In this document: piece by piece, positions 1-64,000 of the stretch
Layout: each line of letters starts with the position of its first letter
How positions within the stretch are numbered: position 1 is the first letter of the stretch
NCBI RefSeq assembly: GCF_030758295.1
Contig: NZ_CP132335.1
Span: 5,060,412-5,124,411, forward strand
DNA from: Pararhizobium sp. IMCC21322
Lineage (GTDB): Bacteria > Pseudomonadota > Alphaproteobacteria > Rhizobiales > GCA-2746425
Direction: 5' to 3'
Length of the DNA stretch: 64,000 nucleotides
Position numbers and translations under genes: made by a program
The notes under the pieces: generated by a model
What the model saw: the letters and a program-made list of their open reading frames with translations, nothing else
The model's database searches: none
What the model was told of the DNA's origin: nothing

Positions 1-303
1 ATCCTGCCAGGATTGGCGTTTTTCCATTGCCGCATTGGCAATGAGAATATCAATTTGGCCAGTTTCCAGAGCCGCTTTGGCAAGTCTGGAAGCACCGTCA
101 CTTTCCAGAAAATCCGCCAGAATGACCGGGCAGGTTTCAAACAATTGCCTGTCATCACCAGTTTTTTTGGCATCAGCACGGCGGTGCAGAACGAGCTCTG
201 CGCCCTCCGCTGCCAAAGCCTGTGCAATCGCGTAGCCAATATCAGAATTAGCTCCGGTAACAAGGGCACGCTTGCCGGAAAGGGAGCCAGCGCTATCAGC
301 CAT
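1..303 (-). CDS. SDR-family oxidoreductase, N-terminal part (cut by window edge)
   Basis: The first 101 residues of a short-chain dehydrogenase/reductase; the rest lies off the left edge. The start reads MADSAGSLSGKRALVTGAN, followed by a TGANSDIG nucleotide-binding loop (a variant of TGxxxGxG) and an ANAA motif in place of the usual NNAG, so NAD(P)H binding is expected. The ATG overlaps the stop of the upstream GntR regulator by 8 bases, so the two are translated from one message. The substrate cannot be read from the fragment; the divergent enolase-family gene suggests a sugar acid or polyol. The catalytic YxxxK motif is not in view. Confidence 0.85.
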   Translation of the reverse strand, partial: MADSAGSLSGKRALVTGANSDIGYAIAQALAAEGAELVLHRRADAKKTGDDRQLFETCPVILADFLESDGASRLAKAALETGQIDILIANAAMEKRQSWQD

Positions 304-1036
304 TGGCCACCTCGAAAGACGCAATATCGGCTGCATCATAATGGGCCACCAGGCTCGCTTGGGCTCCGGCCTGATAGCCCGCAGCTATCGCATCATAAAT
401 GGCTTCATGCCGCAAAACCGTTGCCTGCCAGTCCGCTTTGGAGCGGTTGCTGCGGCGTGAAAACAGTTCTGAGACCTCTCGCTGAACCGAGCGCATGCCT
501 TCAACCTGCATCCGGATCATCGTATTTCCGGTCGCAAGCGCCATGCCGAGATGAAAATCGATATCCGCCTGGGTAAAATCTTCAGGCTCACCGATTGAGG
601 AGCGCATGACCTCCAGGGCCTGCTTCATAAGCGTCAGACCCTTTTGATCCCTGCGGTTGGCGGCCAGTCTGGCAATGCCGGATTCCAGCACCAGACGCAT
701 CTCATTGGCTTCCTGCAAACGCTTCAGACTTGAGCGAACGGCATAGCCATAAATGCGATCCAGTGGTTCACCGGTCATCGCCTTGGCACGCGCCACTTTG
801 CCTTGTTGAGTGTGGACCAGACCAGCGCCAGCCAGAAGCCGCAACGCTTCACGTGCAATGGGTTTGCTGACATCAAACTGCCGCGCGATTTCCCCTTCCG
901 AGGGCAATGGATCGCCTGGTGCAATACGCCCGTCAAACAAGGCAGCCGCAATTTCATCCGAAACTGTGTCAGCAAGCCGCAAGGGCGCTGCCCGCTTCGT
1001 GTTGAACGTCAAACTGTCTGTCGTCGCACTAACCAT
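296..1036 (-). CDS. GntR/FadR-type transcriptional regulator (FCD domain)
   Basis: A 246-residue regulator with an N-terminal GntR winged helix (residues about 20-80, with PLPSEGEIARQFDVSKPIAREAL) and a C-terminal all-helical FCD effector domain. FCD regulators usually sense carboxylates or sugar acids. I chose the ATG at 1036 because AAGGAG lies five bases upstream; an in-frame start at 1060 lacks a comparable site. It precedes an SDR gene with an 8-base overlap and is divergent from an enolase-family gene. The palindromes in the shared intergenic region are its likely operator. Inferred role: local repressor of both arms, released by the pathway substrate. Confidence 0.9.
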   Translation of the reverse strand: MVSATTDSLTFNTKRAAPLRLADTVSDEIAAALFDGRIAPGDPLPSEGEIARQFDVSKPIAREALRLLAGAGLVHTQQGKVARAKAMTGEPLDRIYGYAVRSSLKRLQEANEMRLVLESGIARLAANRRDQKGLTLMKQALEVMRSSIGEPEDFTQADIDFHLGMALATGNTMIRMQVEGMRSVQREVSELFSRRSNRSKADWQATVLRHEAIYDAIAAGYQAGAQASLVAHYDAADIASFEVANG

Positions 1037-1075
1037 GCTGGCTCCTTCATGATTTGGCATGCTCTAACACGCTTG

Positions 1076-1114
1076 ATAGCAACATAGCAACTATGTTATT
1101 TAATTGCTATGTTG
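1076..1114. promoter_or_regulatory. Overlapping palindromes: probable FCD-GntR operator
   Basis: Seen directly: an 11-base perfect inverted repeat, CAACATAGCAA (1080-1090) and TTGCTATGTTG (1104-1114); inside it a second one, AACATAG-CAA-CTATGTT (1081-1097); and a tandem direct repeat ATAGCAAC at 1076-1083 and 1084-1091. It lies about 40-80 bases from the regulator start and between divergent genes, so it is the natural binding site for the GntR regulator, perhaps for two dimers. Binding is inferred. Confidence 0.65.
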
Positions 1115-1159
1115 TATTGTTTACAGTAAGTCTGAGCGCGAAACGGGAGAAAACCGCCA

Positions 1160-1240
1160 ATGACAAATGCGCGTCCAAATACGCAAAGAGAAAACCGTTC
1201 CGACGTCAGTCCTCTATGGGCAGTCAGAGTCCGGCCATGA
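1160..1240 (+). CDS. Short leader ORF, translationally coupled to the enolase-family gene
   Basis: A 26-codon reading frame starting MTNARPNTQR. It has a good ribosome binding site (GGGAGA at 1145-1150, nine bases upstream), and its TGA overlaps the ATG at 1237 in the arrangement ATGA. The downstream gene has no clear binding site of its own, so coupling from this leader would explain its translation. The peptide resembles nothing I recognise and is probably unimportant as a product. It could be chance; conservation of the overlap in relatives would settle it. Confidence 0.4.
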   Translation: MTNARPNTQRENRSDVSPLWAVRVRP

Positions 1241-2400
1241 GCGCGTCCTCTCAACAGCAGATCACCCGCAGCGCGCCTGCACCTGACATCAAAATCACGG
1301 ATGTCATTGCCCATCCGCTGACGCAGAAGCTCCCGAAATCAACGGTCACATCATGGGGAACCTACGAGCATGTTTCTCTGGTTCTGGTGGAAATTCGCAC
1401 CGACGCCGGCATTAACGGCATTGGCGAAACCCTGGCCCGCTTCGCGCCTAAAGCCTATGCGGAACTCATCAACACCACCCTGCGGCCAAGATTGATCGGC
1501 AAACCCGTGCACGAGATCAGCGCCCACTGGAATAACATGCGCCGGGCCCTGTCAGGCCGGTGCGGCGGCATGCTGATTGAGGCCATTGCGGGCGTCGATA
1601 TTGCATTGTGGGACATTCTCGGCAAGGCCGCGAATATGCCCTTGTGGATGCTTTTAGGTGGCGAGGGTCGCACATCGATCCCTGTTTATGCAGCTTCCAT
1701 CAACTGGGTTGAAGACGCTGAGGCAGATGCAGAACTGGATGCCTATCTGGAAGCCGGTTATCCCCGCATCAAGATCAAAACAGGCAAACAGGTCAAGGCA
1801 TCCTGCCGCCGTATTGAACGTCTGCGCAAGCGGGCCGGTGATGCGGCAGAATTATGCATTGATTCCAATTGGGCTTACAACCTCGATGGCGCTGTTGAAG
1901 TTGCCAAGGCGCTGGAAGATAATGGTTATTTCTGGTTTGAAGAGCCCTTGAACCCGGAAGACGAAGCCGGATACGAGGAATTGCGCAAGCGCACCAGCGT
2001 CCCGCTGGCTGCGGGCGAAAGCAACTACACGGTCGATCAGGCGCAACGTCTGGTGCAGAACCGGACCCTGTCCGTGCTGCAGCCCGATATTGCGCGCTCC
2101 GGCGGCGTCACGGAAACAAGACGCATGGCTGAATTGGCCCATGCATGCGGTGTCGGTTACGCCCCTCATATCGGCATGTCAGGCATTGTGTGTGAGACCG
2201 CCAGCATTCATGTGGCGTCGGCCATGCCGAATTTGCGCATGATGGAATGCCACAGCGATATCAGCCCGTTCAAAACCGAACTGGCCGACATTGCCTCTGC
2301 CAGCCAGCGCCAAAAAGGCGGCGAGTTGAGCGTGCCGACCGGCCCGGGCCTTGGTCTGGAGATCAACTGGGACGTTGTTGAACGTCTCCGGACACCCTAG
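1237..2400 (+). CDS. Mandelate racemase/muconate lactonizing enzyme family protein (enolase superfamily)
   Basis: 387 residues from the ATG at 1237 (alternative 1216). The (beta/alpha)7beta barrel shows the family's catalytic pattern: K179-I-K181 on the second strand, Mg ligands D209, E235 and E261, and H311 in YAPHIGMS. A KxK motif with a C-terminal histidine is typical of the mandelate racemase subgroup, most members of which dehydrate sugar acids (aldonates, galactarate) by abstracting the proton next to the carboxylate. The substrate is not assignable. It is the first full gene of an operon with two unknown proteins and is divergent from an FCD-GntR regulator and an SDR, which together look like a sugar-acid catabolic locus. 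Confidence 0.88.
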   Translation: MSASSQQQITRSAPAPDIKITDVIAHPLTQKLPKSTVTSWGTYEHVSLVLVEIRTDAGINGIGETLARFAPKAYAELINTTLRPRLIGKPVHEISAHWNNMRRALSGRCGGMLIEAIAGVDIALWDILGKAANMPLWMLLGGEGRTSIPVYAASINWVEDAEADAELDAYLEAGYPRIKIKTGKQVKASCRRIERLRKRAGDAAELCIDSNWAYNLDGAVEVAKALEDNGYFWFEEPLNPEDEAGYEELRKRTSVPLAAGESNYTVDQAQRLVQNRTLSVLQPDIARSGGVTETRRMAELAHACGVGYAPHIGMSGIVCETASIHVASAMPNLRMMECHSDISPFKTELADIASASQRQKGGELSVPTGPGLGLEINWDVVERLRTP

Positions 2401-2426
2401 AAATGCAAGGCATGGAGACAAGCAAA

Positions 2427-3332
2427 GTGACAGACAACGCCACCGATCAGAATATGGAAGAAGCCATGCTGCGGGCACTACGCCTCAGCGATCCGGCTCT
2501 CAGTCGTTTCGATCCCATGCGGCGCATCATCAGCTTTGACCAGTTTTCCAAAGGCTATGCGGGCTGGTCCCAATTGGTGGGTAATTACGAGGATTCGCTG
2601 GACACAATGCTGCCCGGATATGCGCAACATACCAGCCCCATGCTATCGACGCTCAGTCATTGGGATGCCGGTTCCCACGGCGGTGCTGGCAGTTCTTACG
2701 CACTGAAAATCGCCACGCGCCCACGCACAGGCGCGCAAAACGTTGCCATCAAGCGGCATACGTTTCGCAAAAGAGGCCCCATTCGGTTTGAAACCTATTT
2801 CACCTTCAAGCCAGAGGCGACCGAATTGCAATTGAGCGAAACGGACGTTCGCTCGGTCGGGTTTCTGTTTGATCTGCAGGGCGGGGATAACGATCAGGAT
2901 TCTGAACGTATCATGCCGCATCTGCGCTTTTTGAACGCCGAAAACGGTGTCCATCTGCAAAAGTGGCAATACAAGCCGCAAACATCTGATTTTACTGCCA
3001 TTGGCACTGGCGACAAGACTGCCAGTCACTATCATCTGGAGCCCGAAGGCTGGCTTGACCTGCCCGGCGGCGCACAGCGGCTTTGCTACAATGAAATTCC
3101 CACAAAGGTAAATTGGACTTATCTGCGATTTGATTTTGATCTGGGTGACATGAAGGCCTTGGCCTTTCAGTGCAATGATCGCGAATTTGATGTGTCTGGT
3201 TTTGAATCCATCAAAATCCCGGCCATGAAAAACCTGTGGTGCATGCTGAATTTTGCGTTCTTTGCTGAAACAGATGTAGCCAAGAGTGCATTCCTCTACG
3301 TCGATTCTGTTTGCATTTCAGGAGATTTCTAA
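2427..3332 (+). CDS. Conserved-looking protein of unknown function
   Basis: About 301 residues. I prefer the GTG at 2427 (GGAGA eight bases upstream); ATGs at 2403 and 2412 are in frame. No signal peptide or membrane segment. The residue pattern (FETYFTFKP, VGFLFDLQGG, WTYLRFDFDLGDMKALAFQCND) suggests a beta-sandwich of the concanavalin or carbohydrate-binding sort, with many aromatic and acidic residues. It follows the enolase-family gene by 26 bases and overlaps the next gene by one base (TAATG), so it belongs to the same pathway. I do not recognise a characterised family. It could be a cytoplasmic lyase, lactonase or isomerase with a jelly-roll fold. Confidence 0.75.
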   Translation: MTDNATDQNMEEAMLRALRLSDPALSRFDPMRRIISFDQFSKGYAGWSQLVGNYEDSLDTMLPGYAQHTSPMLSTLSHWDAGSHGGAGSSYALKIATRPRTGAQNVAIKRHTFRKRGPIRFETYFTFKPEATELQLSETDVRSVGFLFDLQGGDNDQDSERIMPHLRFLNAENGVHLQKWQYKPQTSDFTAIGTGDKTASHYHLEPEGWLDLPGGAQRLCYNEIPTKVNWTYLRFDFDLGDMKALAFQCNDREFDVSGFESIKIPAMKNLWCMLNFAFFAETDVAKSAFLYVDSVCISGDF

Positions 3333-3667
3333 TGCTACCGGAAAGCCATACAGCAATCGTCGCTCGCAACGAAAACTGGACAGGCCATGCAGCTAGTCCA
3401 CCTTATGAATGTGGTTGGGCCCGCGAGGCCGTGTTCTTCATCCGCGCACTAAAGGCACCTGAAGGGCCCCAACCGGATGTCAATGTCGAGATATCACCAG
3501 ATGGTATACGCTGGCTGCCGGAAGGTACGCGGGTTGCCATGCCGTCCGCGCAGGATGAAATTGCAGTTGCGCGTATCAGCAATTTTGGCAATTGGCTTCG
3601 CGTCCGTGCCGATTTTGAAGATGGCGCATCCAGCACAATATTGGTGACACTGCATCTGAAAGCCTGA
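3332..3667 (+). CDS. Small protein of unknown function
   Basis: 111 residues, starting at an ATG that shares a base with the upstream stop (TAATG), with AGGAG upstream. The short, beta-rich sequence (VNVEISPDGIRWLPEG, NWLRVRADF) resembles a single beta-sandwich or accessory domain. No signal peptide, cysteine pair or catalytic motif is visible. Tight linkage suggests it works with the 301-residue protein before it, possibly as a subunit. It ends nine bases before the stop of the convergent SulP gene. Confidence 0.65.
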   Translation: MLPESHTAIVARNENWTGHAASPPYECGWAREAVFFIRALKAPEGPQPDVNVEISPDGIRWLPEGTRVAMPSAQDEIAVARISNFGNWLRVRADFEDGASSTILVTLHLKA

Positions 3668-3676
3668 AGACGCTGC

Positions 3677-5527
3677 CTATTGTGCAGGTTCCTCTTCCGG
3701 CACCACATTGGCCTGCACGTCTTGGCCTTGATCATCTTCAGTCTGCGTAATTTCAGGTGCTTGCGGACACTCGCGAAAAATCCGTGTCTGGCAGGTAGCA
3801 CAAATTGTCTGATCAAGCGTTGGCACAATATCCGCAATCGCATCATTCTTGCTGAGATGAATATAGTGCTTGGTCAGGCTTTTCATCACCTTGAAGCGGC
3901 CCAGCTTGCTGATCGTGCGCGGCGTTCTGGTTTGCAGATGGAATGAGCCACCCATTATCTCACGCCGTTTTGCTTCATCAATCAGCAATTCCGCGCCCGG
4001 CAGATCAATTTCCCCGACACCTTTTACAATGAACAGGCAGTGTTTTTGGGACGGCCGCTCAATTTCGAACCGTCGAAACTGACGCCGTATAAACTCAACC
4101 GAGCCGAAATAAAGCGGCCCATCCAGCCGCGCAATCAGCAATTGCGGACATTCCGGCAGATTATTGGTGGCCGCGTTTTTGAACGGCCGATTGGGTTCAG
4201 AAGGGTCAGGCGAGCCGATGCCGATGAAGGGCCGGGATGTTTTATTGAGGAACAATGCCAGCGACAGAAGCACGCCTGCATAAATTGCAAATTCAAGATC
4301 AATGGCCAGAGACGAGACAAAAGTCACGCCGGCAATCCAGCTTTCCGTCTTGCTGGTTGTGAAAATATGCGCGATTTCGCGAAAATCAATCAGCTTCCAG
4401 GCCACCAGTATAATGACACCAGCCATGGCCGGTATCGGCACATAGGCGAAATAAGGTGCCACCAGCAACAGGATCAGAAACAGGAAGATGGCAGAGAAAA
4501 TTGCCGACAAAGGTGTTTTGGCACCGGACTCATAATTAAGCCCGCTCCGGGTGAAAGAGGCGGAACCTGGATAGCAATGGAAGAAACTGCCCACCACATT
4601 GGAAACGCCCTGCCCGACAAATTCCCGGTTGCTGCTGATGTCCTGCCCGGATTTGGACGCAACAGCTTTTGAAATGGACATGGCCTCCAGCAAGCCAACC
4701 ATGGCAATGGCAAAGGCGGGCGAGGCCAGATCCTGCAAGGCGCCAAACCCAAGGTTCGGCATTTCAAATGCAGGAATAACAGACGGGATAAGACCGATGG
4801 TAGCAACATCCAGATCCGACCCGCCAAGCGCCAGATAAACCAGCGTCCCAACCAGCAGGGCCAGCAAATAGTTGGGCCAGCGCGGGCGCAGACGTTTGAC
4901 CATATAGCCAGTTGTAAGCGCAGACAGGGCAATACCCAGCGAGACCGGGTCCACAAGGGTAATATTGGTCCACAATGCCGTGACGAATTCCGTCAGATGT
5001 TCCGGGCGCGGCAAATCAAGCCCCAGCGCGGATTTGATCTGCGTCATCGCAATCAACAAGGCGGCACCGGTAATGAAACCCGTCATCACCGAATGAGACA
5101 CAAAATCCACCAGCGCGCCCAGCCGGGCCAGGCCCAGCACCCACTGATATAGTCCCACCAGCAGGGCAAGGGTGACTGCGGCTTGAATAAACTGACCGCT
5201 GCCCGGCGTATAAATGCCGGAAAGGGCACCAAAAACCAGAGCGGAAATCGCTGTCGTCGGTCCGGAAACCGTATGCCAGGACGAGCCAAACAACGCGGCA
5301 ACGACAGGCGTTATCATGGCGGTATAGAAGCCGTATTCCGGCGGCAGACCGGCAATGGCGGCAAAAGCTATGCCCTGCGGCAAAACGATGGTTGCACCGG
5401 TGAGACCGGCAAACGCATCATCACGTATGGAATACCGATTGACCCGGCCAAACCAGTCCGGTCGACGGAACAATTGCTGCAGTGAATGCACGATCAGACT
5501 GATAACGGTCGACAGATACTTGCTCAC
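3677..5527 (-). CDS. SulP-family anion transporter with STAS domain
   Basis: 616 residues from a GTG start. The N-terminal part is a membrane domain of many helices with the SulP signature region (PQGIAFAAIAGLPPEYG, then FGSSWHTVSGPTTA). Residues about 455-555 form a STAS domain (GEIDLPGAELL). SulP proteins move sulfate, bicarbonate or similar anions across the inner membrane, usually with Na+ or H+. The C-terminal tail is unusual: CATC followed by a third Cys eight residues later, then an acidic stretch; this could bind a metal or sense redox. No other gene is co-transcribed closely. Substrate is undecided; sulfate fits the sulfur genes elsewhere in the window. Confidence 0.92.
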   Translation of the reverse strand: MSKYLSTVISLIVHSLQQLFRRPDWFGRVNRYSIRDDAFAGLTGATIVLPQGIAFAAIAGLPPEYGFYTAMITPVVAALFGSSWHTVSGPTTAISALVFGALSGIYTPGSGQFIQAAVTLALLVGLYQWVLGLARLGALVDFVSHSVMTGFITGAALLIAMTQIKSALGLDLPRPEHLTEFVTALWTNITLVDPVSLGIALSALTTGYMVKRLRPRWPNYLLALLVGTLVYLALGGSDLDVATIGLIPSVIPAFEMPNLGFGALQDLASPAFAIAMVGLLEAMSISKAVASKSGQDISSNREFVGQGVSNVVGSFFHCYPGSASFTRSGLNYESGAKTPLSAIFSAIFLFLILLLVAPYFAYVPIPAMAGVIILVAWKLIDFREIAHIFTTSKTESWIAGVTFVSSLAIDLEFAIYAGVLLSLALFLNKTSRPFIGIGSPDPSEPNRPFKNAATNNLPECPQLLIARLDGPLYFGSVEFIRRQFRRFEIERPSQKHCLFIVKGVGEIDLPGAELLIDEAKRREIMGGSFHLQTRTPRTISKLGRFKVMKSLTKHYIHLSKNDAIADIVPTLDQTICATCQTRIFRECPQAPEITQTEDDQGQDVQANVVPEEEPAQ

Positions 5528-5634
5528 AAGCCTGTCACGCTGTCAGAAACGTTTATTCGCAGTCTTGGGTACGCAGGTCTCATTTCGGCCTTTGCTGGAT
5601 CCGGAAGGATTATCAACAGACCCATAAACCTACT

Positions 5635-6714
5635 TTAGCTTTTTGGCAAAAGCACCGGACCAGATTCTTCAAAACGCATGGCCACAGCTGCGCCGGTCTC
5701 AAATACGGAACTCACATTACCCGACACCGCAAACAAGGTTCCGAACCCGGTTTCAACCGTGTATTCCATGTGACTGCCCACATAGGTGGCCTTTACAATT
5801 TTTGCATCCATGGTGTGCTCCGAAGCACCGGCCTGCAATTCAACCCGGCTTGGACGTACTGCCAGCGTTGCAGCACCTGGTGCCATACCCCGAGCAGGCA
5901 ATTTATGGCTGTACGATCCGATGCTGATGGTCGCCACATCCTTGTCGACGCTGTCGACATGACAGGGAACAAGATTCGCCTCGCCAATAAAATCGGCAAC
6001 GAATGCGTCATTGGGCAATTCATAAAGATCGCGCGGACTGCCCTCCTGTGCAATCTGCGCATTACGCATCACCACAATACGATCAGAGACAGCCAGCGCC
6101 TCTTCCTGATCATGGGTCACGTAAACAACTGTGAGACCCAGATTTTGCTGAATCTCCCGAATTTCTTCACGCACCTGCCGCCGCAATTTCGCGTCCAGAT
6201 TTGACAGCGGCTCATCAAACAAAAGCACCTGTGGCTCCAGCACCAGCGCGCGCGCCACTGCAACGCGCTGTTGTTGTCCGCCAGATAATTCCGACGGCAG
6301 GCGATCCCCATAGCCATTCAGCCCGACAAGATCGAGGCCAGCCAAGGCACGCTCCCGCGTTTCACTTTTGTCGAAACCGGAGAATTTCAGCCCGTAAGAC
6401 ACATTCTCCAGCACATTCATGTGCGGAAACAGCGCATAGGACTGAAATACCATGGACACGTCGCGGTCTGTTGCCGGCAGTTTCGTGACATCCGTATCGC
6501 CAATCAGAATCTGGCCTTCCGTCGCCATTTCCAGACCGGCAATCATACGCAAGGTGGTTGTCTTGCCACAGCCGGAAGGCCCCAGCAGAGTTACCAACTG
6601 CCCCGGTTCAATGTGCAGCGAAATATCATCTACGGCCAGCACATCCCGGCCATAGACTTTTTTGACATTCCGGAATGTTACCGAAGCCGCCTTGCTGCTG
6701 GTAGCCATTGTCAT
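5635..6714 (-). CDS. ABC transporter ATP-binding protein (FbpC/PotA type)
   Basis: 359 residues with Walker A GPSGCGKTT, Q-loop, signature LSGGQQQR, Walker B VLLFDEP and a C-terminal TOBE domain, as in Fe3+, spermidine and sugar-phosphate importers. It follows the double permease gene with a 20-base gap and energises it. An alternative start is the ATG two codons on (6708). Substrate is set by the binding protein, see 8946-9971. Confidence 0.92.
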   Translation of the reverse strand: MTMATSSKAASVTFRNVKKVYGRDVLAVDDISLHIEPGQLVTLLGPSGCGKTTTLRMIAGLEMATEGQILIGDTDVTKLPATDRDVSMVFQSYALFPHMNVLENVSYGLKFSGFDKSETRERALAGLDLVGLNGYGDRLPSELSGGQQQRVAVARALVLEPQVLLFDEPLSNLDAKLRRQVREEIREIQQNLGLTVVYVTHDQEEALAVSDRIVVMRNAQIAQEGSPRDLYELPNDAFVADFIGEANLVPCHVDSVDKDVATISIGSYSHKLPARGMAPGAATLAVRPSRVELQAGASEHTMDAKIVKATYVGSHMEYTVETGFGTLFAVSGNVSSVFETGAAVAMRFEESGPVLLPKS

Positions 6715-6734
6715 GGGTTATTCCTCGATCCGTC

Positions 6735-8936
6735 TCATTGCTTTGGCGGGCTCATGCGACGCCCAATATTTGTCTTGCCAACAGCCAGTTGCAAAATGGC
6801 AATGGCAAGAAGCATGACGAAAATCAGTGCTGTGGAATAGGCAATCGCCAGGCCATAATCATTATTCTCCACCCGTCCGATAATGTAGCTGGTCGCCATG
6901 TCATATTCGGCACTGACCAGAAAGATCACCGCTGAGATGGCCGTCATGGCCCGCACAAACGAATAAACCAATGCTGCCAGAATAGCCGGTCGCAACAGGG
7001 GCAGAATGACATTGCGGAATGTTTGCGCACTGTTGGCCCCAAGGGTCAGCGAACTTTCATCAAGGCTTTTGTCCAGTTGGCTCATGGACGCAATGCCGGC
7101 ACGAACTCCCACGGGCATATTGCGGAAAATAAAGCTGACAATCAGAATCACACCTGTGCCGGTCAATTCGATCGGCGGCACATTAAAGGCCAGAATATAG
7201 CTGACGCCAATCACCGTTCCGGGAATGGCGAAACTCAGCATCGTGCCAAATTCAAAGGCATTTTTGCCAATGAAAGTCTGCCGTGTCAGCAGATAGGCGG
7301 TAATCAGCCCTACACCTGCCGTCAGCGGTGCGGCAATAGCTGCAATCTGCACTGTGGTCCAGAAACTGTTCCAGGCTGAGCCGGTCCATCGCAGGCCTTC
7401 TTCGCCCATCCGCACAGAAAAGGCAGTCACATAATGCTTGAAGGTCAGCGTATTGTTGACGCCCCAAAGCTCGACAAATGAGCCATAGACGATCATCACA
7501 TAGACGACGATTGTGAACAGCGCCCACACACCAGCCGAAACGAAAACCGGAATGGCAAGCCCGTTTGGCATATGCGGATGAATGCCTGAATCGCCCTTGC
7601 CGGACACGGTTGTGTAAGATTTCTTTCCAAGCCAGAAACGTTGCGCATAAAACGCGGACAAGGTGAAGGTGAGCAGGACAATGGCCAGAACGGCCGCACG
7701 GCCCTGATCATATTGCGCTCCGACAATGGCAAAGAAAATTTCCGTTGAAAGCACATCAAAGTTTCCGCCCAGAACCAGCGGATTGCCAAAATCAGCCATG
7801 CTTTCGATGAAGCCGAGCAGAAATGCATTGGCAAGGCCCGGTCGCATCAGCGGCAGGGACACGGTTTTGAACACCTGCCACTTACTGGCCCGCAGGGTTT
7901 GCGCCGCCTCCTCCATGGAGGGGCTGACACCTTCCACAACCCCGATCAGCACCAGAAATGCGATGGGCGTAAAGGCCAGCAATTGGGCAATCAAGACGCC
8001 GGGCATTCCATAGACCCAGCGGGTTGGCTGAACACCAAACAGATCAGACACAAAGACCGTCACCGAACCGGAAAGGCCGAACAGCAGGATCAGCGCCAGA
8101 CCAATAACGAAGGGCGGTGTGATGATGGGCAAAACGGTCAGCGCGCGGAGCAATTTTTTGTGCCGAAAGCCGGAGCGCGTCACCACCAGCGCGAACACCA
8201 GCCCAAGAACTGTTGTCAAAAACCCGACCAGAACCGCCAGAACAAGTGAGTTCCAAGCCGCCCCGCATTTGCCACCGGACAGACAGCCAAGCCCCCACAA
8301 TCGAGGGCTCAGGAATTTAGAGAAAAACACCGATACCGAATACGAGCCTTCTTCGGTAATGAAGGCGGCAATCAGCATGCGTGCAATTGGAAAAAATACG
8401 AAAACGCCAACCACAGCGACCACAAAGCCGATCGACGACACCACAAAGACATCGCCATTGACTGCGCCCCTTGCGGCTATGCCCTGGGTCAGCAGAAACA
8501 GGAAACAGGCAGAGACCAGCATGGCGCCGTAGCCCATGCCAAACTGGCGGTCGTCCAATGTTCCGAAGATCGCCTCCAGCCAACCATAGGACCAGCCGCG
8601 CAAACCAATGCCAAACCCCTGGGCTATCAGCCACGCAAAGCCAAAAGCACCTGCGAGAATCAGCGTGTTTGCGTAACGCGCGTCTTCCTTGCCAATCCGA
8701 TAGGCGAACAACGCCCCAATCAGCGGCAGCAGCAACGGCGCCAGCCACAGTTTTTCACCCTGCGTGATGAGAAAGATGCCGGGCGCATAGTCACTGTCAA
8801 ACGGATAGCCGTCGACCAGCCATTCAAAGGTCCAGAAATCCTCGATCCCATACCATGGCAGGATCAGAAAACCGACCCACCCGACAATGATCCAGAAGAT
8901 CAGAACCGGGAAGGTCTTTTTTGTAGGTGATTGCAT
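6735..8936 (-). CDS. ABC transporter permease, fused double-domain (FbpB/AfuB type)
   Basis: 733 residues with two homologous permease domains in one chain. Each carries an EAA-type loop that docks on the ATPase: EAAQTLRASKWQVF near residue 335 and ESSLTLGANSAQTF near residue 640. The N-terminal 200 residues hold extra membrane segments. One fused permease replacing two subunits is the usual architecture for FbpB, AfuB and related 2-aminoethylphosphonate importers. Translation begins nine bases after the stop of the binding-protein gene. Confidence 0.92.
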   Translation of the reverse strand: MQSPTKKTFPVLIFWIIVGWVGFLILPWYGIEDFWTFEWLVDGYPFDSDYAPGIFLITQGEKLWLAPLLLPLIGALFAYRIGKEDARYANTLILAGAFGFAWLIAQGFGIGLRGWSYGWLEAIFGTLDDRQFGMGYGAMLVSACFLFLLTQGIAARGAVNGDVFVVSSIGFVVAVVGVFVFFPIARMLIAAFITEEGSYSVSVFFSKFLSPRLWGLGCLSGGKCGAAWNSLVLAVLVGFLTTVLGLVFALVVTRSGFRHKKLLRALTVLPIITPPFVIGLALILLFGLSGSVTVFVSDLFGVQPTRWVYGMPGVLIAQLLAFTPIAFLVLIGVVEGVSPSMEEAAQTLRASKWQVFKTVSLPLMRPGLANAFLLGFIESMADFGNPLVLGGNFDVLSTEIFFAIVGAQYDQGRAAVLAIVLLTFTLSAFYAQRFWLGKKSYTTVSGKGDSGIHPHMPNGLAIPVFVSAGVWALFTIVVYVMIVYGSFVELWGVNNTLTFKHYVTAFSVRMGEEGLRWTGSAWNSFWTTVQIAAIAAPLTAGVGLITAYLLTRQTFIGKNAFEFGTMLSFAIPGTVIGVSYILAFNVPPIELTGTGVILIVSFIFRNMPVGVRAGIASMSQLDKSLDESSLTLGANSAQTFRNVILPLLRPAILAALVYSFVRAMTAISAVIFLVSAEYDMATSYIIGRVENNDYGLAIAYSTALIFVMLLAIAILQLAVGKTNIGRRMSPPKQ

Positions 8937-8945
8937 GTTTGCTGC

Positions 8946-9971
8946 TTACTGCGGGAGTGTTGACACCTCGTCATCCCACTTCTTCAGCAGACGCTTACGC
9001 TCGTCACTGGAGCCATATTTGCCGAAATCATAGTCAATCAGCTTGATGGATGCCAGATCAGGCGCTTTGTCGGATGTCGGTGCCATTGTGTTGGACGGCA
9101 CCTGAAACGCATTCACTTCCAGAGCCAATGCCTGTGCTTCTTTCGACAGCGCCCAGTCATAGAACTTCTTCGCGTTTTCCAGATTGCGAGAGCCTTTGAC
9201 GATTGACATGGAGCCAATCTCATAACCAGTGCCTTCACATGGCGCGACAACTTTGATCGGGAAACCCGCTGCTGCCTGCTTCACCGCATCATGCATGAAC
9301 ACGATACCGATTGTGTTTTCACCGCGCGCGGCCGCCTTGATGGGAGCCGAGCCGGATTTGGTGTACTGATTGATGTTCTTGTGAAGGCCTTTCATGAATT
9401 CAAAGCCTTCTTCCTCTCCAAACAGTTGCACAATGGTGGCAAGTGTTGTGTAGGCGGTACCGGATGAATTCGGGTTCGCCATCTGCACATGGCCTTTATA
9501 TTCAGCCTTCAGCAAATCCTTCCAGCAAGCCGGAACCGGCAGATTGTTTTTGGTCAGCAGATCTTCATTGTAGCCATAGCCAAGGGCACCGGAGTAAATC
9601 CCGATGGTCTTGTCGTTGGCAGAAGTTGCCTGCGAGATGGACCAGTCCTGCAATTCTTTGCGCATTGGCGAAACATAAGCTTCAGTCAGGCCTTCCTCGG
9701 CTGCCTGCAGATGCGGATCGCCCGTACCGCCCCACCAGATGTCGCCCTTTGGATTTGAGGCTTCGGCCTTGATCTGAGCAAAAGTCTCACCGGAGCTTTT
9801 GCGGGTCATGTTGACCTTTATTCCAGTCGCATCCTGAAAACCGTTCGCCATCAATTGGCACCAGTCTTCCTGCGCGCTGCAATAATAGGTGAGTTTTTCA
9901 GCAGCCATGGCGGGTGCCGCCATAAGCGCAGCAAACAGTCCAGCCGAAACGACTGTAAATGTATTTTTCAT
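8946..9971 (-). CDS. Periplasmic substrate-binding protein of an Fe3+/phosphate-ester type ABC importer
   Basis: 341 residues with a clear signal peptide (cleavage likely after AAPAMAA near residue 23). The mature part opens LTYYCSAQEDWCQLMANGF, with two cysteines likely to form a disulfide, and has the DIWWGGTGDPH segment common in the FutA/AfuA/PhnS-like group. Annotation pipelines usually call this family iron(III)-binding, but AfuA of Actinobacillus binds sugar phosphates and related proteins bind 2-aminoethylphosphonate. The neighbouring phosphatase and phosphonate genes make a phosphorylated organic compound at least as likely as iron. A hairpin overlaps its ribosome binding site. Confidence 0.88.
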   Translation of the reverse strand: MKNTFTVVSAGLFAALMAAPAMAAEKLTYYCSAQEDWCQLMANGFQDATGIKVNMTRKSSGETFAQIKAEASNPKGDIWWGGTGDPHLQAAEEGLTEAYVSPMRKELQDWSISQATSANDKTIGIYSGALGYGYNEDLLTKNNLPVPACWKDLLKAEYKGHVQMANPNSSGTAYTTLATIVQLFGEEEGFEFMKGLHKNINQYTKSGSAPIKAAARGENTIGIVFMHDAVKQAAAGFPIKVVAPCEGTGYEIGSMSIVKGSRNLENAKKFYDWALSKEAQALALEVNAFQVPSNTMAPTSDKAPDLASIKLIDYDFGKYGSSDERKRLLKKWDDEVSTLPQ

Positions 9972-9979
9972 AGTGTCCT

Positions 9980-10003
9980 CCCAGAGATCTTGATGTCTCT
10001 GGG
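9980..10003 (-). promoter_or_regulatory. Hairpin touching the ribosome binding site of the binding-protein gene
   Basis: Perfect 8-base inverted repeat CCCAGAGA (9980-9987) and TCTCTGGG (9996-10003) with an 8-base loop. On the coding strand the last three G of the hairpin are the first of GGGAGGA, the Shine-Dalgarno sequence, eight bases before the ATG at 9971. It could limit initiation, stabilise the message or be a protein operator. Sequence observation; function inferred. Confidence 0.5.
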
Positions 10004-10056
10004 GTAGCCTAGGACAAGATTCTCAGCCCGACAATCAATTCTTTATTCGGCTAATT

Positions 10057-10091
10057 AAAAAAGCCGGATGCCAGCGGACGAATTGGCTGGC
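10057..10091 (-). terminator. Possible terminator after the inositol-monophosphatase gene
   Basis: On the minus strand a 6-base GC-rich stem (GCCAGC/GCTGGC, 10070-10091) is followed after seven bases by TTTTTT (10062-10057). The spacing between stem and T-run is longer than in a canonical intrinsic terminator, so this is weak. Confidence 0.35.
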
Positions 10092-10114
10092 TGACAGACC
10101 GAAATTTTCTATTT

Positions 10115-10910
10115 TCAAACAGGGAAAGTGTTGTCGCTCATGACCAACAGATCATCGAAAAGCACGGGTGTTGAGGCGATAACGCGCCCACCGGTCTTGA
10201 GCATCTGATCGGCGCTTTGCTGTTCAATAATTCCGCCGGCCTCAGCGATCAGCAACTGACCTGCCAGACAATCCCAGGCGTTCATATGCGGCTCGGCGTA
10301 ACCGATCAACCGGCCAGCGGCGACATAGGCCAGGCTTAGTCCGCCAGAGGCATTGCGGTAAAACAGGCCACCCTTTTCCGCCAGCACTCTGATAAAGTCG
10401 ACAACCAGACTGGTTTCCGTCCGGCCGTTCATACCAACACCGAAATTACCATCATGGAAGCCTTCGGTCTCTGCCGTTTTCATGGCACGGTCATTGACAA
10501 AAGCGCCCTTGTCTTTGCCCCCCCCAGAACAACTCGTCATTCCAGGGCGCATAAATGACACCGATTTTTGTTTCATCGTCGTGGACACAGGCCAATATGA
10601 CGCACCATGCCGGAATATTATTGACGAAATTGGCCGTGCCATCAATCGGATCAATCACCCAAGTATAGCCGGACGTGCCTTCCACATTGGCATGTTCTTC
10701 TCCAACGATGCCATCATCTGGAAAGTGCTTCGCCAATTCTTCGCGCACAAAGGTTTCCACATCCCGGTCCGCATTGGACACCATGTCCTGAACGCCCTTG
10801 CTTTCAATAATCAGCTTGCCGATATCCTGAAAGAAATCCAGCGCCATGTCTCCGGCACCCTTGGCAATTGTCTTTGCGCTATCTAGCCGTGTGTCGAGTT
10901 CGGAGGTCAT
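10115..10910 (-). pseudogene. Inositol monophosphatase family protein, interrupted by a frameshift in a G8 run
   Basis: Two overlapping frames together give a full-length enzyme of about 264 residues. The first frame (start 10910, AAGGAC upstream) holds GEEH and the WVIDPIDGT metal-binding motif; the second holds the WDCLAG motif and the C terminus. They join at a run of eight C on the plus strand (10518-10525). Removing one base gives FWGGKDKGAFVNDRAM, exactly the family consensus at that place, while the sequence as given stops after ...RFCQ. All Mg-binding motifs are intact, so either this is a sequencing error in a homopolymer, a slippage site, or a very recent mutation. Family role: Mg-dependent hydrolysis of phosphate monoesters. 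Upstream of the importer, it may dephosphorylate the imported compound. Confidence 0.85.
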
Positions 10911-11149
10911 GATGTTGTCCTTTGGGAGATATGAAATCGCATGCAGGAATTGCATGGACTCATTGCATGGTTTCGTAGCAAGCGCTCTCCTTTTAACGAA
11001 GAGTAAGCAACACTTCCATTTCAATTTTGAAGGCAAGCATTCAAAACATTCATCAAAATATTACGCCGGGTCTGTCATAGTGAAATTGCGCGCCAATCCC
11101 GTTCCCCCTCAATCGGCGCCCAATTGTTACATCAACAAGCAGTTCACAC

Positions 11150-11908
11150 ATGCGCTATGCCCTCTTTTACACGCCTCCTGTCAGTCATGGCCTGACACAA
11201 ATTGCTGCTGAATGGCTTGGGCGAGATGCCTATTCCGGTGTGTTTTATAAACAGCCGGTCCACGGTACCCAGAATAGCACTCAAAACAGCACCCAAAACA
11301 GCACGTTGAGCGCAGCCCGCCTTGCAGACCTGACAGCTGCGCCCCGGCGTTATGGATTTCACGGCACATTGAAAGCCCCCTTCCATCTGTCAGAAGACCA
11401 AAGCGAAAACCAGCTTATCAGCGCTATGAAGCGTTTCTGTCAAAGCCGCGAAGCCTTCGCGATGCCAAGTTTGAAAGTTGGGCGATTGGGCCATTTCTTT
11501 GCGCTGGTGCCCGAAAGCAACGCAAGTGATCTGAACCGGTTTGCCGCTGAAATTGTCCGCTATTTTGATATTTTTCGCGCACCCCTGAGCGAAGCGGATT
11601 ATGCAAGACGCAATCCGGACCGGCTGGAAGAGCAGCAACGCGCCTATCTGCAACAATGGGGCTATCCATATATTTTTGACGCCTTTCGCTTTCATATGAC
11701 ATTAACCGGGGCTGTTCCAGACGCGGAAGCTGACCAGATGGAAGACATTTTAAAACCGCTGTTTGACCCGCTTCTGCAAAAACCGTTGATGTGTGATCAT
11801 CTGACATTGTTTTGCGAAGTTGAAAAAGGCGCGCCCTTTATCATTCACACCGCAGTTCCGCTTGGTCCGCTTGCCACATCCCCAATCACAAAGGCTCAAT
11901 CGCTGTGA
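11150..11908 (+). CDS. DUF1045 putative phosphonate metabolism protein (2H-phosphoesterase-like)
   Basis: 252 residues, the family found in C-P lyase operons. Two HxT motifs are visible, FHGTLKAPF near residue 71 and FRFHMTLTG near residue 184, the arrangement of 2H phosphoesterases that act on cyclic phosphates. A cyclic ribose phosphate is formed by C-P lyase, so a role in opening or processing it is a reasonable inference. The stop overlaps the start of phnM (GTGA). Residues 40-51 are a TQNS triplicate encoded by a 12-base tandem repeat, an unusual insert in a surface loop. Confidence 0.88.
   Translation: MRYALFYTPPVSHGLTQIAAEWLGRDAYSGVFYKQPVHGTQNSTQNSTQNSTLSAARLADLTAAPRRYGFHGTLKAPFHLSEDQSENQLISAMKRFCQSREAFAMPSLKVGRLGHFFALVPESNASDLNRFAAEIVRYFDIFRAPLSEADYARRNPDRLEEQQRAYLQQWGYPYIFDAFRFHMTLTGAVPDAEADQMEDILKPLFDPLLQKPLMCDHLTLFCEVEKGAPFIIHTAVPLGPLATSPITKAQSL
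11267..11302 (+). repeat. 12-base tandem repeat, three imperfect copies, inside the DUF1045 gene
   Basis: Units ACCCAGAATAGC, ACTCAAAACAGC and ACCCAAAACAGC run head to tail and encode (TQNS)x3. The unit keeps the frame, so copy-number change would lengthen or shorten the protein by four residues. Confidence 0.8.
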
Positions 11909-13047
11909 GTTCCGAAACTGTTTTCCGCAACGCCAACATCATTCTGGAAACCGAGATTATCAACGGCTCGGTGCAAGTGCGGAATGGCCTGATTGCTGAC
12001 ATCACCCAAGGGTCCTCGACCATTGGCGAGGATTTTGAGGCCGATTATCTGCTGCCCGGACTGGTGGAACTGCACACGGATCACCTGGAAGGCCATTATT
12101 CGCCGCGCCCCGGCCAGCGCTGGAATGTAACGGCTGCGATCCAGTCCCATGATGCGCAGATTTCAGCGGCAGGCATTACAACTGTTCTGGATTGCCTGCG
12201 CATTGGCACAAATAATGAGGGCAATGATTTCGAAGAAGATGAAATGCGCAAAATGGCGGACGCTCTTAAAAAAGCGGGCCAGGAGGGGCGATTGCGTGCA
12301 GAGCATCTGCTGCATTTAAGGTGCGAAGTGTCAGCATCTGATGTGATGGAACAATTTGCACAGTTCGATGGCGTATCGGAAATCCGGCTCGTATCACTGA
12401 TGGATCACGCGCCGGGACAGCGCCAATTCCAATCCATGGAACAATACACCCTCTACTACAAGACCATGAAGGGTCTTTCCGACGAAGCCTTTGATATTTT
12501 TGTGAAAAACCGCATTGCCCGGTCTGATCGTTATTCTGACCCGCACCGTAAAATGCTTGCCGATATTTGCAACAAACGCGGCATACCCATGGCCAGTCAT
12601 GACGATGCCAGTCTGGATCACGTGCAGGAATCCATTGATTTCGGTGTTCGGCTGGCAGAGTTTCCAACCAGTCTTGAAGCAGCCAAAGCCTCTCATGATG
12701 CGGGTTTAAGGGTGTTGATGGGTGCGCCGAATGTTGTGCGCGGCGGCTCCCACTCCGGCAATATTGCCGCCGCTGATCTGGCAAAGTCCGGTGTGCTTGA
12801 TGTTCTGTCATCTGATTACGTGCCATTCAGCATCATGCATGCCCCCTTTGTGCTGGCAGATGATCCCGATATGGCATTGCCACAAGCGATTGCCATGGTC
12901 ACCGCAACACCTGCAAAAGCCGTTGGCCTGGACGATCGGGGCCGCATTGAAGCCGGTTTACGGGCCGATCTTGTCAGGGTTCGGCACAGTGACGACGAAG
13001 TTCCACTGGTCCGGTCTGTCTGGCGGCAAGGACAGCGGGTAAGCTGA
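11905..13047 (+). CDS. phnM: Alpha-D-ribose 1-methylphosphonate 5-triphosphate diphosphatase PhnM
   Basis: 380 residues, amidohydrolase superfamily. It shows HTDHLEGH near residue 55 and SHDDAS near residue 232, the metal-binding and catalytic pattern of PhnM. The enzyme removes pyrophosphate from ribose 1-methylphosphonate 5-triphosphate, giving the 5-phosphate on which C-P lyase acts. The GTG start overlaps the DUF1045 stop by four bases, and the stop shares a base with phnN (TGATG), so three proteins are translated together. The C-P lyase core (phnGHIJKL) is not in this window. Confidence 0.92.
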   Translation: MSSETVFRNANIILETEIINGSVQVRNGLIADITQGSSTIGEDFEADYLLPGLVELHTDHLEGHYSPRPGQRWNVTAAIQSHDAQISAAGITTVLDCLRIGTNNEGNDFEEDEMRKMADALKKAGQEGRLRAEHLLHLRCEVSASDVMEQFAQFDGVSEIRLVSLMDHAPGQRQFQSMEQYTLYYKTMKGLSDEAFDIFVKNRIARSDRYSDPHRKMLADICNKRGIPMASHDDASLDHVQESIDFGVRLAEFPTSLEAAKASHDAGLRVLMGAPNVVRGGSHSGNIAAADLAKSGVLDVLSSDYVPFSIMHAPFVLADDPDMALPQAIAMVTATPAKAVGLDDRGRIEAGLRADLVRVRHSDDEVPLVRSVWRQGQRVS

Positions 13048-13646
13048 TGCCGCTGATGTCTGATCAAACGACGGGTCACACCACTGGCCACCCGACCGGA
13101 ACCGTTTTTGTAATTGTCGGCCCAAGCGGCTCGGGAAAAGATACGCTCATAAACTGGTTGCGTGCTGAACTGCAGGACCGCAGTGAAATTCTGTTCGTCC
13201 GCCGTATTGTGACGCGCCCTTCTGACAAGGGTCATGAGGATCATGACACCATGGAACTTGCGCAATTTCTGTCTGCCAAAGAGGCTGGCGCATTCGCCAC
13301 AACCTGGCAGGCTCATGATCTGCATTATGCCATTCCCGCCTCCGCCAAAGATCATGTGGATCTGGGTGGTTTGGCAATTCTGAACGGCGCACGCCGTGCA
13401 TTGGGTCAACTGGAAGCGACTTTCGCCCAGTTGCAGATCATCCATCTGGATGTGGCCCCTGCCATTCTTGCCGGACGGCTTGCCAATCGTGGACGCAACA
13501 GCGACACAAACCTGTCCGCAAGGCTGGCCCAGCAGAAGCTCGATCTTCAGGCCAAAACACCCATCATTCATGTCAAAAATGACGGCCCGGTGGACGAGGC
13601 TGGGCGGCAGATTGTGAAGCTGATTGACCAGCATCAACAGCGATGA
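13047..13646 (+). CDS. phnN: Ribose 1,5-bisphosphate phosphokinase PhnN
   Basis: 199 residues of guanylate-kinase fold with the P-loop GPSGSGKDTL near residues 24-33. PhnN phosphorylates ribose 1,5-bisphosphate to PRPP, the salvage step at the end of the C-P lyase pathway. Its ATG shares one base with the phnM stop. The first 20 residues (GHTTGHPTGT) are low-complexity and poorly conserved in the family; a slightly later start is possible. Confidence 0.92.
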   Translation: MPLMSDQTTGHTTGHPTGTVFVIVGPSGSGKDTLINWLRAELQDRSEILFVRRIVTRPSDKGHEDHDTMELAQFLSAKEAGAFATTWQAHDLHYAIPASAKDHVDLGGLAILNGARRALGQLEATFAQLQIIHLDVAPAILAGRLANRGRNSDTNLSARLAQQKLDLQAKTPIIHVKNDGPVDEAGRQIVKLIDQHQQR

Positions 13647-13734
13647 TCAGAAAATGAACAGATTCAAAATAACCGTTGAGTTTGCGCTGCAATAGTCTAT
13701 CGATACCCGCGCAAATGGTTGGATTTTAGCGATT

Positions 13735-14562
13735 ATGATGTCTTCACTTGATACTGGCACCCTGATTATCATGGTGCTTTCCATGGCAGCGGCTGGCGGT
13801 GTAACTGGCATTCTGGCAGGTCTGTTCGGCATTGGCGGCGGAGCCGTTTTGGTGCCAATTCTCGTCGAATTCCTGAACTTTCAGGGTGTCGCCCCACAAG
13901 TACAGGCCCATATTGCTGTCGGCACCTCCCTTGCCATCATCGTTCCGACCTCCCTGCGTTCCTTTCGCGCACATCAAAAGCGCGGTGCGCCCGATGAAGC
14001 GTTGTTGCGTAACTGGGTGCTTATGGTGCCCCTGGGAGTGATAATCGCATCCTTCATTGTTGCCTTTGTCTCCGGAGAAGTGCTGAAACTCGTATTTGCC
14101 GTAGTCGCGCTCCTGATCGCTGTAAAAATGCTGTTCAACCGCGCCAAATGGAGCCTTGGCGAAGATCTGCCCGGCCAGCCCGTCAAAGGCGGTGTTGGTT
14201 TCTTCATCGGGTTCATTTCCACCTTCATGGGCATTGGCGGCGGCAATCTGAACAATGTTTTCATGACCTCTTATGGACGTCCCATCCATCAGGCCGTCGC
14301 AACCTCCGCGGGCCTTGGTGCGCTGATAGCGATACCAGGTACCCTCACCTATGTAGTGAGTGGCTGGGGCAATCCTGATCTGCCACCCTTCTCACTGGGA
14401 TATATCAACTTGCTGGCCTTTATCCTGATCATGCCGATCAGCATGCTGGTTGCGCCGGTGGGTGTGAAACTGGCCCATGGACTTTCCAAGCGTCAGATGG
14501 AGATCGCCTTCGGTGTGTTTCTGATTATCGTCTCGGCACGCTTCTTCTATTCAGTGCTTTGA
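13735..14562 (+). CDS. TauE/SafE (TSUP) family membrane transporter
   Basis: 275 residues with about eight membrane segments and the two repeated family motifs, GLFGIGGGAVLVP near residue 29 and TFMGIGGGNLNNV near residue 163. TSUP proteins export sulfite, sulfoacetate or related organosulfur anions; the substrate here is not determined. It could remove sulfite made from sulfolactate by enzymes elsewhere in the window, but there is no physical link. An ATG one codon downstream is also possible. It converges on the next gene with a 12-base overlap. Confidence 0.88.
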   Translation: MMSSLDTGTLIIMVLSMAAAGGVTGILAGLFGIGGGAVLVPILVEFLNFQGVAPQVQAHIAVGTSLAIIVPTSLRSFRAHQKRGAPDEALLRNWVLMVPLGVIIASFIVAFVSGEVLKLVFAVVALLIAVKMLFNRAKWSLGEDLPGQPVKGGVGFFIGFISTFMGIGGGNLNNVFMTSYGRPIHQAVATSAGLGALIAIPGTLTYVVSGWGNPDLPPFSLGYINLLAFILIMPISMLVAPVGVKLAHGLSKRQMEIAFGVFLIIVSARFFYSVL

Positions 14563-15423
14563 CTGAAACGATAGAAGCGTCGTTGCCAGCACAATGATTG
14601 TAGCGCCGATAATGGTGTTCAGCGTCGGCACTTCATTGAACACCAAAAAGCCCACCGTTCCGGAAATAATCAGGCTGGAATAGCCAAGCGGCCCCAGAAA
14701 GCCGGCATCCCCTTTCCAATGTGCCTGCAGAAAACAGAACTGGGCGCATTGCGAAAAGACACCAACAGCCAATAGAAATGGCAGATGATTCGGCGCAATG
14801 AACACCCATGTCTGGCTCGCCGGCAGCGCAGTCAGAAGTGCCAAACCGGCGGTATAAAAGGCCATCATCACAACCGCAGGCGTGCCCTTCAGCTTTCGCG
14901 TTACGATGATCGCAGCAGTCCCGGAAAACACCGTGATTGTGACCGCCAGCAGCCCCCAGGACCAGGGCACATTGTCCGGGCTGAGTGCTATCAGAATGCC
15001 AATGAGACCGACAGCGCCTGCCGCCCATCGGACCAGCGGCACCTTTTCACCCAACACAAAAGCGGCCATGGCAATCAGCACCAATGGCCGGGTAAAATTC
15101 ATGGTCATGAACAGCGCCAATGGCAGGCGTGCCACGGCAAAAAAACTGGCTGTCAGAGTAACGGTCGACAAGGCAATGCGCAGGATTTGCAATCCCCAAT
15201 GCTTAATCTTCGCAAAAGCCTGCCGTTCCCGCCAGACCCAGGGCAACAACAGCAACAGACCCACCAGCGCACGCAAGAACACAATTTGCCAGGACGGATA
15301 GCCGCCCCCCAGTGTCTTGACGATGGATATGGCCCAGATATTGAGGCTCATATCCGCAATCAGCCAGACACCGGCTTTCAAATTCTCTGACTGTGTTGCG
15401 CCGAGCGTTTGTGGCTCAGGCAT
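14551..15423 (-). CDS. EamA/DMT-family transporter
   Basis: About 290 residues, ten predicted membrane helices in two EamA repeats. The ATG at 15423 overlaps the stop of the PIG-L gene by eight bases, so I prefer it to the TTG at 15432. DMT proteins usually export amino acids, nucleosides or drugs. Its place as last gene in the ROK-PIG-L-DMT operon suggests movement of a substrate or product of the deacetylase pathway. It overlaps the convergent TauE gene by 12 bases. Confidence 0.85.
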   Translation of the reverse strand: MPEPQTLGATQSENLKAGVWLIADMSLNIWAISIVKTLGGGYPSWQIVFLRALVGLLLLLPWVWRERQAFAKIKHWGLQILRIALSTVTLTASFFAVARLPLALFMTMNFTRPLVLIAMAAFVLGEKVPLVRWAAGAVGLIGILIALSPDNVPWSWGLLAVTITVFSGTAAIIVTRKLKGTPAVVMMAFYTAGLALLTALPASQTWVFIAPNHLPFLLAVGVFSQCAQFCFLQAHWKGDAGFLGPLGYSSLIISGTVGFLVFNEVPTLNTIIGATIIVLATTLLSFQSKH

Positions 15424-17794
15424 CTGCCACAAGATTTGCCATGAGCCTGAAGGCGCCGGGCGTCAGTTTCTCCATTTGATGATGTAAAATCAGCGAAGTG
15501 TGCGTGTGCCGACCATAGCCGATACGGGCAGACAGCAGCGCACCCTCATGCGGGTCTTCGCTGGGGTCGGCCATCGAGAGCAGCGGCTTGTAATCACTCG
15601 CCCAGGCTTTGGCAAAATAGAGCCCACGCTCCTTGTGCCAGTTCGCCCAGTCCCCTGCATTAATTCGGTTGGGACTATTGAGCAGCTTATGATCTTTGAT
15701 CAGATGCGTCACCGCGGCATTCTCATCCGTGACGCGCCAACGCAGGGATGGTTTGCCAATCTCCAGATGGCGCGGTGGCACCTCATCTGCATCCCAGGCA
15801 TCCCATGGCCGATGGTAGAGCGTCAGCAGGTGGCCGCCCCTCTCGATCCAGGAATGTACAAGAGCCATGGCAGCCCGCAATGCCGGGCGCGTGCGCAGGG
15901 CAAAAATGCCAACAACCAGCGTATCAAATTCGCTGAGATCAGCTTCCGTCAGTTGATCGTCGGCAAGCTCTGTCACGTTCAAACCGAGGGCCCGCAGCCA
16001 ATGCGCCACACGATCATTGCCACCGCCCACATAGGCGATTGAAACATCCGGCAAGGTCACATCAACAACCCGCAATGTCAGGAGCGCAGGCGTGGCGCGC
16101 ATCCGCTGCGCAATGTGCGGATAGGAAAAACGGCGCACCATCATGGCGTTCCGCCCGCCCAGCAATAGCGGAATTTTGTAAAGGCCGGGCTCTACATCAT
16201 CCGGCACTGTCAGGGTGAACCCGGTTTCCGAAGGCGAAGCCTGCCAGGCTCCGCTTTGGTCGGGCAGAACCAGTTCGGCTTTGGCATGCTGCGGAAAAAT
16301 ATCACCAAGCTGAAGAGCAACATGTCTGCCCGGTGCCGCCCGGTTGATCACCGCGCAATCAGGCACCATGGTGGCACTTCTGGCTGGCAGAACCAGCGGC
16401 GGTGTTTCAAACGCCATGCTGCTGACAGATGTGACACCGTCATACGTCAGCAGAAAACGCACCGAAGGGGCCGCTGCATGACCGGGAATGTAGCGCGCCG
16501 GATAGGGATCAGATACGGGCGCACGATGTGACACCGACATGACCTCATCTTCAAGCTTCCAGCCTTCTTCCAGAACCGGTTCAGCCTTCACCACAACGTC
16601 ACGAATGGCGGCCGGCTTGATCTGCAAATCCACAGGCACCGCGTCGCCCGGCCGAAGAGCGTCCTGACCAAGCGTGGCCAGCACATCGGCACCTGTCGCA
16701 ATGCGGATCACATGAGATAATTGCTCTTCTTTCAAAAGCAGACGATGCAACACCTCACTCTGGCTTTCTTCCGGGCAGGCCTGATAGGCGAGGCGAATGG
16801 GCCTTAGAGCGTCCGTTGCCGCTTTGAGAACTGCGTTGAAATGTGGAAAGCTTTCCAGCGCCGCAAGGCAGGCTTTATGGGCCAGCTGCAAGTCCCCTGC
16901 AATAACATCCGCATTGGCGAATTCCGCAAGTGCGCCAAGATTGGCGGGCAGTCCACTGCTCAGCGTCTCGTCAGGTCCGTCCAGACGCGATTGGGACAAA
17001 TGCAATGGCCATTTGTTGCTGGCCCCGAACGGGACCCAGGAACCCATCCCCTGTGTGCGGTGAAAAACCCTGGATTGCTGACCGATCTGCGCCCAGCTCC
17101 AGCCGGTCACTGGGTCCTCGCCATCGGCATCAATCACCAGACTTACGGGCGGCGGCGGCAAATCATCATCATAAGCGTCACCGGCACCAGACCACGCCGG
17201 AAGATAGATTTTCTTCACTTCCCATGGCGCCAATGCAATTTCGGTATACTCTGAATCACCCGCTGCCTTGGCTGCCTGAAAAGCCATCTGCGTCATGGCC
17301 CGGTGGTGTCCATGCTGTCCGGGAATGTCCAGAAAGGTGGGGCAGATAATGTCTGGCCGCTCTGTTCGAAGAATTTCCACAAACCGCTTCAAAGTGCGTT
17401 CCGGGCCCCATTTCTGAAGGGTTTCCTCGCCGCTTTTGGAAAAGCCAAAATCAAAAACGCTGTCGTCCGGGCTCTCCGAGAGCCAATAAAGACGCAGATT
17501 GAGCACATCTGCCGCGCGTTCCATTTCCGCTGTGCGGACAACGCCAAGATCCCCGGTGGCCTCTGTACCAAGATCATTCTGTCCGCCCTCGCCCCGATTG
17601 GCACAGGCGCAGGACAGTGACAGCCCGTCCCGAAAGCCAAGCGCTGCCAGCATCTGTGACGTTTCATCATCAGGATGCGCGCCCGTATTCATGAACGACA
17701 CAACGCTTTTGAGCGGCTGCAATGCCCGCCACAGAGCTACGATACGGGGCGACTGCATCTGATCGAAAATGCGTTGTGGATCAGTCTTCGGCAT
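15416..17794 (-). CDS. Large PIG-L/LmbE-family deacetylase with C-terminal extension
   Basis: 792 residues, more than three times the usual 220-280 of the family. The N-terminal 250 residues carry the zinc site: AHPDDE (H40, D43) and H161/H163/H164 in GQHGHHRA. PIG-L enzymes deacetylate N-acetylglucosamine conjugates (GlcNAc-PI, GlcNAc-Ins, GlcNAc-malate). The middle looks beta-rich, and the last 200 residues contain FDTLVVGIFALRTRPAL and WIERGGHLLTLYHRP, resembling a glutamine-amidotransferase-like or ThuA-like Rossmann domain. No signal peptide, so cytoplasmic. It starts 17 bases after the ROK regulator stop and overlaps the DMT transporter. Its substrate is probably brought in by the divergent ABC importer. 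Confidence 0.85.
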   Translation of the reverse strand: MPKTDPQRIFDQMQSPRIVALWRALQPLKSVVSFMNTGAHPDDETSQMLAALGFRDGLSLSCACANRGEGGQNDLGTEATGDLGVVRTAEMERAADVLNLRLYWLSESPDDSVFDFGFSKSGEETLQKWGPERTLKRFVEILRTERPDIICPTFLDIPGQHGHHRAMTQMAFQAAKAAGDSEYTEIALAPWEVKKIYLPAWSGAGDAYDDDLPPPPVSLVIDADGEDPVTGWSWAQIGQQSRVFHRTQGMGSWVPFGASNKWPLHLSQSRLDGPDETLSSGLPANLGALAEFANADVIAGDLQLAHKACLAALESFPHFNAVLKAATDALRPIRLAYQACPEESQSEVLHRLLLKEEQLSHVIRIATGADVLATLGQDALRPGDAVPVDLQIKPAAIRDVVVKAEPVLEEGWKLEDEVMSVSHRAPVSDPYPARYIPGHAAAPSVRFLLTYDGVTSVSSMAFETPPLVLPARSATMVPDCAVINRAAPGRHVALQLGDIFPQHAKAELVLPDQSGAWQASPSETGFTLTVPDDVEPGLYKIPLLLGGRNAMMVRRFSYPHIAQRMRATPALLTLRVVDVTLPDVSIAYVGGGNDRVAHWLRALGLNVTELADDQLTEADLSEFDTLVVGIFALRTRPALRAAMALVHSWIERGGHLLTLYHRPWDAWDADEVPPRHLEIGKPSLRWRVTDENAAVTHLIKDHKLLNSPNRINAGDWANWHKERGLYFAKAWASDYKPLLSMADPSEDPHEGALLSARIGYGRHTHTSLILHHQMEKLTPGAFRLMANLVADA

Positions 17795-17811
17795 TATTCA
17801 GCACTTCCAGG

Positions 17812-18993
17812 TCAGTTATGCGCAACAATGCGCGGAGTAAGAGCATCATGAATGACCAGTGCCGCACCGCCCAAAGCAGCAGTCATACGGCCCGAGGCCC
17901 CGCGTAACACACGCGGCAATGTTCGGTCCTGTCGCCGCGAGACCGAGGCATCAGGCAGTTCAAGTTCAGCAATCAGAGCATCCAGCAGCGCATCCGGTAA
18001 AGCCCCACCCAGAATCACAGCTTCTGGATCAAACAGATTTTCGACCATACCGATAGCTTGTGACAAGGGTGGGGCAGCTTTTTGCACCCAGTCCAACAAA
18101 TGGGAGTTGCCCTCACCGTGCAGCCGGTTCAGATCATTCACAGTTTCAACGGTAAGTCCGGCAGCAGCCAGTTGATCGCGAATGGCAATTCGGCTTGCGA
18201 AATTCTCCAACCGGCCATGCGCTTTGCCTGACTGCACGATGACATGACCGATTTCACCGGCATTGCCATAAGCCCCCCGCATGACCTCACCATCGGCGAC
18301 AACACCAAGACCAAGCCCGGCGCCAAAATAGATAAAGCAATAGGATTTCAGATTCTGTGCGACACCGCTGATACGCTCGGCAACGGCCGCACCGGTCGCA
18401 TCATTTTCAACCACCACATTTGTGCCAAGCACCTCTTCAAACAGGGCGACCGGATCAATCTCATCCCATCCACTCAGCTCCGACTGGCCATCATCATCCA
18501 ACCCGATCTGACCGAACGGGCCGGGCATGACAATGCCTGCCCCCAACAATTGCGAAGCTTGCAATCCGGTTTCCTGCAGCGCTTCCAATTTTAACTCCAG
18601 CGCATGATCCGACACGATTTTTGGAGTGCTGGACGGCAGACTGATACGCCGTGTGAAACGGGTTTCACCAGCCAGATTCACCAGGGCCGCGAACATCGCA
18701 TCGGGCCGAACCTCGATCCCAAGTGCAAAGGCACCGTCCCGGTTAAGCGTGTATTGAACAACCGGTAGACCGCGTCCCTTAACATCGCGCCCCGCGACAA
18801 TGAGGAAGGCCTCCTCGGTAAGTTCCGCAGTAATGTTGCTGACAGCCTGGGTCGACAGACCTGACAGACGTGCAATCGCTGCCCGCCCGACAGGTTGGTG
18901 TCGGCGCACCAGACCCAGCACCACCTGACGGTTGTGAAGGCGCGTGCGTTCAGCGTTAGAGCCAATGATACGTCTGCTGCGATCCAGTTTCAT
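17812..18993 (-). CDS. ROK-family transcriptional regulator
   Basis: 393 residues: a winged helix-turn-helix at about residues 20-80 (GRAAIARLSGLSTQAVSNI) followed by a ROK sugar-kinase-like domain (NDATGAAVAERISG, FIYFGAGLGLG). The cysteines of the ROK zinc motif are absent (GEIGHVIVQSGKAHGRLE), so it is a regulator, not an active kinase of the usual type. ROK regulators bind sugars or sugar phosphates. It is the first gene of ROK-PIG-L-DMT and is divergent from the sugar ABC operon, with palindromes between them. Confidence 0.9.
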   Translation of the reverse strand: MKLDRSRRIIGSNAERTRLHNRQVVLGLVRRHQPVGRAAIARLSGLSTQAVSNITAELTEEAFLIVAGRDVKGRGLPVVQYTLNRDGAFALGIEVRPDAMFAALVNLAGETRFTRRISLPSSTPKIVSDHALELKLEALQETGLQASQLLGAGIVMPGPFGQIGLDDDGQSELSGWDEIDPVALFEEVLGTNVVVENDATGAAVAERISGVAQNLKSYCFIYFGAGLGLGVVADGEVMRGAYGNAGEIGHVIVQSGKAHGRLENFASRIAIRDQLAAAGLTVETVNDLNRLHGEGNSHLLDWVQKAAPPLSQAIGMVENLFDPEAVILGGALPDALLDALIAELELPDASVSRRQDRTLPRVLRGASGRMTAALGGAALVIHDALTPRIVAHN

Positions 18994-19001
18994 ACAGACC
19001 T

Positions 19002-19043
19002 ATTAATTCAAATCACTTGAATGCTCAACTTACTTGAATTAAT
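19002..19043. promoter_or_regulatory. Inverted repeats between ROK gene and sugar ABC operon: probable ROK operator
   Basis: Perfect 10-base arms ATTAATTCAA (19002-19011) and TTGAATTAAT (19034-19043), with a nested TTCAA-ATCAC-TTGAA (19007-19021). AT-rich TTCAA/TTGAA half sites resemble known NagC/Mlc/XylR operators. The site is 8-50 bases upstream of the ROK start and about 110 bases upstream of the ABC operon, suiting coordinate repression of both directions. Confidence 0.65.
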
Positions 19044-19149
19044 GCTGAATGATACGTGTTTCGCGGTTTGGGAAACCGGACTGCAAGCCGGGAATTTCAG
19101 ATGGGTCGTCAGGAGGCGAACCATAGGTGGATAGAAACGGAGTGATCCC

Positions 19150-20403
19150 ATGAAACAGTTTCGCAATTGGATTTTAGGTGCGGCAACCGCTGCTATCACT
19201 GCTGGCGGCAGTTTTTCAGCACAGGCAGTGGAAATTGAATATTGGCAATACTTCTTTGAAGCGCGCATCACCGCCATGGATCAGCTGATCGAGAATTTTG
19301 AAGCGGCTAATCCCGACATCACCGTCAAAACTACTCACTTCCCCTATGCGGATTACCGCACAAAAGTTGCAGCAGCGATCCCCGCAGGGGAAGGACCGGA
19401 CGTGGTTCAGCTGTTCTATGGTTGGCTCAATGATTATGTGCAAGCTGAGCTGATACAGCCATTGCCTGCAGATCAATTCCCCGTCGAGAAGATCGAAGCC
19501 GAATTCTTCCCCATGGTGCAGGCCATGAAACGCGGCGACAATTACATGGCCCTGCCCACCGCAGTGCGCTCTCTGGCCCTGTTCTACAATAAGCGCCTGT
19601 TCGAAAAGGCTGGCATTGACGGTCCGCCCGCAACACTGGACGAACTGGTAGAAACCGCCAAGAAAATCGCCGAGAAGGACGGTGCAGGCAACATTACCAC
19701 GGTTGGCATTACCACCGGCATGACCGGGCAGGATCATCACTGGTTCCGCGAGGGGCTGATACGCCAGTTTGGCGGCGATCCCTACACTGACAATTATAAA
19801 ACCGTGAATTACAACAGTGATGCCGGGCGCGCTGCGCTGAAATATTATACCGATCTGGAAGATGTTCATGAAGTCACCAAGCTCGGCTTTATGGACGAAG
19901 CTCAGGCAGCGTTCAAAGCGGGCCGTGCCGGCATGCATATTGATGGATCATTCCGCATTGGTGCCCTCAACAAGGTCCGCGGCCTTCAATGGGGCGTGGC
20001 CGAACTGCCTGCAGCAGCGGATGGCACCAAATCCAATTATTCCTCTTATTGGGTGAATGCAGTGACATCCAAGGCGCAAGGCGAAAAATACGATGCCGCA
20101 GTCAAATTCATGGCTTATGTCACATCTGATGAAGCCATGCAGATCTGGCTGGATACGGTTGGCGAACTGCCTGCCAAACCCTCTGCGGCTCTGACAGAGA
20201 CCAATGCCGCTAACGAGACCTTTGGTCCCTTCATCAAAGGTCTGGAATATGCCCACACCACCATTTTTGCCAATGAGAGCGGCCAGCGTCAGATCATGGT
20301 TGATATGATCAGCCGCACCGATCTGGAAGACCAGTCCCTGGCAGACAGTCTGGCAGCGGCGGCAGAAGCTGAACAGAAATTGCTGGATGAGTATTACCAG
20401 TAA
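19150..20403 (+). CDS. Sugar ABC transporter substrate-binding protein (family 1)
   Basis: 417 residues with a signal peptide (cleavage after FSAQA near residue 26) and the mature start VEIEYWQYFFEARI. It is a cluster B, maltose-type binding protein (GPDVVQLFYGW, then NYMALPTAVRSLALFYNKRLFEKAGI). It delivers an oligosaccharide, glycoside or amino-sugar conjugate to the MalF/MalG-like permeases that follow. First gene of the operon running to 25769; repression by the divergent ROK protein is inferred. Confidence 0.92.
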   Translation: MKQFRNWILGAATAAITAGGSFSAQAVEIEYWQYFFEARITAMDQLIENFEAANPDITVKTTHFPYADYRTKVAAAIPAGEGPDVVQLFYGWLNDYVQAELIQPLPADQFPVEKIEAEFFPMVQAMKRGDNYMALPTAVRSLALFYNKRLFEKAGIDGPPATLDELVETAKKIAEKDGAGNITTVGITTGMTGQDHHWFREGLIRQFGGDPYTDNYKTVNYNSDAGRAALKYYTDLEDVHEVTKLGFMDEAQAAFKAGRAGMHIDGSFRIGALNKVRGLQWGVAELPAAADGTKSNYSSYWVNAVTSKAQGEKYDAAVKFMAYVTSDEAMQIWLDTVGELPAKPSAALTETNAANETFGPFIKGLEYAHTTIFANESGQRQIMVDMISRTDLEDQSLADSLAAAAEAEQKLLDEYYQ

Positions 20404-20421
20404 CATTTAATGCACTTTGGT

Positions 20422-20443
20422 CCCGGCGCAGACCAGCGCCGGG
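20422..20443 (+). promoter_or_regulatory. Intercistronic stem-loop after the binding-protein gene
   Basis: Perfect 8-base stem CCCGGCGC (20422-20429)/GCGCCGGG (20436-20443) with a 6-base loop and no T-run. Hairpins at this place in ABC operons protect the upstream message and let the binding protein be made in excess over the permeases. Function inferred. Confidence 0.65.
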
Positions 20444-20495
20444 GCAACCACTCCAACGCTTTGACTTAGGCATCTGAACTCTGACGGGCAGGCGC

Positions 20496-21389
20496 GTGAC
20501 TCTTTACAGAAACCTCACAATTTCACAGAAGCAGATCGTTTGGGCCTGGTGCTTTCTTGCGGTCCCCGCTGTGTTTTATGTGACAATCCGCTTCTACCCG
20601 ACAGCCAATGCCATTCTGGTATCGTTTCAGGATTGGAACCTGTTGGGATCACGCACATGGACCGGTGTTGATAATTACGTAAAGCTGTTCAACGATCCGG
20701 TTTTCTGGAAGGTCTTCAGGAACACATTTCTCTACCTCATCATCGGCACGCCGGTCAGCCTGATCATTGCTTTCATTGTCGCTTATCAGATTGACAAGGT
20801 GCGCTTTATGCATGGCACCATCCGCGCGCTTTATTTCATACCGTTCATGACCAGCGCGGTTGCCATGGCCTGGGTGTGGCGCTGGTTTTATCAACCGGTT
20901 CCCGTCGGCGTTTTCAACAATTTCCTGGCCACATTAAGCATTCCGCAAATCGAGTTTCTGAACTCAACCACCAATGCACTACCTGCCATACTGGCGCCTG
21001 CGGTCTGGGCCGGGCTTGGCTTTCAGATCATCATCTTCATGGCCGGCTTGCGCTCCATCCCGCAAACCTATTACGAGGCGGCGCGCATTGATGGCGTCTC
21101 GCCCATGGCAACTTTGTGGGAAATTACCCTGCCCTTGCTGAAACCCACCATCGTCTTCCTGGTGGTGTTTTCCTCCATCGGTTTTTTGCGGATTTTCGAT
21201 CAGGTCTTCAACATGACCACCAACAATCCGGGCGGTCCGCTGAACTCCACCAAGCCGCTGGTTCTGATGATTTACGACACCGCCTTCAACGGGTTTGATA
21301 TGGGCTACGCCGCGGCCCAAACCGTTGTGCTGTTTCTGGTTTTACTTGTGGTCAGCCTGCTGCAGTTGCGCATTATGAGGGATCGCTGA
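20496..21389 (+). CDS. Sugar ABC transporter permease (MalF/UgpA type)
   Basis: 297 residues, six membrane helices, with the EAA loop EAARIDGVSPMATLWEITLPLLKP near residue 195. The GTG at 20496 is the best available start. It forms a heterodimer with the MalG-type permease whose gene begins one base after its stop. Confidence 0.9.
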   Translation: MTLYRNLTISQKQIVWAWCFLAVPAVFYVTIRFYPTANAILVSFQDWNLLGSRTWTGVDNYVKLFNDPVFWKVFRNTFLYLIIGTPVSLIIAFIVAYQIDKVRFMHGTIRALYFIPFMTSAVAMAWVWRWFYQPVPVGVFNNFLATLSIPQIEFLNSTTNALPAILAPAVWAGLGFQIIIFMAGLRSIPQTYYEAARIDGVSPMATLWEITLPLLKPTIVFLVVFSSIGFLRIFDQVFNMTTNNPGGPLNSTKPLVLMIYDTAFNGFDMGYAAAQTVVLFLVLLVVSLLQLRIMRDR

Positions 21390-21390
21390 C

Positions 21391-22281
21391 ATGAGCACGA
21401 CCGATCTCTCCATCAAGCCAACCTCGGAAGCCCTGCTGAAGAAATCTGGCAATGTTGGCGTGCGCCCACCCCGCAATTACGCACAATTTATCCGCTGGAT
21501 GTTGCTGTTTGGCGGCGGCATTTTGATGATCATGCCGATCATCTACATGTTATCCACATCGTTCAAATTCCCCTTTGAGGTCTACAATCTCAAACTCATC
21601 CCCGAGGAACCGACCTTGGAGAACTACCAATTGGTTCTGGAAGATGGCCGCTTCTTCAACTGGTTCACCAATTCCCTTGTCATCGCAGTTCTGACCACGG
21701 TTTCAAATGTCTTCTTCGACAGCATGGTCGGCTATGCCCTGTGCAAATTCAAATTCCCGGGCCGCTATATTGTCTTCATCGCCATCTTGTCGACGCTGAT
21801 GATCCCGACAGAAATGCTGGTCATTCCCTGGTACCTGATGAGTACAAAGCTTGGTTGGCTTGATACGTATTGGGGCATCATGTTCCCCGGCATGATGACG
21901 GCCTTCGGCGTGTTTTTGATGAAGCAGTTTTTCGAAACTGTGCCGGATGATTTCCTGGAAGCTGCCCGCATTGACGGCCTCAATGAATTCCAAATCTGGT
22001 GGACGGTGGCCATGCCTCTGGTCAAGCCGGCGCTGGCTGCATTGGCGATTTTTGTGTTCCTGGGAAACTGGACCGCTTTCATATGGCCGCTGATCGTCAC
22101 CAACAGTCAGGAACTTTATACTCTGCCGGTTGGACTGACCACATTCAGCGTTGAGCAACAGGTTGAATGGGAACTCATCATGACCGGCGCGGCGCTTTCC
22201 ACATTGCCGACGCTGGTTGTGTTTCTGATATTCCAGCGCTTTATCATTCGCGGTGTTGTAATGGCGGGGCTGAAAGGATGA
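21391..22281 (+). CDS. Sugar ABC transporter permease (MalG/UgpE type)
   Basis: 296 residues, six helices after a hydrophilic N terminus of about 30 residues, with the EAA loop EAARIDGLNEFQIWW near residue 190. The stop overlaps the start of the lyase gene by four bases (ATGA), so importer and enzyme are co-translated. Confidence 0.9.
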   Translation: MSTTDLSIKPTSEALLKKSGNVGVRPPRNYAQFIRWMLLFGGGILMIMPIIYMLSTSFKFPFEVYNLKLIPEEPTLENYQLVLEDGRFFNWFTNSLVIAVLTTVSNVFFDSMVGYALCKFKFPGRYIVFIAILSTLMIPTEMLVIPWYLMSTKLGWLDTYWGIMFPGMMTAFGVFLMKQFFETVPDDFLEAARIDGLNEFQIWWTVAMPLVKPALAALAIFVFLGNWTAFIWPLIVTNSQELYTLPVGLTTFSVEQQVEWELIMTGAALSTLPTLVVFLIFQRFIIRGVVMAGLKG

Positions 22282-23765
22282 CCGATCTCACCAAATTCCC
22301 CCACCCTGTTTACAAAGACACGGTTCTGGCACCGTTGTTTGAAGGCGCAAAAGCGCATTATGTGGGCGCAGTGCGCAACATCAACCGCGCGCATCTGGTA
22401 ATGCTTAACGAGACCGGCATTCTGGACGCGTCCATCTCAGCTGCCATCGCAAAAGCCCTGTCCGACATCGACACTGAAATTGATGTGTCAGCGCTCGATT
22501 ACACCGGCGAATATGAAGATTATTTCTTTCTGGTCGAAGCCGAACTGAAGCAGCGACTTGGCCCCGATAGGGGCGGCATGTTGCATACAGCCCGTTCGCG
22601 CAACGACATGGACCACACAATCTTCAAGCTGGCCCTAAAGCAGCGCATCGATCAACTGATTGCGCAGGCGCATCATCTTGCCGGCACAATACTGCAAAAG
22701 GCGCGCGAAGAACGTGACACGCTGATTGTCGCCTATACCCATGGCCAGCCAGCCCAGCCAACCACGTTCGGCCATTATCTGAGCGCAGCCCTTGAAGTCC
22801 TGCTGCGGGATCTGGACCGGCTGCAGACCGCCCGTGATGGGTTGGACCATTGCCCCATGGGCGCTGCCGCCATCACAACATCGGGCTTTCCCATCAGCCG
22901 CGAACGCATGGCCGAATTGCTGGGCTTTTCAGAACCTTTGCGCAATTCCTATGGTTGTATTGCTTCGGTGGATTACGTAACTGGCCTCTACTCGGCACTG
23001 AAATTGATGTTCCTGCATCTGGGACGGCTGGTGCAGGATTTTCAGTTCTGGACCGCTTTTGAAGTGGGGCAACTCCACGTGCCCGACGCATTGGTTCAGA
23101 TCAGCTCGATCATGCCGCAAAAGCGCAATCCGGTCCCGATAGAACATCTGCGCCATATGGCATCGGTCACCTGCGGACGTTGCGACATGATCGTCAACAC
23201 CATGCACAACACCCCCTTTACCGACATGAATGACAGTGAAGGCGAAGTGCAACAGGCGGGCTACGCGGCCTTTGAAAGCGGTGGCCGGGTTCTGGACTTG
23301 CTGGCAGCGCTGATTGAGGCCAGCTCAATTCAGGGCGACAGGGTTCAAGCCACAACAGATGCAGCCTGCATCACCATCACAGAGCTGGCCGACACACTGG
23401 TGCGCAAACAGGGCCTGTCTTTCCGCCAGGCTCACGAGATTACCGCGACGACCTCCCGCGCGGTAATAGCGGCCGGGAAGCCCCTGCGAGAAGGTTTTCC
23501 CGCCTTCTCCAGGGCTTTCCTGGCCCACACAGACCATGCATCGACCATCAGTGAACCGGATTTCATATCGGCCGTCAGTGCAGAAATTTTTGTCGCCTTG
23601 CGCAATCACATCGGCGGCCCTGCGCCCGATGCCATGGATAACGCATTTGCGCATTACACAGCCGTATTGCTAGCACTGCAGGATCGACAAACCAACGCAA
23701 CCAAGCGGGAAGCAACCGCGCATGACGCCTTGCAGCAGGCGTTCAACAGGCTGATGCAGGAGTAA
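22278..23765 (+). CDS. Argininosuccinate lyase-like protein (fumarase/aspartase superfamily)
   Basis: 495 residues from the ATG overlapping the permease stop. It has HTARSRND (103-110; HTGRSRND in argininosuccinate lyase), a catalytic-histidine region AYTHGQPAQPTT (153-163) and the superfamily signature SSIMPQKRNP (276-285). Members eliminate fumarate from succinyl-type C-N or C-O conjugates. Being inside a sugar-import operon, between permeases and ATPase, argues against arginine biosynthesis. It more likely cleaves an imported sugar-linked aspartate, malate or similar acid to fumarate plus an amino sugar or sugar. That substrate is inferred. Confidence 0.85.
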   Translation: MTDLTKFPHPVYKDTVLAPLFEGAKAHYVGAVRNINRAHLVMLNETGILDASISAAIAKALSDIDTEIDVSALDYTGEYEDYFFLVEAELKQRLGPDRGGMLHTARSRNDMDHTIFKLALKQRIDQLIAQAHHLAGTILQKAREERDTLIVAYTHGQPAQPTTFGHYLSAALEVLLRDLDRLQTARDGLDHCPMGAAAITTSGFPISRERMAELLGFSEPLRNSYGCIASVDYVTGLYSALKLMFLHLGRLVQDFQFWTAFEVGQLHVPDALVQISSIMPQKRNPVPIEHLRHMASVTCGRCDMIVNTMHNTPFTDMNDSEGEVQQAGYAAFESGGRVLDLLAALIEASSIQGDRVQATTDAACITITELADTLVRKQGLSFRQAHEITATTSRAVIAAGKPLREGFPAFSRAFLAHTDHASTISEPDFISAVSAEIFVALRNHIGGPAPDAMDNAFAHYTAVLLALQDRQTNATKREATAHDALQQAFNRLMQE

Positions 23766-23769
23766 ATTC

Positions 23770-24825
23770 TTGGCCACTGTTTCAATCAAAAATCTCGTCA
23801 AATCCTACGGGAAAACCGAAGTGCTCCATGGCATTAATCTGGATGTGGCCGATGGCGAGTTCGTCGTGCTGGTTGGCCCGTCAGGCTGCGGCAAGTCGAC
23901 GACCTTGCGCATGATCGCAGGCCTTGAGGACATCACCTCCGGTGAAATCCATATTGGCGGCGAATTGGTCAATCATCGCGAACCCAAGGAACGCAATATT
24001 GCGATGGTGTTTCAGAATTACGCCATCTACCCCCATATGTCGGTGCGCAAGAATATTGGCTTTGGGCTGCGCACATCAAAAGCTTCAAAAGCGGAGAAGG
24101 CTGCTCGTATTGACGAAGTCGCCGAGTTGCTGAGCATGACAGATCTGCTGGACCGCCGTCCCAACCAACTGTCTGGCGGCCAGCGCCAGCGCGTTGCCAT
24201 TGGCCGGGCCATGGTGCGCGATCCATCCGCTTTTTTATTCGACGAACCACTGTCCAATCTGGATGCCCAATTGCGCACCCAGATGCGTCTGGAAATCAAG
24301 AAATTGCATCAGCGTGTAGGCAACACCATCATCTTTGTCACCCATGATCAGGTTGAAGCCATGACCATGGCCGACCGCATAGTCATCATGAAGGACGGCC
24401 ATATTCAGCAGGTCGGCACACCCTTTGATGTGTTTCACAAACCGGCCAACAAATTTGTTGCCCAATTTATCGGTGCCCCTTCAATGAACATGATTGAAGG
24501 CAGGCTGGCAAACGGCATTGTCACTCTGGATGGCGATCTGCAAATCCCGATTGAGACAAGCTCTACCCATAGCGGACCGGTTACATTAGGGCTGCGGCCC
24601 GATGATCTGCTGGTCAGCGATCAGGACGGGCAGTTTGAAGGACAGGTGAATGTGCTGGAGCCCCTTGGGTCTGAAACACTTGTTTATGTTTCAGTTGGCG
24701 GCAAGGAATTGATTGCCAAAGCATCTGGCCGCACTCCCCCGCAGCTCGGAAGCACCATCAAGCTCAACGCGGCCCCGGAAAACATGCATCTCTTTGACAA
24801 CGCGACCGGGGAGGCGTTGCGGTAA
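23770..24825 (+). CDS. Sugar ABC transporter ATP-binding protein (MalK/UgpC type)
   Basis: 351 residues with Walker A GPSGCGKST, signature LSGGQRQR, Walker B FLFDEPL and a C-terminal TOBE/OB domain. The start is an unusual TTG at 23770, supported by AGGAG at 23758-23762. It energises the MalF/G pair. Its stop shares a base with the next ATG (TAATG). Confidence 0.92.
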   Translation: MATVSIKNLVKSYGKTEVLHGINLDVADGEFVVLVGPSGCGKSTTLRMIAGLEDITSGEIHIGGELVNHREPKERNIAMVFQNYAIYPHMSVRKNIGFGLRTSKASKAEKAARIDEVAELLSMTDLLDRRPNQLSGGQRQRVAIGRAMVRDPSAFLFDEPLSNLDAQLRTQMRLEIKKLHQRVGNTIIFVTHDQVEAMTMADRIVIMKDGHIQQVGTPFDVFHKPANKFVAQFIGAPSMNMIEGRLANGIVTLDGDLQIPIETSSTHSGPVTLGLRPDDLLVSDQDGQFEGQVNVLEPLGSETLVYVSVGGKELIAKASGRTPPQLGSTIKLNAAPENMHLFDNATGEALR

Positions 24826-25769
24826 TGCTGAAAGGTACGAACCAGAAAATTCTATGCGTTGGTCGGATTTATTGTGACCTCATTTTCACTGGCATTCCAA
24901 CCATGCCTGTCCTAGGTCAGGAAACTTTTGCCGACGGGGTCAAGATGCATGCGGGCGGTGGTTGCTACATCACCGCAGCTTATCTCTCCGCCCTTGGCAA
25001 TTCCGTTGCCATAACCGCCATGTTGCCGGCAGAACCGTTCAGAGCCATCGTCACCGATGAGATTAGCCACATGGGTCTGGACGACCGTTTTTGTGAACCG
25101 GCGCCCGTGGGACTGGAGCCGCAAATCACCGTCGCCATGGTACGCAATGATGAGCGGGCCTTTTTGACACGACGCGCCAGCGCAGCGCTGCCACATGATA
25201 TGGCGCGAAGCTTTGCGCTTCCCGATCTGACGCATCTTCATATCGGTGAGTTGACAACACTGATCGAACACCCCGATCTGATCGAGGAGGCGCGCGCGGC
25301 CAATTTGACCATATCGCTTGATTGCGGTTGGGACGAAGCAGCTTTCTGCCATCCCGGCCTGTCTGATCTGATTTCAAAGGTTGATGTATTTCTGCCCAAT
25401 TCCGCAGAAGCTGCCCGCCTGTCTGAAAACGATGTCCCTCTGACATGCGCCGATCATACCATCGTCAAACGCGGTTCCAATGGGGCGGAGCTTTATACAG
25501 GTGGACAAACCTATGTCGGATTAACACAACAGGTTCATGTGATTGACACCACCGGGGCTGGCGACGCGTTCAACGCCGGGTTTTTAACGGCGTGGCTGCA
25601 AGGTCAGAATCCCGAACGCTGCCTGGCAGCAGGAAATCAAGCTGGCTCAATTGCCGTTGGCCGAGTTGGCGGTGCTGCCGGTCTGTCCCCGAAGATGTTT
25701 CAGAACACCGAAACAGCTGTAGAAACACGCACGCGGGCAGCCCTTCAACCAAGCTCTGATTCATGGTAA
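24825..25769 (+). CDS. PfkB-family carbohydrate kinase
   Basis: 314 residues, ribokinase fold. It has an N-terminal glycine motif (HAGGGCYITAAYLSALG) and the C-terminal anion hole and base DTTGAGDAFNAGF near residue 243. It phosphorylates the sugar released in the pathway, probably trapping it in the cell. Last gene of the operon, followed by inverted repeats. Confidence 0.9.
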   Translation: MLKGTNQKILCVGRIYCDLIFTGIPTMPVLGQETFADGVKMHAGGGCYITAAYLSALGNSVAITAMLPAEPFRAIVTDEISHMGLDDRFCEPAPVGLEPQITVAMVRNDERAFLTRRASAALPHDMARSFALPDLTHLHIGELTTLIEHPDLIEEARAANLTISLDCGWDEAAFCHPGLSDLISKVDVFLPNSAEAARLSENDVPLTCADHTIVKRGSNGAELYTGGQTYVGLTQQVHVIDTTGAGDAFNAGFLTAWLQGQNPERCLAAGNQAGSIAVGRVGGAAGLSPKMFQNTETAVETRTRAALQPSSDSW

Positions 25770-25810
25770 CTCAATCATGAATCAAGTTTGAAATTTTTGT
25801 TATATTTCAA
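25757..25810 (+). terminator. Two inverted repeats at the end of the sugar operon
   Basis: TGATTCATG (25757-25765)/CATGAATCA (25776-25784) is a perfect 9-base stem spanning the kinase stop codon. TTGAAAT (25788-25794)/ATTTCAA (25804-25810) follows, with T-rich sequence between. The stems are AT-rich, so termination strength is uncertain; the second could also be an operator for the next gene. Confidence 0.45.
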
Positions 25811-25962
25811 TATGATAAACCTTGAGCAATCCACCTATGGTGAACAGAGTCCAAAGGCTCATTTAACCACAGGGTAACTCGCCTGGTGTAACTTCTGTCA
25901 ACAACAACCCCTCATATGCATCAGCACAAGGGGTGCAACTTTGTGTGTTAACTGGCAGATTT

Positions 25963-27192
25963 ATGACCCTTTCGACGACTTTCGATTCAGACTGGCAACC
26001 ATCTGAGACTATCAACAATCAGGCTGCGGCGTCTGAGCCTGTGCAGATCGAAGTTCATGACACTTTGGAAGCAGTTGCATCACTGGAGTCTGAGTGGCGC
26101 GCACTGGAAGAAAAAATGGCGGATGGCCTGGGCTATTTCCAGACCTTCGACTGGTGCCAGAATTGGTGTCGCTACTACCTTGAAGGTGCTGCCAAAGACT
26201 CACGTTTACGTCTGCAAATAGTCACTTTCCGTTGTGCTGGTCAATTGGCTTGCGTTCTGCCACTTGTCGAACGCAAGCGGGCCTATGGCCTTACGATCCT
26301 GCAGTCTCTTGGCAATCCTATGGCACAATACAGCAATCTGTTGCTGGATGTTGATGCATTGCCAGTGTCAAAAATGCGGGAATGCTGGAAGACTTTCAGT
26401 GAGCAGGTCACCGCAGACGCCATCATATTCGATCGCTTTCCAAAAAACAGCCAGATGGCAGAGATTCTGGATGAACCACATATCATCACCCAGACTGATG
26501 ACATCTCCCTGATCATGTATCTGGAGCAGATTGACGAGTGGGACACCTTTCAGGCGTCGTTCAAGAAATCTGTCCGTCGGGGTCGACGCAGACGTTACAA
26601 GAAAATTGAAACCGAGTTGGGCGAAATCAGTCTGGAAGTGCATTTTGGCGGCACGGATGCCTACCGGAACGCCATTCGGCAGAGCTTGGAATTCAAACGC
26701 GTATGGCTAAAGGAAAGTGGCCGCAACGTATCTGCATTTTCGGGCCAGCATGCGGCAGATTTTCTGACCAGCCTGGAAGGCGACAGCGCCTCGCAAAAGG
26801 GTGCAATGTCATATGTCATGACCGCTGGTGGAAAACCGATTGCGATTGAATTGGGGTTTCTGAAAAACGGGCACTATTACTGTTTTCTGGGTTCATTCGA
26901 CTGGTCCATGCGGTCCTATTCTGCCGGAAAAGTACAAATGGAGCAGAGTTTGAAATGGGCCATTGAACACCAGATTTCCTGCATCGATTTCCTGGGGAAC
27001 TACGAGGCCTATCAGGGCGACTGGTCCAACAGCAGCGCTGACATGCTGAGCTATAGCGCCGCAAAAAGTATCAAGGGCAGACTCTACAGCCAACTTTGGG
27101 AACAGCGCCTGAAACCGGGGATCAAATCCACATTCAGGCGGCTTCCCCCTGCCCTCAGAAAGCGCCTGATTGCAGGTTTGCCTGGCAGATAA
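25963..27192 (+). CDS. GNAT-fold acyltransferase of the CelD/BcsL type
   Basis: About 409 residues (a GTG at 25933 is an alternative start). Two tandem acyltransferase-like halves; the second (about residues 190-380) matches the Acetyltransf_6 pattern, with a basic patch KKSVRRGRRRRYKKIE and ending IDFLGNYEAYQGDW. This family is found beside polysaccharide, lipid or FemAB-like pathways and transfers acyl or aminoacyl groups. It is followed 79 bases on by a cupin/JmjC-like protein. Substrate unknown. Confidence 0.8.
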   Translation: MTLSTTFDSDWQPSETINNQAAASEPVQIEVHDTLEAVASLESEWRALEEKMADGLGYFQTFDWCQNWCRYYLEGAAKDSRLRLQIVTFRCAGQLACVLPLVERKRAYGLTILQSLGNPMAQYSNLLLDVDALPVSKMRECWKTFSEQVTADAIIFDRFPKNSQMAEILDEPHIITQTDDISLIMYLEQIDEWDTFQASFKKSVRRGRRRRYKKIETELGEISLEVHFGGTDAYRNAIRQSLEFKRVWLKESGRNVSAFSGQHAADFLTSLEGDSASQKGAMSYVMTAGGKPIAIELGFLKNGHYYCFLGSFDWSMRSYSAGKVQMEQSLKWAIEHQISCIDFLGNYEAYQGDWSNSSADMLSYSAAKSIKGRLYSQLWEQRLKPGIKSTFRRLPPALRKRLIAGLPGR

Positions 27193-27271
27193 AACACACA
27201 ATTAGAAACATACTGGCCTGGTGGCAATTGAACCCGGGCAATACGAAGCATGAGTAAAGGACGACAACATC

Positions 27272-28237
27272 ATGGATACCGGTGCCATCCACCTCCCATC
27301 AACAAATGAAAATCTGCTGGAAGGCTGGCAGGCTCACCACGCATCACTATTCGGCAAGCACACATTAAAACTGAACCATCGGCTGACCGAGAGCGGCCTG
27401 TTTACCGAGGACGTGCTGAGCGAGTTGGTCGACCGGTACCCGCGGGAGCTTTACAATCTCAACACCATTGGAACCGATGCCAGAAAGCAGAACTGGCGCG
27501 AGGGTCATTTGGACGGTGTATCCGGCAAGGATACCATTGACGCCATCAGGACCGGACATCTGTGGCTTAATCTGCGCAAAGTCATGGACGTCGACAAACG
27601 CTATGACGAATTGCTGCAAAGCATTTTTTCCGAATTTGAAGGCAAAGTTCCCGGTCTCAAAATATTCAAACAAAATCTCGGCATCCTGATCTCGTCACCG
27701 AAAATGCAGGTGTTGTATCATTCAGATGTTCCAGGACAGGGCCTGTGGCAGATCACCGGGCGCAAACGGCTTTATGTCTACCCCAATACAGAGCCCTTTT
27801 TGCCGAAGGACAGTCTGGAAGGGCTGATACTGGGTGAGACTCACGAAGAAATCCCTTACGAGAGCTGGTTTGATGAATATGCCGAAGTGCATGATCTTGG
27901 ACCGGGTGAAATGGTGCTTTGGGCACTCAACGGCCCACACCGCGTGGAGAATGAGGACTGCCTCAACATCTCTGTCACCACCGAGCACTACACCAGCGAA
28001 ATTCGCAAATCCTACGCAGTGAACTACGCCAATGGCGTGTTGCGCCGCCGTCTGGGATACACACCGGCAACCATCACCACGGGTGGCCTGTCACCTTATG
28101 CAAAGGCAGCGCTGACCTTGTTCTGGAAAAAGCTGAATCTCAATCGCAAACGCGAAGCGGTCCGCATGATTGACTTCGTGCCGGACAAGTCGCAGCCGCT
28201 TGGCTACCGCGATATCGAACCCTTCGTCAAAGGCTGA
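27272..28237 (+). CDS. Cupin/JmjC-like protein, possible 2-oxoglutarate/Fe(II) oxygenase
   Basis: 321 residues with AAAGGA upstream. The centre reads VLYHSDVPGQGLWQITGRKRLYVYP, an HxD followed by the WQ(x)GRKR strand typical of JmjC/cupin_8 proteins, and GPHRVENEDCLNIS supplies the second histidine; together they form a plausible HxD...H iron site. Family members hydroxylate proteins or small molecules; some are only structural. The pairing with a CelD-like acyltransferase suggests modification of a peptide or polysaccharide. The last 34 bases overlap the convergent transporter gene. Confidence 0.7.
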   Translation: MDTGAIHLPSTNENLLEGWQAHHASLFGKHTLKLNHRLTESGLFTEDVLSELVDRYPRELYNLNTIGTDARKQNWREGHLDGVSGKDTIDAIRTGHLWLNLRKVMDVDKRYDELLQSIFSEFEGKVPGLKIFKQNLGILISSPKMQVLYHSDVPGQGLWQITGRKRLYVYPNTEPFLPKDSLEGLILGETHEEIPYESWFDEYAEVHDLGPGEMVLWALNGPHRVENEDCLNISVTTEHYTSEIRKSYAVNYANGVLRRRLGYTPATITTGGLSPYAKAALTLFWKKLNLNRKREAVRMIDFVPDKSQPLGYRDIEPFVKG

Positions 28238-29139
28238 TCATCGTCTTCAAACAGATCATCGATGGCCGCCTCTGCGCGGCCATCTTTGCGAATAAGGTGC
28301 AGTGAATAGATCAAAATCAGGCTGGCAAACAGTGTCACCCAGCCCGGCTGCTCAAAGAACACAAAGAAGCCGATCAACACGCCGAAGAACATGGAAACAT
28401 AGTTCGCCAGCGACACAAAGATCGCGCCATAGGCTTTGACAATCCGCAGATAGATCAGCAGTGCTGCTGTTTCCAGAACAACGATTGCAACAACCGGCGC
28501 GATGGCACGCTGCAACACCCACCCATCCACGAACAGGCCCGAAAAGGGCATGGCAAGCAAAGCCGCTGCGCCCACAACAGCCGCCTGTCCGGTCGCAATC
28601 TCAACAGCATCGACCCCGGAGGGCCAGCGCGATGCCACAAAAACCGTGTTCAGCGTGTAGAACAGCGGCACCAGAAACGCGAGTAGTATCCAGGTCAGCG
28701 AAACTGTTTCAACGCCGATGGCAGTATTGTCCCAGGCAATCAGCAATGCGGACCCGAAGCCCAGCAAAACTGCAATGACCTTGATCCGGCTGGCCTGCTC
28801 GACCCGCAGGATAAAGCTCAGCAGCAGAGTCATGACCGGCATTGTGGAAATGATGACGATAAACACGAATGCGGGGATTTTTCCGGCAACAATGGTTTCA
28901 AGCGCAAACGGCAAAAGAAACCCGAGGCAACCGCTCACCACATAGAACCGCATAGCCAGAGACGTGCGCGGGGGCATACGCCGACGGATGAGACTGATCA
29001 GCAGCAGCGACATCAAAATACCGATAACGGCAAACTGAATGATGATACCTGCCGGAACGCCGCGCTCGGCGGCAATCTTAAAGGCGGCAATGCGCAAGGC
29101 CCAACTCAGTCCAAGCACCAGCAGAAGCACAAGTTTCAT
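28204..29139 (-). CDS. EamA/DMT-family transporter
   Basis: About 311 residues, ten membrane helices in two EamA repeats. The ATG at 29139 has AGGAT upstream and begins with a hydrophobic helix (MKLVLLLVLGLSW); the ATG at 29175 is also in frame. Ends with an acidic cytoplasmic tail. Substrate unknown. It overlaps the cupin-like gene tail to tail by 34 bases. Confidence 0.85.
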   Translation of the reverse strand: MKLVLLLVLGLSWALRIAAFKIAAERGVPAGIIIQFAVIGILMSLLLISLIRRRMPPRTSLAMRFYVVSGCLGFLLPFALETIVAGKIPAFVFIVIISTMPVMTLLLSFILRVEQASRIKVIAVLLGFGSALLIAWDNTAIGVETVSLTWILLAFLVPLFYTLNTVFVASRWPSGVDAVEIATGQAAVVGAAALLAMPFSGLFVDGWVLQRAIAPVVAIVVLETAALLIYLRIVKAYGAIFVSLANYVSMFFGVLIGFFVFFEQPGWVTLFASLILIYSLHLIRKDGRAEAAIDDLFEDDDQPLTKGSISR

Positions 29140-29429
29140 AGTCAGATCCTGAATTGGCAAGCCACTGGGAATCATTGCCTGACACCAGCGATGTTAGAGA
29201 GGCATTGTCCCACACGCAAACCTGCATGCGCACGCTGCAGCAAAACAGCATGAAGCTGCCGGATTGTTCTTTGTAAGCCGGTCAGATGGCTTGAGTCGCC
29301 GCATCATTTTACGTTTTTGACGATATGAAGAGGAATTTGTTTCGTTTGACGCCCAAAACAGAAACCAGTTCCTAGGAAACAGGCCTGAAAGGGCCCAGAT
29401 TTAGGAAAATATTCTTCCAAAGGTCAATC
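29140..29429. other. Divergent intergenic region upstream of cysG
   Basis: About 290 bases without a gene. It must hold the promoters of cysG and of the divergent transporter. The only clear element is a 10-base palindrome, TTCCTAGGAA, at 29369-29378, about 50 bases before cysG, which could be a regulator site for the sulfur operon. No riboswitch or other RNA could be recognised. Confidence 0.4.
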
Positions 29430-30851
29430 ATGCGTCATTACCCTGTCTTTCTTGATCTGCGTAGCCGCCGCATCATTGTGTCTGGCGCAGGCGAAACCGC
29501 TCTGGCAAAGCTGCGGCTGCTGATCAAAACCGAAGCTGCCATTCAGGTCTACGGCATTGAACCGGATGCTGGCGTTACGGCACTGGCCGCTGAGGGCCGG
29601 ATTGTTCTGGATCCACGTCCGCTGCAAACCGGCGATGTGTCCGGAGCGGCTCTGTTCTACGCAGCCAATGATGAAGCGGTTGAAGATCACAGGGTTGCTG
29701 AAATCGGCCGCACTGAGGGCGCCCTTGTGAATGTCGTCGACAATCTGGAAGCCAGCGCTTTCATCACGCCAGCCCTGGTCGACCGGGATCCGGTCACAAT
29801 CGCCATTGGCACAGAAGGCGCAGCGCCGGTTCTGGCCCGCAAGATCAAAGCCGAGATTGAAGCCCTGTTGCCGGCAAAGCTAGGCATTCTGGCACGCATC
29901 GCACAGGCCTTCAGGCCACGGGCAGAATTGCTGCCTGCTGGCCGCGTCAGGCGTGCTTTCTGGGCCAAATTCTATGGCGGTGCCGGAGAAGCGGCCTTGA
30001 ACGAGGGTGGCAAACTTGCAGTGGTCGAGAAACTGGACAAGCTGTTTGCTGAAACAATGGCAAATGCCAACCAGCCCGACGCCGATACCAAAGGCCATGT
30101 CAGCCTTGTTGGAGCAGGTCCGGGTGACCCCGAGCTTTTGACACTCAAAGCACGGCGCGTTCTCCATGAAGCAGATGTGGTGCTGTATGACCGGTTGGTT
30201 TCCGGCGACATTCTGGAACTGGCACGCCGCGAAGCTGTTTTGCTGGAAACCGGCAAAACCGGCTTTGGTGAAGGCATGAGCCAGGACGACATCAATGCAT
30301 TGATCATTGAACACGCGCAGCAAGGCCACCATGTGGTGCGGCTTAAATCCGGCGACCCGACCGTTTTCGGGCGGCTGGATGAAGAAACAGATGCGTTGGA
30401 TATGGCCGGCATTGCCTGGGACATTGTTCCCGGCATTACATCGGCATCAGCAGCAGCCGCTAAAATGGGTGTCTCGCTGACCCGCCGTGGCCGCAATTCC
30501 GAACTGCGTATTCTTACCGGCCACGACGTCAAAGGATTTGCCGAGCAAGACTGGCAGTCTCTGGCACGGCCCGGCGCAACAGCAGCCTTCTATATGGCCA
30601 AACGCTCAGCACGTTTTGTAACAGGGCGTTTGATGATGCATGGCGCAAATGCACTGACCCCGGTAACGATAGCCTTCAACGTATCGCGGCAGGATGAAAC
30701 ACTGATCGCAACTGACCTTCAGTCTCTGCCTGAGGCGCTGGTAAAGGCAAATCTGTCCGGCCCTGCTGTGATCCTGTTTGGCCTGGCGCCTAAAGCTGCC
30801 GGATCAGCCCTTACAAATATCCCGCAAAACACCAAAGTCGGAGTTGCCTGA
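29430..30851 (+). CDS. cysG: Siroheme synthase CysG (multifunctional)
   Basis: 473 residues. The N-terminal 150 residues form the NAD-binding precorrin-2 dehydrogenase/ferrochelatase (GAGETALAKLRLL); the C-terminal 250 form uroporphyrinogen-III C-methyltransferase (SLVGAGPGDPELLTLKA near residue 223, VVRLKSGDPTVFGR). Together they make siroheme, the cofactor of the sulfite reductase encoded two genes downstream. First gene of the assimilatory sulfur operon; the stop shares a base with the next start (TGATG). Confidence 0.95.
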   Translation: MRHYPVFLDLRSRRIIVSGAGETALAKLRLLIKTEAAIQVYGIEPDAGVTALAAEGRIVLDPRPLQTGDVSGAALFYAANDEAVEDHRVAEIGRTEGALVNVVDNLEASAFITPALVDRDPVTIAIGTEGAAPVLARKIKAEIEALLPAKLGILARIAQAFRPRAELLPAGRVRRAFWAKFYGGAGEAALNEGGKLAVVEKLDKLFAETMANANQPDADTKGHVSLVGAGPGDPELLTLKARRVLHEADVVLYDRLVSGDILELARREAVLLETGKTGFGEGMSQDDINALIIEHAQQGHHVVRLKSGDPTVFGRLDEETDALDMAGIAWDIVPGITSASAAAAKMGVSLTRRGRNSELRILTGHDVKGFAEQDWQSLARPGATAAFYMAKRSARFVTGRLMMHGANALTPVTIAFNVSRQDETLIATDLQSLPEALVKANLSGPAVILFGLAPKAAGSALTNIPQNTKVGVA

Positions 30852-31198
30852 TGGCAAAAACATTCCCCCCCAAAATTGTCTCGGCAAATGATCTGATGGA
30901 TGGCGATGTGGTCTATCTGACTGCGCAAGGCACATGGTCACGGCAGATCAATGAAGCAGTAATCGCACCGGATGAAGCAGCGGCTGATATTTTGCTGGCA
31001 AAAGGTGAAGAGCGTCAGGACCTGATCGTCGGTGCTTACCTTCTGGATGTGGCAATCGGAGACGATGGCACACCAACGCCCACACATTTCCGGGAAAAAT
31101 ATCGCCTCAACGGTCCCAGCATCGACTATCTGGCACCACAAAAACAAAACTTTGTTGCTCAGTCGAATACGCAAACCACGCTTTCAGAAGGCGCTTGA
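30851..31198 (+). CDS. DUF2849 protein of the sulfite-reductase operon
   Basis: 115 residues, soluble, of the small family encoded between cysG and cysI in many alphaproteobacteria (SANDLMDGDVVYLTAQGTW). Function unknown; co-translation with both neighbours argues for a role in siroheme delivery or reductase assembly, which is inference. A single base is shared with cysG, and the reductase start lies three bases past its stop. Confidence 0.88.
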   Translation: MAKTFPPKIVSANDLMDGDVVYLTAQGTWSRQINEAVIAPDEAAADILLAKGEERQDLIVGAYLLDVAIGDDGTPTPTHFREKYRLNGPSIDYLAPQKQNFVAQSNTQTTLSEGA

Positions 31199-31200
31199 TC

Positions 31201-32874
31201 ATGTATCACTATAATGATTTTGACCATGAATTTGTCAAAAGCCGCACGGAAGAATTTCGCAGCCAGGTAGCGCGGCGCATTGACGGTTCATTGACAGAAG
31301 ACGAATTCAAACCACTGCGTCTGCGCAACGGGCTGTATCTGCAAATGCATGCCTATATGCTGCGTGTCGCCGTGCCCTATGGCACGCTGAACAGCGCCCA
31401 GATGCAGCAACTGGCCTATATTGCCGAGCGCTGGGACAAGGGCTACGGCCATTTCACCACGCGTCAGAACATCCAGTATAATTGGCCGAAATTGTCCGAT
31501 ATTCCGGACATTCTGGATGCCTTGGCACAGGTGGAAATGCACGCCATCCAGACATCAGGTAATTGCATTCGCAATGTGACCTCCGATCATTTTGCCGGTG
31601 CTGCAGCCGATGAAATTGAAGATCCGCGCCCAACAGCTGAATTGCTGCGCCAATGGTCAACAGACCATCCGGAGTTTCAGTATCTGCCGCGCAAATTCAA
31701 GATCGCCATTACCGGCGCACCAAATGACCGGGCCGTCACACGCGCCCACGATATTGGCCTGCGCATGGTGCGCAATGATGCTGGAGAGCCGGGTTTTGAA
31801 GTGATGGTCGGCGGGGGCCTTGGCCGCACACCCATGGTTGGCAAAACCGTGCGTGATTTCTTGCCCAAGGCTGATCTGTTGCCTTACCTGGAGGCCATTT
31901 TGCAGGTCTACAATCTGCATGGCCGTCGTGACAATAAATACAAGGCTCGGATCAAGATCCTGGTGCATGAAACCGGTCTCGACCCATTGCAGAGGGATAT
32001 TGAAGCGGCCTTTCAATCCATCCGGGAAACCTTTGTACATCCAAAAGCAGAGCTGATCGCCGATCTGGACGCCGCTTTTGCACCGCCGGAATTCAACAAC
32101 ACCCGCTCGCTGGCTTTTGAAGACGCGCAGTCCGCCAACCCGGCTTTCCGCGCCTTTGTGGAAACCAATGTCGCGGAACACAAAAACCCGGCCTATGGCA
32201 TTGTCACCATTTCTCTGAAGCCGGTTGGCGGCGCGCCTGGCGATGCAACGGCAGAGCAAATGCGGCTGGTGGCCGAGTTGGCAGAGCTGTATGGCCATGA
32301 CGAAATTCGTGTCAGCCATGAGCAGAACCTGATCCTGCCGCATGTCCGCCAGAGCGATATTCCGCTGGTCTATCAGCGCCTCTTGGAAGCCGGGCTTGCC
32401 ACAGCAAATATCGGCCTCATCTCCGATATCATTGCCTGCCCCGGCATGGATTACTGTGCCCTGGCGACAGCCCGCTCGATCCCGATCGCTCAGGACATTG
32501 CCACCCACTTTGAGGCGCGTGGCCTTGAACGCGAAATCGGCCATATGAAAATCAAGATCTCGGGCTGTATCAATGCCTGCGGCCACCACCATGTGGGCCA
32601 TATCGGCATTCTGGGTCTGGAGCGCAAAGGTCAGGAACTCTACCAGATCACCCTTGGCGGTGACGGACGCGAAAACATGGCCGTCGGCGAACGCGCCGGA
32701 CCGGGTTTCTCGGCAGATGCGCTGATGGATGCTCTGGACCGCTTGATCAATGCCTATCTGACAATTCGCGAGCACGATGAAGAAGCCTTCATCGACACTT
32801 ATAAACGCCTTGGAGCAGCGCCATTTCTGGCGGCTCTTTATCCTGAGGAGGCCGATGATGCACGTGCTGCCTGA
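31201..32874 (+). CDS. cysI: Ferredoxin-type nitrite/sulfite reductase (assimilatory, siroheme/4Fe-4S)
   Basis: 557 residues from the ATG at 31201. It has two duplicated reductase halves, the siroheme-binding region (HFTTRQNIQYNW) and the four cysteines C413, C419, C456 and C460 (CPGMDYC, CINAC) that bridge the 4Fe-4S cluster and siroheme. It reduces sulfite to sulfide with six electrons, probably from ferredoxin supplied by the reductase at 34110. Operon context (cysH, cysG) favours sulfite over nitrite. It overlaps cysH by 20 bases. Confidence 0.9.
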   Translation: MYHYNDFDHEFVKSRTEEFRSQVARRIDGSLTEDEFKPLRLRNGLYLQMHAYMLRVAVPYGTLNSAQMQQLAYIAERWDKGYGHFTTRQNIQYNWPKLSDIPDILDALAQVEMHAIQTSGNCIRNVTSDHFAGAAADEIEDPRPTAELLRQWSTDHPEFQYLPRKFKIAITGAPNDRAVTRAHDIGLRMVRNDAGEPGFEVMVGGGLGRTPMVGKTVRDFLPKADLLPYLEAILQVYNLHGRRDNKYKARIKILVHETGLDPLQRDIEAAFQSIRETFVHPKAELIADLDAAFAPPEFNNTRSLAFEDAQSANPAFRAFVETNVAEHKNPAYGIVTISLKPVGGAPGDATAEQMRLVAELAELYGHDEIRVSHEQNLILPHVRQSDIPLVYQRLLEAGLATANIGLISDIIACPGMDYCALATARSIPIAQDIATHFEARGLEREIGHMKIKISGCINACGHHHVGHIGILGLERKGQELYQITLGGDGRENMAVGERAGPGFSADALMDALDRLINAYLTIREHDEEAFIDTYKRLGAAPFLAALYPEEADDARAA

Positions 32875-33610
32875 ACGCCAAACGGGTCAACTCCGACCCT
32901 CCGCAAATTTCGACCAGCTTGAGCAGGAAGCGCTTGAGCTGTTGGGACGAATATTCATTGATAAAGTCCACGGCAAAGCTGCTTTGGTATCCTCTTTCGG
33001 GTCTGAATCCGCCGTTCTGCTGCATCTGGCATCGCGTATTGCCCCTGACGTCCCGGTGTTGTTTATCGATACGCTGATGCTGTTTGAAGAAACCCTTCAA
33101 TATCAGCTTGAACTGGCTCAGACACTGGGGCTGTCCAATGTCATCCGTATTCTGCCCGATCTGCATAAAGCCAAGGAACTGGACCCCTATGGCCGACTGC
33201 ATTTGACGGAGCCGGATTCCTGCTGCGATTTGCGCAAGATCAAACCGCTGGAAGAAAATCTGTGCCAGTACAATGCATGGGTCAGCGGGCGCAAACGCTT
33301 CCACGGCGAAGAGCGGGCGCAACTGGCTGTACAGGAACTGGACGAGCAAGGCAGGCATAAATTCAACCCCCTTGCCGAATGGCAGGCGGGTGACATCAAA
33401 GCCTATTTCGAACGTCATGAATTGCCGCGCAATCCCCTGTTCTACCGCGGCTTCCGCTCGATCGGCTGCTCGCCCTGCACGGTGGCCGTCAGCGAAGACG
33501 AAGATGCGCGCAGCGGCCGCTGGCAGGGACAGGAAAAATCTGAATGTGGCATCCATCTGGTTGATGGCAAGCTGGTAAAGAACAATGCGGCGAATGAGGC
33601 AAAACGATGA
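32855..33610 (+). CDS. cysH: Phosphoadenylyl/adenylyl-sulfate reductase CysH (APS-reductase type)
   Basis: 251 residues. The start ATGATG at 32855 follows GAGGAGG and overlaps the end of cysI. The PAPS-reductase fold shows SSFGSESAVLL. The cysteine pairs C123-C124 and C205/C208 are the 4Fe-4S ligands that mark APS reductases, and C231 in SECGIH is the catalytic cysteine. It makes sulfite from adenylyl sulfate with thioredoxin, feeding the adjacent sulfite reductase. No APS kinase or ATP sulfurylase is in view. The stop overlaps the next start (ATGA). Confidence 0.93.
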   Translation: MMHVLPERQTGQLRPSANFDQLEQEALELLGRIFIDKVHGKAALVSSFGSESAVLLHLASRIAPDVPVLFIDTLMLFEETLQYQLELAQTLGLSNVIRILPDLHKAKELDPYGRLHLTEPDSCCDLRKIKPLEENLCQYNAWVSGRKRFHGEERAQLAVQELDEQGRHKFNPLAEWQAGDIKAYFERHELPRNPLFYRGFRSIGCSPCTVAVSEDEDARSGRWQGQEKSECGIHLVDGKLVKNNAANEAKR

Positions 33611-34053
33611 GTGATACACAAGCAGCACGCACTGTTCTGGTGCGGCAGGGTAAATTCTCACCCTCTCCATTTGAGCCATGCCGCTTTCTGGGCGTTGAAG
33701 AATTGCAATCGATTGCGGCTCTGGGCGGTCTGTTTGTTGATCTGAAAAATGATGAGGATCCGAAAGTTCTGATTCCATTCTTCGGTGCAATTGACCTGAT
33801 CCGCATCGCCTTTCCATCCAGCGCAGATGGTCGCGGCTTCAGCCTTGGCCAGCGATTGCGTCGTTTAGGCTTTAAAGGGACTTTGCGCGCCCATGGCGAT
33901 CTGATATCTGACCAATATCCGATGGCCATCAGAACCGGTTTTGACGAGTTGGAGATCAGCCATAAAATGGCAGAGCGCCAGCCTGAAGACCAATGGCTTG
34001 CCGCCATCCCAAAACTTGAAACCTATCGATCCCGTCTCGGCCTGACCGGCTGA
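33607..34053 (+). CDS. DUF934 protein of the sulfate-assimilation operon
   Basis: 148 residues of the family regularly encoded after cysH in proteobacteria (SLGQRLRRLGFKGTLRAHGD, then DQYPMAIRTGFDELEI). No catalytic motif is evident, and the function is unproven. Four-base overlap with cysH shows co-translation. Confidence 0.9.
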   Translation: MSDTQAARTVLVRQGKFSPSPFEPCRFLGVEELQSIAALGGLFVDLKNDEDPKVLIPFFGAIDLIRIAFPSSADGRGFSLGQRLRRLGFKGTLRAHGDLISDQYPMAIRTGFDELEISHKMAERQPEDQWLAAIPKLETYRSRLGLTG

Positions 34054-34109
34054 TCCAAAAACACTGTCTTGAAAAGACACGTCCGAACGAATTGTCCGAA
34101 AGAACCTTT

Positions 34110-34925
34110 ATGTCTGATACTTTCTCTCCCGCTAAACCCGCTGAAACTCTTCCATTTGGCGAAACCGTCACATCCGTTGAGCACTGGACAGATCAGCTGT
34201 TTTCCTTCCGTGTGACCCGGCCCAATAGCCTGCGCTTCCGCTCTGGTGAATTTGTGATGATTGGCCTGCCCGGTGACACTGGAAAACCCATCCTGCGGGC
34301 CTATTCCATTGCCGCACCGATTTGGGACGAAGAACTGGAATTCTACTCCATTAAAGTCCCGGACGGACCTTTGACCTCGCGCCTGCAGAACATTCAGATC
34401 GGCGATCAGGTGATTGTACGGCCAAAGCCAACCGGCACACTGGTGCTGGACGCTTTGCTGCCCGGCAAACGCCTGTTCCTGATTGCAACCGGCACTGGTA
34501 TTGCGCCATTTGCATCCATCATCCGTGATCCCGACACCTATGCAGCTTATGATGAAATTATTTTGGCCCATACCTGCCGGACCAATGCTGAACTTTCTTA
34601 TGGCTATCAATTAAGGAAACGTACTTTGGCGGATCCTCTGGTCGGCGAAGATGCTGCAAACAAGCTGAAGCATTATGCCACCACCACCCGCGAAGCATCG
34701 GTTCATGAAGGCCGCATCACAGACCTGATGCGCGATGGCACCTTCTACGCTGATCTGGGCATTGGTCCGCTGGGTACTGAAGACCGGGTCATGATCTGTG
34801 GGTCCATGGCGCTGAACCAGGATGTCAAGGATATCTGCGCAGCCGCAGGTCTTGACGAAGGCTCTAACAGCCGCCCTGGGCAGTTTGTTGTCGAGAAGGC
34901 TTTTGTCGGCGAAGAACTGGTTTAG
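34110..34925 (+). CDS. fpr: Ferredoxin--NADP+ reductase
   Basis: 271 residues from the ATG at 34110 (a TTG at 34092 is in frame). It has the FAD site RAYSIAAP, the NADP site GTGIAPFASI and a C-terminal FVVEKAF. This type of flavoprotein passes electrons from NADPH to ferredoxin or flavodoxin, here presumably for sulfite reductase. It lies 56 bases after DUF934 and closes the operon. Confidence 0.9.
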   Translation: MSDTFSPAKPAETLPFGETVTSVEHWTDQLFSFRVTRPNSLRFRSGEFVMIGLPGDTGKPILRAYSIAAPIWDEELEFYSIKVPDGPLTSRLQNIQIGDQVIVRPKPTGTLVLDALLPGKRLFLIATGTGIAPFASIIRDPDTYAAYDEIILAHTCRTNAELSYGYQLRKRTLADPLVGEDAANKLKHYATTTREASVHEGRITDLMRDGTFYADLGIGPLGTEDRVMICGSMALNQDVKDICAAAGLDEGSNSRPGQFVVEKAFVGEELV

Positions 34926-34950
34926 TTGAATAACTAAATCAGGAAATTCG

Positions 34951-35535
34951 TCAGAATTTCAACAATTTTTGACGCGTGCGCTCCATATGCTCACCCAGTT
35001 GCGCGTCAGTCACATTGTTCATGTCATACTGAGCGAGATACCATACTGGCGTACCCGGCTTCATGACGGCACGCATCATGCGCGTAGCGATTTTGCGCGG
35101 AGGATCGCCCAGAACCATGGCCCGCCAGCGCTGGGAACCATAAGTGACAATGCAGGCCAGTTTGCGCAAATGCAGCAAGCCCGGCGTCAATTTTCCATCT
35201 GAAATATGAAACGACACACCGGGCAGCAAAACCCGGTCCATAAAACCTTTCAGAATTGCCGGAAGCCCAAAGTTCCAGACCGGATGCACCAGAACCAGTG
35301 CGTCCGCAGTCAGCAGCCTGTCCACATAGTCGGCAACAGGCCGCCGGTTGATCTCTGTATCATGATAATTCTGGCGCTCTTCACGCGACAGAATAGCGTC
35401 AAACCCTTCTGCATAAAGATCGCAGTCATCCACTTCATGACCGGCCTTTGTCAGTGTCTCCACCACCATTTCATGCATGGCAGCATTAAAACTGGTTTCG
35501 ACCGGGTGCGCATAAATAACCAGAACACGCATCAA
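34951..35535 (-). CDS. Flavodoxin-fold NAD(P)H:quinone oxidoreductase
   Basis: 194 residues of the KefF/MdaB/NQO1 type: an N-terminal FMN/FAD phosphate site (VLVIYAHPVETSFNAAMH) and HPVWNFGLPAILKGFMDRVL near residue 80, the family signature. It makes two-electron reductions of quinones or other electrophiles. It directly abuts the FAD-linked oxidase gene (ATG at 35535 next to a stop at 35536), so it is the last of a six-gene operon. It may reoxidise a cofactor or reduce a reactive intermediate. Confidence 0.85.
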   Translation of the reverse strand: MMRVLVIYAHPVETSFNAAMHEMVVETLTKAGHEVDDCDLYAEGFDAILSREERQNYHDTEINRRPVADYVDRLLTADALVLVHPVWNFGLPAILKGFMDRVLLPGVSFHISDGKLTPGLLHLRKLACIVTYGSQRWRAMVLGDPPRKIATRMMRAVMKPGTPVWYLAQYDMNNVTDAQLGEHMERTRQKLLKF

Positions 35536-36951
35536 TTACCGCTCCAGACCCGGAAACAGATATGTCTGCTTGGAAAAATCAAAATCCGGATTATCCCAGG
35601 CGACCATTTTGCCCGGGTTGAGAAGACCTTTGGGGTCTGCTTCGCGCTTGAAATCCAGTTGCACAGCATCGGTTTGCTTCATGCCGCCTTCTTCGAGCGT
35701 ATAGCGATGCGGATTGAAGATCGGGCAACCTTCTTCCTCGTGAATACGCATGATCTCCTCAAGGCGTTCCTCGGTGGTGAACTTCACGATTGGCAATCCA
35801 AAACAGGTGACATGGCCATCAAAGCGGACATATTCCAGATGTCCCATAACCTCTCCTGGAAAGCGTTTTGACATTGCTTCCACGCGGGTAATTTGATCTG
35901 GAAATGGGTAAAGCACCTGAAGATAGGTAATGCTTGGGTCAACCCTGAGACCACGCAAGGTGGTGTGGTTCCAGGCCAGTTCAAACGCAGGCGGCAGCCC
36001 TTTTTTCTCCTCATCAGAGGCTGTATCGGAACGATACAGAATGCTGCCCGGTCCCCGCGCCACGAAGGTTGCAAAGGCATCCATTGCAAATGGTGCCACC
36101 ATGCAGACGCAAACGGATTGGCCGCTCATGATGAATTTTCGGTGGCGCAGAAAATACTGTTCGGGAATGGGCGCCTGAACCGGCGCAATATTCTTGGTTA
36201 GAATACCATCCTGCAGGCCAAGATCATTGCCAAAACGCACGGCCTCCATCCAACCGTCAAATGCATCGCTTCCGGCAGGCTCAAATCCCACCAGCACATC
36301 CACCCAGTCATAGGCCGGGCCAAGCGGCATTTCCACTTCGGTGATAATGCCATTGGTGCCATAGGCATGGCTGACCTTCTGCAGATCTTCGCCGCCCAGT
36401 TCCAGAATGCGCGGCTCGGCTTCCATGGTGACGACACGCAGCCGGATCACATTGCCCAGATCCCGAAGGCCACCAAAGTTGATCGATCCGACGCCGCCGG
36501 ACCCACCAGCAATAAAGCCACCGATTGAGGCCGTCGCATAGGTGGAAGGGTGCATCCGCACTTCCTGTCCGCTTTGTCGGGCCTGCTTGTCGATCTCGGC
36601 AATCACAGCACCCGGCTCTGCGACAAACCGCCCGGTGGAAATCTGCTTGACCTTGTTGAACCGCGACAAATCCAGCAACACGCCACCTGACAAAGGCATG
36701 GCCTGCCCGTAATTGCCCGTACCCGTGCCGCGCGGGGTCACCGGCACATCATGGGCAAAGCAGGTTTTCAGCACGTGGATAACCTCGGCCTCGCTGACCG
36801 GTGAGGCGATCAGATCCGCAGTGACATCATCCAACTGACGTTTCAGAACCGGTGAATACCAGAAAAAATCGCGGCTTTTCTGTTTCACAATCGCCGCATT
36901 ATCTTCGCATTTAACCGGAGTCAGATCAGCTATCAGCCTGCCAACATCCAT
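35536..36951 (-). CDS. FAD-binding oxidoreductase (FAD-linked oxidase, GlcD/vanillyl-alcohol oxidase type)
   Basis: 471 residues; AAGGAG lies 8-9 bases upstream of the ATG at 36951. It has a PCMH-type FAD domain (TPRGTGTGNYGQAMPLSGG near residue 60, GGFIAGGSGGVGSINFG) and a C-terminal oxidase domain ending LLNPGKMVAW. It oxidises a hydroxy acid, alcohol or amine, passing electrons to a dehydrogenase partner or oxygen. It lies between a cytosine-deaminase-like gene and a quinone reductase in one operon, so it probably acts on the same imported heterocycle. Confidence 0.88.
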   Translation of the reverse strand: MDVGRLIADLTPVKCEDNAAIVKQKSRDFFWYSPVLKRQLDDVTADLIASPVSEAEVIHVLKTCFAHDVPVTPRGTGTGNYGQAMPLSGGVLLDLSRFNKVKQISTGRFVAEPGAVIAEIDKQARQSGQEVRMHPSTYATASIGGFIAGGSGGVGSINFGGLRDLGNVIRLRVVTMEAEPRILELGGEDLQKVSHAYGTNGIITEVEMPLGPAYDWVDVLVGFEPAGSDAFDGWMEAVRFGNDLGLQDGILTKNIAPVQAPIPEQYFLRHRKFIMSGQSVCVCMVAPFAMDAFATFVARGPGSILYRSDTASDEEKKGLPPAFELAWNHTTLRGLRVDPSITYLQVLYPFPDQITRVEAMSKRFPGEVMGHLEYVRFDGHVTCFGLPIVKFTTEERLEEIMRIHEEEGCPIFNPHRYTLEEGGMKQTDAVQLDFKREADPKGLLNPGKMVAWDNPDFDFSKQTYLFPGLER

Positions 36952-36979
36952 GTGCGGTACTCCTTGAAAAAATAGAAAC

Positions 36980-38326
36980 TCAGGACAGCAACGGGTCCAA
37001 TTCGCGATATTCGGGCAGCGCACGTTCAATAGCCTGCCCGCGCCGCAGTACCACACGGTCCATCTGCGGACGCGACAAAAGCTCATTGAAACTACGCGCC
37101 TTCACCAGCACCAGATCAGCCGGGCCGTCAATGTCAAAACCACCCGGAACGCCCATGGTTGATGCTGGTGTTTCAGTGATGATTTTAATCCAGTCTCCAA
37201 TGGGATGATCCAGATGCGCGATGCGGGTCGCTTCCCGATAGACTTCCAGCGCATCCAGATCGCCGTAGGCATAAAACGGGTCACGCGTATTGTCCGATGA
37301 AACAGCCACAGGAATGCCGCGCGCCTTCATTTCATGCAGCAGCGTCACACCCCTGTATCGAGGCGTGCGCGGGGCGGCATCCGACGATACCCTGTCCTGC
37401 AAATACAAATTACACATCGGCAGGCTGACCACGGTGATATTGGCCTGTGCCACCAGATCAAGCGTCCGATCCACCTCATCATCCGGTTGCCGGGACACGG
37501 AACAGCAATGACCGCAGGTAATCCGGCCCTGATAATTCAACGCGATCGCCTTTTCAGCAATCACCGCAAGGGAATGCGCTTCAGGATCAAGCGTTTCATC
37601 GACATGAAAATCCAGATCGATGCCCGCATCCATCGCATCACGGAACATATGCTCCAGCGTCGCCTCCAGTTCGGGAACCATATAGGTGACAGCGCCGGCA
37701 ATACCGCCAGCGGCCAGAACACTTTCCAGAACAGCGCAGCGCTCCGCATCATCGGCCAGCGCTTCAATACCCACAAGCGAGGCTGCCTGGAGATTTATGC
37801 GATCCACCCAATCAGCGCGCAACTCGGCAAATACCGGCCAGGAAATACGGTGCTGCTCGGCGACCGAGTCCAGATGGGTACGAATGGATCGCGTGCCATG
37901 TGCATAGGCACAGCGTAGGCTGAACTCCATCCGGCCGCGCACATCCTCCGCGCTCCAATTGGCCGCTCTGTCAGCGGTTACGCTTGCCAGCGCACCGTCG
38001 AATGAGCCATCCGGGTTTGGCTGCCGGGGCTGGATATGCCCCTTGTCCAGATGCGTATGCAATTCCGTAAAGGCCGGCAGCACCATCGCCTGATCCAGAT
38101 GCAGCACCGCCAGTTCACCGTCAAAGGCACCGGGCGCAGCAATTGCTTTCAATTTACCATCGTCAATCAGGAAGTCCGCACAGACCAGATCCTCATCAGG
38201 CGGAAACCCTGTTTTGGGGAAATTCGGGCCACCCAGATCAGCAATCAGCGCGGCTGGCACCCGCCCGCGAGACAGCACATAACGCTCAAATTTTGGAACG
38301 GTCAGAAAACCGGGCAATGACGTCAC
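36980..38326 (-). CDS. Cytosine deaminase-like metal-dependent amidohydrolase
   Basis: 448 residues. All catalytic positions of CodA can be found: H90 and H92 in LHTHLD, H241 and E244 in HVDE, H273 in GHCCS, and D345 in SSDNTRDP. The family deaminates or hydrolyses cytosine, 5-methylcytosine, isoguanine, creatinine and triazine-like rings. Specificity cannot be read from sequence. Operon position after a NMT1-type importer suggests an imported nitrogen heterocycle. Confidence 0.88.
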   Translation of the reverse strand: MTSLPGFLTVPKFERYVLSRGRVPAALIADLGGPNFPKTGFPPDEDLVCADFLIDDGKLKAIAAPGAFDGELAVLHLDQAMVLPAFTELHTHLDKGHIQPRQPNPDGSFDGALASVTADRAANWSAEDVRGRMEFSLRCAYAHGTRSIRTHLDSVAEQHRISWPVFAELRADWVDRINLQAASLVGIEALADDAERCAVLESVLAAGGIAGAVTYMVPELEATLEHMFRDAMDAGIDLDFHVDETLDPEAHSLAVIAEKAIALNYQGRITCGHCCSVSRQPDDEVDRTLDLVAQANITVVSLPMCNLYLQDRVSSDAAPRTPRYRGVTLLHEMKARGIPVAVSSDNTRDPFYAYGDLDALEVYREATRIAHLDHPIGDWIKIITETPASTMGVPGGFDIDGPADLVLVKARSFNELLSRPQMDRVVLRRGQAIERALPEYRELDPLLS

Positions 38327-38343
38327 GCTTTATTCCTCACGCT

Positions 38344-39210
38344 TCAAACTTCTCTTTTAAGGGCACTTTCATGCCATTTACGTAAAACCAGATGGGATAT
38401 CAAAGACGTTGAAAAAAAGATCAGAATTCCCGTCACTGATATCAGCAGCAGCGCGGCAAACAGCCTGGGTGCATTCAGCCTGTATCCCGCTTCGATAATG
38501 CGTGAGGCCAGACCGGAACTCTGTCCGGCAGCCCCGGCAACAAACTCTGCCACAACAGCACCAATCAGGGCCAGACCACCTGCAATTTTCAATCCACCAA
38601 GAAAGAACGGCATCGCAGCGGGCAATTGCAGGTGCCAAAGGGTCTGCCAGCGAGACGCGCCGTAAAGCCGATACAAATCACGCAGATTGTGGTCAACCGA
38701 GTTGAGGCCAAGCGTCGTGTTGGACAGAATTGGAAAGAACGCCACAATCCATGCGCACAGTAGCAGCTTTGCGGTCTGGTCATCCACATAGATATTGATC
38801 AGCGGAAACACCGCTACAATGGGTGTGACTTGCAAAATGATGGCAAATGGAAACAGGGACATTTCCACACGGCGCGAAATGGTGAACATGACGGCCAGTC
38901 CCACCCCACCGGCGATGGCCAGTGCCAGACTTAAAAATGTAATTTTGAGCGTATTCAGAAGCGAGAACGACAGCAGGCCCCAATCCGTGACCAGAGTGTC
39001 CCAGACAAGTCCCGGTCGCGGCAGAATGTAGGACGGGATTTCATTCCAGACGCAAATCCGGTCCCACAGAAAAATGGCAATGGCAAAGATGACCAGCGGC
39101 AGCAGCCACTGCAGCACCTGGTCGCGGCGTTTGGCGCGGGCGCGGGCCACCTCAATGGGATCAATCAGAACCACATCGCCGCTGACCGGCTGAGTTTCCA
39201 ATTGGCTCAT
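38344..39210 (-). CDS. ABC transporter permease (SsuC/TauC/ThiX type)
   Basis: 288 residues, six membrane helices after a charged N terminus, with the docking loop YRLYGASRWQTLWHLQLPAAMP near residue 180. Its start overlaps the ATPase stop by four bases (ATGA). It works as a homodimer with the ATPase and NMT1-like binding protein upstream. Confidence 0.9.
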   Translation of the reverse strand: MSQLETQPVSGDVVLIDPIEVARARAKRRDQVLQWLLPLVIFAIAIFLWDRICVWNEIPSYILPRPGLVWDTLVTDWGLLSFSLLNTLKITFLSLALAIAGGVGLAVMFTISRRVEMSLFPFAIILQVTPIVAVFPLINIYVDDQTAKLLLCAWIVAFFPILSNTTLGLNSVDHNLRDLYRLYGASRWQTLWHLQLPAAMPFFLGGLKIAGGLALIGAVVAEFVAGAAGQSSGLASRIIEAGYRLNAPRLFAALLLISVTGILIFFSTSLISHLVLRKWHESALKREV

Positions 39211-40001
39211 GCCAATGCCCCCGGCTTGTAGGAATCCATCGCTTTATGCAGCGCTTCGGAGACCTCCCGACAATACTGGCTATAGACATCACTTGTGCGG
39301 AACGTCTCATCGCGCGGATAGGGTGCATCAATCGACATATCATCCACAACCCGACCCGGCCGGGCCGCCATCACAACGATCCGGTTGGAGAGGTAGACGG
39401 ATTCGAACACGGAATGGGTGACAAAAATGACAGTCCAGTTAAAGCGCTGCCACAGCTCCAGAAGATCATTGTTGAGCTTGAAGCGTGTGATCTCATCCAG
39501 CGCCGCAAATGGTTCATCCATCAGCAAAAGCCGGGGCCTTGTCACCAAAGCGCGGGCAATCGACACCCGCATTTTCATGCCGCCGGACAATTCACGTGGA
39601 TAGGAACTTTCAAATTGCTCAAGACCAACAAGTTCCAAAGCTTCCATGACAGCATCGCGGGCCTTGGCCTTGCTCTGCCCTTTCAACTTCAGTGGCAAAA
39701 AGACATTCCCGAACACAGTCGCCCAAGGCATCAGGGTTGGTTCCTGAAACACAAAGCTGACATCATGGGAGGCCTCTTCCGCGTCGGTGCCGGACGCATT
39801 GCCCCAGGACACAGTTCCGGTCGTCGCAGGCGCAAGGCCGGCAATAATCCGCAACGCAGTGGATTTACCACAACCAGACGGGCCAAGCAGGCTGACAAAT
39901 TCACCCTGGTGGACGTCCAGCGCCATGTCGCGCAAGGCAACAGTGCCATTCGAAAAAGATTTTGTAATGTCGTTGAGGGATATCAGAGGCGATTGGTTCA
40001 C
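39207..40001 (-). CDS. ABC transporter ATP-binding protein (SsuB/TauB/ThiZ type)
   Basis: 264 residues with Walker A GPSGCGKST, signature LSGGMKMR and Walker B LLLMDEPFAALDE, characteristic of nitrate/sulfonate/pyrimidine importers. It lies 67 bases after the binding-protein gene and overlaps the permease gene. Confidence 0.92.
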   Translation of the reverse strand: MNQSPLISLNDITKSFSNGTVALRDMALDVHQGEFVSLLGPSGCGKSTALRIIAGLAPATTGTVSWGNASGTDAEEASHDVSFVFQEPTLMPWATVFGNVFLPLKLKGQSKAKARDAVMEALELVGLEQFESSYPRELSGGMKMRVSIARALVTRPRLLLMDEPFAALDEITRFKLNNDLLELWQRFNWTVIFVTHSVFESVYLSNRIVVMAARPGRVVDDMSIDAPYPRDETFRTSDVYSQYCREVSEALHKAMDSYKPGALA

Positions 40002-40068
40002 GAGAAAACTGCCTTGAAGGAGAGCCCGATCGCGACAAGCTTTTGCCGCGACCGGAAATCAGGATCGA

Positions 40069-41094
40069 TTACATGCCGGTGAGTTTTTTCTTCAACTCAA
40101 CACCAACGCCTTTGTTGATGAAATCCAGCGTATAAATTTTGGAAATATCCAGGTCAGCCGGTGTCACACCAGCAGCAACCATTTTGTCGTAGAAGCTTTT
40201 CTGCCGCGCATCAGTCATGGCACCAATGCCCATCGTTTCAGAATCACCACTATCAACAATGCCAAATTCTTTCATTGTCTCAATGGAGAACGCAATCTGC
40301 TCATCCGTAATATCCGGATTGTCTTTCTTGATCATCTCATTGGCAGCGGCATTGTCGCCATAAAGATAATTCACCCAACCCAGAATGGAGCCATCAATGA
40401 AGCATTTAACGATTTCTGGTTTGGCATCGATGGTTGCCTGCATGGCTTCTATTGTTGTGGAATATGTATCAAATCCATAATCAGCCAGCAGGAAAAGGTT
40501 GGGCTTGAAGCCACCTTCACGCTCAATCGCGAATGGCTCTGAGGTGATGTAACCCTGTTGCGCAGACTTTTTGTCCGCAAGGAATGGCGCTGCATTAAAT
40601 GTGTAGGGTTCCCGCTGTTCGACCGTGAAACCATGTTCGGCGATCATCCATTTATAATAGCTCTGAAAGCCATTTTCGCCCAAAAACAGCTTGGCACCTT
40701 TCAGGCTTTCCCAGGTATCGAACCCCTGGTCCGGATGGCTGATCAGAACCTGCGGCTCTTTCTGGAACATGGAGGCCAGAACAACAACCGGGATGTTCTG
40801 CTCTGCGGCAGAGAAAGGCTGCAGCATGTTGCCGCCCATATGAAACTCGATTTTGCCTGCCAGCATCAGCGCACGATTATTGACCTGTGGACCGCCTGGC
40901 GCAACAGTTACGTTAAGCCCGCAGGCTTCGTAGGTGCCGTCAGCCACGGATTGATAGAAACCGCCATGTTCGGCCTGTGCCAGCCAGTTCGTGCCGAATG
41001 TAACATCTTCAAGAGCGCTGGATTGGGTTGCGAAAGTGGCACTCAAGGCGAGTGCGCCAAAAGCCGCGAGGGATTTCATGTGGTTGGACACCAT
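40069..41094 (-). CDS. NMT1/THI5-like periplasmic substrate-binding protein
   Basis: 341 residues; the ATG at 41094 is supported by AAAAGGAA upstream. Signal peptide with cleavage near TQSSA/LED (residue 27). The mature part begins VTFGTNWLAQAEHGGFYQSVADG, the NMT1/THI5 pattern of binding proteins for hydroxymethylpyrimidine, formylaminopyrimidine, riboflavin or sulfonates. A deaminase of the cytosine type downstream supports a pyrimidine or related ring as ligand. First gene of the operon; divergent from the RidA-like gene. Confidence 0.9.
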   Translation of the reverse strand: MVSNHMKSLAAFGALALSATFATQSSALEDVTFGTNWLAQAEHGGFYQSVADGTYEACGLNVTVAPGGPQVNNRALMLAGKIEFHMGGNMLQPFSAAEQNIPVVVLASMFQKEPQVLISHPDQGFDTWESLKGAKLFLGENGFQSYYKWMIAEHGFTVEQREPYTFNAAPFLADKKSAQQGYITSEPFAIEREGGFKPNLFLLADYGFDTYSTTIEAMQATIDAKPEIVKCFIDGSILGWVNYLYGDNAAANEMIKKDNPDITDEQIAFSIETMKEFGIVDSGDSETMGIGAMTDARQKSFYDKMVAAGVTPADLDISKIYTLDFINKGVGVELKKKLTGM

Positions 41095-41332
41095 GGCAAG
41101 ATTCCTTTTGCTTGCGAAAATTGAGACCGCTTTGGGAGGGCCGCCTACAGTGTGTGATGCAGTGCACCAGAAAATCAAGCTCCAACGTGACGCAAAATTC
41201 TCAATGGGTAATTTTTGGTGCAATTCAAACCGGCTGAAACCAAGATCGAAACCGGGACCAAAACCTGGGCTAGCCAAAGATCTGTTTTCCGCGCTTAATC
41301 GAATCTGACAGCAACACACAGGATATGACGGA

Positions 41333-41731
41333 ATGGCAGATCAGTTTCCACGGCACACTCCAGCGACGATCAGAGCGCCTTTTGCCAATTACAGCCATGG
41401 CGTGGAAGTGCCGCCCAATGCGCGTCTTCTTGTTTGCTCGGGTCAATTGGGAATAGCGCTTGATGATCAGATTCCTGACGGCGCAGAAGCGCAGACAGAT
41501 CTCATCTTTCAGAACATTGAGAAAATTCTGGCAAGCGCCGCAATGGATTTGTCGCACATTGTACGGATCAATGCCTATGTCAGCCATCGCGACCATCTGG
41601 CAGGTTACATGCGCGCCCGGGACAATTACGTCTCAGAGCCGCCGCCCGCATCGACGCTGATGATTGTATCAGGGTTTACGCGTGAAGAGTTTGTTGTGGA
41701 GATTGAGGTGCTTGCAGCACGTCGTGAGTGA
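41333..41731 (+). CDS. RidA-family protein lacking the catalytic arginine
   Basis: 132 residues, RidA/YjgF fold, probably a trimer. In RidA the substrate-binding arginine sits in PARSCVEV near residue 105; here the same place reads PASTLMIV, with serine for arginine. True imine/enamine deaminase activity is therefore doubtful, as in the Rid subfamilies that lack Arg105, whose members often belong to catabolic clusters for heterocycles or amines. It is divergent from the NMT1-type operon and may serve that pathway. Confidence 0.88.
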   Translation: MADQFPRHTPATIRAPFANYSHGVEVPPNARLLVCSGQLGIALDDQIPDGAEAQTDLIFQNIEKILASAAMDLSHIVRINAYVSHRDHLAGYMRARDNYVSEPPPASTLMIVSGFTREEFVVEIEVLAARRE

Positions 41732-41753
41732 GGCGGCAAAATCCTGAACGATA

Positions 41754-41780
41754 GCTGGCCAACCTATGCGGTTGACCAGC
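41754..41780. terminator. Hairpin between convergent genes, likely bidirectional terminator
   Basis: Stem GCTGGCCAACC (41754-41764) and GGTTGACCAGC (41770-41780), one mismatch, 5-base loop. It is flanked by AAAATCCTG on one side and CAGGATCGAAAAA on the other, which give T-runs on both strands and extend pairing. Confidence 0.6.
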
Positions 41781-41792
41781 AGGATCGAAAAA

Positions 41793-42101
41793 TCAGTCGG
41801 TCACCATCATTTCCGTGCGGGCCGTACGCTCGGCATTCTGGAACGCAACTCTGATCTGGTTGTTGGCAAGAGCAACGCCACAACTTGAAAAGTCCTGAGC
41901 CACCTTGTTGATCATTGGATCAGTTCCGGGGGTCACGCGATCCGTGTAAAGGACATCGCGGACATAGAGCTGCAGCTCGTCACCGTGAAGGCCCATTTTG
42001 TGTCCGGCCCAAAGGCCTAGAATATAGTCGCGCCGCGCGTTTACGCAGCCGTCGGTTGATGCCTCGATTTCCTGAGGGTCGATCGTCTGAATTGGTAACA
42101 T
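41793..42101 (-). CDS. DUF1476 / ATP-synthase inhibitor zeta-like protein
   Basis: 102 residues, the length of the zeta family. The ATG at 42101 follows AAGAGA; a much longer in-frame extension to 42254 has no coding character. The line ARRDYILGLWAGHKMGL resembles the ARRNKLLGLWAAE core of the family that inhibits F1-ATPase in alphaproteobacteria. The N terminus (MLPIQTIDPQEIEA) lacks the usual inhibitory FDDREKAFEAKFA segment, so this may be a divergent paralogue without that activity. It stands alone between convergent and divergent neighbours. Confidence 0.7.
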   Translation of the reverse strand: MLPIQTIDPQEIEASTDGCVNARRDYILGLWAGHKMGLHGDELQLYVRDVLYTDRVTPGTDPMINKVAQDFSSCGVALANNQIRVAFQNAERTARTEMMVTD

Positions 42102-42256
42102 GGTCTCTTTTTTGTGGTTTAACAAGCTGCGGCGATCCTTGACACGCTTAGCAACTCTGGTTCGACTTACGCGAGAGCATTTGATGATAAAATGTGGTGG
42201 AAATAGGATCAAATCCGACGCAATCTGAATTCTGTTGATTTTCTTTGGAAACACTT

Positions 42257-42988
42257 ATGAAACCTTTGGTTCTTGTCACGTCAGATGTTGTGCAGACGGG
42301 TGGCTATAATTGGCATGGCGCCATCGATACCTACCTGAAAGCAGTCTCGGACGTTACCGGGGCGCAGCCCGTTATTCTGCCCGATCTGACTTCAAAAACG
42401 GACTTTGACAGCGTGTTGAGCCGGGTGGATGGCGTTCTGGTAACAGGCTCCAAAAGCAATGTCTTTCCGCAGATCTATGGCCAGAGCCCTACCGAAAAAC
42501 ACGAGCCCTATGATCACGACCGAGACGAAACCACTTTGCCACTGATCCGCAACGCTATTGCGCGTGGCACACCTCTGCTGGCCGTTTGCAGGGGGCATCA
42601 GGAACTGAACGTTGCCTATGGCGGCACGCTGCATACGGAAATTCAGGAAAACCAGGGGATCATGGATCACCGCGCCGCTGTACACTCAGATCAGGACGTA
42701 CGCTACAAAATCGCACACACCATAAATCCGGTAAAGGATGGCCTTCTGGCGCGTATTTTGGGCAATGCGCCAGTCGCCATCAATTCATTGCACCGCCAGG
42801 CCATTGACCGTTTGGCAGATGGCCTTTCCATTGAAGCAACAGCCGATGACGGGACGATTGAAGCCATCTCCGTAGATGGTGCCAGGGCCTTTGCCCTGGG
42901 CGTGCAATGGCACCCGGAATATTGGGCGGCCAGCGATCCAGTGTCGAAGAAGATTTTCGAGTATTTTGGCTCGATCATGCGGTCATGA
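42257..42988 (+). CDS. Gamma-glutamyl-gamma-aminobutyrate hydrolase family protein (peptidase C26)
   Basis: 243 residues of class I glutamine-amidotransferase fold: the nucleophile Cys in LLAVCRGHQELN near residue 112 and the catalytic His in VQWHPEYW near residue 220. PuuD relatives split gamma-glutamyl amides such as gamma-glutamyl-GABA in polyamine breakdown. No glutamyl-polyamine synthetase is in the window, so the exact substrate is open. TTG at 42245 is an alternative start. Confidence 0.88.
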   Translation: MKPLVLVTSDVVQTGGYNWHGAIDTYLKAVSDVTGAQPVILPDLTSKTDFDSVLSRVDGVLVTGSKSNVFPQIYGQSPTEKHEPYDHDRDETTLPLIRNAIARGTPLLAVCRGHQELNVAYGGTLHTEIQENQGIMDHRAAVHSDQDVRYKIAHTINPVKDGLLARILGNAPVAINSLHRQAIDRLADGLSIEATADDGTIEAISVDGARAFALGVQWHPEYWAASDPVSKKIFEYFGSIMRS

Positions 42989-42997
42989 AAGGCTGCT

Positions 42998-43114
42998 GTG
43001 GATCCTCGGAACAAGTCCGAGGATGGCGCGCTTAAAGGGTTGTTTGCGCTGAACTGTGTTCGTGAGCTTTTGCAATCCACCACCGTCATCCTCGGACTTG
43101 TTCCGAGGATCCAC
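42998..43114. repeat. Long intergenic palindrome of the rhizobial dispersed type
   Basis: Two perfect inverted 28-base arms, 42998-43025 and 43087-43114, separated by 61 bases. Each arm is itself a hairpin, TCCTCGGA-ACAAG-TCCGAGGA. It sits between two convergent genes, where it can act as a bidirectional terminator or mRNA end. Similar GATCCTCGG palindromes are dispersed in rhizobial genomes and are often mistaken for small proteins. This may be a small non-autonomous mobile repeat. Only one copy is seen here. Confidence 0.8.
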
Positions 43115-43125
43115 CACTTCAACCG

Positions 43126-44130
43126 CTAAAGCAAAGCCGCAGTCAGCAAAATTCCACCAAGCAGGAGCACCGCTAAAGCTCCCAGGAGTTGAATCCCATT
43201 CAGCACATACGCAGCACCACGGGTGTTTGAACCGGTAAACACCAAAGTCGCCCTGCGCGTACCAACGGCCAAAAACATCAGTGTTGTCACCGTGATGGCT
43301 GTGCCAAGCCCCATCGCCAGCGCAGACAGCACGCCGGCCCAGAACAGTCCTTGCGCCAATGCAAACACAAGCACAATCAGTGCCCCGGTGCAGGGCCGAA
43401 GACCAACAGAGAATATGGCGGCAACAGCCGCTTTCACACTGCCCTTTGCCCGATCTGCAAGTTCAGGGCTTGGTGCATGCGCATGGCCGCACCCGCAATT
43501 TTCATCATGATGATGGTGGTCATGGCTGTGGTTATGATGGTGATCGTGACCTTGCCTGTGAGTGGATGAAGCTGGTTGTACGTTCAAAAACCCGCGTATC
43601 GCTTTGAAAACCAGATAGGCACCAAGCACGGTCACCAGCACGTAGGACCCGACCTCCAAAAACCGGCTTGCATCAGTGATGACAAGGCTCGTGGCATTAA
43701 ACAGAATTGCCAGAACGGAAATCACACCTATCGCAACCAGGGCCTGCAACAAGGAGGACAGCAGACACAAGACCGCACCTCTTTTTGCGGTTTCCCGGTT
43801 GGCCAGCACATAGGATGACATGACAACCTTCCCATGCCCCGGGCCGGCGGCATGAAACACGCCATACAAAAAGCTGAGACTGATCAGGGTCCAGAAGGCA
43901 CTGCCATTCTGTTTCATGTCGCGCACGGCGCCGGTCAATTGCTGGTAAAAGGTGCTTTGCACCGCTGCCACCCAGCGAAAGAAATCTGAAAACAGGCCAT
44001 CAGTGGGAATGGGAGCGGCCTCGGGCGCGCCAACACCAAAGGGTCCACTTTGGGCAAGCGCCATGCTGGTGCCCAGATACAAATACAGGCACAGAACAAT
44101 CAATCCGACAGAAAGAGGCCTTATCGACAC
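43126..44130 (-). CDS. NicO-family nickel/cobalt exporter with histidine-rich loop
   Basis: 334 residues with about six membrane helices, an N-terminal signal-like segment, HAAGPGHGK near residue 93 and LRPCTGA near residue 245 (the NicO/RcnA signatures). A cytoplasmic or periplasmic loop at about residues 192-217 holds more than a dozen histidines. It moves Ni2+ or Co2+, most likely outward. It overlaps the DUF1007 gene by 10 bases; the two families are partners in many proteobacteria. Confidence 0.9.
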   Translation of the reverse strand: MSIRPLSVGLIVLCLYLYLGTSMALAQSGPFGVGAPEAAPIPTDGLFSDFFRWVAAVQSTFYQQLTGAVRDMKQNGSAFWTLISLSFLYGVFHAAGPGHGKVVMSSYVLANRETAKRGAVLCLLSSLLQALVAIGVISVLAILFNATSLVITDASRFLEVGSYVLVTVLGAYLVFKAIRGFLNVQPASSTHRQGHDHHHNHSHDHHHHDENCGCGHAHAPSPELADRAKGSVKAAVAAIFSVGLRPCTGALIVLVFALAQGLFWAGVLSALAMGLGTAITVTTLMFLAVGTRRATLVFTGSNTRGAAYVLNGIQLLGALAVLLLGGILLTAALL

Positions 44131-44795
44131 CGGATAACCGCTGAATTGGAGAGTTTTGAGGTCACAGAGAAAAATTCGTCCGGCACCTGACGCTGATCTG
44201 CCGGCAATTCGGCAAGGGCCGCTGCAAAGGCATCATCCATCTCTTCGGCAGGTTTGACTTCAACGCTGCAATTATTCGGCGCACCGGAGGCCAGTTTGAT
44301 GGAATCCTCTTCATTGACTGAAAACGCAACAAAAGCTTCCGGGTCGTAGATTTCCAGAATGAGATCGCCGATGACCAGAGCCGGTTGCTTGAGTGGCAGC
44401 GTAAAATTGAGCGTCAGGCGACTTTTATCGGCATCATAATAGAGCCAGTAATCGACGGGACCGTCGAAATCCACCTCGGCCTCTTCCACACCCATAAAGG
44501 TGAAGAACTCATAATCTGCGAGACTTTCCACGTTGACCTGCGCAAGCGATGATAATTCTTCGCGTGTGTAGATACCGTCCTCATTTTCATCGAGGCCCTG
44601 AATGACATAGACGGAGAAGGCATCGTCAAATGTCCAGGCGTGGCGAACTGCCGATACGCGGTCCTGTGCATCAAACACCACTTCGGCGCGCGTATCGACC
44701 CAAACATGGGGGTGGGCGTCCGCTTCTGGCATCGATGACAGCCCCGTCAGGAAAGCGGCGCTGAACACTAAACTGGACATTCCGGAACGGGTCAC
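44121..44795 (-). CDS. DUF1007 secreted protein, partner of NicO
   Basis: 224 residues, GTG start (a later ATG at 44780 is possible). Signal peptide, then HPHVWVDTRAEVVF at the mature N terminus, whose two histidines could bind metal as in periplasmic metallochaperones. Residues about 70-81 read DENEDGIYTREE, an EF-hand-like calcium loop. The family is encoded with NicO permeases and is thought to hand over metal. It starts six bases after the LysR gene stop. Confidence 0.88.
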   Translation of the reverse strand: MTRSGMSSLVFSAAFLTGLSSMPEADAHPHVWVDTRAEVVFDAQDRVSAVRHAWTFDDAFSVYVIQGLDENEDGIYTREELSSLAQVNVESLADYEFFTFMGVEEAEVDFDGPVDYWLYYDADKSRLTLNFTLPLKQPALVIGDLILEIYDPEAFVAFSVNEEDSIKLASGAPNNCSVEVKPAEEMDDAFAAALAELPADQRQVPDEFFSVTSKLSNSAVIRCR

Positions 44796-44801
44796 AACGA
44801 A

Positions 44802-45695
44802 TCAATCCTCAGTTTTTTGATAGTTCTTGCTCATATAATCCACAAAGGCCCGAATTTTGGAAGAAAGATGGCGGCGGTTGGCATAAACGACAAAAATTCC
44901 CACATCATTTGCTTCATAGTCTTCCAAAACCTGGACAAGCCGTCCCTGTTTCAGATCCTCAGCAACAAGCATGTGCAATGTGCGAGCGTAGCCAAGACCC
45001 GATAACGCACCAAGACGGACTGCCTGTGGTGAGTTGGTTTCAACCCGGCCCTTCACCGGGACAGCCACCCGTTTGCCCCGTTCAAAAAAGGTCCAGTTCT
45101 GGCGCGATTTCAGATTGCTGTCGATGATGCAGGGCTTGTCATGCAGATCTGCCGGAATATCCACCTCACCATTGGCATCAATAAAATCCGGTGAGGCACA
45201 GGTCACGATCCTAAACGAGCCGAGCCGCCGCGCAATCAAACTGGAATCTTCCAGCGCAGTAATACGGATTGCCACATCAAAGGCTTCCTGGATGAGATCG
45301 ACAAAGCGGTCTTCCAGAACCAGCTCCAGAGCCACATCCGGCTCGCTTTCCGCAAAGCCCATGATGGTATCGACAAGATGGGAATCTGCCAGCGAACGCG
45401 GTGCAGAAATGCGCAGCAAACCTTTGGCCTTTCCGCTTTTGTCCTGAACGCTTTCCTGCAGCATGTCCACTTGATGAATAATGGTCTGTGCTTCATGAAA
45501 ATAGGAATGGCCGATTTCAGTGAGCGACAATTTGCGGGTGGTGCGGTTCAAAAGCCGCACGCCCAACTCGTCTTCCAACTCACTGACATATTTGGACACC
45601 AATGCCTTTGACCGGCCAAGGGCACGTCCTGCAGCGGAAAATCCATCTTCGTCCACGACCGCAATGAAGGTTCGCATGCGCGTCAAAGTGTCCAT
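44802..45695 (-). CDS. LysR-family transcriptional regulator
   Basis: 297 residues: a winged helix at 1-60 (AVVDEDGFSAAGRALGRSKALVSKYVSELE) and a periplasmic-binding-like effector domain, of the CrgA/DsdC-like branch that often self-regulates. It has the same direction as DUF1007-NicO with only six bases between, so it may be co-transcribed and control metal export, or control another target. Effector unknown. Confidence 0.9.
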   Translation of the reverse strand: MDTLTRMRTFIAVVDEDGFSAAGRALGRSKALVSKYVSELEDELGVRLLNRTTRKLSLTEIGHSYFHEAQTIIHQVDMLQESVQDKSGKAKGLLRISAPRSLADSHLVDTIMGFAESEPDVALELVLEDRFVDLIQEAFDVAIRITALEDSSLIARRLGSFRIVTCASPDFIDANGEVDIPADLHDKPCIIDSNLKSRQNWTFFERGKRVAVPVKGRVETNSPQAVRLGALSGLGYARTLHMLVAEDLKQGRLVQVLEDYEANDVGIFVVYANRRHLSSKIRAFVDYMSKNYQKTED

Positions 45696-45991
45696 ACTGA
45701 TCTCTACTAAAAGTTCAACAATGTGTCAGGCAAATCTGTCTGAGCAAAATTGCACTTTGCGCTGGCTCAAGTATCACATTTTGTGAAAGTGAGTGAAGCC
45801 CAAGGCACCCCAGCCCCCGAAAGACTTACGTTTTCCGTGTGACTGGGAGATTGGGTTTTTAGACGGCTCATTCAAGGAACAAACGAATAATTGATCAATT
45901 GTTATGTCGCAAAATGTAACAAGTTGAGGATACAGATACGCTTTGCGCAACTTTAAAGCGAGAAAAAAACACCCTTTGAACGATGCCAACC
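45696..45991. other. Intergenic region between LysR gene and argE
   Basis: Nearly 300 bases without a credible gene; the two flanking genes are both on the minus strand. It should contain the lysR promoter. A 12-base palindrome, AATTGATCAATT, lies at 45889-45900. Downstream of argE on the minus strand a short stem (CCAAC/GTTGG) and a T7 run (45965-45971) may end that transcript. A 71-codon open frame here has no coding features. Confidence 0.4.
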
Positions 45992-47158
45992 TCAGTTGGA
46001 CTGACGTTTTATGAGATCCTGAATGAAGCGGCTGCCGCTCTCAAGTTCTGAAACTTCGACATATTCATTAGGCTGGTGTGCTTGCTCTATGGAGCCCGGC
46101 CCACAGACTACGACCGAAAAACCAACGCCCTGAAACTGACCCGCTTCCGTGCCGTAAGACACAACATGAGAGCCATTGTCTCCCGTCAGGGACCGGGCCA
46201 GTTCCTCCGCGACCCCATTGTTTTCAGGAACAAGCCCCGGCACTTCCGAGAGAATTTCAATGTCAATGCCCGTATCGGGATGGATTGCCTGCATCGCCGG
46301 TTCAACCTCTTTGCGGACATGATCCACATAGCGCTCGAAATACTGGCGCGGCGTTTCACCGGCAATGGCCCGGATATCTGTCACAAACCAGCAATCCTTG
46401 GCCACGATATTGTGAGCTGTACCGCCCTCTATTTGACCGCAATGCAAGGTCGACCAGTTCGGCACAAACGGGTTAAGCGGGTCTGCAGCCTGTCTGTTCT
46501 GCTCGCTCATATCCGACAGATATGTGACCAGCCTGGCAGCAATCATCACCGCAGAAACGCCGGTGTGCGACAGGCTGGAATGGACTTCAAAGCCACGTAC
46601 CCGTGTTTCGAAATTCAAAAAACCCTTATGCCCGGTGACCACTTCCATATTGGTCGGCTCGCCAACAATAACCGCCGCCGGCATGGCCACATGTTTGGCC
46701 ATTTCCGCCACCAGATCCCAGGCACCCAGACAGGCCAGTTCCTCATCATATGAAAAAGCGAAATGGATCGGGCGGGCCAAATCAGCAGCAACCATCGCTG
46801 GCAAATCTGCAAGACCCAGCGCCAGAAACCCCTTCATGTCACAGGTCCCACGCCCAAACAGCCGATCGCCCTTCCGCGTCACCGTGAATGGATCTGTCGT
46901 CCAGTCCTGACCATCAACCGGCACCACATCGGTATGCCCGGACAGCACAACGCCGCCGGGAACCTGTGGCCCGACCGTTGCATAGAGGCTGGCCTTGGTG
47001 CGATCTGAATTGTAGACCCGTGTCGACGTCACACCATAAGCGCCAAGATACTCTTCAATGAAGTCTATGACAGGCAGATTGCTGTCTCGTGAAACGCTTG
47101 GGAAAGCAACCAGCTTTTCCAGCATTTCCAACACGGTGTAGGTTCGTTTTTCAGACAC
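45992..47158 (-). CDS. argE: Acetylornithine deacetylase (ArgE, M20 family)
   Basis: 388 residues from a GTG at 47158 with GGAGA seven bases upstream; earlier in-frame ATGs give a tail not seen in the family. It has the M20 di-zinc motif SGHTDVVPVDGQ near residue 74, GRGTCDMKG and the catalytic EEL. It hydrolyses N-acetylornithine to ornithine and acetate; related members take N-acetylcitrulline or other N-acyl amino acids. Not within an arg operon here. Confidence 0.85.
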   Translation of the reverse strand: MSEKRTYTVLEMLEKLVAFPSVSRDSNLPVIDFIEEYLGAYGVTSTRVYNSDRTKASLYATVGPQVPGGVVLSGHTDVVPVDGQDWTTDPFTVTRKGDRLFGRGTCDMKGFLALGLADLPAMVAADLARPIHFAFSYDEELACLGAWDLVAEMAKHVAMPAAVIVGEPTNMEVVTGHKGFLNFETRVRGFEVHSSLSHTGVSAVMIAARLVTYLSDMSEQNRQAADPLNPFVPNWSTLHCGQIEGGTAHNIVAKDCWFVTDIRAIAGETPRQYFERYVDHVRKEVEPAMQAIHPDTGIDIEILSEVPGLVPENNGVAEELARSLTGDNGSHVVSYGTEAGQFQGVGFSVVVCGPGSIEQAHQPNEYVEVSELESGSRFIQDLIKRQSN

Positions 47159-47232
47159 GGGTTTCTCCAGAACAACGATTCTGCAGCGCATGAATTGCGC
47201 GAACTGCAAAACCATATCTGGAATACAGGTCT

Positions 47233-47266
47233 GATAAAAGGGCTGTGATGTGGCAGCTCTTTTATC
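47233..47266 (-). terminator. Intrinsic terminator after the AGE-family gene
   Basis: 13-base stem on the minus strand, GATAAAAGAGCTG (47266-47254) and CAGCCCTTTTATC (47245-47233), with one mismatch and an 8-base loop. A- and T-tracts on either side fit termination in both directions. About 70 bases after the AGE stop. Confidence 0.6.
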
Positions 47267-47336
47267 TGATCTGGATGTGCGCGCCGATACCTGACCCGCA
47301 GACGATCAATCCGCTCTGTCAGGTTTACGCTTTTAC

Positions 47337-48605
47337 CTACGCTGCTTCGCTGATCAGCCCCTGGATCAGACTGCCATCTGATGGCAACAACGGTATCAGG
47401 CATGCTTGAAGCGCGTGGTACAGGTCTGGTTTGCCGGTAAATATGGTGTTTGTTGGTGATAATTCGGCATCCAGTTCCGGAAACCAACCACCGTCTTTAT
47501 GATCGATAAAATTGGTGTCGATGAAACCCCAGATTTTACGGTACCAATCCTCAATCTCCGGATCAGAGTGAACAGTTCCCAGCACTGCTGCTGCAGCGAC
47601 GCCTTCAGCACATGGCCACCACAAACGAACGGCCTGATCCGGTCGCTTATCCCAATCGGTGGTGTAATATAATCCACCAATTTCCGTATTCCAGCCGGTC
47701 TCAACCGCAACGAGAAACAGGTTTTTGGCAGCTTCGGGCATCCAGTCATGTTGACGCTTATTCATATTCCATAATTGAATAATCAGGCGGCTCCATTCCA
47801 GTGCGTGACCAGGTGTGACACCTTTCGGGCGAAAAACCGGATCACCTGCATGATCGAGATCAACGCGCCATTTTGAATCAAAATGCTCGGGAACACGCCA
47901 CCCCAATGTGCGGGCATGCTGGTTTATGAAAAACTCGGCGATGCTCTGCGCCATGTCCAAATAGGTTTGATCCAAAGTGACCTCATAAGCGGCCATAAGC
48001 GCCTCGGTGAGATGCATGTTTGAATTTTGTCCACGGTAGTCACTGATGCTTTGCCAGTCTGCGGTGTATTCTTCGCTGGTTGTTCCGTTTTTGGCATCCC
48101 AGAAACGGCTGTGTAAAATCTCTGTGGCATTTTCCAGCAGGCGATCTGCATCGCGGTGGCCAACAGCTTTGGCAGAAGAAGCCGCCAGCAAGACAAAAGC
48201 GTGGCCATATGCAAGTTTGTTCGGGTTCGCTGGGCCGTTATCACGCACCCCCCAATAGTAGCCGCCATTGATGGGATCTCTGTGGTGGTTCCAGATAAAG
48301 TCCATTCCCTGGTCGATGTAGGTGTCGGCAGAGGGACGGCCAAGCAGTTTTGCGATAGCAAAACAGTGCACCATTCGCGTGGTATCATGCAATTCCCGCT
48401 CGGTACCGGCATGGCCCGGATCCGCTGGTAAAGCTTGTCCACTATTTCCCAACATCCGGAAACCACCCGCCGGATTTAGGACATTGGGTTCGAAAAATTC
48501 CAACAGGGCATCCGCCTGTGCGCGCAACCAAATGCGATGGCCCTTTTGCGTGGTAAATTTTGCACCACCTTTTGCAGTCCAGTTTTGCGTGCCAAACGAT
48601 TGCAT
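47337..48605 (-). CDS. AGE-family epimerase/isomerase (N-acylglucosamine 2-epimerase or mannose isomerase type)
   Basis: 422 residues with an (alpha/alpha)6 barrel. Conserved histidines appear in YGHAFVLLAASS near residue 134 and in VTPGHALEWSRLI near residue 265, the general acid/base positions. Family members interconvert N-acetylglucosamine/N-acetylmannosamine, mannose/fructose, mannose/glucose or sulfoquinovose/sulfofructose. With an alpha-mannosidase nearby, a free-mannose substrate is the most economical reading. Three 14-base repeats sit just upstream of the start. Confidence 0.88.
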   Translation of the reverse strand: MQSFGTQNWTAKGGAKFTTQKGHRIWLRAQADALLEFFEPNVLNPAGGFRMLGNSGQALPADPGHAGTERELHDTTRMVHCFAIAKLLGRPSADTYIDQGMDFIWNHHRDPINGGYYWGVRDNGPANPNKLAYGHAFVLLAASSAKAVGHRDADRLLENATEILHSRFWDAKNGTTSEEYTADWQSISDYRGQNSNMHLTEALMAAYEVTLDQTYLDMAQSIAEFFINQHARTLGWRVPEHFDSKWRVDLDHAGDPVFRPKGVTPGHALEWSRLIIQLWNMNKRQHDWMPEAAKNLFLVAVETGWNTEIGGLYYTTDWDKRPDQAVRLWWPCAEGVAAAAVLGTVHSDPEIEDWYRKIWGFIDTNFIDHKDGGWFPELDAELSPTNTIFTGKPDLYHALQACLIPLLPSDGSLIQGLISEAA

Positions 48606-48877
48606 TAAGTCGATCCCCAGCGATTGTTGCCCAGTGGTAGTCGCCCAGTGATAGTTGCCATCGGCAAGATTGATGGACTATCGCCATAAAGTCTTCAAAA
48701 AAGTTCCTGCCACAAAGCCAGCGTCCAACCACCTAGGGTCAAAACCTCCAGGGTTGGTGATCGCCAGATTACAAATGTCAGATCGAGACGATTCCCGTGA
48801 TGATAATTTTAACATTCACCAGATGGTCAGAAAATTTGAAATTACCCGTGCCCGGCGCTCCAAAAGTGAAACTTTGA
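48606..48877. other. Intergenic region upstream of the AGE gene
   Basis: 272 bases between the DctM stop and the AGE start, both on the minus strand. Besides the 14-base repeats at 48616-48657 only a loose inverted repeat (CCAACC/GGTTGG around 48725-48755) is visible. It probably holds a separate promoter for the AGE gene. Confidence 0.4.
48616..48657. repeat. 14-base tandem repeat, three copies, directly upstream of the AGE gene
   Basis: Units CCCAGCGATTGTTG, CCCAGTGGTAGTCG and CCCAGTGATAGTTG stand head to tail, 11 bases upstream of the ATG at 48605. Regular spacing just over one helical turn suggests an array of protein sites or a slippage product in the leader. Copy changes would alter the leader length. 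Confidence 0.55.
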
Positions 48878-50176
48878 TCAGAGCAGTCCAGCGACCCTTG
48901 GCAGCCATAGCACCAGTTCGGGAGTAAAGGTAATCACCCCAAGGAGCACAATAAGCACACCGACAAACAACCAGATCTCTCGTATCATCTCCCCTAAGGG
49001 TATTCCGATTAGAGCCTTGATAATAAACAGCAATATTCCATATGGCGGTGTAATCAGACCAATCATCATGTTGAAAACAATAACTACGCCGAAATGATGC
49101 AAATCTATCCCCAGAGCAGCTGCGGTGGGGATGAACAGGGGCGTGATCACCAGCATGATGGTTGAAACATCAAGGAAACAACCAAGTACCAGATACAAAA
49201 GGTTTACCATAATCAGGAATTTGACGGTCGTCATTTCGTAACTGTCAAAAAACGCGAACACCGCCTGGGGAATATTTTCAACAGTAATCACATAGTTGAA
49301 AATAAACGCGCCCGCCAAGACCATGGCGACAACAGCCGTTGTGCGAACCGTTGCAACAACGACATCAAAAAATTCCCTCAAGCCAAGTGATCTATAGGCA
49401 AATACAGCGAGAATCAGAGCGTAAAGAGCTGAGACTGCTGCGGCCTCGGTTGGCGTGAAAGCACCGGAATATATACCGCCAAGCAGGATCGCGGGCATCA
49501 TCAATGGTGGCAAAGCGCGCAAAATTATCAGCGGGAATGCCCGCAGCGCAATCGGTGCTTCGACCGGGAAACCACGCACTTTTGCAGCTATCATGACAAC
49601 GATTGAAAGCACGACGACAATCAACAGGGCTGGAATAACGCCGCCTAAAAACAACACCCCGACCGAAGTGGACGAAATCAGGGCATAGAAAACCATCGGG
49701 ATAGACGGTGGAAAGATCGGGCCGACAACGGAAGATGTGGCCGTGATCGCGCCAGCAAAGCCACGTGGGTATCGATTGTCTTTAATCATCATGGTTGTAA
49801 GGATTTTACCGACCCCGGCGACATCTGACACCGCACTACCGCTCATCCCGGAGAAAATAAGACTGGTCAGGATATTGACCTGGGCCAGACCACCGGGCAT
49901 CCGCCCGACAACCGCCAGCGCAAATTTTAGAAGCCGGTCTGAAATTTTGCCGGCGTTCATGATGTTGGCGGCGAATATGAACAACGGAACTGCGAGGGCA
50001 ACAAAGTTTCCAAACAAGCCGTTCAAAACCTGTTCCGATGCAAGCCCCATATCGCGTCCGGCCATCAACAGATAGAAAATGCTGGAGACAATCATCGCTA
50101 TGCCCATGGGCATACCCGCAACAGTCGTAACGATCAGCAAAATGATCATGATTGGAAGGGCAACTGAGGCCAACAT
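48878..50176 (-). CDS. TRAP transporter large permease (DctM/SiaM type)
   Basis: 432 residues, about twelve hydrophobic segments of the IT superfamily with the family motifs GMSGSAVSDVAGVG near residue 114 and IGLITPPYGILLF near residue 370. It drives uptake of an organic acid by a Na+ gradient. Third gene of the dctP-Q-M set. Confidence 0.93.
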   Translation of the reverse strand: MLASVALPIMIILLIVTTVAGMPMGIAMIVSSIFYLLMAGRDMGLASEQVLNGLFGNFVALAVPLFIFAANIMNAGKISDRLLKFALAVVGRMPGGLAQVNILTSLIFSGMSGSAVSDVAGVGKILTTMMIKDNRYPRGFAGAITATSSVVGPIFPPSIPMVFYALISSTSVGVLFLGGVIPALLIVVVLSIVVMIAAKVRGFPVEAPIALRAFPLIILRALPPLMMPAILLGGIYSGAFTPTEAAAVSALYALILAVFAYRSLGLREFFDVVVATVRTTAVVAMVLAGAFIFNYVITVENIPQAVFAFFDSYEMTTVKFLIMVNLLYLVLGCFLDVSTIMLVITPLFIPTAAALGIDLHHFGVVIVFNMMIGLITPPYGILLFIIKALIGIPLGEMIREIWLFVGVLIVLLGVITFTPELVLWLPRVAGLL

Positions 50177-50191
50177 AGCTCGTGTCCTCGG

Positions 50192-50707
50192 CTAAATATG
50201 ATCGCGCCACTTGGCGCTGAAAAGATGAAAAAGCCGCCACACAGCTTGCAAGGTGAACCCGATGATAAAAAACAGGTAACAGCCATATATCCACGTCATC
50301 TGAATACGCAGAACCGGTGAGCGTTTGCGCAAAAGAAAATCCAGATAATCAACCGTACGCGGTATCACCAATAGGAATGCGATAGCCAAAACAATCATGG
50401 AGAATATTGCGAACCAGCGCTTAACGTGGTCCGGAACGATGTCATACACCACGTCGAACGTCACATGCTCCCGCTGTGGAACCATGAAAGCGGCTGCCCA
50501 GAACACCGCCCATATGAATGAGATCATCGTTGCTTCCTGTGACCAGGCAAGTGGGTCATTGAGAAGATAGCGAAAAAAGACCTGAACGATAAATCCCGAA
50601 AATGTCAGAATAAACAACAGAGCGCCGATGCAATCGGCGCTCTGTTTGAGTAAGCGTGCCCAGTCGTGTGACTTTTTTGAGTATGAGTTGGGCACTTTTG
50701 TCGTCAC
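50192..50707 (-). CDS. TRAP transporter small permease (DctQ/SiaQ type)
   Basis: 171 residues, four membrane helices with the pattern QVFFRYLLNDPLAWSQEAT and PQREHVTFDVVYD. Its GTG start directly follows the DctP stop codon (TAAGTG). It forms the membrane complex with DctM. Confidence 0.9.
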   Translation of the reverse strand: MTTKVPNSYSKKSHDWARLLKQSADCIGALLFILTFSGFIVQVFFRYLLNDPLAWSQEATMISFIWAVFWAAAFMVPQREHVTFDVVYDIVPDHVKRWFAIFSMIVLAIAFLLVIPRTVDYLDFLLRKRSPVLRIQMTWIYGCYLFFIIGFTLQAVWRLFHLFSAKWRDHI

Positions 50708-51712
50708 TTAGTCTGCAAGTGCGTTTACACGCTCCAACCAACCTTCAGGCCATAGTGCTGCGCGGTCTGAATTCAGGTAGAATCCCTGAACATGATCGCG
50801 GAAAGCATCAAGATCAGGGGTTGTCACCGCCAGACCCTTGGATTCAAAAAACGCAACCAACCGGTCTTCTTCTGCGATACGGTTTTCATTGTTCCAGTCA
50901 CAAGCTGCTTGCGCAGCAGATTCCATGGATGCCTTGGCTCCATCACTCATCTGATCCCAGGTCTGGTTGTTCACCGCAATCGGCAAGCCGTCGACCAAAT
51001 GGTTCGTCAAAACAATCTGTTCGGTAACTTCATAGAATTTGGCGGCATCAACTGTTGGAAGCGGATTATCCTGCCCATCAACTGTACCGGTTTGCAAACC
51101 AAGATAAACTTCAGAAAATGGCAAAGGTGTTGGGTTGGCACCAAGAGCTTTGCCAAGGAACAACCAGGCATCTGAACCCGGCATCCGCAATTTGACACCT
51201 GCCAGATCGGCTGGAACCTTAACATCGCGCGCTTCACGCAAATTTATCTGACGCGTTCCAAGGTAGCATACATCCAGCAATTGGATGCCCATTTCGTCTG
51301 AGACACGCTGCTTCACCTCGGCCCCAAGATCGCTTTGCATAAGGTTGCGGTAATGCTGGGCATTCTGGAAAAGATAGCCGGACGTGAACAAGCCAAATGC
51401 AGGAATGGCATCCGCAATTGACTGAAACGATACATACGCCATCTCGGCGTTGCCACGTTGCAGCGCATCCAGATCCCCGTTTTGACCGAACAGAGAGCCG
51501 GAGTCGTAAAGCTGAATATCGAAAACACCCGGCTCAAGTTCATTCAAGCTGTCTGCAAACACTTTCATTGCTTTGGTATGCAGGTCGGTTGGGACAGATA
51601 CTGTTGTGAACTTCACTTCAATCGGATCTGCTGCCAGTGCAGCGTGAATTCCGGATACAGTAAAAGCAGCGGCAGAAAGCATCACGGCCGCAGTTCGCAT
51701 TAAGTTTTTCAT
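50708..51712 (-). CDS. TRAP transporter substrate-binding protein (DctP family)
   Basis: 334 residues from the ATG at 51712 (GGAGAGGGAATT before it). Signal peptide cut near ALAA/DPIEV (residue 28). KLRMPGSDAWLFLGKALGANPTP carries the arginine that pairs with the ligand's carboxylate in DctP proteins, then YLGLQTGTVDGQDNPL. The ligand is therefore probably a carboxylate: a sugar acid, glycosyl-acid or keto acid. Divergent from the aldolase-like gene across an operator-like region. Confidence 0.92.
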   Translation of the reverse strand: MKNLMRTAAVMLSAAAFTVSGIHAALAADPIEVKFTTVSVPTDLHTKAMKVFADSLNELEPGVFDIQLYDSGSLFGQNGDLDALQRGNAEMAYVSFQSIADAIPAFGLFTSGYLFQNAQHYRNLMQSDLGAEVKQRVSDEMGIQLLDVCYLGTRQINLREARDVKVPADLAGVKLRMPGSDAWLFLGKALGANPTPLPFSEVYLGLQTGTVDGQDNPLPTVDAAKFYEVTEQIVLTNHLVDGLPIAVNNQTWDQMSDGAKASMESAAQAACDWNNENRIAEEDRLVAFFESKGLAVTTPDLDAFRDHVQGFYLNSDRAALWPEGWLERVNALAD

Positions 51713-51856
51713 AATTCCCTCTCCAATTGATCGACAACTGAGCGCACCCTGATCAGGGTGCAATATCCTCCAGTACATCATCAATCGTACTTTTAGATTT
51801 GCGATATTTGCGTTCATGACCTTGCTACATATTATTTCATATGTAAATACTGCTTG

Positions 51857-51892
51857 TACGACAAATCGTATAACTCATTGTATCAGTTATAC
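51857..51892. promoter_or_regulatory. Palindromes between TRAP operon and aldolase gene: likely GntR operator
   Basis: TACGA-CAAA-TCGTA (51857-51870) overlaps a second inverted repeat GTATAAC (51868-51874)/GTTATAC (51886-51892). They lie in the divergent region, 30-65 bases before the start at 51924, and are the natural target of the FCD-GntR regulator encoded two genes on. Confidence 0.5.
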
Positions 51893-51923
51893 CATCGTCA
51901 ACCGTATCGCGAGGAGCGGACAA

Positions 51924-52862
51924 TTGAAATTTGGTGGCATAGTAACGGCAACGATAACACCACTCTCAAGCCCACGGCAAATTGACGCTGACCGGCTCGC
52001 ACACCATTGCAACGTCCTTTTCGCGGAAGGATGTAGCTTTGTTTCAACGTTTGGCACGACGGGCGAAGGCGCATCGTTTTCGGCAGATCAAAAAATCGAT
52101 ACGTTGAAAAAACTGAAAGAGCACGGACTTGAAATGTCCCGCTTCATTCCTGCGATAATGACCTCCAGCTTTGCAGACGCAGGGAAAATGCTTGCCGCCT
52201 ATCATGCCTTAGGCTGCGCGGCTGCACTTGTTTTGCCACCGTTTTTTTACACCGATATTTCTGACGAAGGGGTCATCGACTATTTTGAAGCAATGTTGGA
52301 TGTTGCTGAAAATCCCGAAATACCTTTGTTGCTTTATAATATTCCACGTTACAGCGGCACGCATTTTACGCCCAAATTAGTGGAAAAACTGGTCATACGT
52401 TTTGGGCCCCAAATTGTAGGCATAAAAGATTCGACCGGAAATTTGGAAAACGGTCTTACGCTGGTTAAATGCTTTCCCAACCTGTCGATATTTACTGGCA
52501 ATGATCGCGTGATGCCGCCTCTGGTGGCGGCTGGTGGTGCTGGAATGATTGGTGGAATGCCCAATCTTTTTGCAAGTGATCTGGTTAAACTGTTTTCTTC
52601 GATAGGGGATAGTTCAACGACCGACCTATTGGAAAAGGCCGCGAAACGCATCGAGATTGTTGATTCCAATGGCGGGCTCAATGTTCTGAAGGCAGCAGTT
52701 GCGCATAGATACAGGGACAATTCCTGGTGTCAGGTGGCCCCTCCTTTGGAGCAAATATCGAAATCTGCTTTCGATATGCTCCTGCCGCTTCTTGAGGTGC
52801 CAACGCTTGCACAACATTTGGATCCGAGCCATTTCAATGCGTCAACAAAAGTCACAACCTGA
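51924..52862 (+). CDS. Dihydrodipicolinate synthase/N-acetylneuraminate lyase family aldolase
   Basis: 312 residues from a TTG at 51924 with GAGGAG seven bases upstream; an in-frame ATG at 51816 would add residues unlike the family. GTTGEGASF near residue 47, the Tyr in LLYNIPRYSG near residue 138 and the Schiff-base Lys in VGIKDSTGN near residue 167 are intact. The family makes or splits 2-keto acids (KDG, sialic acid, 4-hydroxy-2-ketoacids). Context with TRAP uptake suggests a catabolic 2-keto-3-deoxy acid aldolase, not lysine synthesis. Confidence 0.85.
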   Translation: MKFGGIVTATITPLSSPRQIDADRLAHHCNVLFAEGCSFVSTFGTTGEGASFSADQKIDTLKKLKEHGLEMSRFIPAIMTSSFADAGKMLAAYHALGCAAALVLPPFFYTDISDEGVIDYFEAMLDVAENPEIPLLLYNIPRYSGTHFTPKLVEKLVIRFGPQIVGIKDSTGNLENGLTLVKCFPNLSIFTGNDRVMPPLVAAGGAGMIGGMPNLFASDLVKLFSSIGDSSTTDLLEKAAKRIEIVDSNGGLNVLKAAVAHRYRDNSWCQVAPPLEQISKSAFDMLLPLLEVPTLAQHLDPSHFNASTKVTT

Positions 52863-52877
52863 TTGAAGGCCTGACCA

Positions 52878-53546
52878 TTGAAAAAAACAACCGCAGCCAG
52901 AGCATCAAACTCGGTTCAGCGAACCGCCTATGACCGGTTCCAGGAGGCACTGCTTCAAGAACGACTGAAGCCGGGCCAGGTCGTCACGCAACGCCTGCTG
53001 GTTTCTCTCCTTGATCTGTCCACGGGCGCACTGCGTGAATTATTGCCACGGCTTCAGGCGGAAGGTTTGCTCACGGTTTTGCCGCAACGTGGCATTCAGA
53101 TAACCGTCATCGATTTGCCGATGATCCGTGACGCATTTCAAATGCGCATGGCGATGGAACGAGAAGCCGTGATCGTTGCGACAAATTCCTGGCCACAAGA
53201 AGTGATCGACCAACAGATATCCATCCATCAAGACATTGTGGAACGGCAGGCAGAAAGCCCCTCCCAAACATTGCTTGATGAAGGGCAGGAAGTTGACACG
53301 AATTTCCATAAGCGTCTGATTGAATTTACAAAAAACAAATTGTTGATACAGGCATATGACATTGTTTCAATCCGGATACGGTTGATAAAACTTGAACGAA
53401 TCCGGCTTTCTGACGCGGTATTGCCCGATGCTTTCAGGGAGCATCTGGCGATTTTGAACGCCATCAACAAACGCGATCAGACAGCCGCTGTTGAGCAAAT
53501 GGAAAATCACATTCGAAATGCACGGACGCGCGCGACAACGCTCTAG
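52878..53546 (+). CDS. GntR-family regulator (FCD domain)
   Basis: 222 residues from a TTG at 52878: winged helix at about 15-80 (VVTQRLLVSLLDLSTGALRELL) and an FCD effector domain. It follows the aldolase gene by 15 bases and precedes the mannosidase. Likely local regulator of the TRAP, aldolase and mannosidase genes, sensing a sugar acid or keto acid. Confidence 0.9.
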   Translation: MKKTTAARASNSVQRTAYDRFQEALLQERLKPGQVVTQRLLVSLLDLSTGALRELLPRLQAEGLLTVLPQRGIQITVIDLPMIRDAFQMRMAMEREAVIVATNSWPQEVIDQQISIHQDIVERQAESPSQTLLDEGQEVDTNFHKRLIEFTKNKLLIQAYDIVSIRIRLIKLERIRLSDAVLPDAFREHLAILNAINKRDQTAAVEQMENHIRNARTRATTL

Positions 53547-53630
53547 GCGATCGTAAAAATCGTGGGCCATCTCGCACTAAACGCCCTTGCCCAACTGACA
53601 CAGATACTATCAGTCAAAGGATCTTGAACC

Positions 53631-56039
53631 ATGTCAGACACCGCTTTCACGCACCCGACCCTCCACATGATTGGCAATGCGCATATTGACCCGGTTTGGT
53701 TGTGGCGCTGGCAAGAGGGATGCGCCGAAGCAATAGGCACCTGCTGGGCTGCCATCGACAGGTTGCGAGAAAACGATGCTTTCATTTTCTCAAAGGGTGA
53801 GGCCCATATTTACGAGTGGATAGAAAAACTGGAGCCGGATTTATTTGCCGAAATCCAGCGTTACGTTGCTGAGGGTCGCTGGACCATTGTAAATGGCTGG
53901 TGGATTCAACCGGACTGCAACATCCCGTCGGGGGAATCGGTCATCCGGCAGGCGCTCTATGGAAAAAAATATTTCCAGTCGAAATTCGGTGTCGATGTTC
54001 CCGTTGGGTTAAATGTTGACAGCTTTGGGCACCCTTCCACTTTCCCAAAATTACTGCGTCACACCGGATCCAGTTATTACACCTTTATGCGCCCCAACGC
54101 GACCGAACTCGATTTACCAGCAGAACTGTTTAACTGGGTTGGTGACGACGGATCAGAAGTGACCGCTTACCGTATTCAGGGTGCCTACAGTACGTCCAAG
54201 CGCGAAATGCCGCTGCCGGAAAAGATAGACCTCAACTATAGAAACTCTGGCGATTTCGGTCATCCAATTATGTGCTTTTATGGCGTGGGCAATCATGGCG
54301 GTGCACCAACTATTGCCAACCTTACCGAAATCGAAAAGCGTATCGGCAACAGCGAAAATCTCAGATATTCAAGCCCCGACATTTTCTTCGACGAAGTCAG
54401 TTCATCGGACCTGCCACGTTATAAGGGCAATCTGCAATACCATGCCATTGGATGTTATTCGGTTGCCTCAAATCTCAAAACATTCAATCGGAAAGCTGAA
54501 TCCCTGCTTGAAATGGCCGAAGCCGCTGCGACTCTGGCCACATTGAATGCGCACATAGACTATCCCAAAGACCATTTCGAAAAGCTTTGGAAAACACTGC
54601 TTTTCAATCAGTTTCACGATACTTTGGGCGGGTCCAGCATCGAAGTCGCATGCGATGATTCCGAAAGCGAATTAAGGGGTGTCATTGCGGACGCAGAACT
54701 CATTTTGAACGCATCGGCGCGCCAACTAGGCCGAACAATTACCAAACCGGTTGACCCGACTGATGCCACCTTTTTTGTGATGAACTTCAACGGTTCTGAC
54801 AATACCGGGATGGTGGAGGCAGAACCCTGGGTGGACAAAGACATCATTTCGCCGCGCTGCCTGCTTGACGAAACGGGTCAGAAAATTCCGTTTCAGTACA
54901 TTGATGCATTGGGTAAAACCAAGGGCCTTCAGCGCATTGTTTTTCGTCTCGACATACCGGCTTACGGGTATCGGACCTTGCGTTTTGTCGTCGATTCTGA
55001 ACATGGCATCCCCTGTCCCGGCCAGAACATTGGCGTCCCCTTGTCGATTGATAATCTTGAATTTGAATCTGACGGCTATGCCTTGACCATCGATTCAAAA
55101 ACGGGCGCAATACAGTCACTGAAAAACAAAAAAACGAACTTGGAAATATTCGATGGCCCGGCGCATCTGGGAACAATTGTAAAGGACGAAACCGACACAT
55201 GGGGGCACGGTACCAAGCAGTTTGATTTCGATGGCGAAACCACCGAACTGGTTGAAATCAAATTACTGGATGCGGGCCCAATCAGAACAATTGTCGAAGT
55301 CACAACCAGATGCCGGGCTTCTGTTTTTCGCACATCGATTGCTTTACCCGCAGACCCCGAGGTCCCTGTACAATTACGGGTGAAACTCGATTGGCACGAA
55401 CATCACCATTTGCTGCGGATCGCATACCCCCTTGGTGTTGACCATTTCGAATATGAAGTTCCAGGTGGCTGGGAAAAACGCCCGGATAACGGCGTAGAGG
55501 TGCCTGGACAACGCTGGATGCGTGCCGTTGGCCGTGACAAAACTGTTGTGATCACCAATGACGCAAAATACTCTTTCGCAGCGCTGGACGGCACGTATCA
55601 CATCACTGCGGTGCGCTCGCCCGTCTACGCGCATCATGACCCGATTGAAGTGGGTGATGGCGGCAGTTACCGGTTTATGGATCAAGGTGAGCAATCCTTT
55701 ACAATCGAAGTGTATGCCGCGCCAACTATTACCCGAACACAAGCTTCAGCGCTTGCAGAGGCGACCAATAAACCCGTTGTGGTAACGCCGCATGTCAGTC
55801 GCAACGGCGATCAACCTCATCGTGGCCAATGGTTGAAAACAAAAGTTTCAACCAGCGCAATTGGGACACTCAAAATGGCTGAAGATTTGGACGGCGCGAT
55901 TTTGCGCATTGTCGAGCTCGACGGCGAACAGGACCAGCTTTGCACGGAAAATGGATCGGTCATCATCCCGGCACGCGGAATTGCGTCAGCCCGCCTGAGA
56001 ACTGCCGACATAAGCCTGACGGATGGCTTGGAAAACTGA
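53631..56039 (+). CDS. Alpha-mannosidase, glycoside hydrolase family 38
   Basis: 802 residues. The GH38 domain shows HIDPVWLW with Zn ligands H18 and D20, and the nucleophile/Zn ligand D130 in LNVDSFGHP. A middle three-helix domain (NQFHDTLGGSSIEV near residue 328) and C-terminal beta-sandwiches follow. There is no signal peptide, so it acts in the cytoplasm on imported material. Bacterial cytoplasmic GH38 enzymes cleave alpha-mannosides, including mannosylglycerate 6-phosphate (MngB). The GntR gene lies 84 bases upstream; a hairpin terminator follows. Confidence 0.92.
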   Translation: MSDTAFTHPTLHMIGNAHIDPVWLWRWQEGCAEAIGTCWAAIDRLRENDAFIFSKGEAHIYEWIEKLEPDLFAEIQRYVAEGRWTIVNGWWIQPDCNIPSGESVIRQALYGKKYFQSKFGVDVPVGLNVDSFGHPSTFPKLLRHTGSSYYTFMRPNATELDLPAELFNWVGDDGSEVTAYRIQGAYSTSKREMPLPEKIDLNYRNSGDFGHPIMCFYGVGNHGGAPTIANLTEIEKRIGNSENLRYSSPDIFFDEVSSSDLPRYKGNLQYHAIGCYSVASNLKTFNRKAESLLEMAEAAATLATLNAHIDYPKDHFEKLWKTLLFNQFHDTLGGSSIEVACDDSESELRGVIADAELILNASARQLGRTITKPVDPTDATFFVMNFNGSDNTGMVEAEPWVDKDIISPRCLLDETGQKIPFQYIDALGKTKGLQRIVFRLDIPAYGYRTLRFVVDSEHGIPCPGQNIGVPLSIDNLEFESDGYALTIDSKTGAIQSLKNKKTNLEIFDGPAHLGTIVKDETDTWGHGTKQFDFDGETTELVEIKLLDAGPIRTIVEVTTRCRASVFRTSIALPADPEVPVQLRVKLDWHEHHHLLRIAYPLGVDHFEYEVPGGWEKRPDNGVEVPGQRWMRAVGRDKTVVITNDAKYSFAALDGTYHITAVRSPVYAHHDPIEVGDGGSYRFMDQGEQSFTIEVYAAPTITRTQASALAEATNKPVVVTPHVSRNGDQPHRGQWLKTKVSTSAIGTLKMAEDLDGAILRIVELDGEQDQLCTENGSVIIPARGIASARLRTADISLTDGLEN

Positions 56040-56067
56040 TTAAGCAGCCAGAAATTATAGGGTGGTT

Positions 56068-56096
56068 CAACTGGCCTTGTATAGAAAGGCCAATTG
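56068..56096. terminator. Bidirectional terminator between mannosidase and sulfolactate operon
   Basis: CAACTGGCCTT (56068-56078) and AAGGCCAATTG (56086-56096), one mismatch, 7-base loop, between two convergent genes. Confidence 0.6.
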
Positions 56097-56106
56097 AGCT
56101 CAAATT

Positions 56107-57102
56107 CTAGATCGCAGCCAGAGCTTTGGTCAACGCGGCGGTTATTGTCACGCCCTCAAGCTCCGCCTTCTTGCGGTTGGCCAGTCGGCGGTCACCGGGA
56201 AGCCGGGTTCCATCCTGTTCTTCTATCGACAGCACCAGCTCGGTCAGGCGATCCAGATAGTTGGTGCCAAACGCAGCCGGGTTAATTGCCAGAATCAACT
56301 GACCGGTGCCGGGACGGGCACCCTCACCGTCAAAAAAGCTGGTGGCTTCATAGGAATGATTGGCACCGACAAGCGTCGCACACAAAATTTCCACCATCAG
56401 CGCCAATGCGGTGCCTTTGGCATCGCCCATTGGCAGCATGGTACCGGCAAGACCAGCCTTGGCATCAGTTGTTGGGTTGCCCTCGGGGTCCAATGCCCAG
56501 CCTTCAGGTATGTCTTCGCCCCTCTGAGCCGCAGCCATGATGTTACCACGTGCCACTTTTGAGACCGACAGATCCACCACAAGCGGAACACGGTCCCTCT
56601 GCGGGCTGGCAAATGCAATAGGATTGGTGCCGTAAATGGCGCGGTTTCCGCCCCAGGGCGCAATGGAAGCGGGCGCATTGGCGAACATCAACGCCACCAG
56701 ACCCTGTTCCGCCAGAATTTCCACATGGTGTCCGGCAACGCCGCAATGGTTGGAATGATGTATGCCCAACATGGCAATGCCCTGGCTTTTCGTCACATCA
56801 ACAAGCGCTTCCAGCCCGATTTTGAGCGCCGGATAGGCAAAGCCACCCTTGCCATCGACAGCCACCGCACCGGGTGCCGGACGCGAGAGAACCGGCACCG
56901 CATGACCATCCGCCTTACCGGTTTTCGCCTGGGCGCTATAACCCTGCAGTCGAGAAAGGCCGTGCCCCTTCAATCCGTCAGCTTCGGCAGCAACAACGGC
57001 ATCAGCCACCATTCTTGCATTGTCTTGTGATGTATTGAATCCAACAAGCGTTTCGCGCGCAAAGTCACGCGCTTCCGCAAGACTGACCTGACGGTCTTCC
57101 AT
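56107..57102 (-). CDS. comC: Ldh-family (MdhII/ComC) NAD(P)-dependent oxidoreductase, probable (R)-sulfolactate dehydrogenase
   Basis: 331 residues of the malate/L-lactate/sulfolactate dehydrogenase family (DGLKGHGLSRLQGY near residue 40, GIHHSNHCGVAG near residue 112, APWGGNRAIYGTNPIAFASP). In known sulfolactate degraders ComC interconverts 3-sulfopyruvate and (R)-sulfolactate. Here it ends an operon with suyA, suyB and a hydroxyacid dehydrogenase, so it would reduce sulfopyruvate to the R-isomer taken by SuyAB. Eleven bases separate it from the preceding gene. Assignment rests on context plus family. Confidence 0.85.
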   Translation of the reverse strand: MEDRQVSLAEARDFARETLVGFNTSQDNARMVADAVVAAEADGLKGHGLSRLQGYSAQAKTGKADGHAVPVLSRPAPGAVAVDGKGGFAYPALKIGLEALVDVTKSQGIAMLGIHHSNHCGVAGHHVEILAEQGLVALMFANAPASIAPWGGNRAIYGTNPIAFASPQRDRVPLVVDLSVSKVARGNIMAAAQRGEDIPEGWALDPEGNPTTDAKAGLAGTMLPMGDAKGTALALMVEILCATLVGANHSYEATSFFDGEGARPGTGQLILAINPAAFGTNYLDRLTELVLSIEEQDGTRLPGDRRLANRKKAELEGVTITAALTKALAAI

Positions 57103-57113
57103 AATATTCTGCC

Positions 57114-58040
57114 TTATGACTTGAGCACCGATAGCACATTGGCAACGGTGACTTCTGAAACCCGAATATTGCTCTCGTCAGTAACGCCGGCAATATGTGG
57201 TGTGAGAATGAGATTTGGAATATCGGCAAATTTGGAACCAGCCTGCGCTGAAACCGGTTCGGTTTCAAACACATCCAGTGCAGCACCACCAAGATGGCCT
57301 TGCCGCAACGCGGCAGCAAGCGCCGCTTCATCCACAACACCGCCACGCGCAGCGTTGATGAGGATTGCGTCAGGCTTCATGGATTTCAGCGCAGATTCAT
57401 TTATCAGGTTTTTGGTGTCGTCCGTTAACGGCACATGCAGGCTGACAACATCAGCGCGTGAAAGAAGCTCTTCCAGAGATACTTTTTCCGTGTCGCCCCA
57501 CTGAGGATCGCCCTGCTGCAAAAACGGGTCAAACCCGATGATGCTCATGCCGAGCGCTGTGGCGCGTTGTGCAGTTTCCCGCGCAATTGCACCATAGCCC
57601 ACCAGGCCAAGAATTTTTCCGCTGATTTCCCGCCCCATCAAGCGACCGCGTGGCCACGCGCCGGCAGCAACGTCGGCCGTGGACAAATAGGCGCCACGGA
57701 GCAAAACCAGTGCGTTGGTGATGACATATTCGGCAACGGACAAATCATTGGCACCGGATGCCGGATGGACTGCAATGCCTTTGGCGGCACAGGCTTCCAT
57801 GTCGATATTGTCCAGCCCTACGCCAAGCCGTCCAACGACTTTCAGATTTGTGGCAGCTTCCAGCAATGCGCCCCGGACCTGCGTCCGGTTGCGCACGATC
57901 AGAGCCTTTGCATTGGCCACTTCGGCCAGCAGAGTATCCATGTCATCGACAAGGCCAGGCTCATACAGGACATCATACAAGGAACGGGCCGCCTCAAGGG
58001 CGGCCTCGTCCATAAATTCGCTGACAACTATGTCAGCCAT
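57114..58040 (-). CDS. slcC: D-isomer-specific 2-hydroxyacid dehydrogenase family, probable (S)-sulfolactate dehydrogenase
   Basis: 308 residues: Rossmann motif GLVGYGAIARETA near residue 145, catalytic Arg in NAARGGVVDE near residue 232, Glu in FETEPVSAQAG and His in LTPHIAGVTDE near residue 282. SlcC oxidises (S)-sulfolactate to 3-sulfopyruvate with NAD+. Paired with ComC it would invert S- to R-sulfolactate. Fourteen bases after suyB. Confidence 0.85.
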   Translation of the reverse strand: MADIVVSEFMDEAALEAARSLYDVLYEPGLVDDMDTLLAEVANAKALIVRNRTQVRGALLEAATNLKVVGRLGVGLDNIDMEACAAKGIAVHPASGANDLSVAEYVITNALVLLRGAYLSTADVAAGAWPRGRLMGREISGKILGLVGYGAIARETAQRATALGMSIIGFDPFLQQGDPQWGDTEKVSLEELLSRADVVSLHVPLTDDTKNLINESALKSMKPDAILINAARGGVVDEAALAAALRQGHLGGAALDVFETEPVSAQAGSKFADIPNLILTPHIAGVTDESNIRVSEVTVANVLSVLKS

Positions 58041-58054
58041 AAGCAGTCTCCCAA

Positions 58055-59224
58055 TCAGGCGCTGCGGTACAATTTGGTCATGACGAATTCACGATGACCC
58101 AATGCTTCCGCCGCTGTGAAGCGACCATTGGCTGTGCGTGCAATCATCTCGATGAGAGAGTCGCCCGCCTGATCAATCGTCATTTCCCGACGCAGAATAC
58201 CGCTTACATCAACATCCACATGCTCGGACATGGTCCGTACAGTCCGAGGATTGGCCGTAATCTTGACAACCGGAACAATCGGATTGCCCACCACATTGCC
58301 CTGCCCTGTTGGGAAGGTGTGGATGACATAACCGCCTGCAGCCATCAGCGTGATACATTCAGCAGCAGCTGAGGAACTGTCCATGAAATAAAGGCCGTTG
58401 CCTTTTTTCGGAGCTTCCGCAGGTTCCAGAATATCGATGTATTTCGACGTCCGACCGATCTTCTCAAGATTGCCGAGGGCTTTTTCCTCGATTGTCGTGA
58501 GACCACCCAAAATATTACCTTTGGTCGGCTGGCTGTCGGACAGATCATCTGTCTGATGCGCAAAAATCACATCATCCTGATAGGCTTTCCACATCGCATA
58601 CCAGCGCTCGGCAACGTCATCATCGATCGCGCGGGCTTTGCAAAGATGTTCCGCACCGGTGATTTCAGAGGTTTCGCCAAACACGCCATAGATGCCTTTA
58701 GGCAGCAATTTATCATACATGTTGCCAACTGTCGGGCAGGACCCAAGACCGGTTGTGGTATCGGACTCACCGCATTTGGTGGAGATCCACAATTCGGAGA
58801 TGTCGCATTCTTCGCGTTGCTTTTCAGACGCCCAGTGAACGAATTCCTTCGCTTTGCGGGACGCATCCATGATGGTTTTCAGATCACCATTCTGCTCAAT
58901 TGAAAACGCTGCAACCGGTTTGCCGGTTTCGGCAATTCCATCAGCAATTTTCTGTGTCCAGCTGGGCTCGATACCAATTACGATAACAGCTGCAACATTG
59001 GGGTTGGCACCCGTTCCGATTATGGTGCGGAAATGCAGATCAAGATCTTCACCAAACTGCAGCCGACCATAGGCATGCGGCAGCGCAAGCGTGCCTTTGA
59101 TGTTGTTGGCAACAGCCTCAACGGCTGCGTTCGAAATATCGTCAACCGGCAGAATTGCTACGTGGTTACGAACGCCGACGCGTCCGTTTTCGCGGCGATA
59201 GCCGAAAAATGTTTCCGTGTTCAT
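58055..59224 (-). CDS. suyB: UxaA-family large subunit, probable (R)-sulfolactate sulfo-lyase SuyB
   Basis: 389 residues of the altronate/galactarate dehydratase large-subunit family: [21 protein letters not shown] at the N terminus, [15 protein letters not shown] near residue 148 (iron-binding Cys) and [12 protein letters not shown] near residue 305. SuyAB releases sulfite from (R)-sulfolactate, leaving pyruvate. The nine-base spacing to the small subunit and two sulfolactate-type dehydrogenases downstream point to SuyB and not altronate dehydratase. Confidence 0.87.
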
Positions 59225-59233
59225 GGCTTTCTC

Positions 59234-59521
59234 CTACCAGCGCTTTGTTTTGAGATTTTGGGTATGCACATGGCCGCCCTTTTCAGCGCTGCCAACCATC
59301 TTGCCAATATCCTGGCCATATTTGATCGCCGTATCACCGGCGCTCAGATCAGTCAGTGCAACTTTGTGACCAATGGGAACATCCGCTTTGGCGGCAAGAT
59401 TGAAAGACGAATTGTCTTCAGTCACCACACACAGCATGTCGGTTCCAGCGGTTAGTCCTTCAACGACCACCACGCCAACATTGTCTTCTTTGTCATGCAC
59501 CAGCAGATGCGGAATGCTCAT
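59234..59521 (-). CDS. suyA: UxaA-family small subunit (SAF domain), probable sulfo-lyase SuyA
   Basis: 95 residues, a single SAF domain (HLLVHDKEDNVGVVVVEGL, then VPIGHKVAL and YGQDIGKMVGSAEKGGHVHTQNL). It pairs with SuyB to form the lyase. First gene of suyA-suyB-slcC-comC, divergent from the HutC-type regulator. Confidence 0.87.
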   Translation of the reverse strand: MSIPHLLVHDKEDNVGVVVVEGLTAGTDMLCVVTEDNSSFNLAAKADVPIGHKVALTDLSAGDTAIKYGQDIGKMVGSAEKGGHVHTQNLKTKRW

Positions 59522-59597
59522 AATAACTGCGCTGGAAGCCCAACGCCCTCTGATTAGACTGTTAGAATTTCCGCGCGATAATTATCAGCGCGAGCAA

Positions 59598-59618
59598 GTC
59601 TTATATAAGACATAAGAC
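59598..59618. promoter_or_regulatory. Palindromic operator of the sulfolactate regulator
   Basis: Perfect 14-base palindrome GTCTTATATAAGAC (59598-59611) followed at once by another half site ATAAGAC (59612-59618). It lies 77 bases before suyA and about 70 before the GntR gene. Short symmetric GT..TATA..AC sites are typical of HutC-type GntR proteins. Confidence 0.7.
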
Positions 59619-59685
59619 AGATGACACTGTCAACGGTGGGTGGTAACCTTATTTGCGTATTTCGAATATGGCCCGCAGGATATCG

Positions 59686-60453
59686 ATGAGTAAAGTAGAA
59701 ACCAGCCGACAGACAATTGAGCAAAACGCAAAGTCGCTCGGCTTCCGTCCCCTTTATGCACAGGTTAAGCATCAATTGCTCGAGCGGCTTATCAACAAGC
59801 TCTGGATGCCGGGAGATGCGCTACCAAGCGAGCAGCAATTGGCGGTCGAATTGGGCGTCAGCCAGGGCACCGTGCGCAAGGCATTGGACGAACTGACCAA
59901 CGAAAACATTGTTGTGCGTCGTCAGGGGCGCGGCACCTTTGTGGCAGAGCACACACAGGAACGCGCCCTGTTTCAATATTTCATGCTGTCACCGGATGAA
60001 GGCAAGAAAGACGATAAGCACTTCCCACAAAGCCAATTGCTCAGCCTGGACAGCGGCTCGGCAACCCACCGCGAACGCGCAGCTCTTGATCTGGCCGCCA
60101 ATGATCAGGTCTGGCGACTGGAACGAAACCGGTCCTTGCAGGACGCCCCACTGATTGCAGAAAAGATCGTATTACCAAAACTTTTGTTTGACGGCCTTGA
60201 TGAGATCAAACCTCTGCCAAACAATGTTTATGCCCTGTTCGATCAGAAATTCGGACAATCTATCGTGCGGGCTGAAGAAAAGCTGAAAGCGGTGGCCGCC
60301 GAAGAGGCCTATGCAAAACGCCTTGGCTGCGCCACTGGCACGCCCTTGCTACGCATTGACAGAATTGCTTTCGCCCTGTCCGGCCGTCCCGTGGAATGGC
60401 GGGTTTATTACTGCCTGACGGACAATTTTCACTATGTGTCAAATTTGAAGTAG
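59686..60453 (+). CDS. GntR-family regulator of HutC type (UTRA domain), probable sulfolactate regulator
   Basis: 255 residues from the ATG at 59686 (AGGAT upstream; in-frame starts at 59653 and 59668 also exist). Winged helix at about residues 20-90 (LPSEQQLAVELGVSQGTVRKAL, RRQGRGTFV) and a C-terminal UTRA ligand domain. Divergent from the suy operon with a palindrome between, so it most likely represses suyA-comC until sulfolactate or a derivative binds. Confidence 0.9.
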   Translation: MSKVETSRQTIEQNAKSLGFRPLYAQVKHQLLERLINKLWMPGDALPSEQQLAVELGVSQGTVRKALDELTNENIVVRRQGRGTFVAEHTQERALFQYFMLSPDEGKKDDKHFPQSQLLSLDSGSATHRERAALDLAANDQVWRLERNRSLQDAPLIAEKIVLPKLLFDGLDEIKPLPNNVYALFDQKFGQSIVRAEEKLKAVAAEEAYAKRLGCATGTPLLRIDRIAFALSGRPVEWRVYYCLTDNFHYVSNLK

Positions 60454-60477
60454 TGCAGTGAATGCAGGGGCTACGGC

Positions 60478-61359
60478 CTAACCGTTCGCAAAAATCCAGT
60501 TCAATTCCTGACGCCAGTCAATCATACGGATCGGCGTGCCATGTTTGCCCGTATTGAACAGCCGCATGCGCACGGGATAGCCCGCCCTTGCCACCTGAAT
60601 GCTGTCAAACAACGCCTTGGTTTTTTTCCAGGAAAAAGCGCCGTCCAACGTGCCGTGCCCGAACACAATCGGCAAGGGTCTGCCATTGGCTGACAAATGA
60701 GGACTGGCCAGAAATTGATTGTCGGCATGAGTCGCCAGCATCAACGCTCCGGACAAAGCCGGCACAGCGACCTGACCTTTGAGATATTGCCAGCAAATCT
60801 GCCCGCCCATGGACCCGCAGGCCAAAACGATTTTAGCGCCCGGCGCCTGCGCTGCATAATGACCGATCAGTGCAGCCACATCACGCGCACCCTTCACGCC
60901 AAAATCGTTGATGCTGGGCACCAGATAGAGCCCTTTATTGCGCACAGCGAGATTTTTCAGCCGGTTGAAATTTCCACCGAAATTATAATCGCTGATACCC
61001 TGACTGCGGTCTCCGCCACGGCCATGAAGATAGACCATGATCCATTGCGCGCCCCGCACCTGCCCGGTTCGCGCATAGTCTATGCGACCCCCGCCCAGAT
61101 TAAGTGACAAATCCTGCTGGCCCTTGCGTCCGCGTCTGGAAACGTAAAACCCCTGAACCTTGGCACCACGGATCTTATCGCGCTCATCAATATCCCGCTC
61201 AACCCGGTAATCAAGACGCAGAAAAGACCCGTCCTGATTTTTTTCCAGAATTTTGGGGTAGGAAAACAGCTTGTCCTTATAAGCCCCCAGTGACTGAGCC
61301 GAAGCCGCACTGGCAAAACAACAGATCGCGGTGAACAGGACGGCAAACAGCGCCCTCAT
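60478..61359 (-). CDS. Secreted alpha/beta-hydrolase family protein
   Basis: 293 residues from the ATG at 61359, which overlaps the creatininase-family stop (ATGA). Signal peptide (AASAQS, cut near residue 22), then MVYLHGRGG (oxyanion region) and the nucleophile Ser in ACGSMGGQ near residue 193, with a late histidine in TGKHGTPI. Resembles esterase or poly(hydroxyalkanoate)-depolymerase-like hydrolases of the periplasm. Substrate unknown. Confidence 0.8.
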   Translation of the reverse strand: MRALFAVLFTAICCFASAASAQSLGAYKDKLFSYPKILEKNQDGSFLRLDYRVERDIDERDKIRGAKVQGFYVSRRGRKGQQDLSLNLGGGRIDYARTGQVRGAQWIMVYLHGRGGDRSQGISDYNFGGNFNRLKNLAVRNKGLYLVPSINDFGVKGARDVAALIGHYAAQAPGAKIVLACGSMGGQICWQYLKGQVAVPALSGALMLATHADNQFLASPHLSANGRPLPIVFGHGTLDGAFSWKKTKALFDSIQVARAGYPVRMRLFNTGKHGTPIRMIDWRQELNWIFANG

Positions 61360-62168
61360 GGTGCGCTCCACAAACGGTTGGGGTCGAAGCGGTTTACATC
61401 ATCCAGCAATTCAACAAATCTTTCGGCTTGATAGTCCACAATGGCGCGGCCCTTTTGGGCTGTGGCAGAAGCAGCATTGCCGACAGTTCCGGCAACATTG
61501 AGATCCTGTGCTTTCCAGCCAAACTGTGCGGGCCCGTGGGCGCGCAAATGCTTGAATTCCTTCAGATAGTCCAATTGCGTTGACCTGAAATCCTCTGCCT
61601 TGTCCATCCGAACAAGCTCCGGCCTCAAATGCAGCATGATGGATGTTTCCACATCACAGCCGTGAATGCCGTAAATCCGTTCTTGTGGATCATAGCTGCC
61701 TTCCGGCAAGCCAAAGCGCATCCAGCCGGTGGCCACGCACAACATATCAAACCGCACCCGCAGCTCACGCGCCACAATGTCGATGATCGGAACATTGCCG
61801 CCGTGTGAGTTGATCAGCACCATTTTGCGGATACCTGCCCGATGCACGCTTTCACCCAGTTCAATCCAGCTTCGGATAACCGTTTCCCAGGAATGGGTCA
61901 GCGTACCGGGCGATGAAATGTGCTCATTGGATTTACCAATTTGCTGCATCGGCAAAAACGTGGCCGGCAGGCTTTCAGGCAGACGTGCAATTGTCGCCTC
62001 CACCATACCCTTGCCAATAGAAGTGTCCGTTGCAACTGGCAGATGCGGCCCGTGCTGCTCTATTGCAGCCACCGGCAGTACCGCAATCCAGTCACCCGTC
62101 ACTGCCGGGTCAAAATCAGTAGTGGGCATATCCTGCCAATAGGGCGCGGGAAATCCATCTCTGGCCAT
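61356..62168 (-). CDS. Creatininase-family amidohydrolase
   Basis: 270 residues with the family's metal-binding motifs: IEQHGPHLPVATDT near residue 37, INSHGGN near residue 118 and GIHGCDVETS near residue 165. Members open creatinine, or remove formyl or amide groups in riboflavin/F420 and mycofactocin-related pathways. Neither creatinase nor a mycofactocin gene is nearby, so the substrate is unknown. Coupled to the alpha/beta hydrolase by a four-base overlap. Confidence 0.88.
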   Translation of the reverse strand: MARDGFPAPYWQDMPTTDFDPAVTGDWIAVLPVAAIEQHGPHLPVATDTSIGKGMVEATIARLPESLPATFLPMQQIGKSNEHISSPGTLTHSWETVIRSWIELGESVHRAGIRKMVLINSHGGNVPIIDIVARELRVRFDMLCVATGWMRFGLPEGSYDPQERIYGIHGCDVETSIMLHLRPELVRMDKAEDFRSTQLDYLKEFKHLRAHGPAQFGWKAQDLNVAGTVGNAASATAQKGRAIVDYQAERFVELLDDVNRFDPNRLWSAP

Positions 62169-62253
62169 AAAATTCCTTGTGAAAGCATCGAATAAGAGCC
62201 TGAATTACGGCGAAGATATAGCGCAACTGCATCACTATTGCGACCCGTACCGG

Positions 62254-63552
62254 TCAGAATACAGTGGCCAATACCCAGCCGCTGAAGGCCGCACTGAACA
62301 AGACCCATACAACATTCCAGTGCAACCGTAACAGCAGAACACCACAAAGAACTGTCAGCACCACAACGCGCCAGTCCAATGATCCGAAGTCAGGCTGCCA
62401 GATTTTCAGTGGCCCATAGGATTGCGCGGTCACGGTCTGAAACAGCACATGCAGACCAAACCAGATTGACAGATTGAGGATCACGCCAACCACCGCCGCT
62501 GTAATGGCGGAAAGTGCGCCACTCAACCGTGGCTGATCAGAAATCCAGTCCAGATAAGGCGCACCCACGAAAATCCACAGGAAACAGGGTACAAAAGTCA
62601 CCCACAGGGTAACAATTGCTCCGGCAGTTCCCAACCAGAAGCCACCCTCGCGAAATGCCGCAAGAAAGCCGACAAACTCAGTGACCAATATCAGCGGACC
62701 GGGCGTGGTTTCCGCAAGACCCAGCCCATCCATCATTTCACCCGTTGTCAGCCAGCCATATTGGCTGACAACATCCTGCCCCATATAGGCCAGAACGGCA
62801 TAAGCACCGCCAAAAGTCACGACTGCCAGTTTTGAAAAGAAGGCGCCGATTTCGGTCAGGATCGGCGCGCCGGAAAACGCACCAACGGCAAACACGGGCA
62901 CCCACCAGATGGCCAGCCAGACAGCGACCTGCAAAACCGTCTTTTGCCAGGGCACCCCGACGCTGACACCCTCTACTCCGTCGCCCGCGGAAGTGCTCAA
63001 AAACCCGAACAGCCCGGCAAGAAACACAATCAGCGGAAATGGCAGTGCCAAAAAGAAAATACCGACAAAGGACACGCCGGCGATCATCCAATGCGCCCGC
63101 CCTTTGAGCGCACGCTTCGACACTTTCAGCAGCGCCTCCACCACAATGATCAGCACAGCGGCTTTGATGCCCAGAAACAGACTGCTGACCAAAGGTACGT
63201 TTCCCAGATGGGCGTAAAGCGCCGCAAGGGCAAAAACAACAAGAGCGCCCGGGAGCACAAACAGCAGCCCCCCCATCAACCCGCCTTTCAACCCATGCAA
63301 CCGCCAACCCGCATAGGTCGCCAATTGCATTGCCTCTGGTCCGGGCAGCAACATGCAAAAGCTCAAAGCATTGAGAAACTGTTTCTCTGTCAGCCAGCGT
63401 TGCTCATCAACCAGAAAGCGGTGCATCAAAGCGATCTGTGCAGCAGGCCCGCCAAAGGACAGGACACCGATTTTCAGGAAAACAAAGAATGCGGCGTTAA
63501 AAGAAGGCGGCGCAGCACGCTCCTGGTCTGAAATGACAATTTCTGCGGCCAT
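62254..63552 (-). CDS. chrA: Chromate transporter ChrA (two-domain)
   Basis: About 432 residues from the ATG at 63552; an in-frame ATG at 63642 would add a 30-residue tail rich in charges and not typical. It has two CHR domains; the first begins FLKIGVLSFGGPAAQIALMH and includes LLPGPEAMQLATYAGW, the second has FGGAYAVLAYMG and LAETTPGPLILVTEFVGF. ChrA proteins export chromate in a sulfate-sensitive way; some related transporters may move other oxyanions. Confidence 0.9.
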   Translation of the reverse strand: MAAEIVISDQERAAPPSFNAAFFVFLKIGVLSFGGPAAQIALMHRFLVDEQRWLTEKQFLNALSFCMLLPGPEAMQLATYAGWRLHGLKGGLMGGLLFVLPGALVVFALAALYAHLGNVPLVSSLFLGIKAAVLIIVVEALLKVSKRALKGRAHWMIAGVSFVGIFFLALPFPLIVFLAGLFGFLSTSAGDGVEGVSVGVPWQKTVLQVAVWLAIWWVPVFAVGAFSGAPILTEIGAFFSKLAVVTFGGAYAVLAYMGQDVVSQYGWLTTGEMMDGLGLAETTPGPLILVTEFVGFLAAFREGGFWLGTAGAIVTLWVTFVPCFLWIFVGAPYLDWISDQPRLSGALSAITAAVVGVILNLSIWFGLHVLFQTVTAQSYGPLKIWQPDFGSLDWRVVVLTVLCGVLLLRLHWNVVWVLFSAAFSGWVLATVF

Positions 63553-63820
63553 GATCTGGTGCTTTACTGCTGCTGCCGACCCATCGTCAGCGTCATCGAC
63601 GGCGTTACGTGCCCGGCGGTAAAAAACATCCCATAGGCCCATTCACATATCAATTGATAGAAGTTCATTACGATACATTCGTGACAATTTGAAACCGAGA
63701 TTGGCGTTGGGATCAAAACTCAATTGAGCGAAACACAACGCAGAATTGAAACAACACTTGCTGTTTCAGCTTTTGACGCGCAAAATTTGTTGAATATGTC
63801 GACCAATTTTTCAGACCGTG

Positions 63821-64000
63821 ATGATGATAAGAATTACCGCTCAGACAATACTATTTGTTGCGCTTACCCTCCTCACTCAAATTGGCGGCCTGGCTTACAT
63901 TCTGGCACTTTTGCTTGGGCGTCGGCTTTGGAAAAACGCACCGCTACATCACATAATCACAACAGTGGCTTTTCTACTCGTGTATGGGGGCTTGCATACG
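63821..64000 (+). CDS. N-terminal part of a membrane protein (cut by window edge)
   Basis: An open frame from ATG 63821 (or 63824) to the end, 60 residues so far. Two hydrophobic segments, TILFVALTLLTQIGGLAYIL and IITTVAFLLVYGG, are joined by LLLGRRLWKNAPLHH. Unlike chance frames it has sustained membrane character and no stop. No strong ribosome binding site was seen. Family not identifiable. The 178 bases before it to the ChrA upstream region show nothing else. Confidence 0.55.
   Translation, partial: MMIRITAQTILFVALTLLTQIGGLAYILALLLGRRLWKNAPLHHIITTVAFLLVYGGLHT

Follow-up and report, generated by a model that had tools for sequence, protein, structure and literature searches.

Results

A Predicted Cassette for the Catabolism of a Glucosamine–Diacid Conjugate

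Two divergent operons of Pararhizobium sp. IMCC21322 appear to form a dedicated catabolic cassette. Its predicted substrate is an N-acyl-glucosamine to which a C4 diacid of the malyl or aspartyl type is attached, and we give this reading a probability of about 0.6. They lie in a 64,000-nt window, the whole stretch of DNA analysed (NZ_CP132335.1, GCF_030758295.1, forward strand 5,060,412-5,124,411). The gene set that the original prediction named at 15416-25769 has the right coordinates and its families are confirmed by Pfam scores; sequence and gene context also favour its proposed catabolic role. Two parts come in addition to that first reading, an EamA/DMT gene and an inverted repeat (Table 1). 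No description of such a cassette was found in the literature searched.

Table 1. Genes and operator-like repeat of the cassette (positions within the window).
Feature	Position	Strand	Sequence basis
EamA/DMT-family transporter gene	14551..15423	-	PF00892, 77.5 bits
PIG-L/LmbE-fold protein, 792 aa	15416..17794	-	PF02585, 60.4 bits
ROK-family protein	17812..18993	-	PF00480, 111.4 bits
Operator-like inverted repeat	19003..19042		TTAATTCAA-N22-TTGAATTAA, inner half-sites
Solute-binding protein, CUT1 type	19150..20403	+	SBP_bac_8, 141.2 bits; SBP_bac_1/8 family
ABC permease 1	20496..21389	+	BPD_transp_1
ABC permease 2	21391..22281	+	BPD_transp_1
ASL/EDDS-lyase-like lyase (fumarase/aspartase superfamily), 495 aa	22278..23765	+	Lyase_1 + ASL_C2
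UgpC/MalK-type ABC ATPase	23770..24825	+	ABC_tran with TOBE/OB_MalK
PfkB-family sugar kinase	24825..25769	+	PF00294, 101.3 bits

The genes are tightly packed. The ATGA overlap claimed between permease 2 and the lyase is real (GGATGACC around 22278-22281), the start of the PfkB gene overlaps the ATPase stop (TAATG) and the ATG of the EamA/DMT gene lies inside the end of the PIG-L gene (8 bp overlap), as read from the sequence, while the ATPase gene starts with TTG 4 bp 3′ of the lyase gene. The ROK protein, divergent from the import operon, is presumably a transcriptional regulator: it has the ROK domain of such repressors, and the gap between the divergent operons contains an operator-like repeat to which it is predicted to bind. 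The 5.25-Mb genome has no second exact match to the pattern of the 40-bp repeat, and the ROK protein may use it as a private operator to control the two divergent operons. The best NCBIfam match of the ROK protein is NagC (78.1 bits, far under the cut-off of 650), and no HTH Pfam match is listed for its first 90 residues.

The solute-binding protein, the two permeases and the MalK/UgpC-type ATPase make up a CUT1 ABC importer, which would take the conjugate in. The ATPase exceeds the cut-off of the UgpC subfamily model NF008653 (500.9 bits, cut-off 432), and the best PDB sequence match of the solute-binding protein is the acarbose/maltose-binding protein GacH. Family and context likewise agree with the proposal that the PfkB protein is a kinase able to trap a sugar, here probably by making glucosamine-6-phosphate; as a point against this, it has no close NCBIfam match, its scores with the models for ribose-1-phosphate kinase, IolC, ribokinase and fructoselysine kinase falling well short of the cut-offs.

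The Lyase Is Probably Distinct from ArgH and Resembles EDDS Lyase

The cassette lyase passes the argH equivalog TIGR00838 (293.6 bits, cut-off 279.5), shares with ArgH the catalytic loop SSIMPQK, the T-H pair and SRND, and is labelled argH or argininosuccinate lyase in the 11 annotated plasmid records examined. These points would suit a second ArgH, or another function in arginine metabolism, with incidental sugar genes, but this is highly improbable. We conclude that the lyase is very probably not ArgH, since the genome encodes another ArgH (587 bits), the lyase falls outside the ArgH branch and three residues of the arginine-side motif are missing from all 62 family rows. The residues Y, Q and K of the YNKDxQEDK motif, which we take from ArgH crystal structures to be arginine-side, occur in 0, 0 and 0 of these rows, versus 37, 38 and 38 of 38 ArgH rows, whereas the catalytic T-H, S-S, N and K are kept in 62/62. 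In a quick tree of 71 rows, EDDS lyase and 55 family rows fall on one side and 15 ArgH rows on the other (SH-aLRT 99). Together with the sugar-importer operon in which the lyase sits, these features back the predicted separation from ArgH. As the records say argH and the argH model is passed, a clade of probably catabolic lyases in several phyla would be misnamed.

The nearest solved structure is EDDS lyase of Chelativorans sp. BNC1 (PDB 6g3d-6g3i; Z 37.7, rmsd 2.5, 462 aligned, 27% identity), with ASL structures below it (Z at most 34.9). The sequence match to EDDS lyase reaches residue 493, beyond the ASL matches shown, and EDDS lyase is the sole PDB relative, among the matches listed, that is aligned through the C-terminal helices; both its fold and its C-terminal extension are thus present in the cassette lyase. 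In contrast, its active site has Tyr-Thr-Gln where the cassette lyase has Tyr-Thr-His (T-H in 62/62 family rows), its substrate is a chelator rather than a putative sugar conjugate, and it lies on the family side of the tree on a separate branch, 2.34 long and flagged unsure. With its arginine end rebuilt and its catalytic residues kept, the cassette lyase may eliminate fumarate and free glucosamine, a reaction that rests on family chemistry.

A Long PIG-L Protein with an Intact Metal Site

The PIG-L protein, a superfamily member well above the PF02585 gathering score of 28.2, is the only PF02585 match in the whole genome. Its model matches MshB (Z 19.1), diacetylchitobiose deacetylase (17.6), GalB (17.4) and BshB (17.0), which is consistent with the GlcNAc-deacetylase fold foreseen for it. 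The fold by itself is no proof of a deacetylase, because GalB is a hydratase. MshB, BshB and diacetylchitobiose deacetylase share both the domain fold and the metal residues with the cassette protein, but the latter is about three times longer than MshB/BshB-type deacetylases, as the PIG-L domain (~30-285) is followed by a helical part and beta domains, and the chain ends in a GATase1/ThuA-like domain (~582-792; 3rht, Z 17.1). No hydrophobic N-terminus was seen in a crude scan, and the protein is presumed to be cytosolic.

A His-Asp-His metal site and a general-base Asp are present, in the layout described for PIG-L/LmbE enzymes (PMC4101496). H40 is kept in 42/43 rows and D42, D43 and H164 in 41/43 each, the rows including two that lack the HPDD stretch (the second piece in L141, and L144); H164 was matched to the distal metal His by motif. 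With one metal on H40, D43 and H164, the enzyme would remove an N-acetyl or other acyl group. The NCBIfam equivalog cut-offs were not reached, the best match being the mycothiol conjugate amidase Mca (36.8 bits, cut-off 277.15), followed by MshB (25.7, cut-off 224.35), and no BshB model was listed at E 0.001.

The Cassette Is Conserved across Loci

In a GTDB scan, 21 loci had a lyase of at least 58% identity, and all eight genes lay within 9 kb in 16 of them; the grouping is therefore beyond chance. Of the five incomplete loci, three end at contig edges (L021, L024, L029), one is without ROK and PfkB (L016) and one without PfkB (L022). The same scan gave 41 more distant lyase loci, taken as ordinary ArgH (the 38 with a readable ORF have the ArgH motif), and the same test found PIG-L, ROK, SBP, kinase, NagA, NagB and SIS in 0/41 and a DMT match in one (L030). 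Flanks as long as those required of the family loci were available for 21 of the 41, which served as ArgH control loci.

Across the wider family, 56 lyase loci had enough flank. Of these, 47 showed an SBP, 44 a ROK protein (regulator or kinase), 39 a PIG-L match, 27 a PfkB and 16 a DMT match near the lyase. The EamA/DMT gene is counted as a ninth gene of the cassette, perhaps with a role in export. Other parts are exchanged: L105-L107 carry a family-5 solute-binding gene instead of CUT1, and L028, L132, L133 and L135 an importer of another type; ROK or BadF kinases replace PfkB in some relatives; Amidohydro_2 (L026, L134, L137) or creatininase (L132, L133) stands in as the amide hydrolase. Of the 56 loci, 12 had no match to any amide hydrolase in the search set, and one of these (L111) has a PIG-L ORF. 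The outermost lyases, L143 and L085, lie in other gene contexts, L143 adjoining an octopine-dehydrogenase-like gene, a fumarase and a malic enzyme. These outer contexts, the 12 loci and the variable importer type weigh against the main reading. In summary, the genes of the cassette form one evolutionary unit in Alphaproteobacteria, and Bacillota and Deinococcus carry related sets.

This recurrence bears on whether the lyase breaks down an EDDS-like aminopolycarboxylate or an opine while the sugar genes serve something else. The nearest structure and the neighbours of L143 would agree with this, but across phyla the lyase is repeatedly accompanied by a CUT1 importer, ROK and a sugar kinase, at times also by aminosugar genes, and we hold it to be quite unlikely.

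Neighbouring Genes Point to Glucosamine

In 9/56 family loci, a GlcN6P deaminase gene lies no more than 9 kb from the lyase, versus 0/21 control loci, the latter being ArgH loci rather than ordinary ROK/CUT1 sugar operons, in which the NagB baseline may differ; neither NagB nor SIS was found within 9 kb in the other 47, which weighs against the main reading. NagB occurs in L080 and L089 (251.6 and 242.1 bits, TIGR00502 cut-off 236.9) and in L135 and L137 (Pfam Glucosamine_iso). In L135, the lyase is followed by PfkB after 64 bp and NagB after a further 3 bp, and in L089, a ROK kinase overlaps NagB by 4 bp. SIS genes are found in L012, L017, L082, L154 and L155, and the two that were scored match NagB-II best (L082, 313 bits; L012, 174; cut-off 430). 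NagA matches occur in 2/56 loci and in L110, which also has SIS and is outside the count owing to its short flank; L110 (299.8) and L144 (332.1) exceed the NagA cut-off of 225.65. The sugar is probably glucosamine, because some relatives have NagB, NagB-II-like SIS or NagA genes next to the lyase. In IMCC21322 itself, a NagB encoded elsewhere (279.5 bits, cut-off 236.9) makes a GlcN6P deaminase available, which would turn glucosamine-6-phosphate into fructose-6-phosphate and ammonia.

The nag (GlcNAc/GlcN) operons likewise combine a kinase with NagB or a NagB-II-like SIS, sometimes NagA, and a ROK protein, but the lyase loci differ by the added ASL-like lyase, usually a PIG-L gene, and the rarity of NagA. 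PfkB and SIS could also act as FrlD and FrlB in an Amadori pathway on fructose-aspartate, in keeping with PfkB followed by SIS in L012, L017 and L155 and with a weak match of the window kinase to fructoselysine 6-kinase (53.4 versus 247 bits). We regard this as very unlikely, as such a route needs neither NagB nor NagA and four loci carry NagB; moreover, the SIS proteins of L012 and L082 list NagB-II and GlmS models alone at E 1e-10, in a library that may lack FrlB.

Candidate Substrates

The scheme of the original prediction, uptake of an N-acetylhexosamine or sugar linked to aspartate or malate followed by deacetylation, fumarate elimination and phosphorylation, is largely supported, and its sugar, left broad at first, may now be narrowed to glucosamine. 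Among known compounds, GlcNAc-malate, the bacillithiol precursor, combines a PIG-L-type acetamide with a malyl group, and we tentatively name it, or a close relative, as the most likely single substrate. It is doubtful, though conceivable, that the lyase cleaves the malate–glucosamine C-O bond (GlcN-malate to glucosamine and fumarate), which would make the cassette the first complete route for scavenging the GlcNAc-malate core of bacillithiol as a nutrient, in bacteria of several phyla that mostly have no BshA themselves. Against this, the known ASL-type lyases near the cassette lyase act on C-N bonds, whereas a malate glycoside would require cleavage of a C-O bond. If the reading of the cassette is true, an amino-sugar conjugate is the substrate of an ASL-type enzyme, the roles of PIG-L deacetylases in thiol or anchor synthesis are joined by one in nutrition, and a natural pool of glucosamine–diacid conjugates is big enough to select a dedicated importer. 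The cassette narrows the candidate substrates to a short list accessible to fumarate assays.

Bacillithiol is made by BshA-BshB-BshC, with Bca in detoxification; to our knowledge, these enzymes serve synthesis or conjugate cleavage and include no lyase. Whole bacillithiol or its S-conjugates might be imported, with PIG-L as a bacillithiol amidase and the lyase dismantling GlcN-malate, in line with the likeness of the PIG-L model to MshB and BshB and with Mca as its best, if distant, NCBIfam match. We consider this unlikely. BshA is above its cut-off in 3/31 lyase-bearing genomes, a point against scavenging; no BshA passes the cut-off in the other 28, to which bacillithiol would then be foreign. 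DMT was also the only plausible recurrent gene in the flanks of 23 loci, compared by recurrence rather than by searching for cysteine genes by name, hence genes for thiol or cysteine metabolism appear not to belong to the set.

An N-(1,2-dicarboxyethyl) amino sugar is a somewhat doubtful substrate. The succinyl (aspartate-type) group would then be on N, as in a Heyns-type product of fructose with aspartate or asparagine; an EDDS-lyase-like C-N elimination would give glucosamine directly, and the amide hydrolase would open another amide. EDDS lyase, the closest solved structure, with aligned C-terminal helices, adds amines to fumarate, and unrelated amidase folds occupy the amide-hydrolase slot; NagB also fits the direct elimination, since glucosamine is still the product. 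In contrast, most known PIG-L/LmbE enzymes cut a GlcNAc amide and not a carboxamide (PMC4101496), and the NagA genes that accompany the lyase in L110 and L144 point to N-acetyl groups; both argue against the N-linked variant.

The lyase and argininosuccinate lyase

The window lyase passes the cut-off of the argH model TIGR00838 (293.6, cut-off 279.5), and the annotated plasmid records that we opened call this lyase argH or argininosuccinate lyase. A role as ArgH was rejected on three grounds: the separate ArgH in the same genome (587 bits), the motifs and the place of the lyase in a tree. Motifs were counted in 62 family rows (non-ArgH relatives with ORFs of at least 450 aa, the window lyase among them) and in 38 of the 41 ArgH rows, which are distant lyases from the same scan. 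The Y, Q and K on the arginine side of ArgH are present in 37, 38 and 38 of the 38 ArgH rows and absent in 62/62 family rows, which mostly have D, E and Q there. The residues taken to be catalytic are unchanged in every one of the 62 family rows: the T-H pair, S-S and K in the mobile loop, and the N in SRND. Our reading is of a lyase whose fumarate end would be unchanged and whose leaving group would be new. The equivalog cut-off of TIGR00838 admits a lyase that is not ArgH.

A quick tree of 71 of the 103 rows, from which 25 of the 38 ArgH and 7 of the 62 family rows had been left out beforehand for size, placed 15 ArgH rows on one side and 55 family rows, together with EDDS lyase, on the other (SH-aLRT 99). 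The node of the lyase family reached 88, and EDDS lyase stood on a long, unsure branch. The AlphaFold model of the window lyase (pLDDT 88.7) had EDDS lyase as its best match (Z 37.7, rmsd 2.5, 462 aligned), with ASL at 34.9 or less, among the matches listed. In this superfamily several subunits contribute to each active site, a feature beyond the reach of a single-chain model such as this. EDDS lyase, the nearest characterised enzyme, is a C-N lyase. A route for an EDDS-type chelator was given a low rank.

Gene layout and a putative operator

Window 14551-25769 holds two divergent gene runs, whose features are collected in the table below. The gene list and coordinates of the original prediction were right, but the DMT transporter gene had been overlooked. 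In the rightward run, the lyase gene follows an ATGA overlap, the ATPase gene a gap of 4 bp, and the kinase gene a TAATG overlap. In a comparison of flanking ORFs at 23 loci, only the DMT gene recurred (8 loci) beyond the cassette and antisense ORFs. Our guess is that it might export a by-product. Further out lie an amidohydrolase and a small P-loop kinase, assigned by Pfam to general families only and, by eye, resembling the PhnM and PhnN genes that close a phosphonate operon.

Features of the window and of fetched loci with related lyases (L numbers)
Feature	Location	Strand	Remarks
Leftward run		-	ROK protein, PIG-L protein (792 aa), EamA/DMT transporter
Rightward run		+	In order: solute-binding protein, two permeases, lyase, ABC ATPase, PfkB kinase
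EamA/DMT transporter	window 14551-15423	-	Overlaps the end of PIG-L by 8 bp, its ATG lying within that gene
Operator-like repeat	window 19003-19042		TTAATTCAA-N22-TTGAATTAA with inner half-sites, between the divergent runs
Lyase	window 22278-23765	+	
Amidohydrolase, P-loop kinase	window 11905-13646		
Family-5 solute-binding protein gene	L105:8366-9949; L106:5290-6873; L107:7413-9428		Adjoins lyase-PIG-L pair
Haladaptatus plasmid lyase	L085:7929-9416		
Terrarubrum nad genes	L083:13723-17107		
SIS/BadF cluster	L154:14784-18507		
Outer lyase and neighbours	L143:774-14824		
Two PIG-L genes, Deinococcus actinosclerus	L084:9485-11713 and 14793-15638		

The repeat was scanned as TTAAYTCAA-N16-24-TTGARTTAA, a pattern with zero matches in 100 shuffles of the window and a single place in the entire 5.25-Mb genome. 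Among the fetched loci of other genomes, 11 have the exact pattern near the gap between the ROK and solute-binding protein genes; in a measurement of 31 intergenic gaps, L008 and L011 showed variants with shorter arms. Since the repeat is unique in its genome and recurs near the same gap elsewhere, the earlier label of a ROK regulon fits; this regulon probably consists of the present locus alone, with the repeat as its putative operator.

Spread and conservation of the cassette

Among GTDB species genomes, 66 loci with a related lyase were detected. The lyase of Rhizobiales bacterium IMCC20636 (L008) is 87% identical to that of the window, and culturable carriers include Loktanella salsilacus and an Aminobacter strain. 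All eight cassette genes are present in 16 of the 21 loci with lyase identities of 58-93%; of the remaining five, three are cut by contig ends, L016 is without ROK and PfkB, and L022 is without PfkB. L026 (45% identity) and L028 (38%) have intermediate lyases, and loci from L030 onward were treated as ArgH. The lyase is uncommon among the genomes scanned: it was found in 12/385 genomes of the class (E 1e-110) and 6/398 of the phylum (E 1e-75), the own genome counted in both, and in 15/348 genomes of the Anaerocolumna phylum (E 1e-75 with the Halanaerobiales query, the two source genomes counted). Within its own genus it is present in 5/5 genomes, and at E 1e-60 it occurs on 33 plasmid records, some of them from Deinococcus and from Haladaptatus, a halophilic archaeon. 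The Haladaptatus plasmid lyase at L085 is 33% identical, is annotated argH and is also found on two other Haladaptatus plasmids; the similarity census found no other cassette matches near it.

The importer type varies among loci. At L105-L107, the lyase and PIG-L genes lie back to back and a family-5 solute-binding gene by the lyase replaces the CUT1 set, so that the pair can go with a different importer. L086, L087, L083 and L104 keep the CUT1 importer genes and the lyase, with no PIG-L match within reach. In L083, from Terrarubrum, genes for nadA, L-aspartate oxidase and nadC lie downstream of the lyase-ATPase pair.

Amino-sugar genes and the proposed reaction chain

Several related lyases have amino-sugar genes beside them. 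In Loktanella salsilacus, nagB adjoins the PIG-L gene and a ROK kinase replaces PfkB; in Paroceanicella, a ROK kinase and nagB with a 4-bp overlap follow the ATPase; and in Roseomonas, a ROK kinase is followed by a SIS protein whose top model is NagB-II (313 bits, below the cut-off of 430). A PfkB match is followed by SIS at L012, L017 and L155. In L135 (Anaerocolumna phylum) the gene order is lyase-PfkB-nagB, with 64 bp between the first two and 3 bp between the last two, and at L137 nagB adjoins an Amidohydro_2 gene and the lyase. NagA lies above its cut-off at L110 and L144, and L154 has a NagA-like match too. Because the arrangements differ, this link probably arose several times.

Neighbours were counted at those 56 of the 64 listed loci (the window being one) where the lyase has 6 kb or more of upstream and 3 kb or more of downstream flank; L019, L021, L024, L102, L108, L110 and L140 (short flank) and L029 (lyase cut by a contig end) were left out. 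A match meant similarity to one of 30-odd reference proteins from the same loci, with half of the reference covered. NagB or SIS was found within 9 kb of the lyase at 9/56 loci versus 0/21 ArgH controls, these being the 21 among the 41 ArgH loci whose flanks are as long, which gauge chance near a lyase rather than the ordinary content of a sugar operon. A binomial estimate for at least 9/56 is about 2e-6 to 1e-11 for densities from four down to one deaminase gene in 4 Mb, a guide only, as it assumes independent loci, and the window, L007 and L008 belong to one genus. In the same similarity census, no deaminase gene was found nearby at 47/56 loci and no scored amide hydrolase at 12/56, the rule having missed the PIG-L ORF at L111 and matched PIG-L at L144 in an ORF without the Pfam PIG-L domain. 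NagB is also encoded elsewhere in the window's genome. Given NagB, SIS or NagA beside the relatives' lyases and this NagB, glucosamine-6-phosphate is the likely entry point into metabolism. Synthesis of the conjugate was weighed as an alternative task of the lyase; degradation would be favoured by the presence of an importer, a ROK protein and NagB. An Amadori/FrlB route was set low.

The slot of the amide hydrolase is taken by a gene of the PIG-L, Amidohydro_2 or creatininase family, sometimes with NagA nearby, and the kinase is of the PfkB, ROK or BadF type. Unrelated enzymes in like slots beside related lyases are the pattern expected of a fixed reaction chain. In such a chain, PIG-L or its substitute would open the amide, the lyase would release fumarate, and the glucosamine would be phosphorylated and then deaminated by NagB or a SIS protein.

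L154 has what looks like an amino-sugar cluster at a distance of 2 kb from its cassette, with genes for a SIS protein, a regulator, a kinase of BadF type and another protein, MurQ-like by eye, that has a SIS_2 domain. The outer lyase at L143 stands with a TAXI/TRAP transporter, a GntR regulator, an octopine-dehydrogenase-like gene, malic enzyme and both fumarase subunits; this looks like a separate route for an opine or N-succinyl compound, and its fumarase, malic enzyme and octopine-dehydrogenase-like genes are consistent with fumarate being formed in the family at large.

The PIG-L enzyme and the acid

The metal residues of PIG-L, H-x-x-D and a distal H, are kept in nearly all rows (H40 in 42/43, D43 and H164 each in 41/43). 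The superfamily has the same layout, and most of its known members hydrolyse a GlcNAc amide (PMC4101496). A PDB sequence search with the PIG-L protein gave no useful match. Its AlphaFold model (pLDDT 84.5) matched, among the matches listed, MshB (Z 19.1), diacetylchitobiose deacetylase (17.6) and BshB (17.0), and also GalB, a hydratase (Z 17.4); the last 210 residues resemble GATase1/ThuA-like folds (2gk3 17.4, 3rht 17.1). A crude hydropathy scan detected a hydrophobic N-terminus in the long PIG-L of Deinococcus actinosclerus and in L136, L139 and L142, and none in the alphaproteobacterial forms. As the N-termini differ, the same step may take place inside or outside the cell. The lyase gene run of D. 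actinosclerus (L084) holds both this long PIG-L, with its signal-like N-terminus, and a small one.

Paper searches over titles and abstract beginnings in an open-access library found no description of the gene set or pathway; the lyase clade and pathway appear undescribed, the component families being known. The compound known to carry a PIG-L-type acetamide on glucosamine together with a malyl group is the GlcNAc-malate of bacillithiol synthesis. BshA above cut-off is absent in 28/31 lyase-bearing genomes, so most carriers, if GlcNAc-malate is the substrate, would be feeding on a compound foreign to them. Cleavage of GlcNAc-malate would need a C-O elimination, whereas for an N-linked aspartyl amino sugar a C-N elimination would be enough. 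Between the two, we lean slightly towards the malyl form because PIG-L is present.
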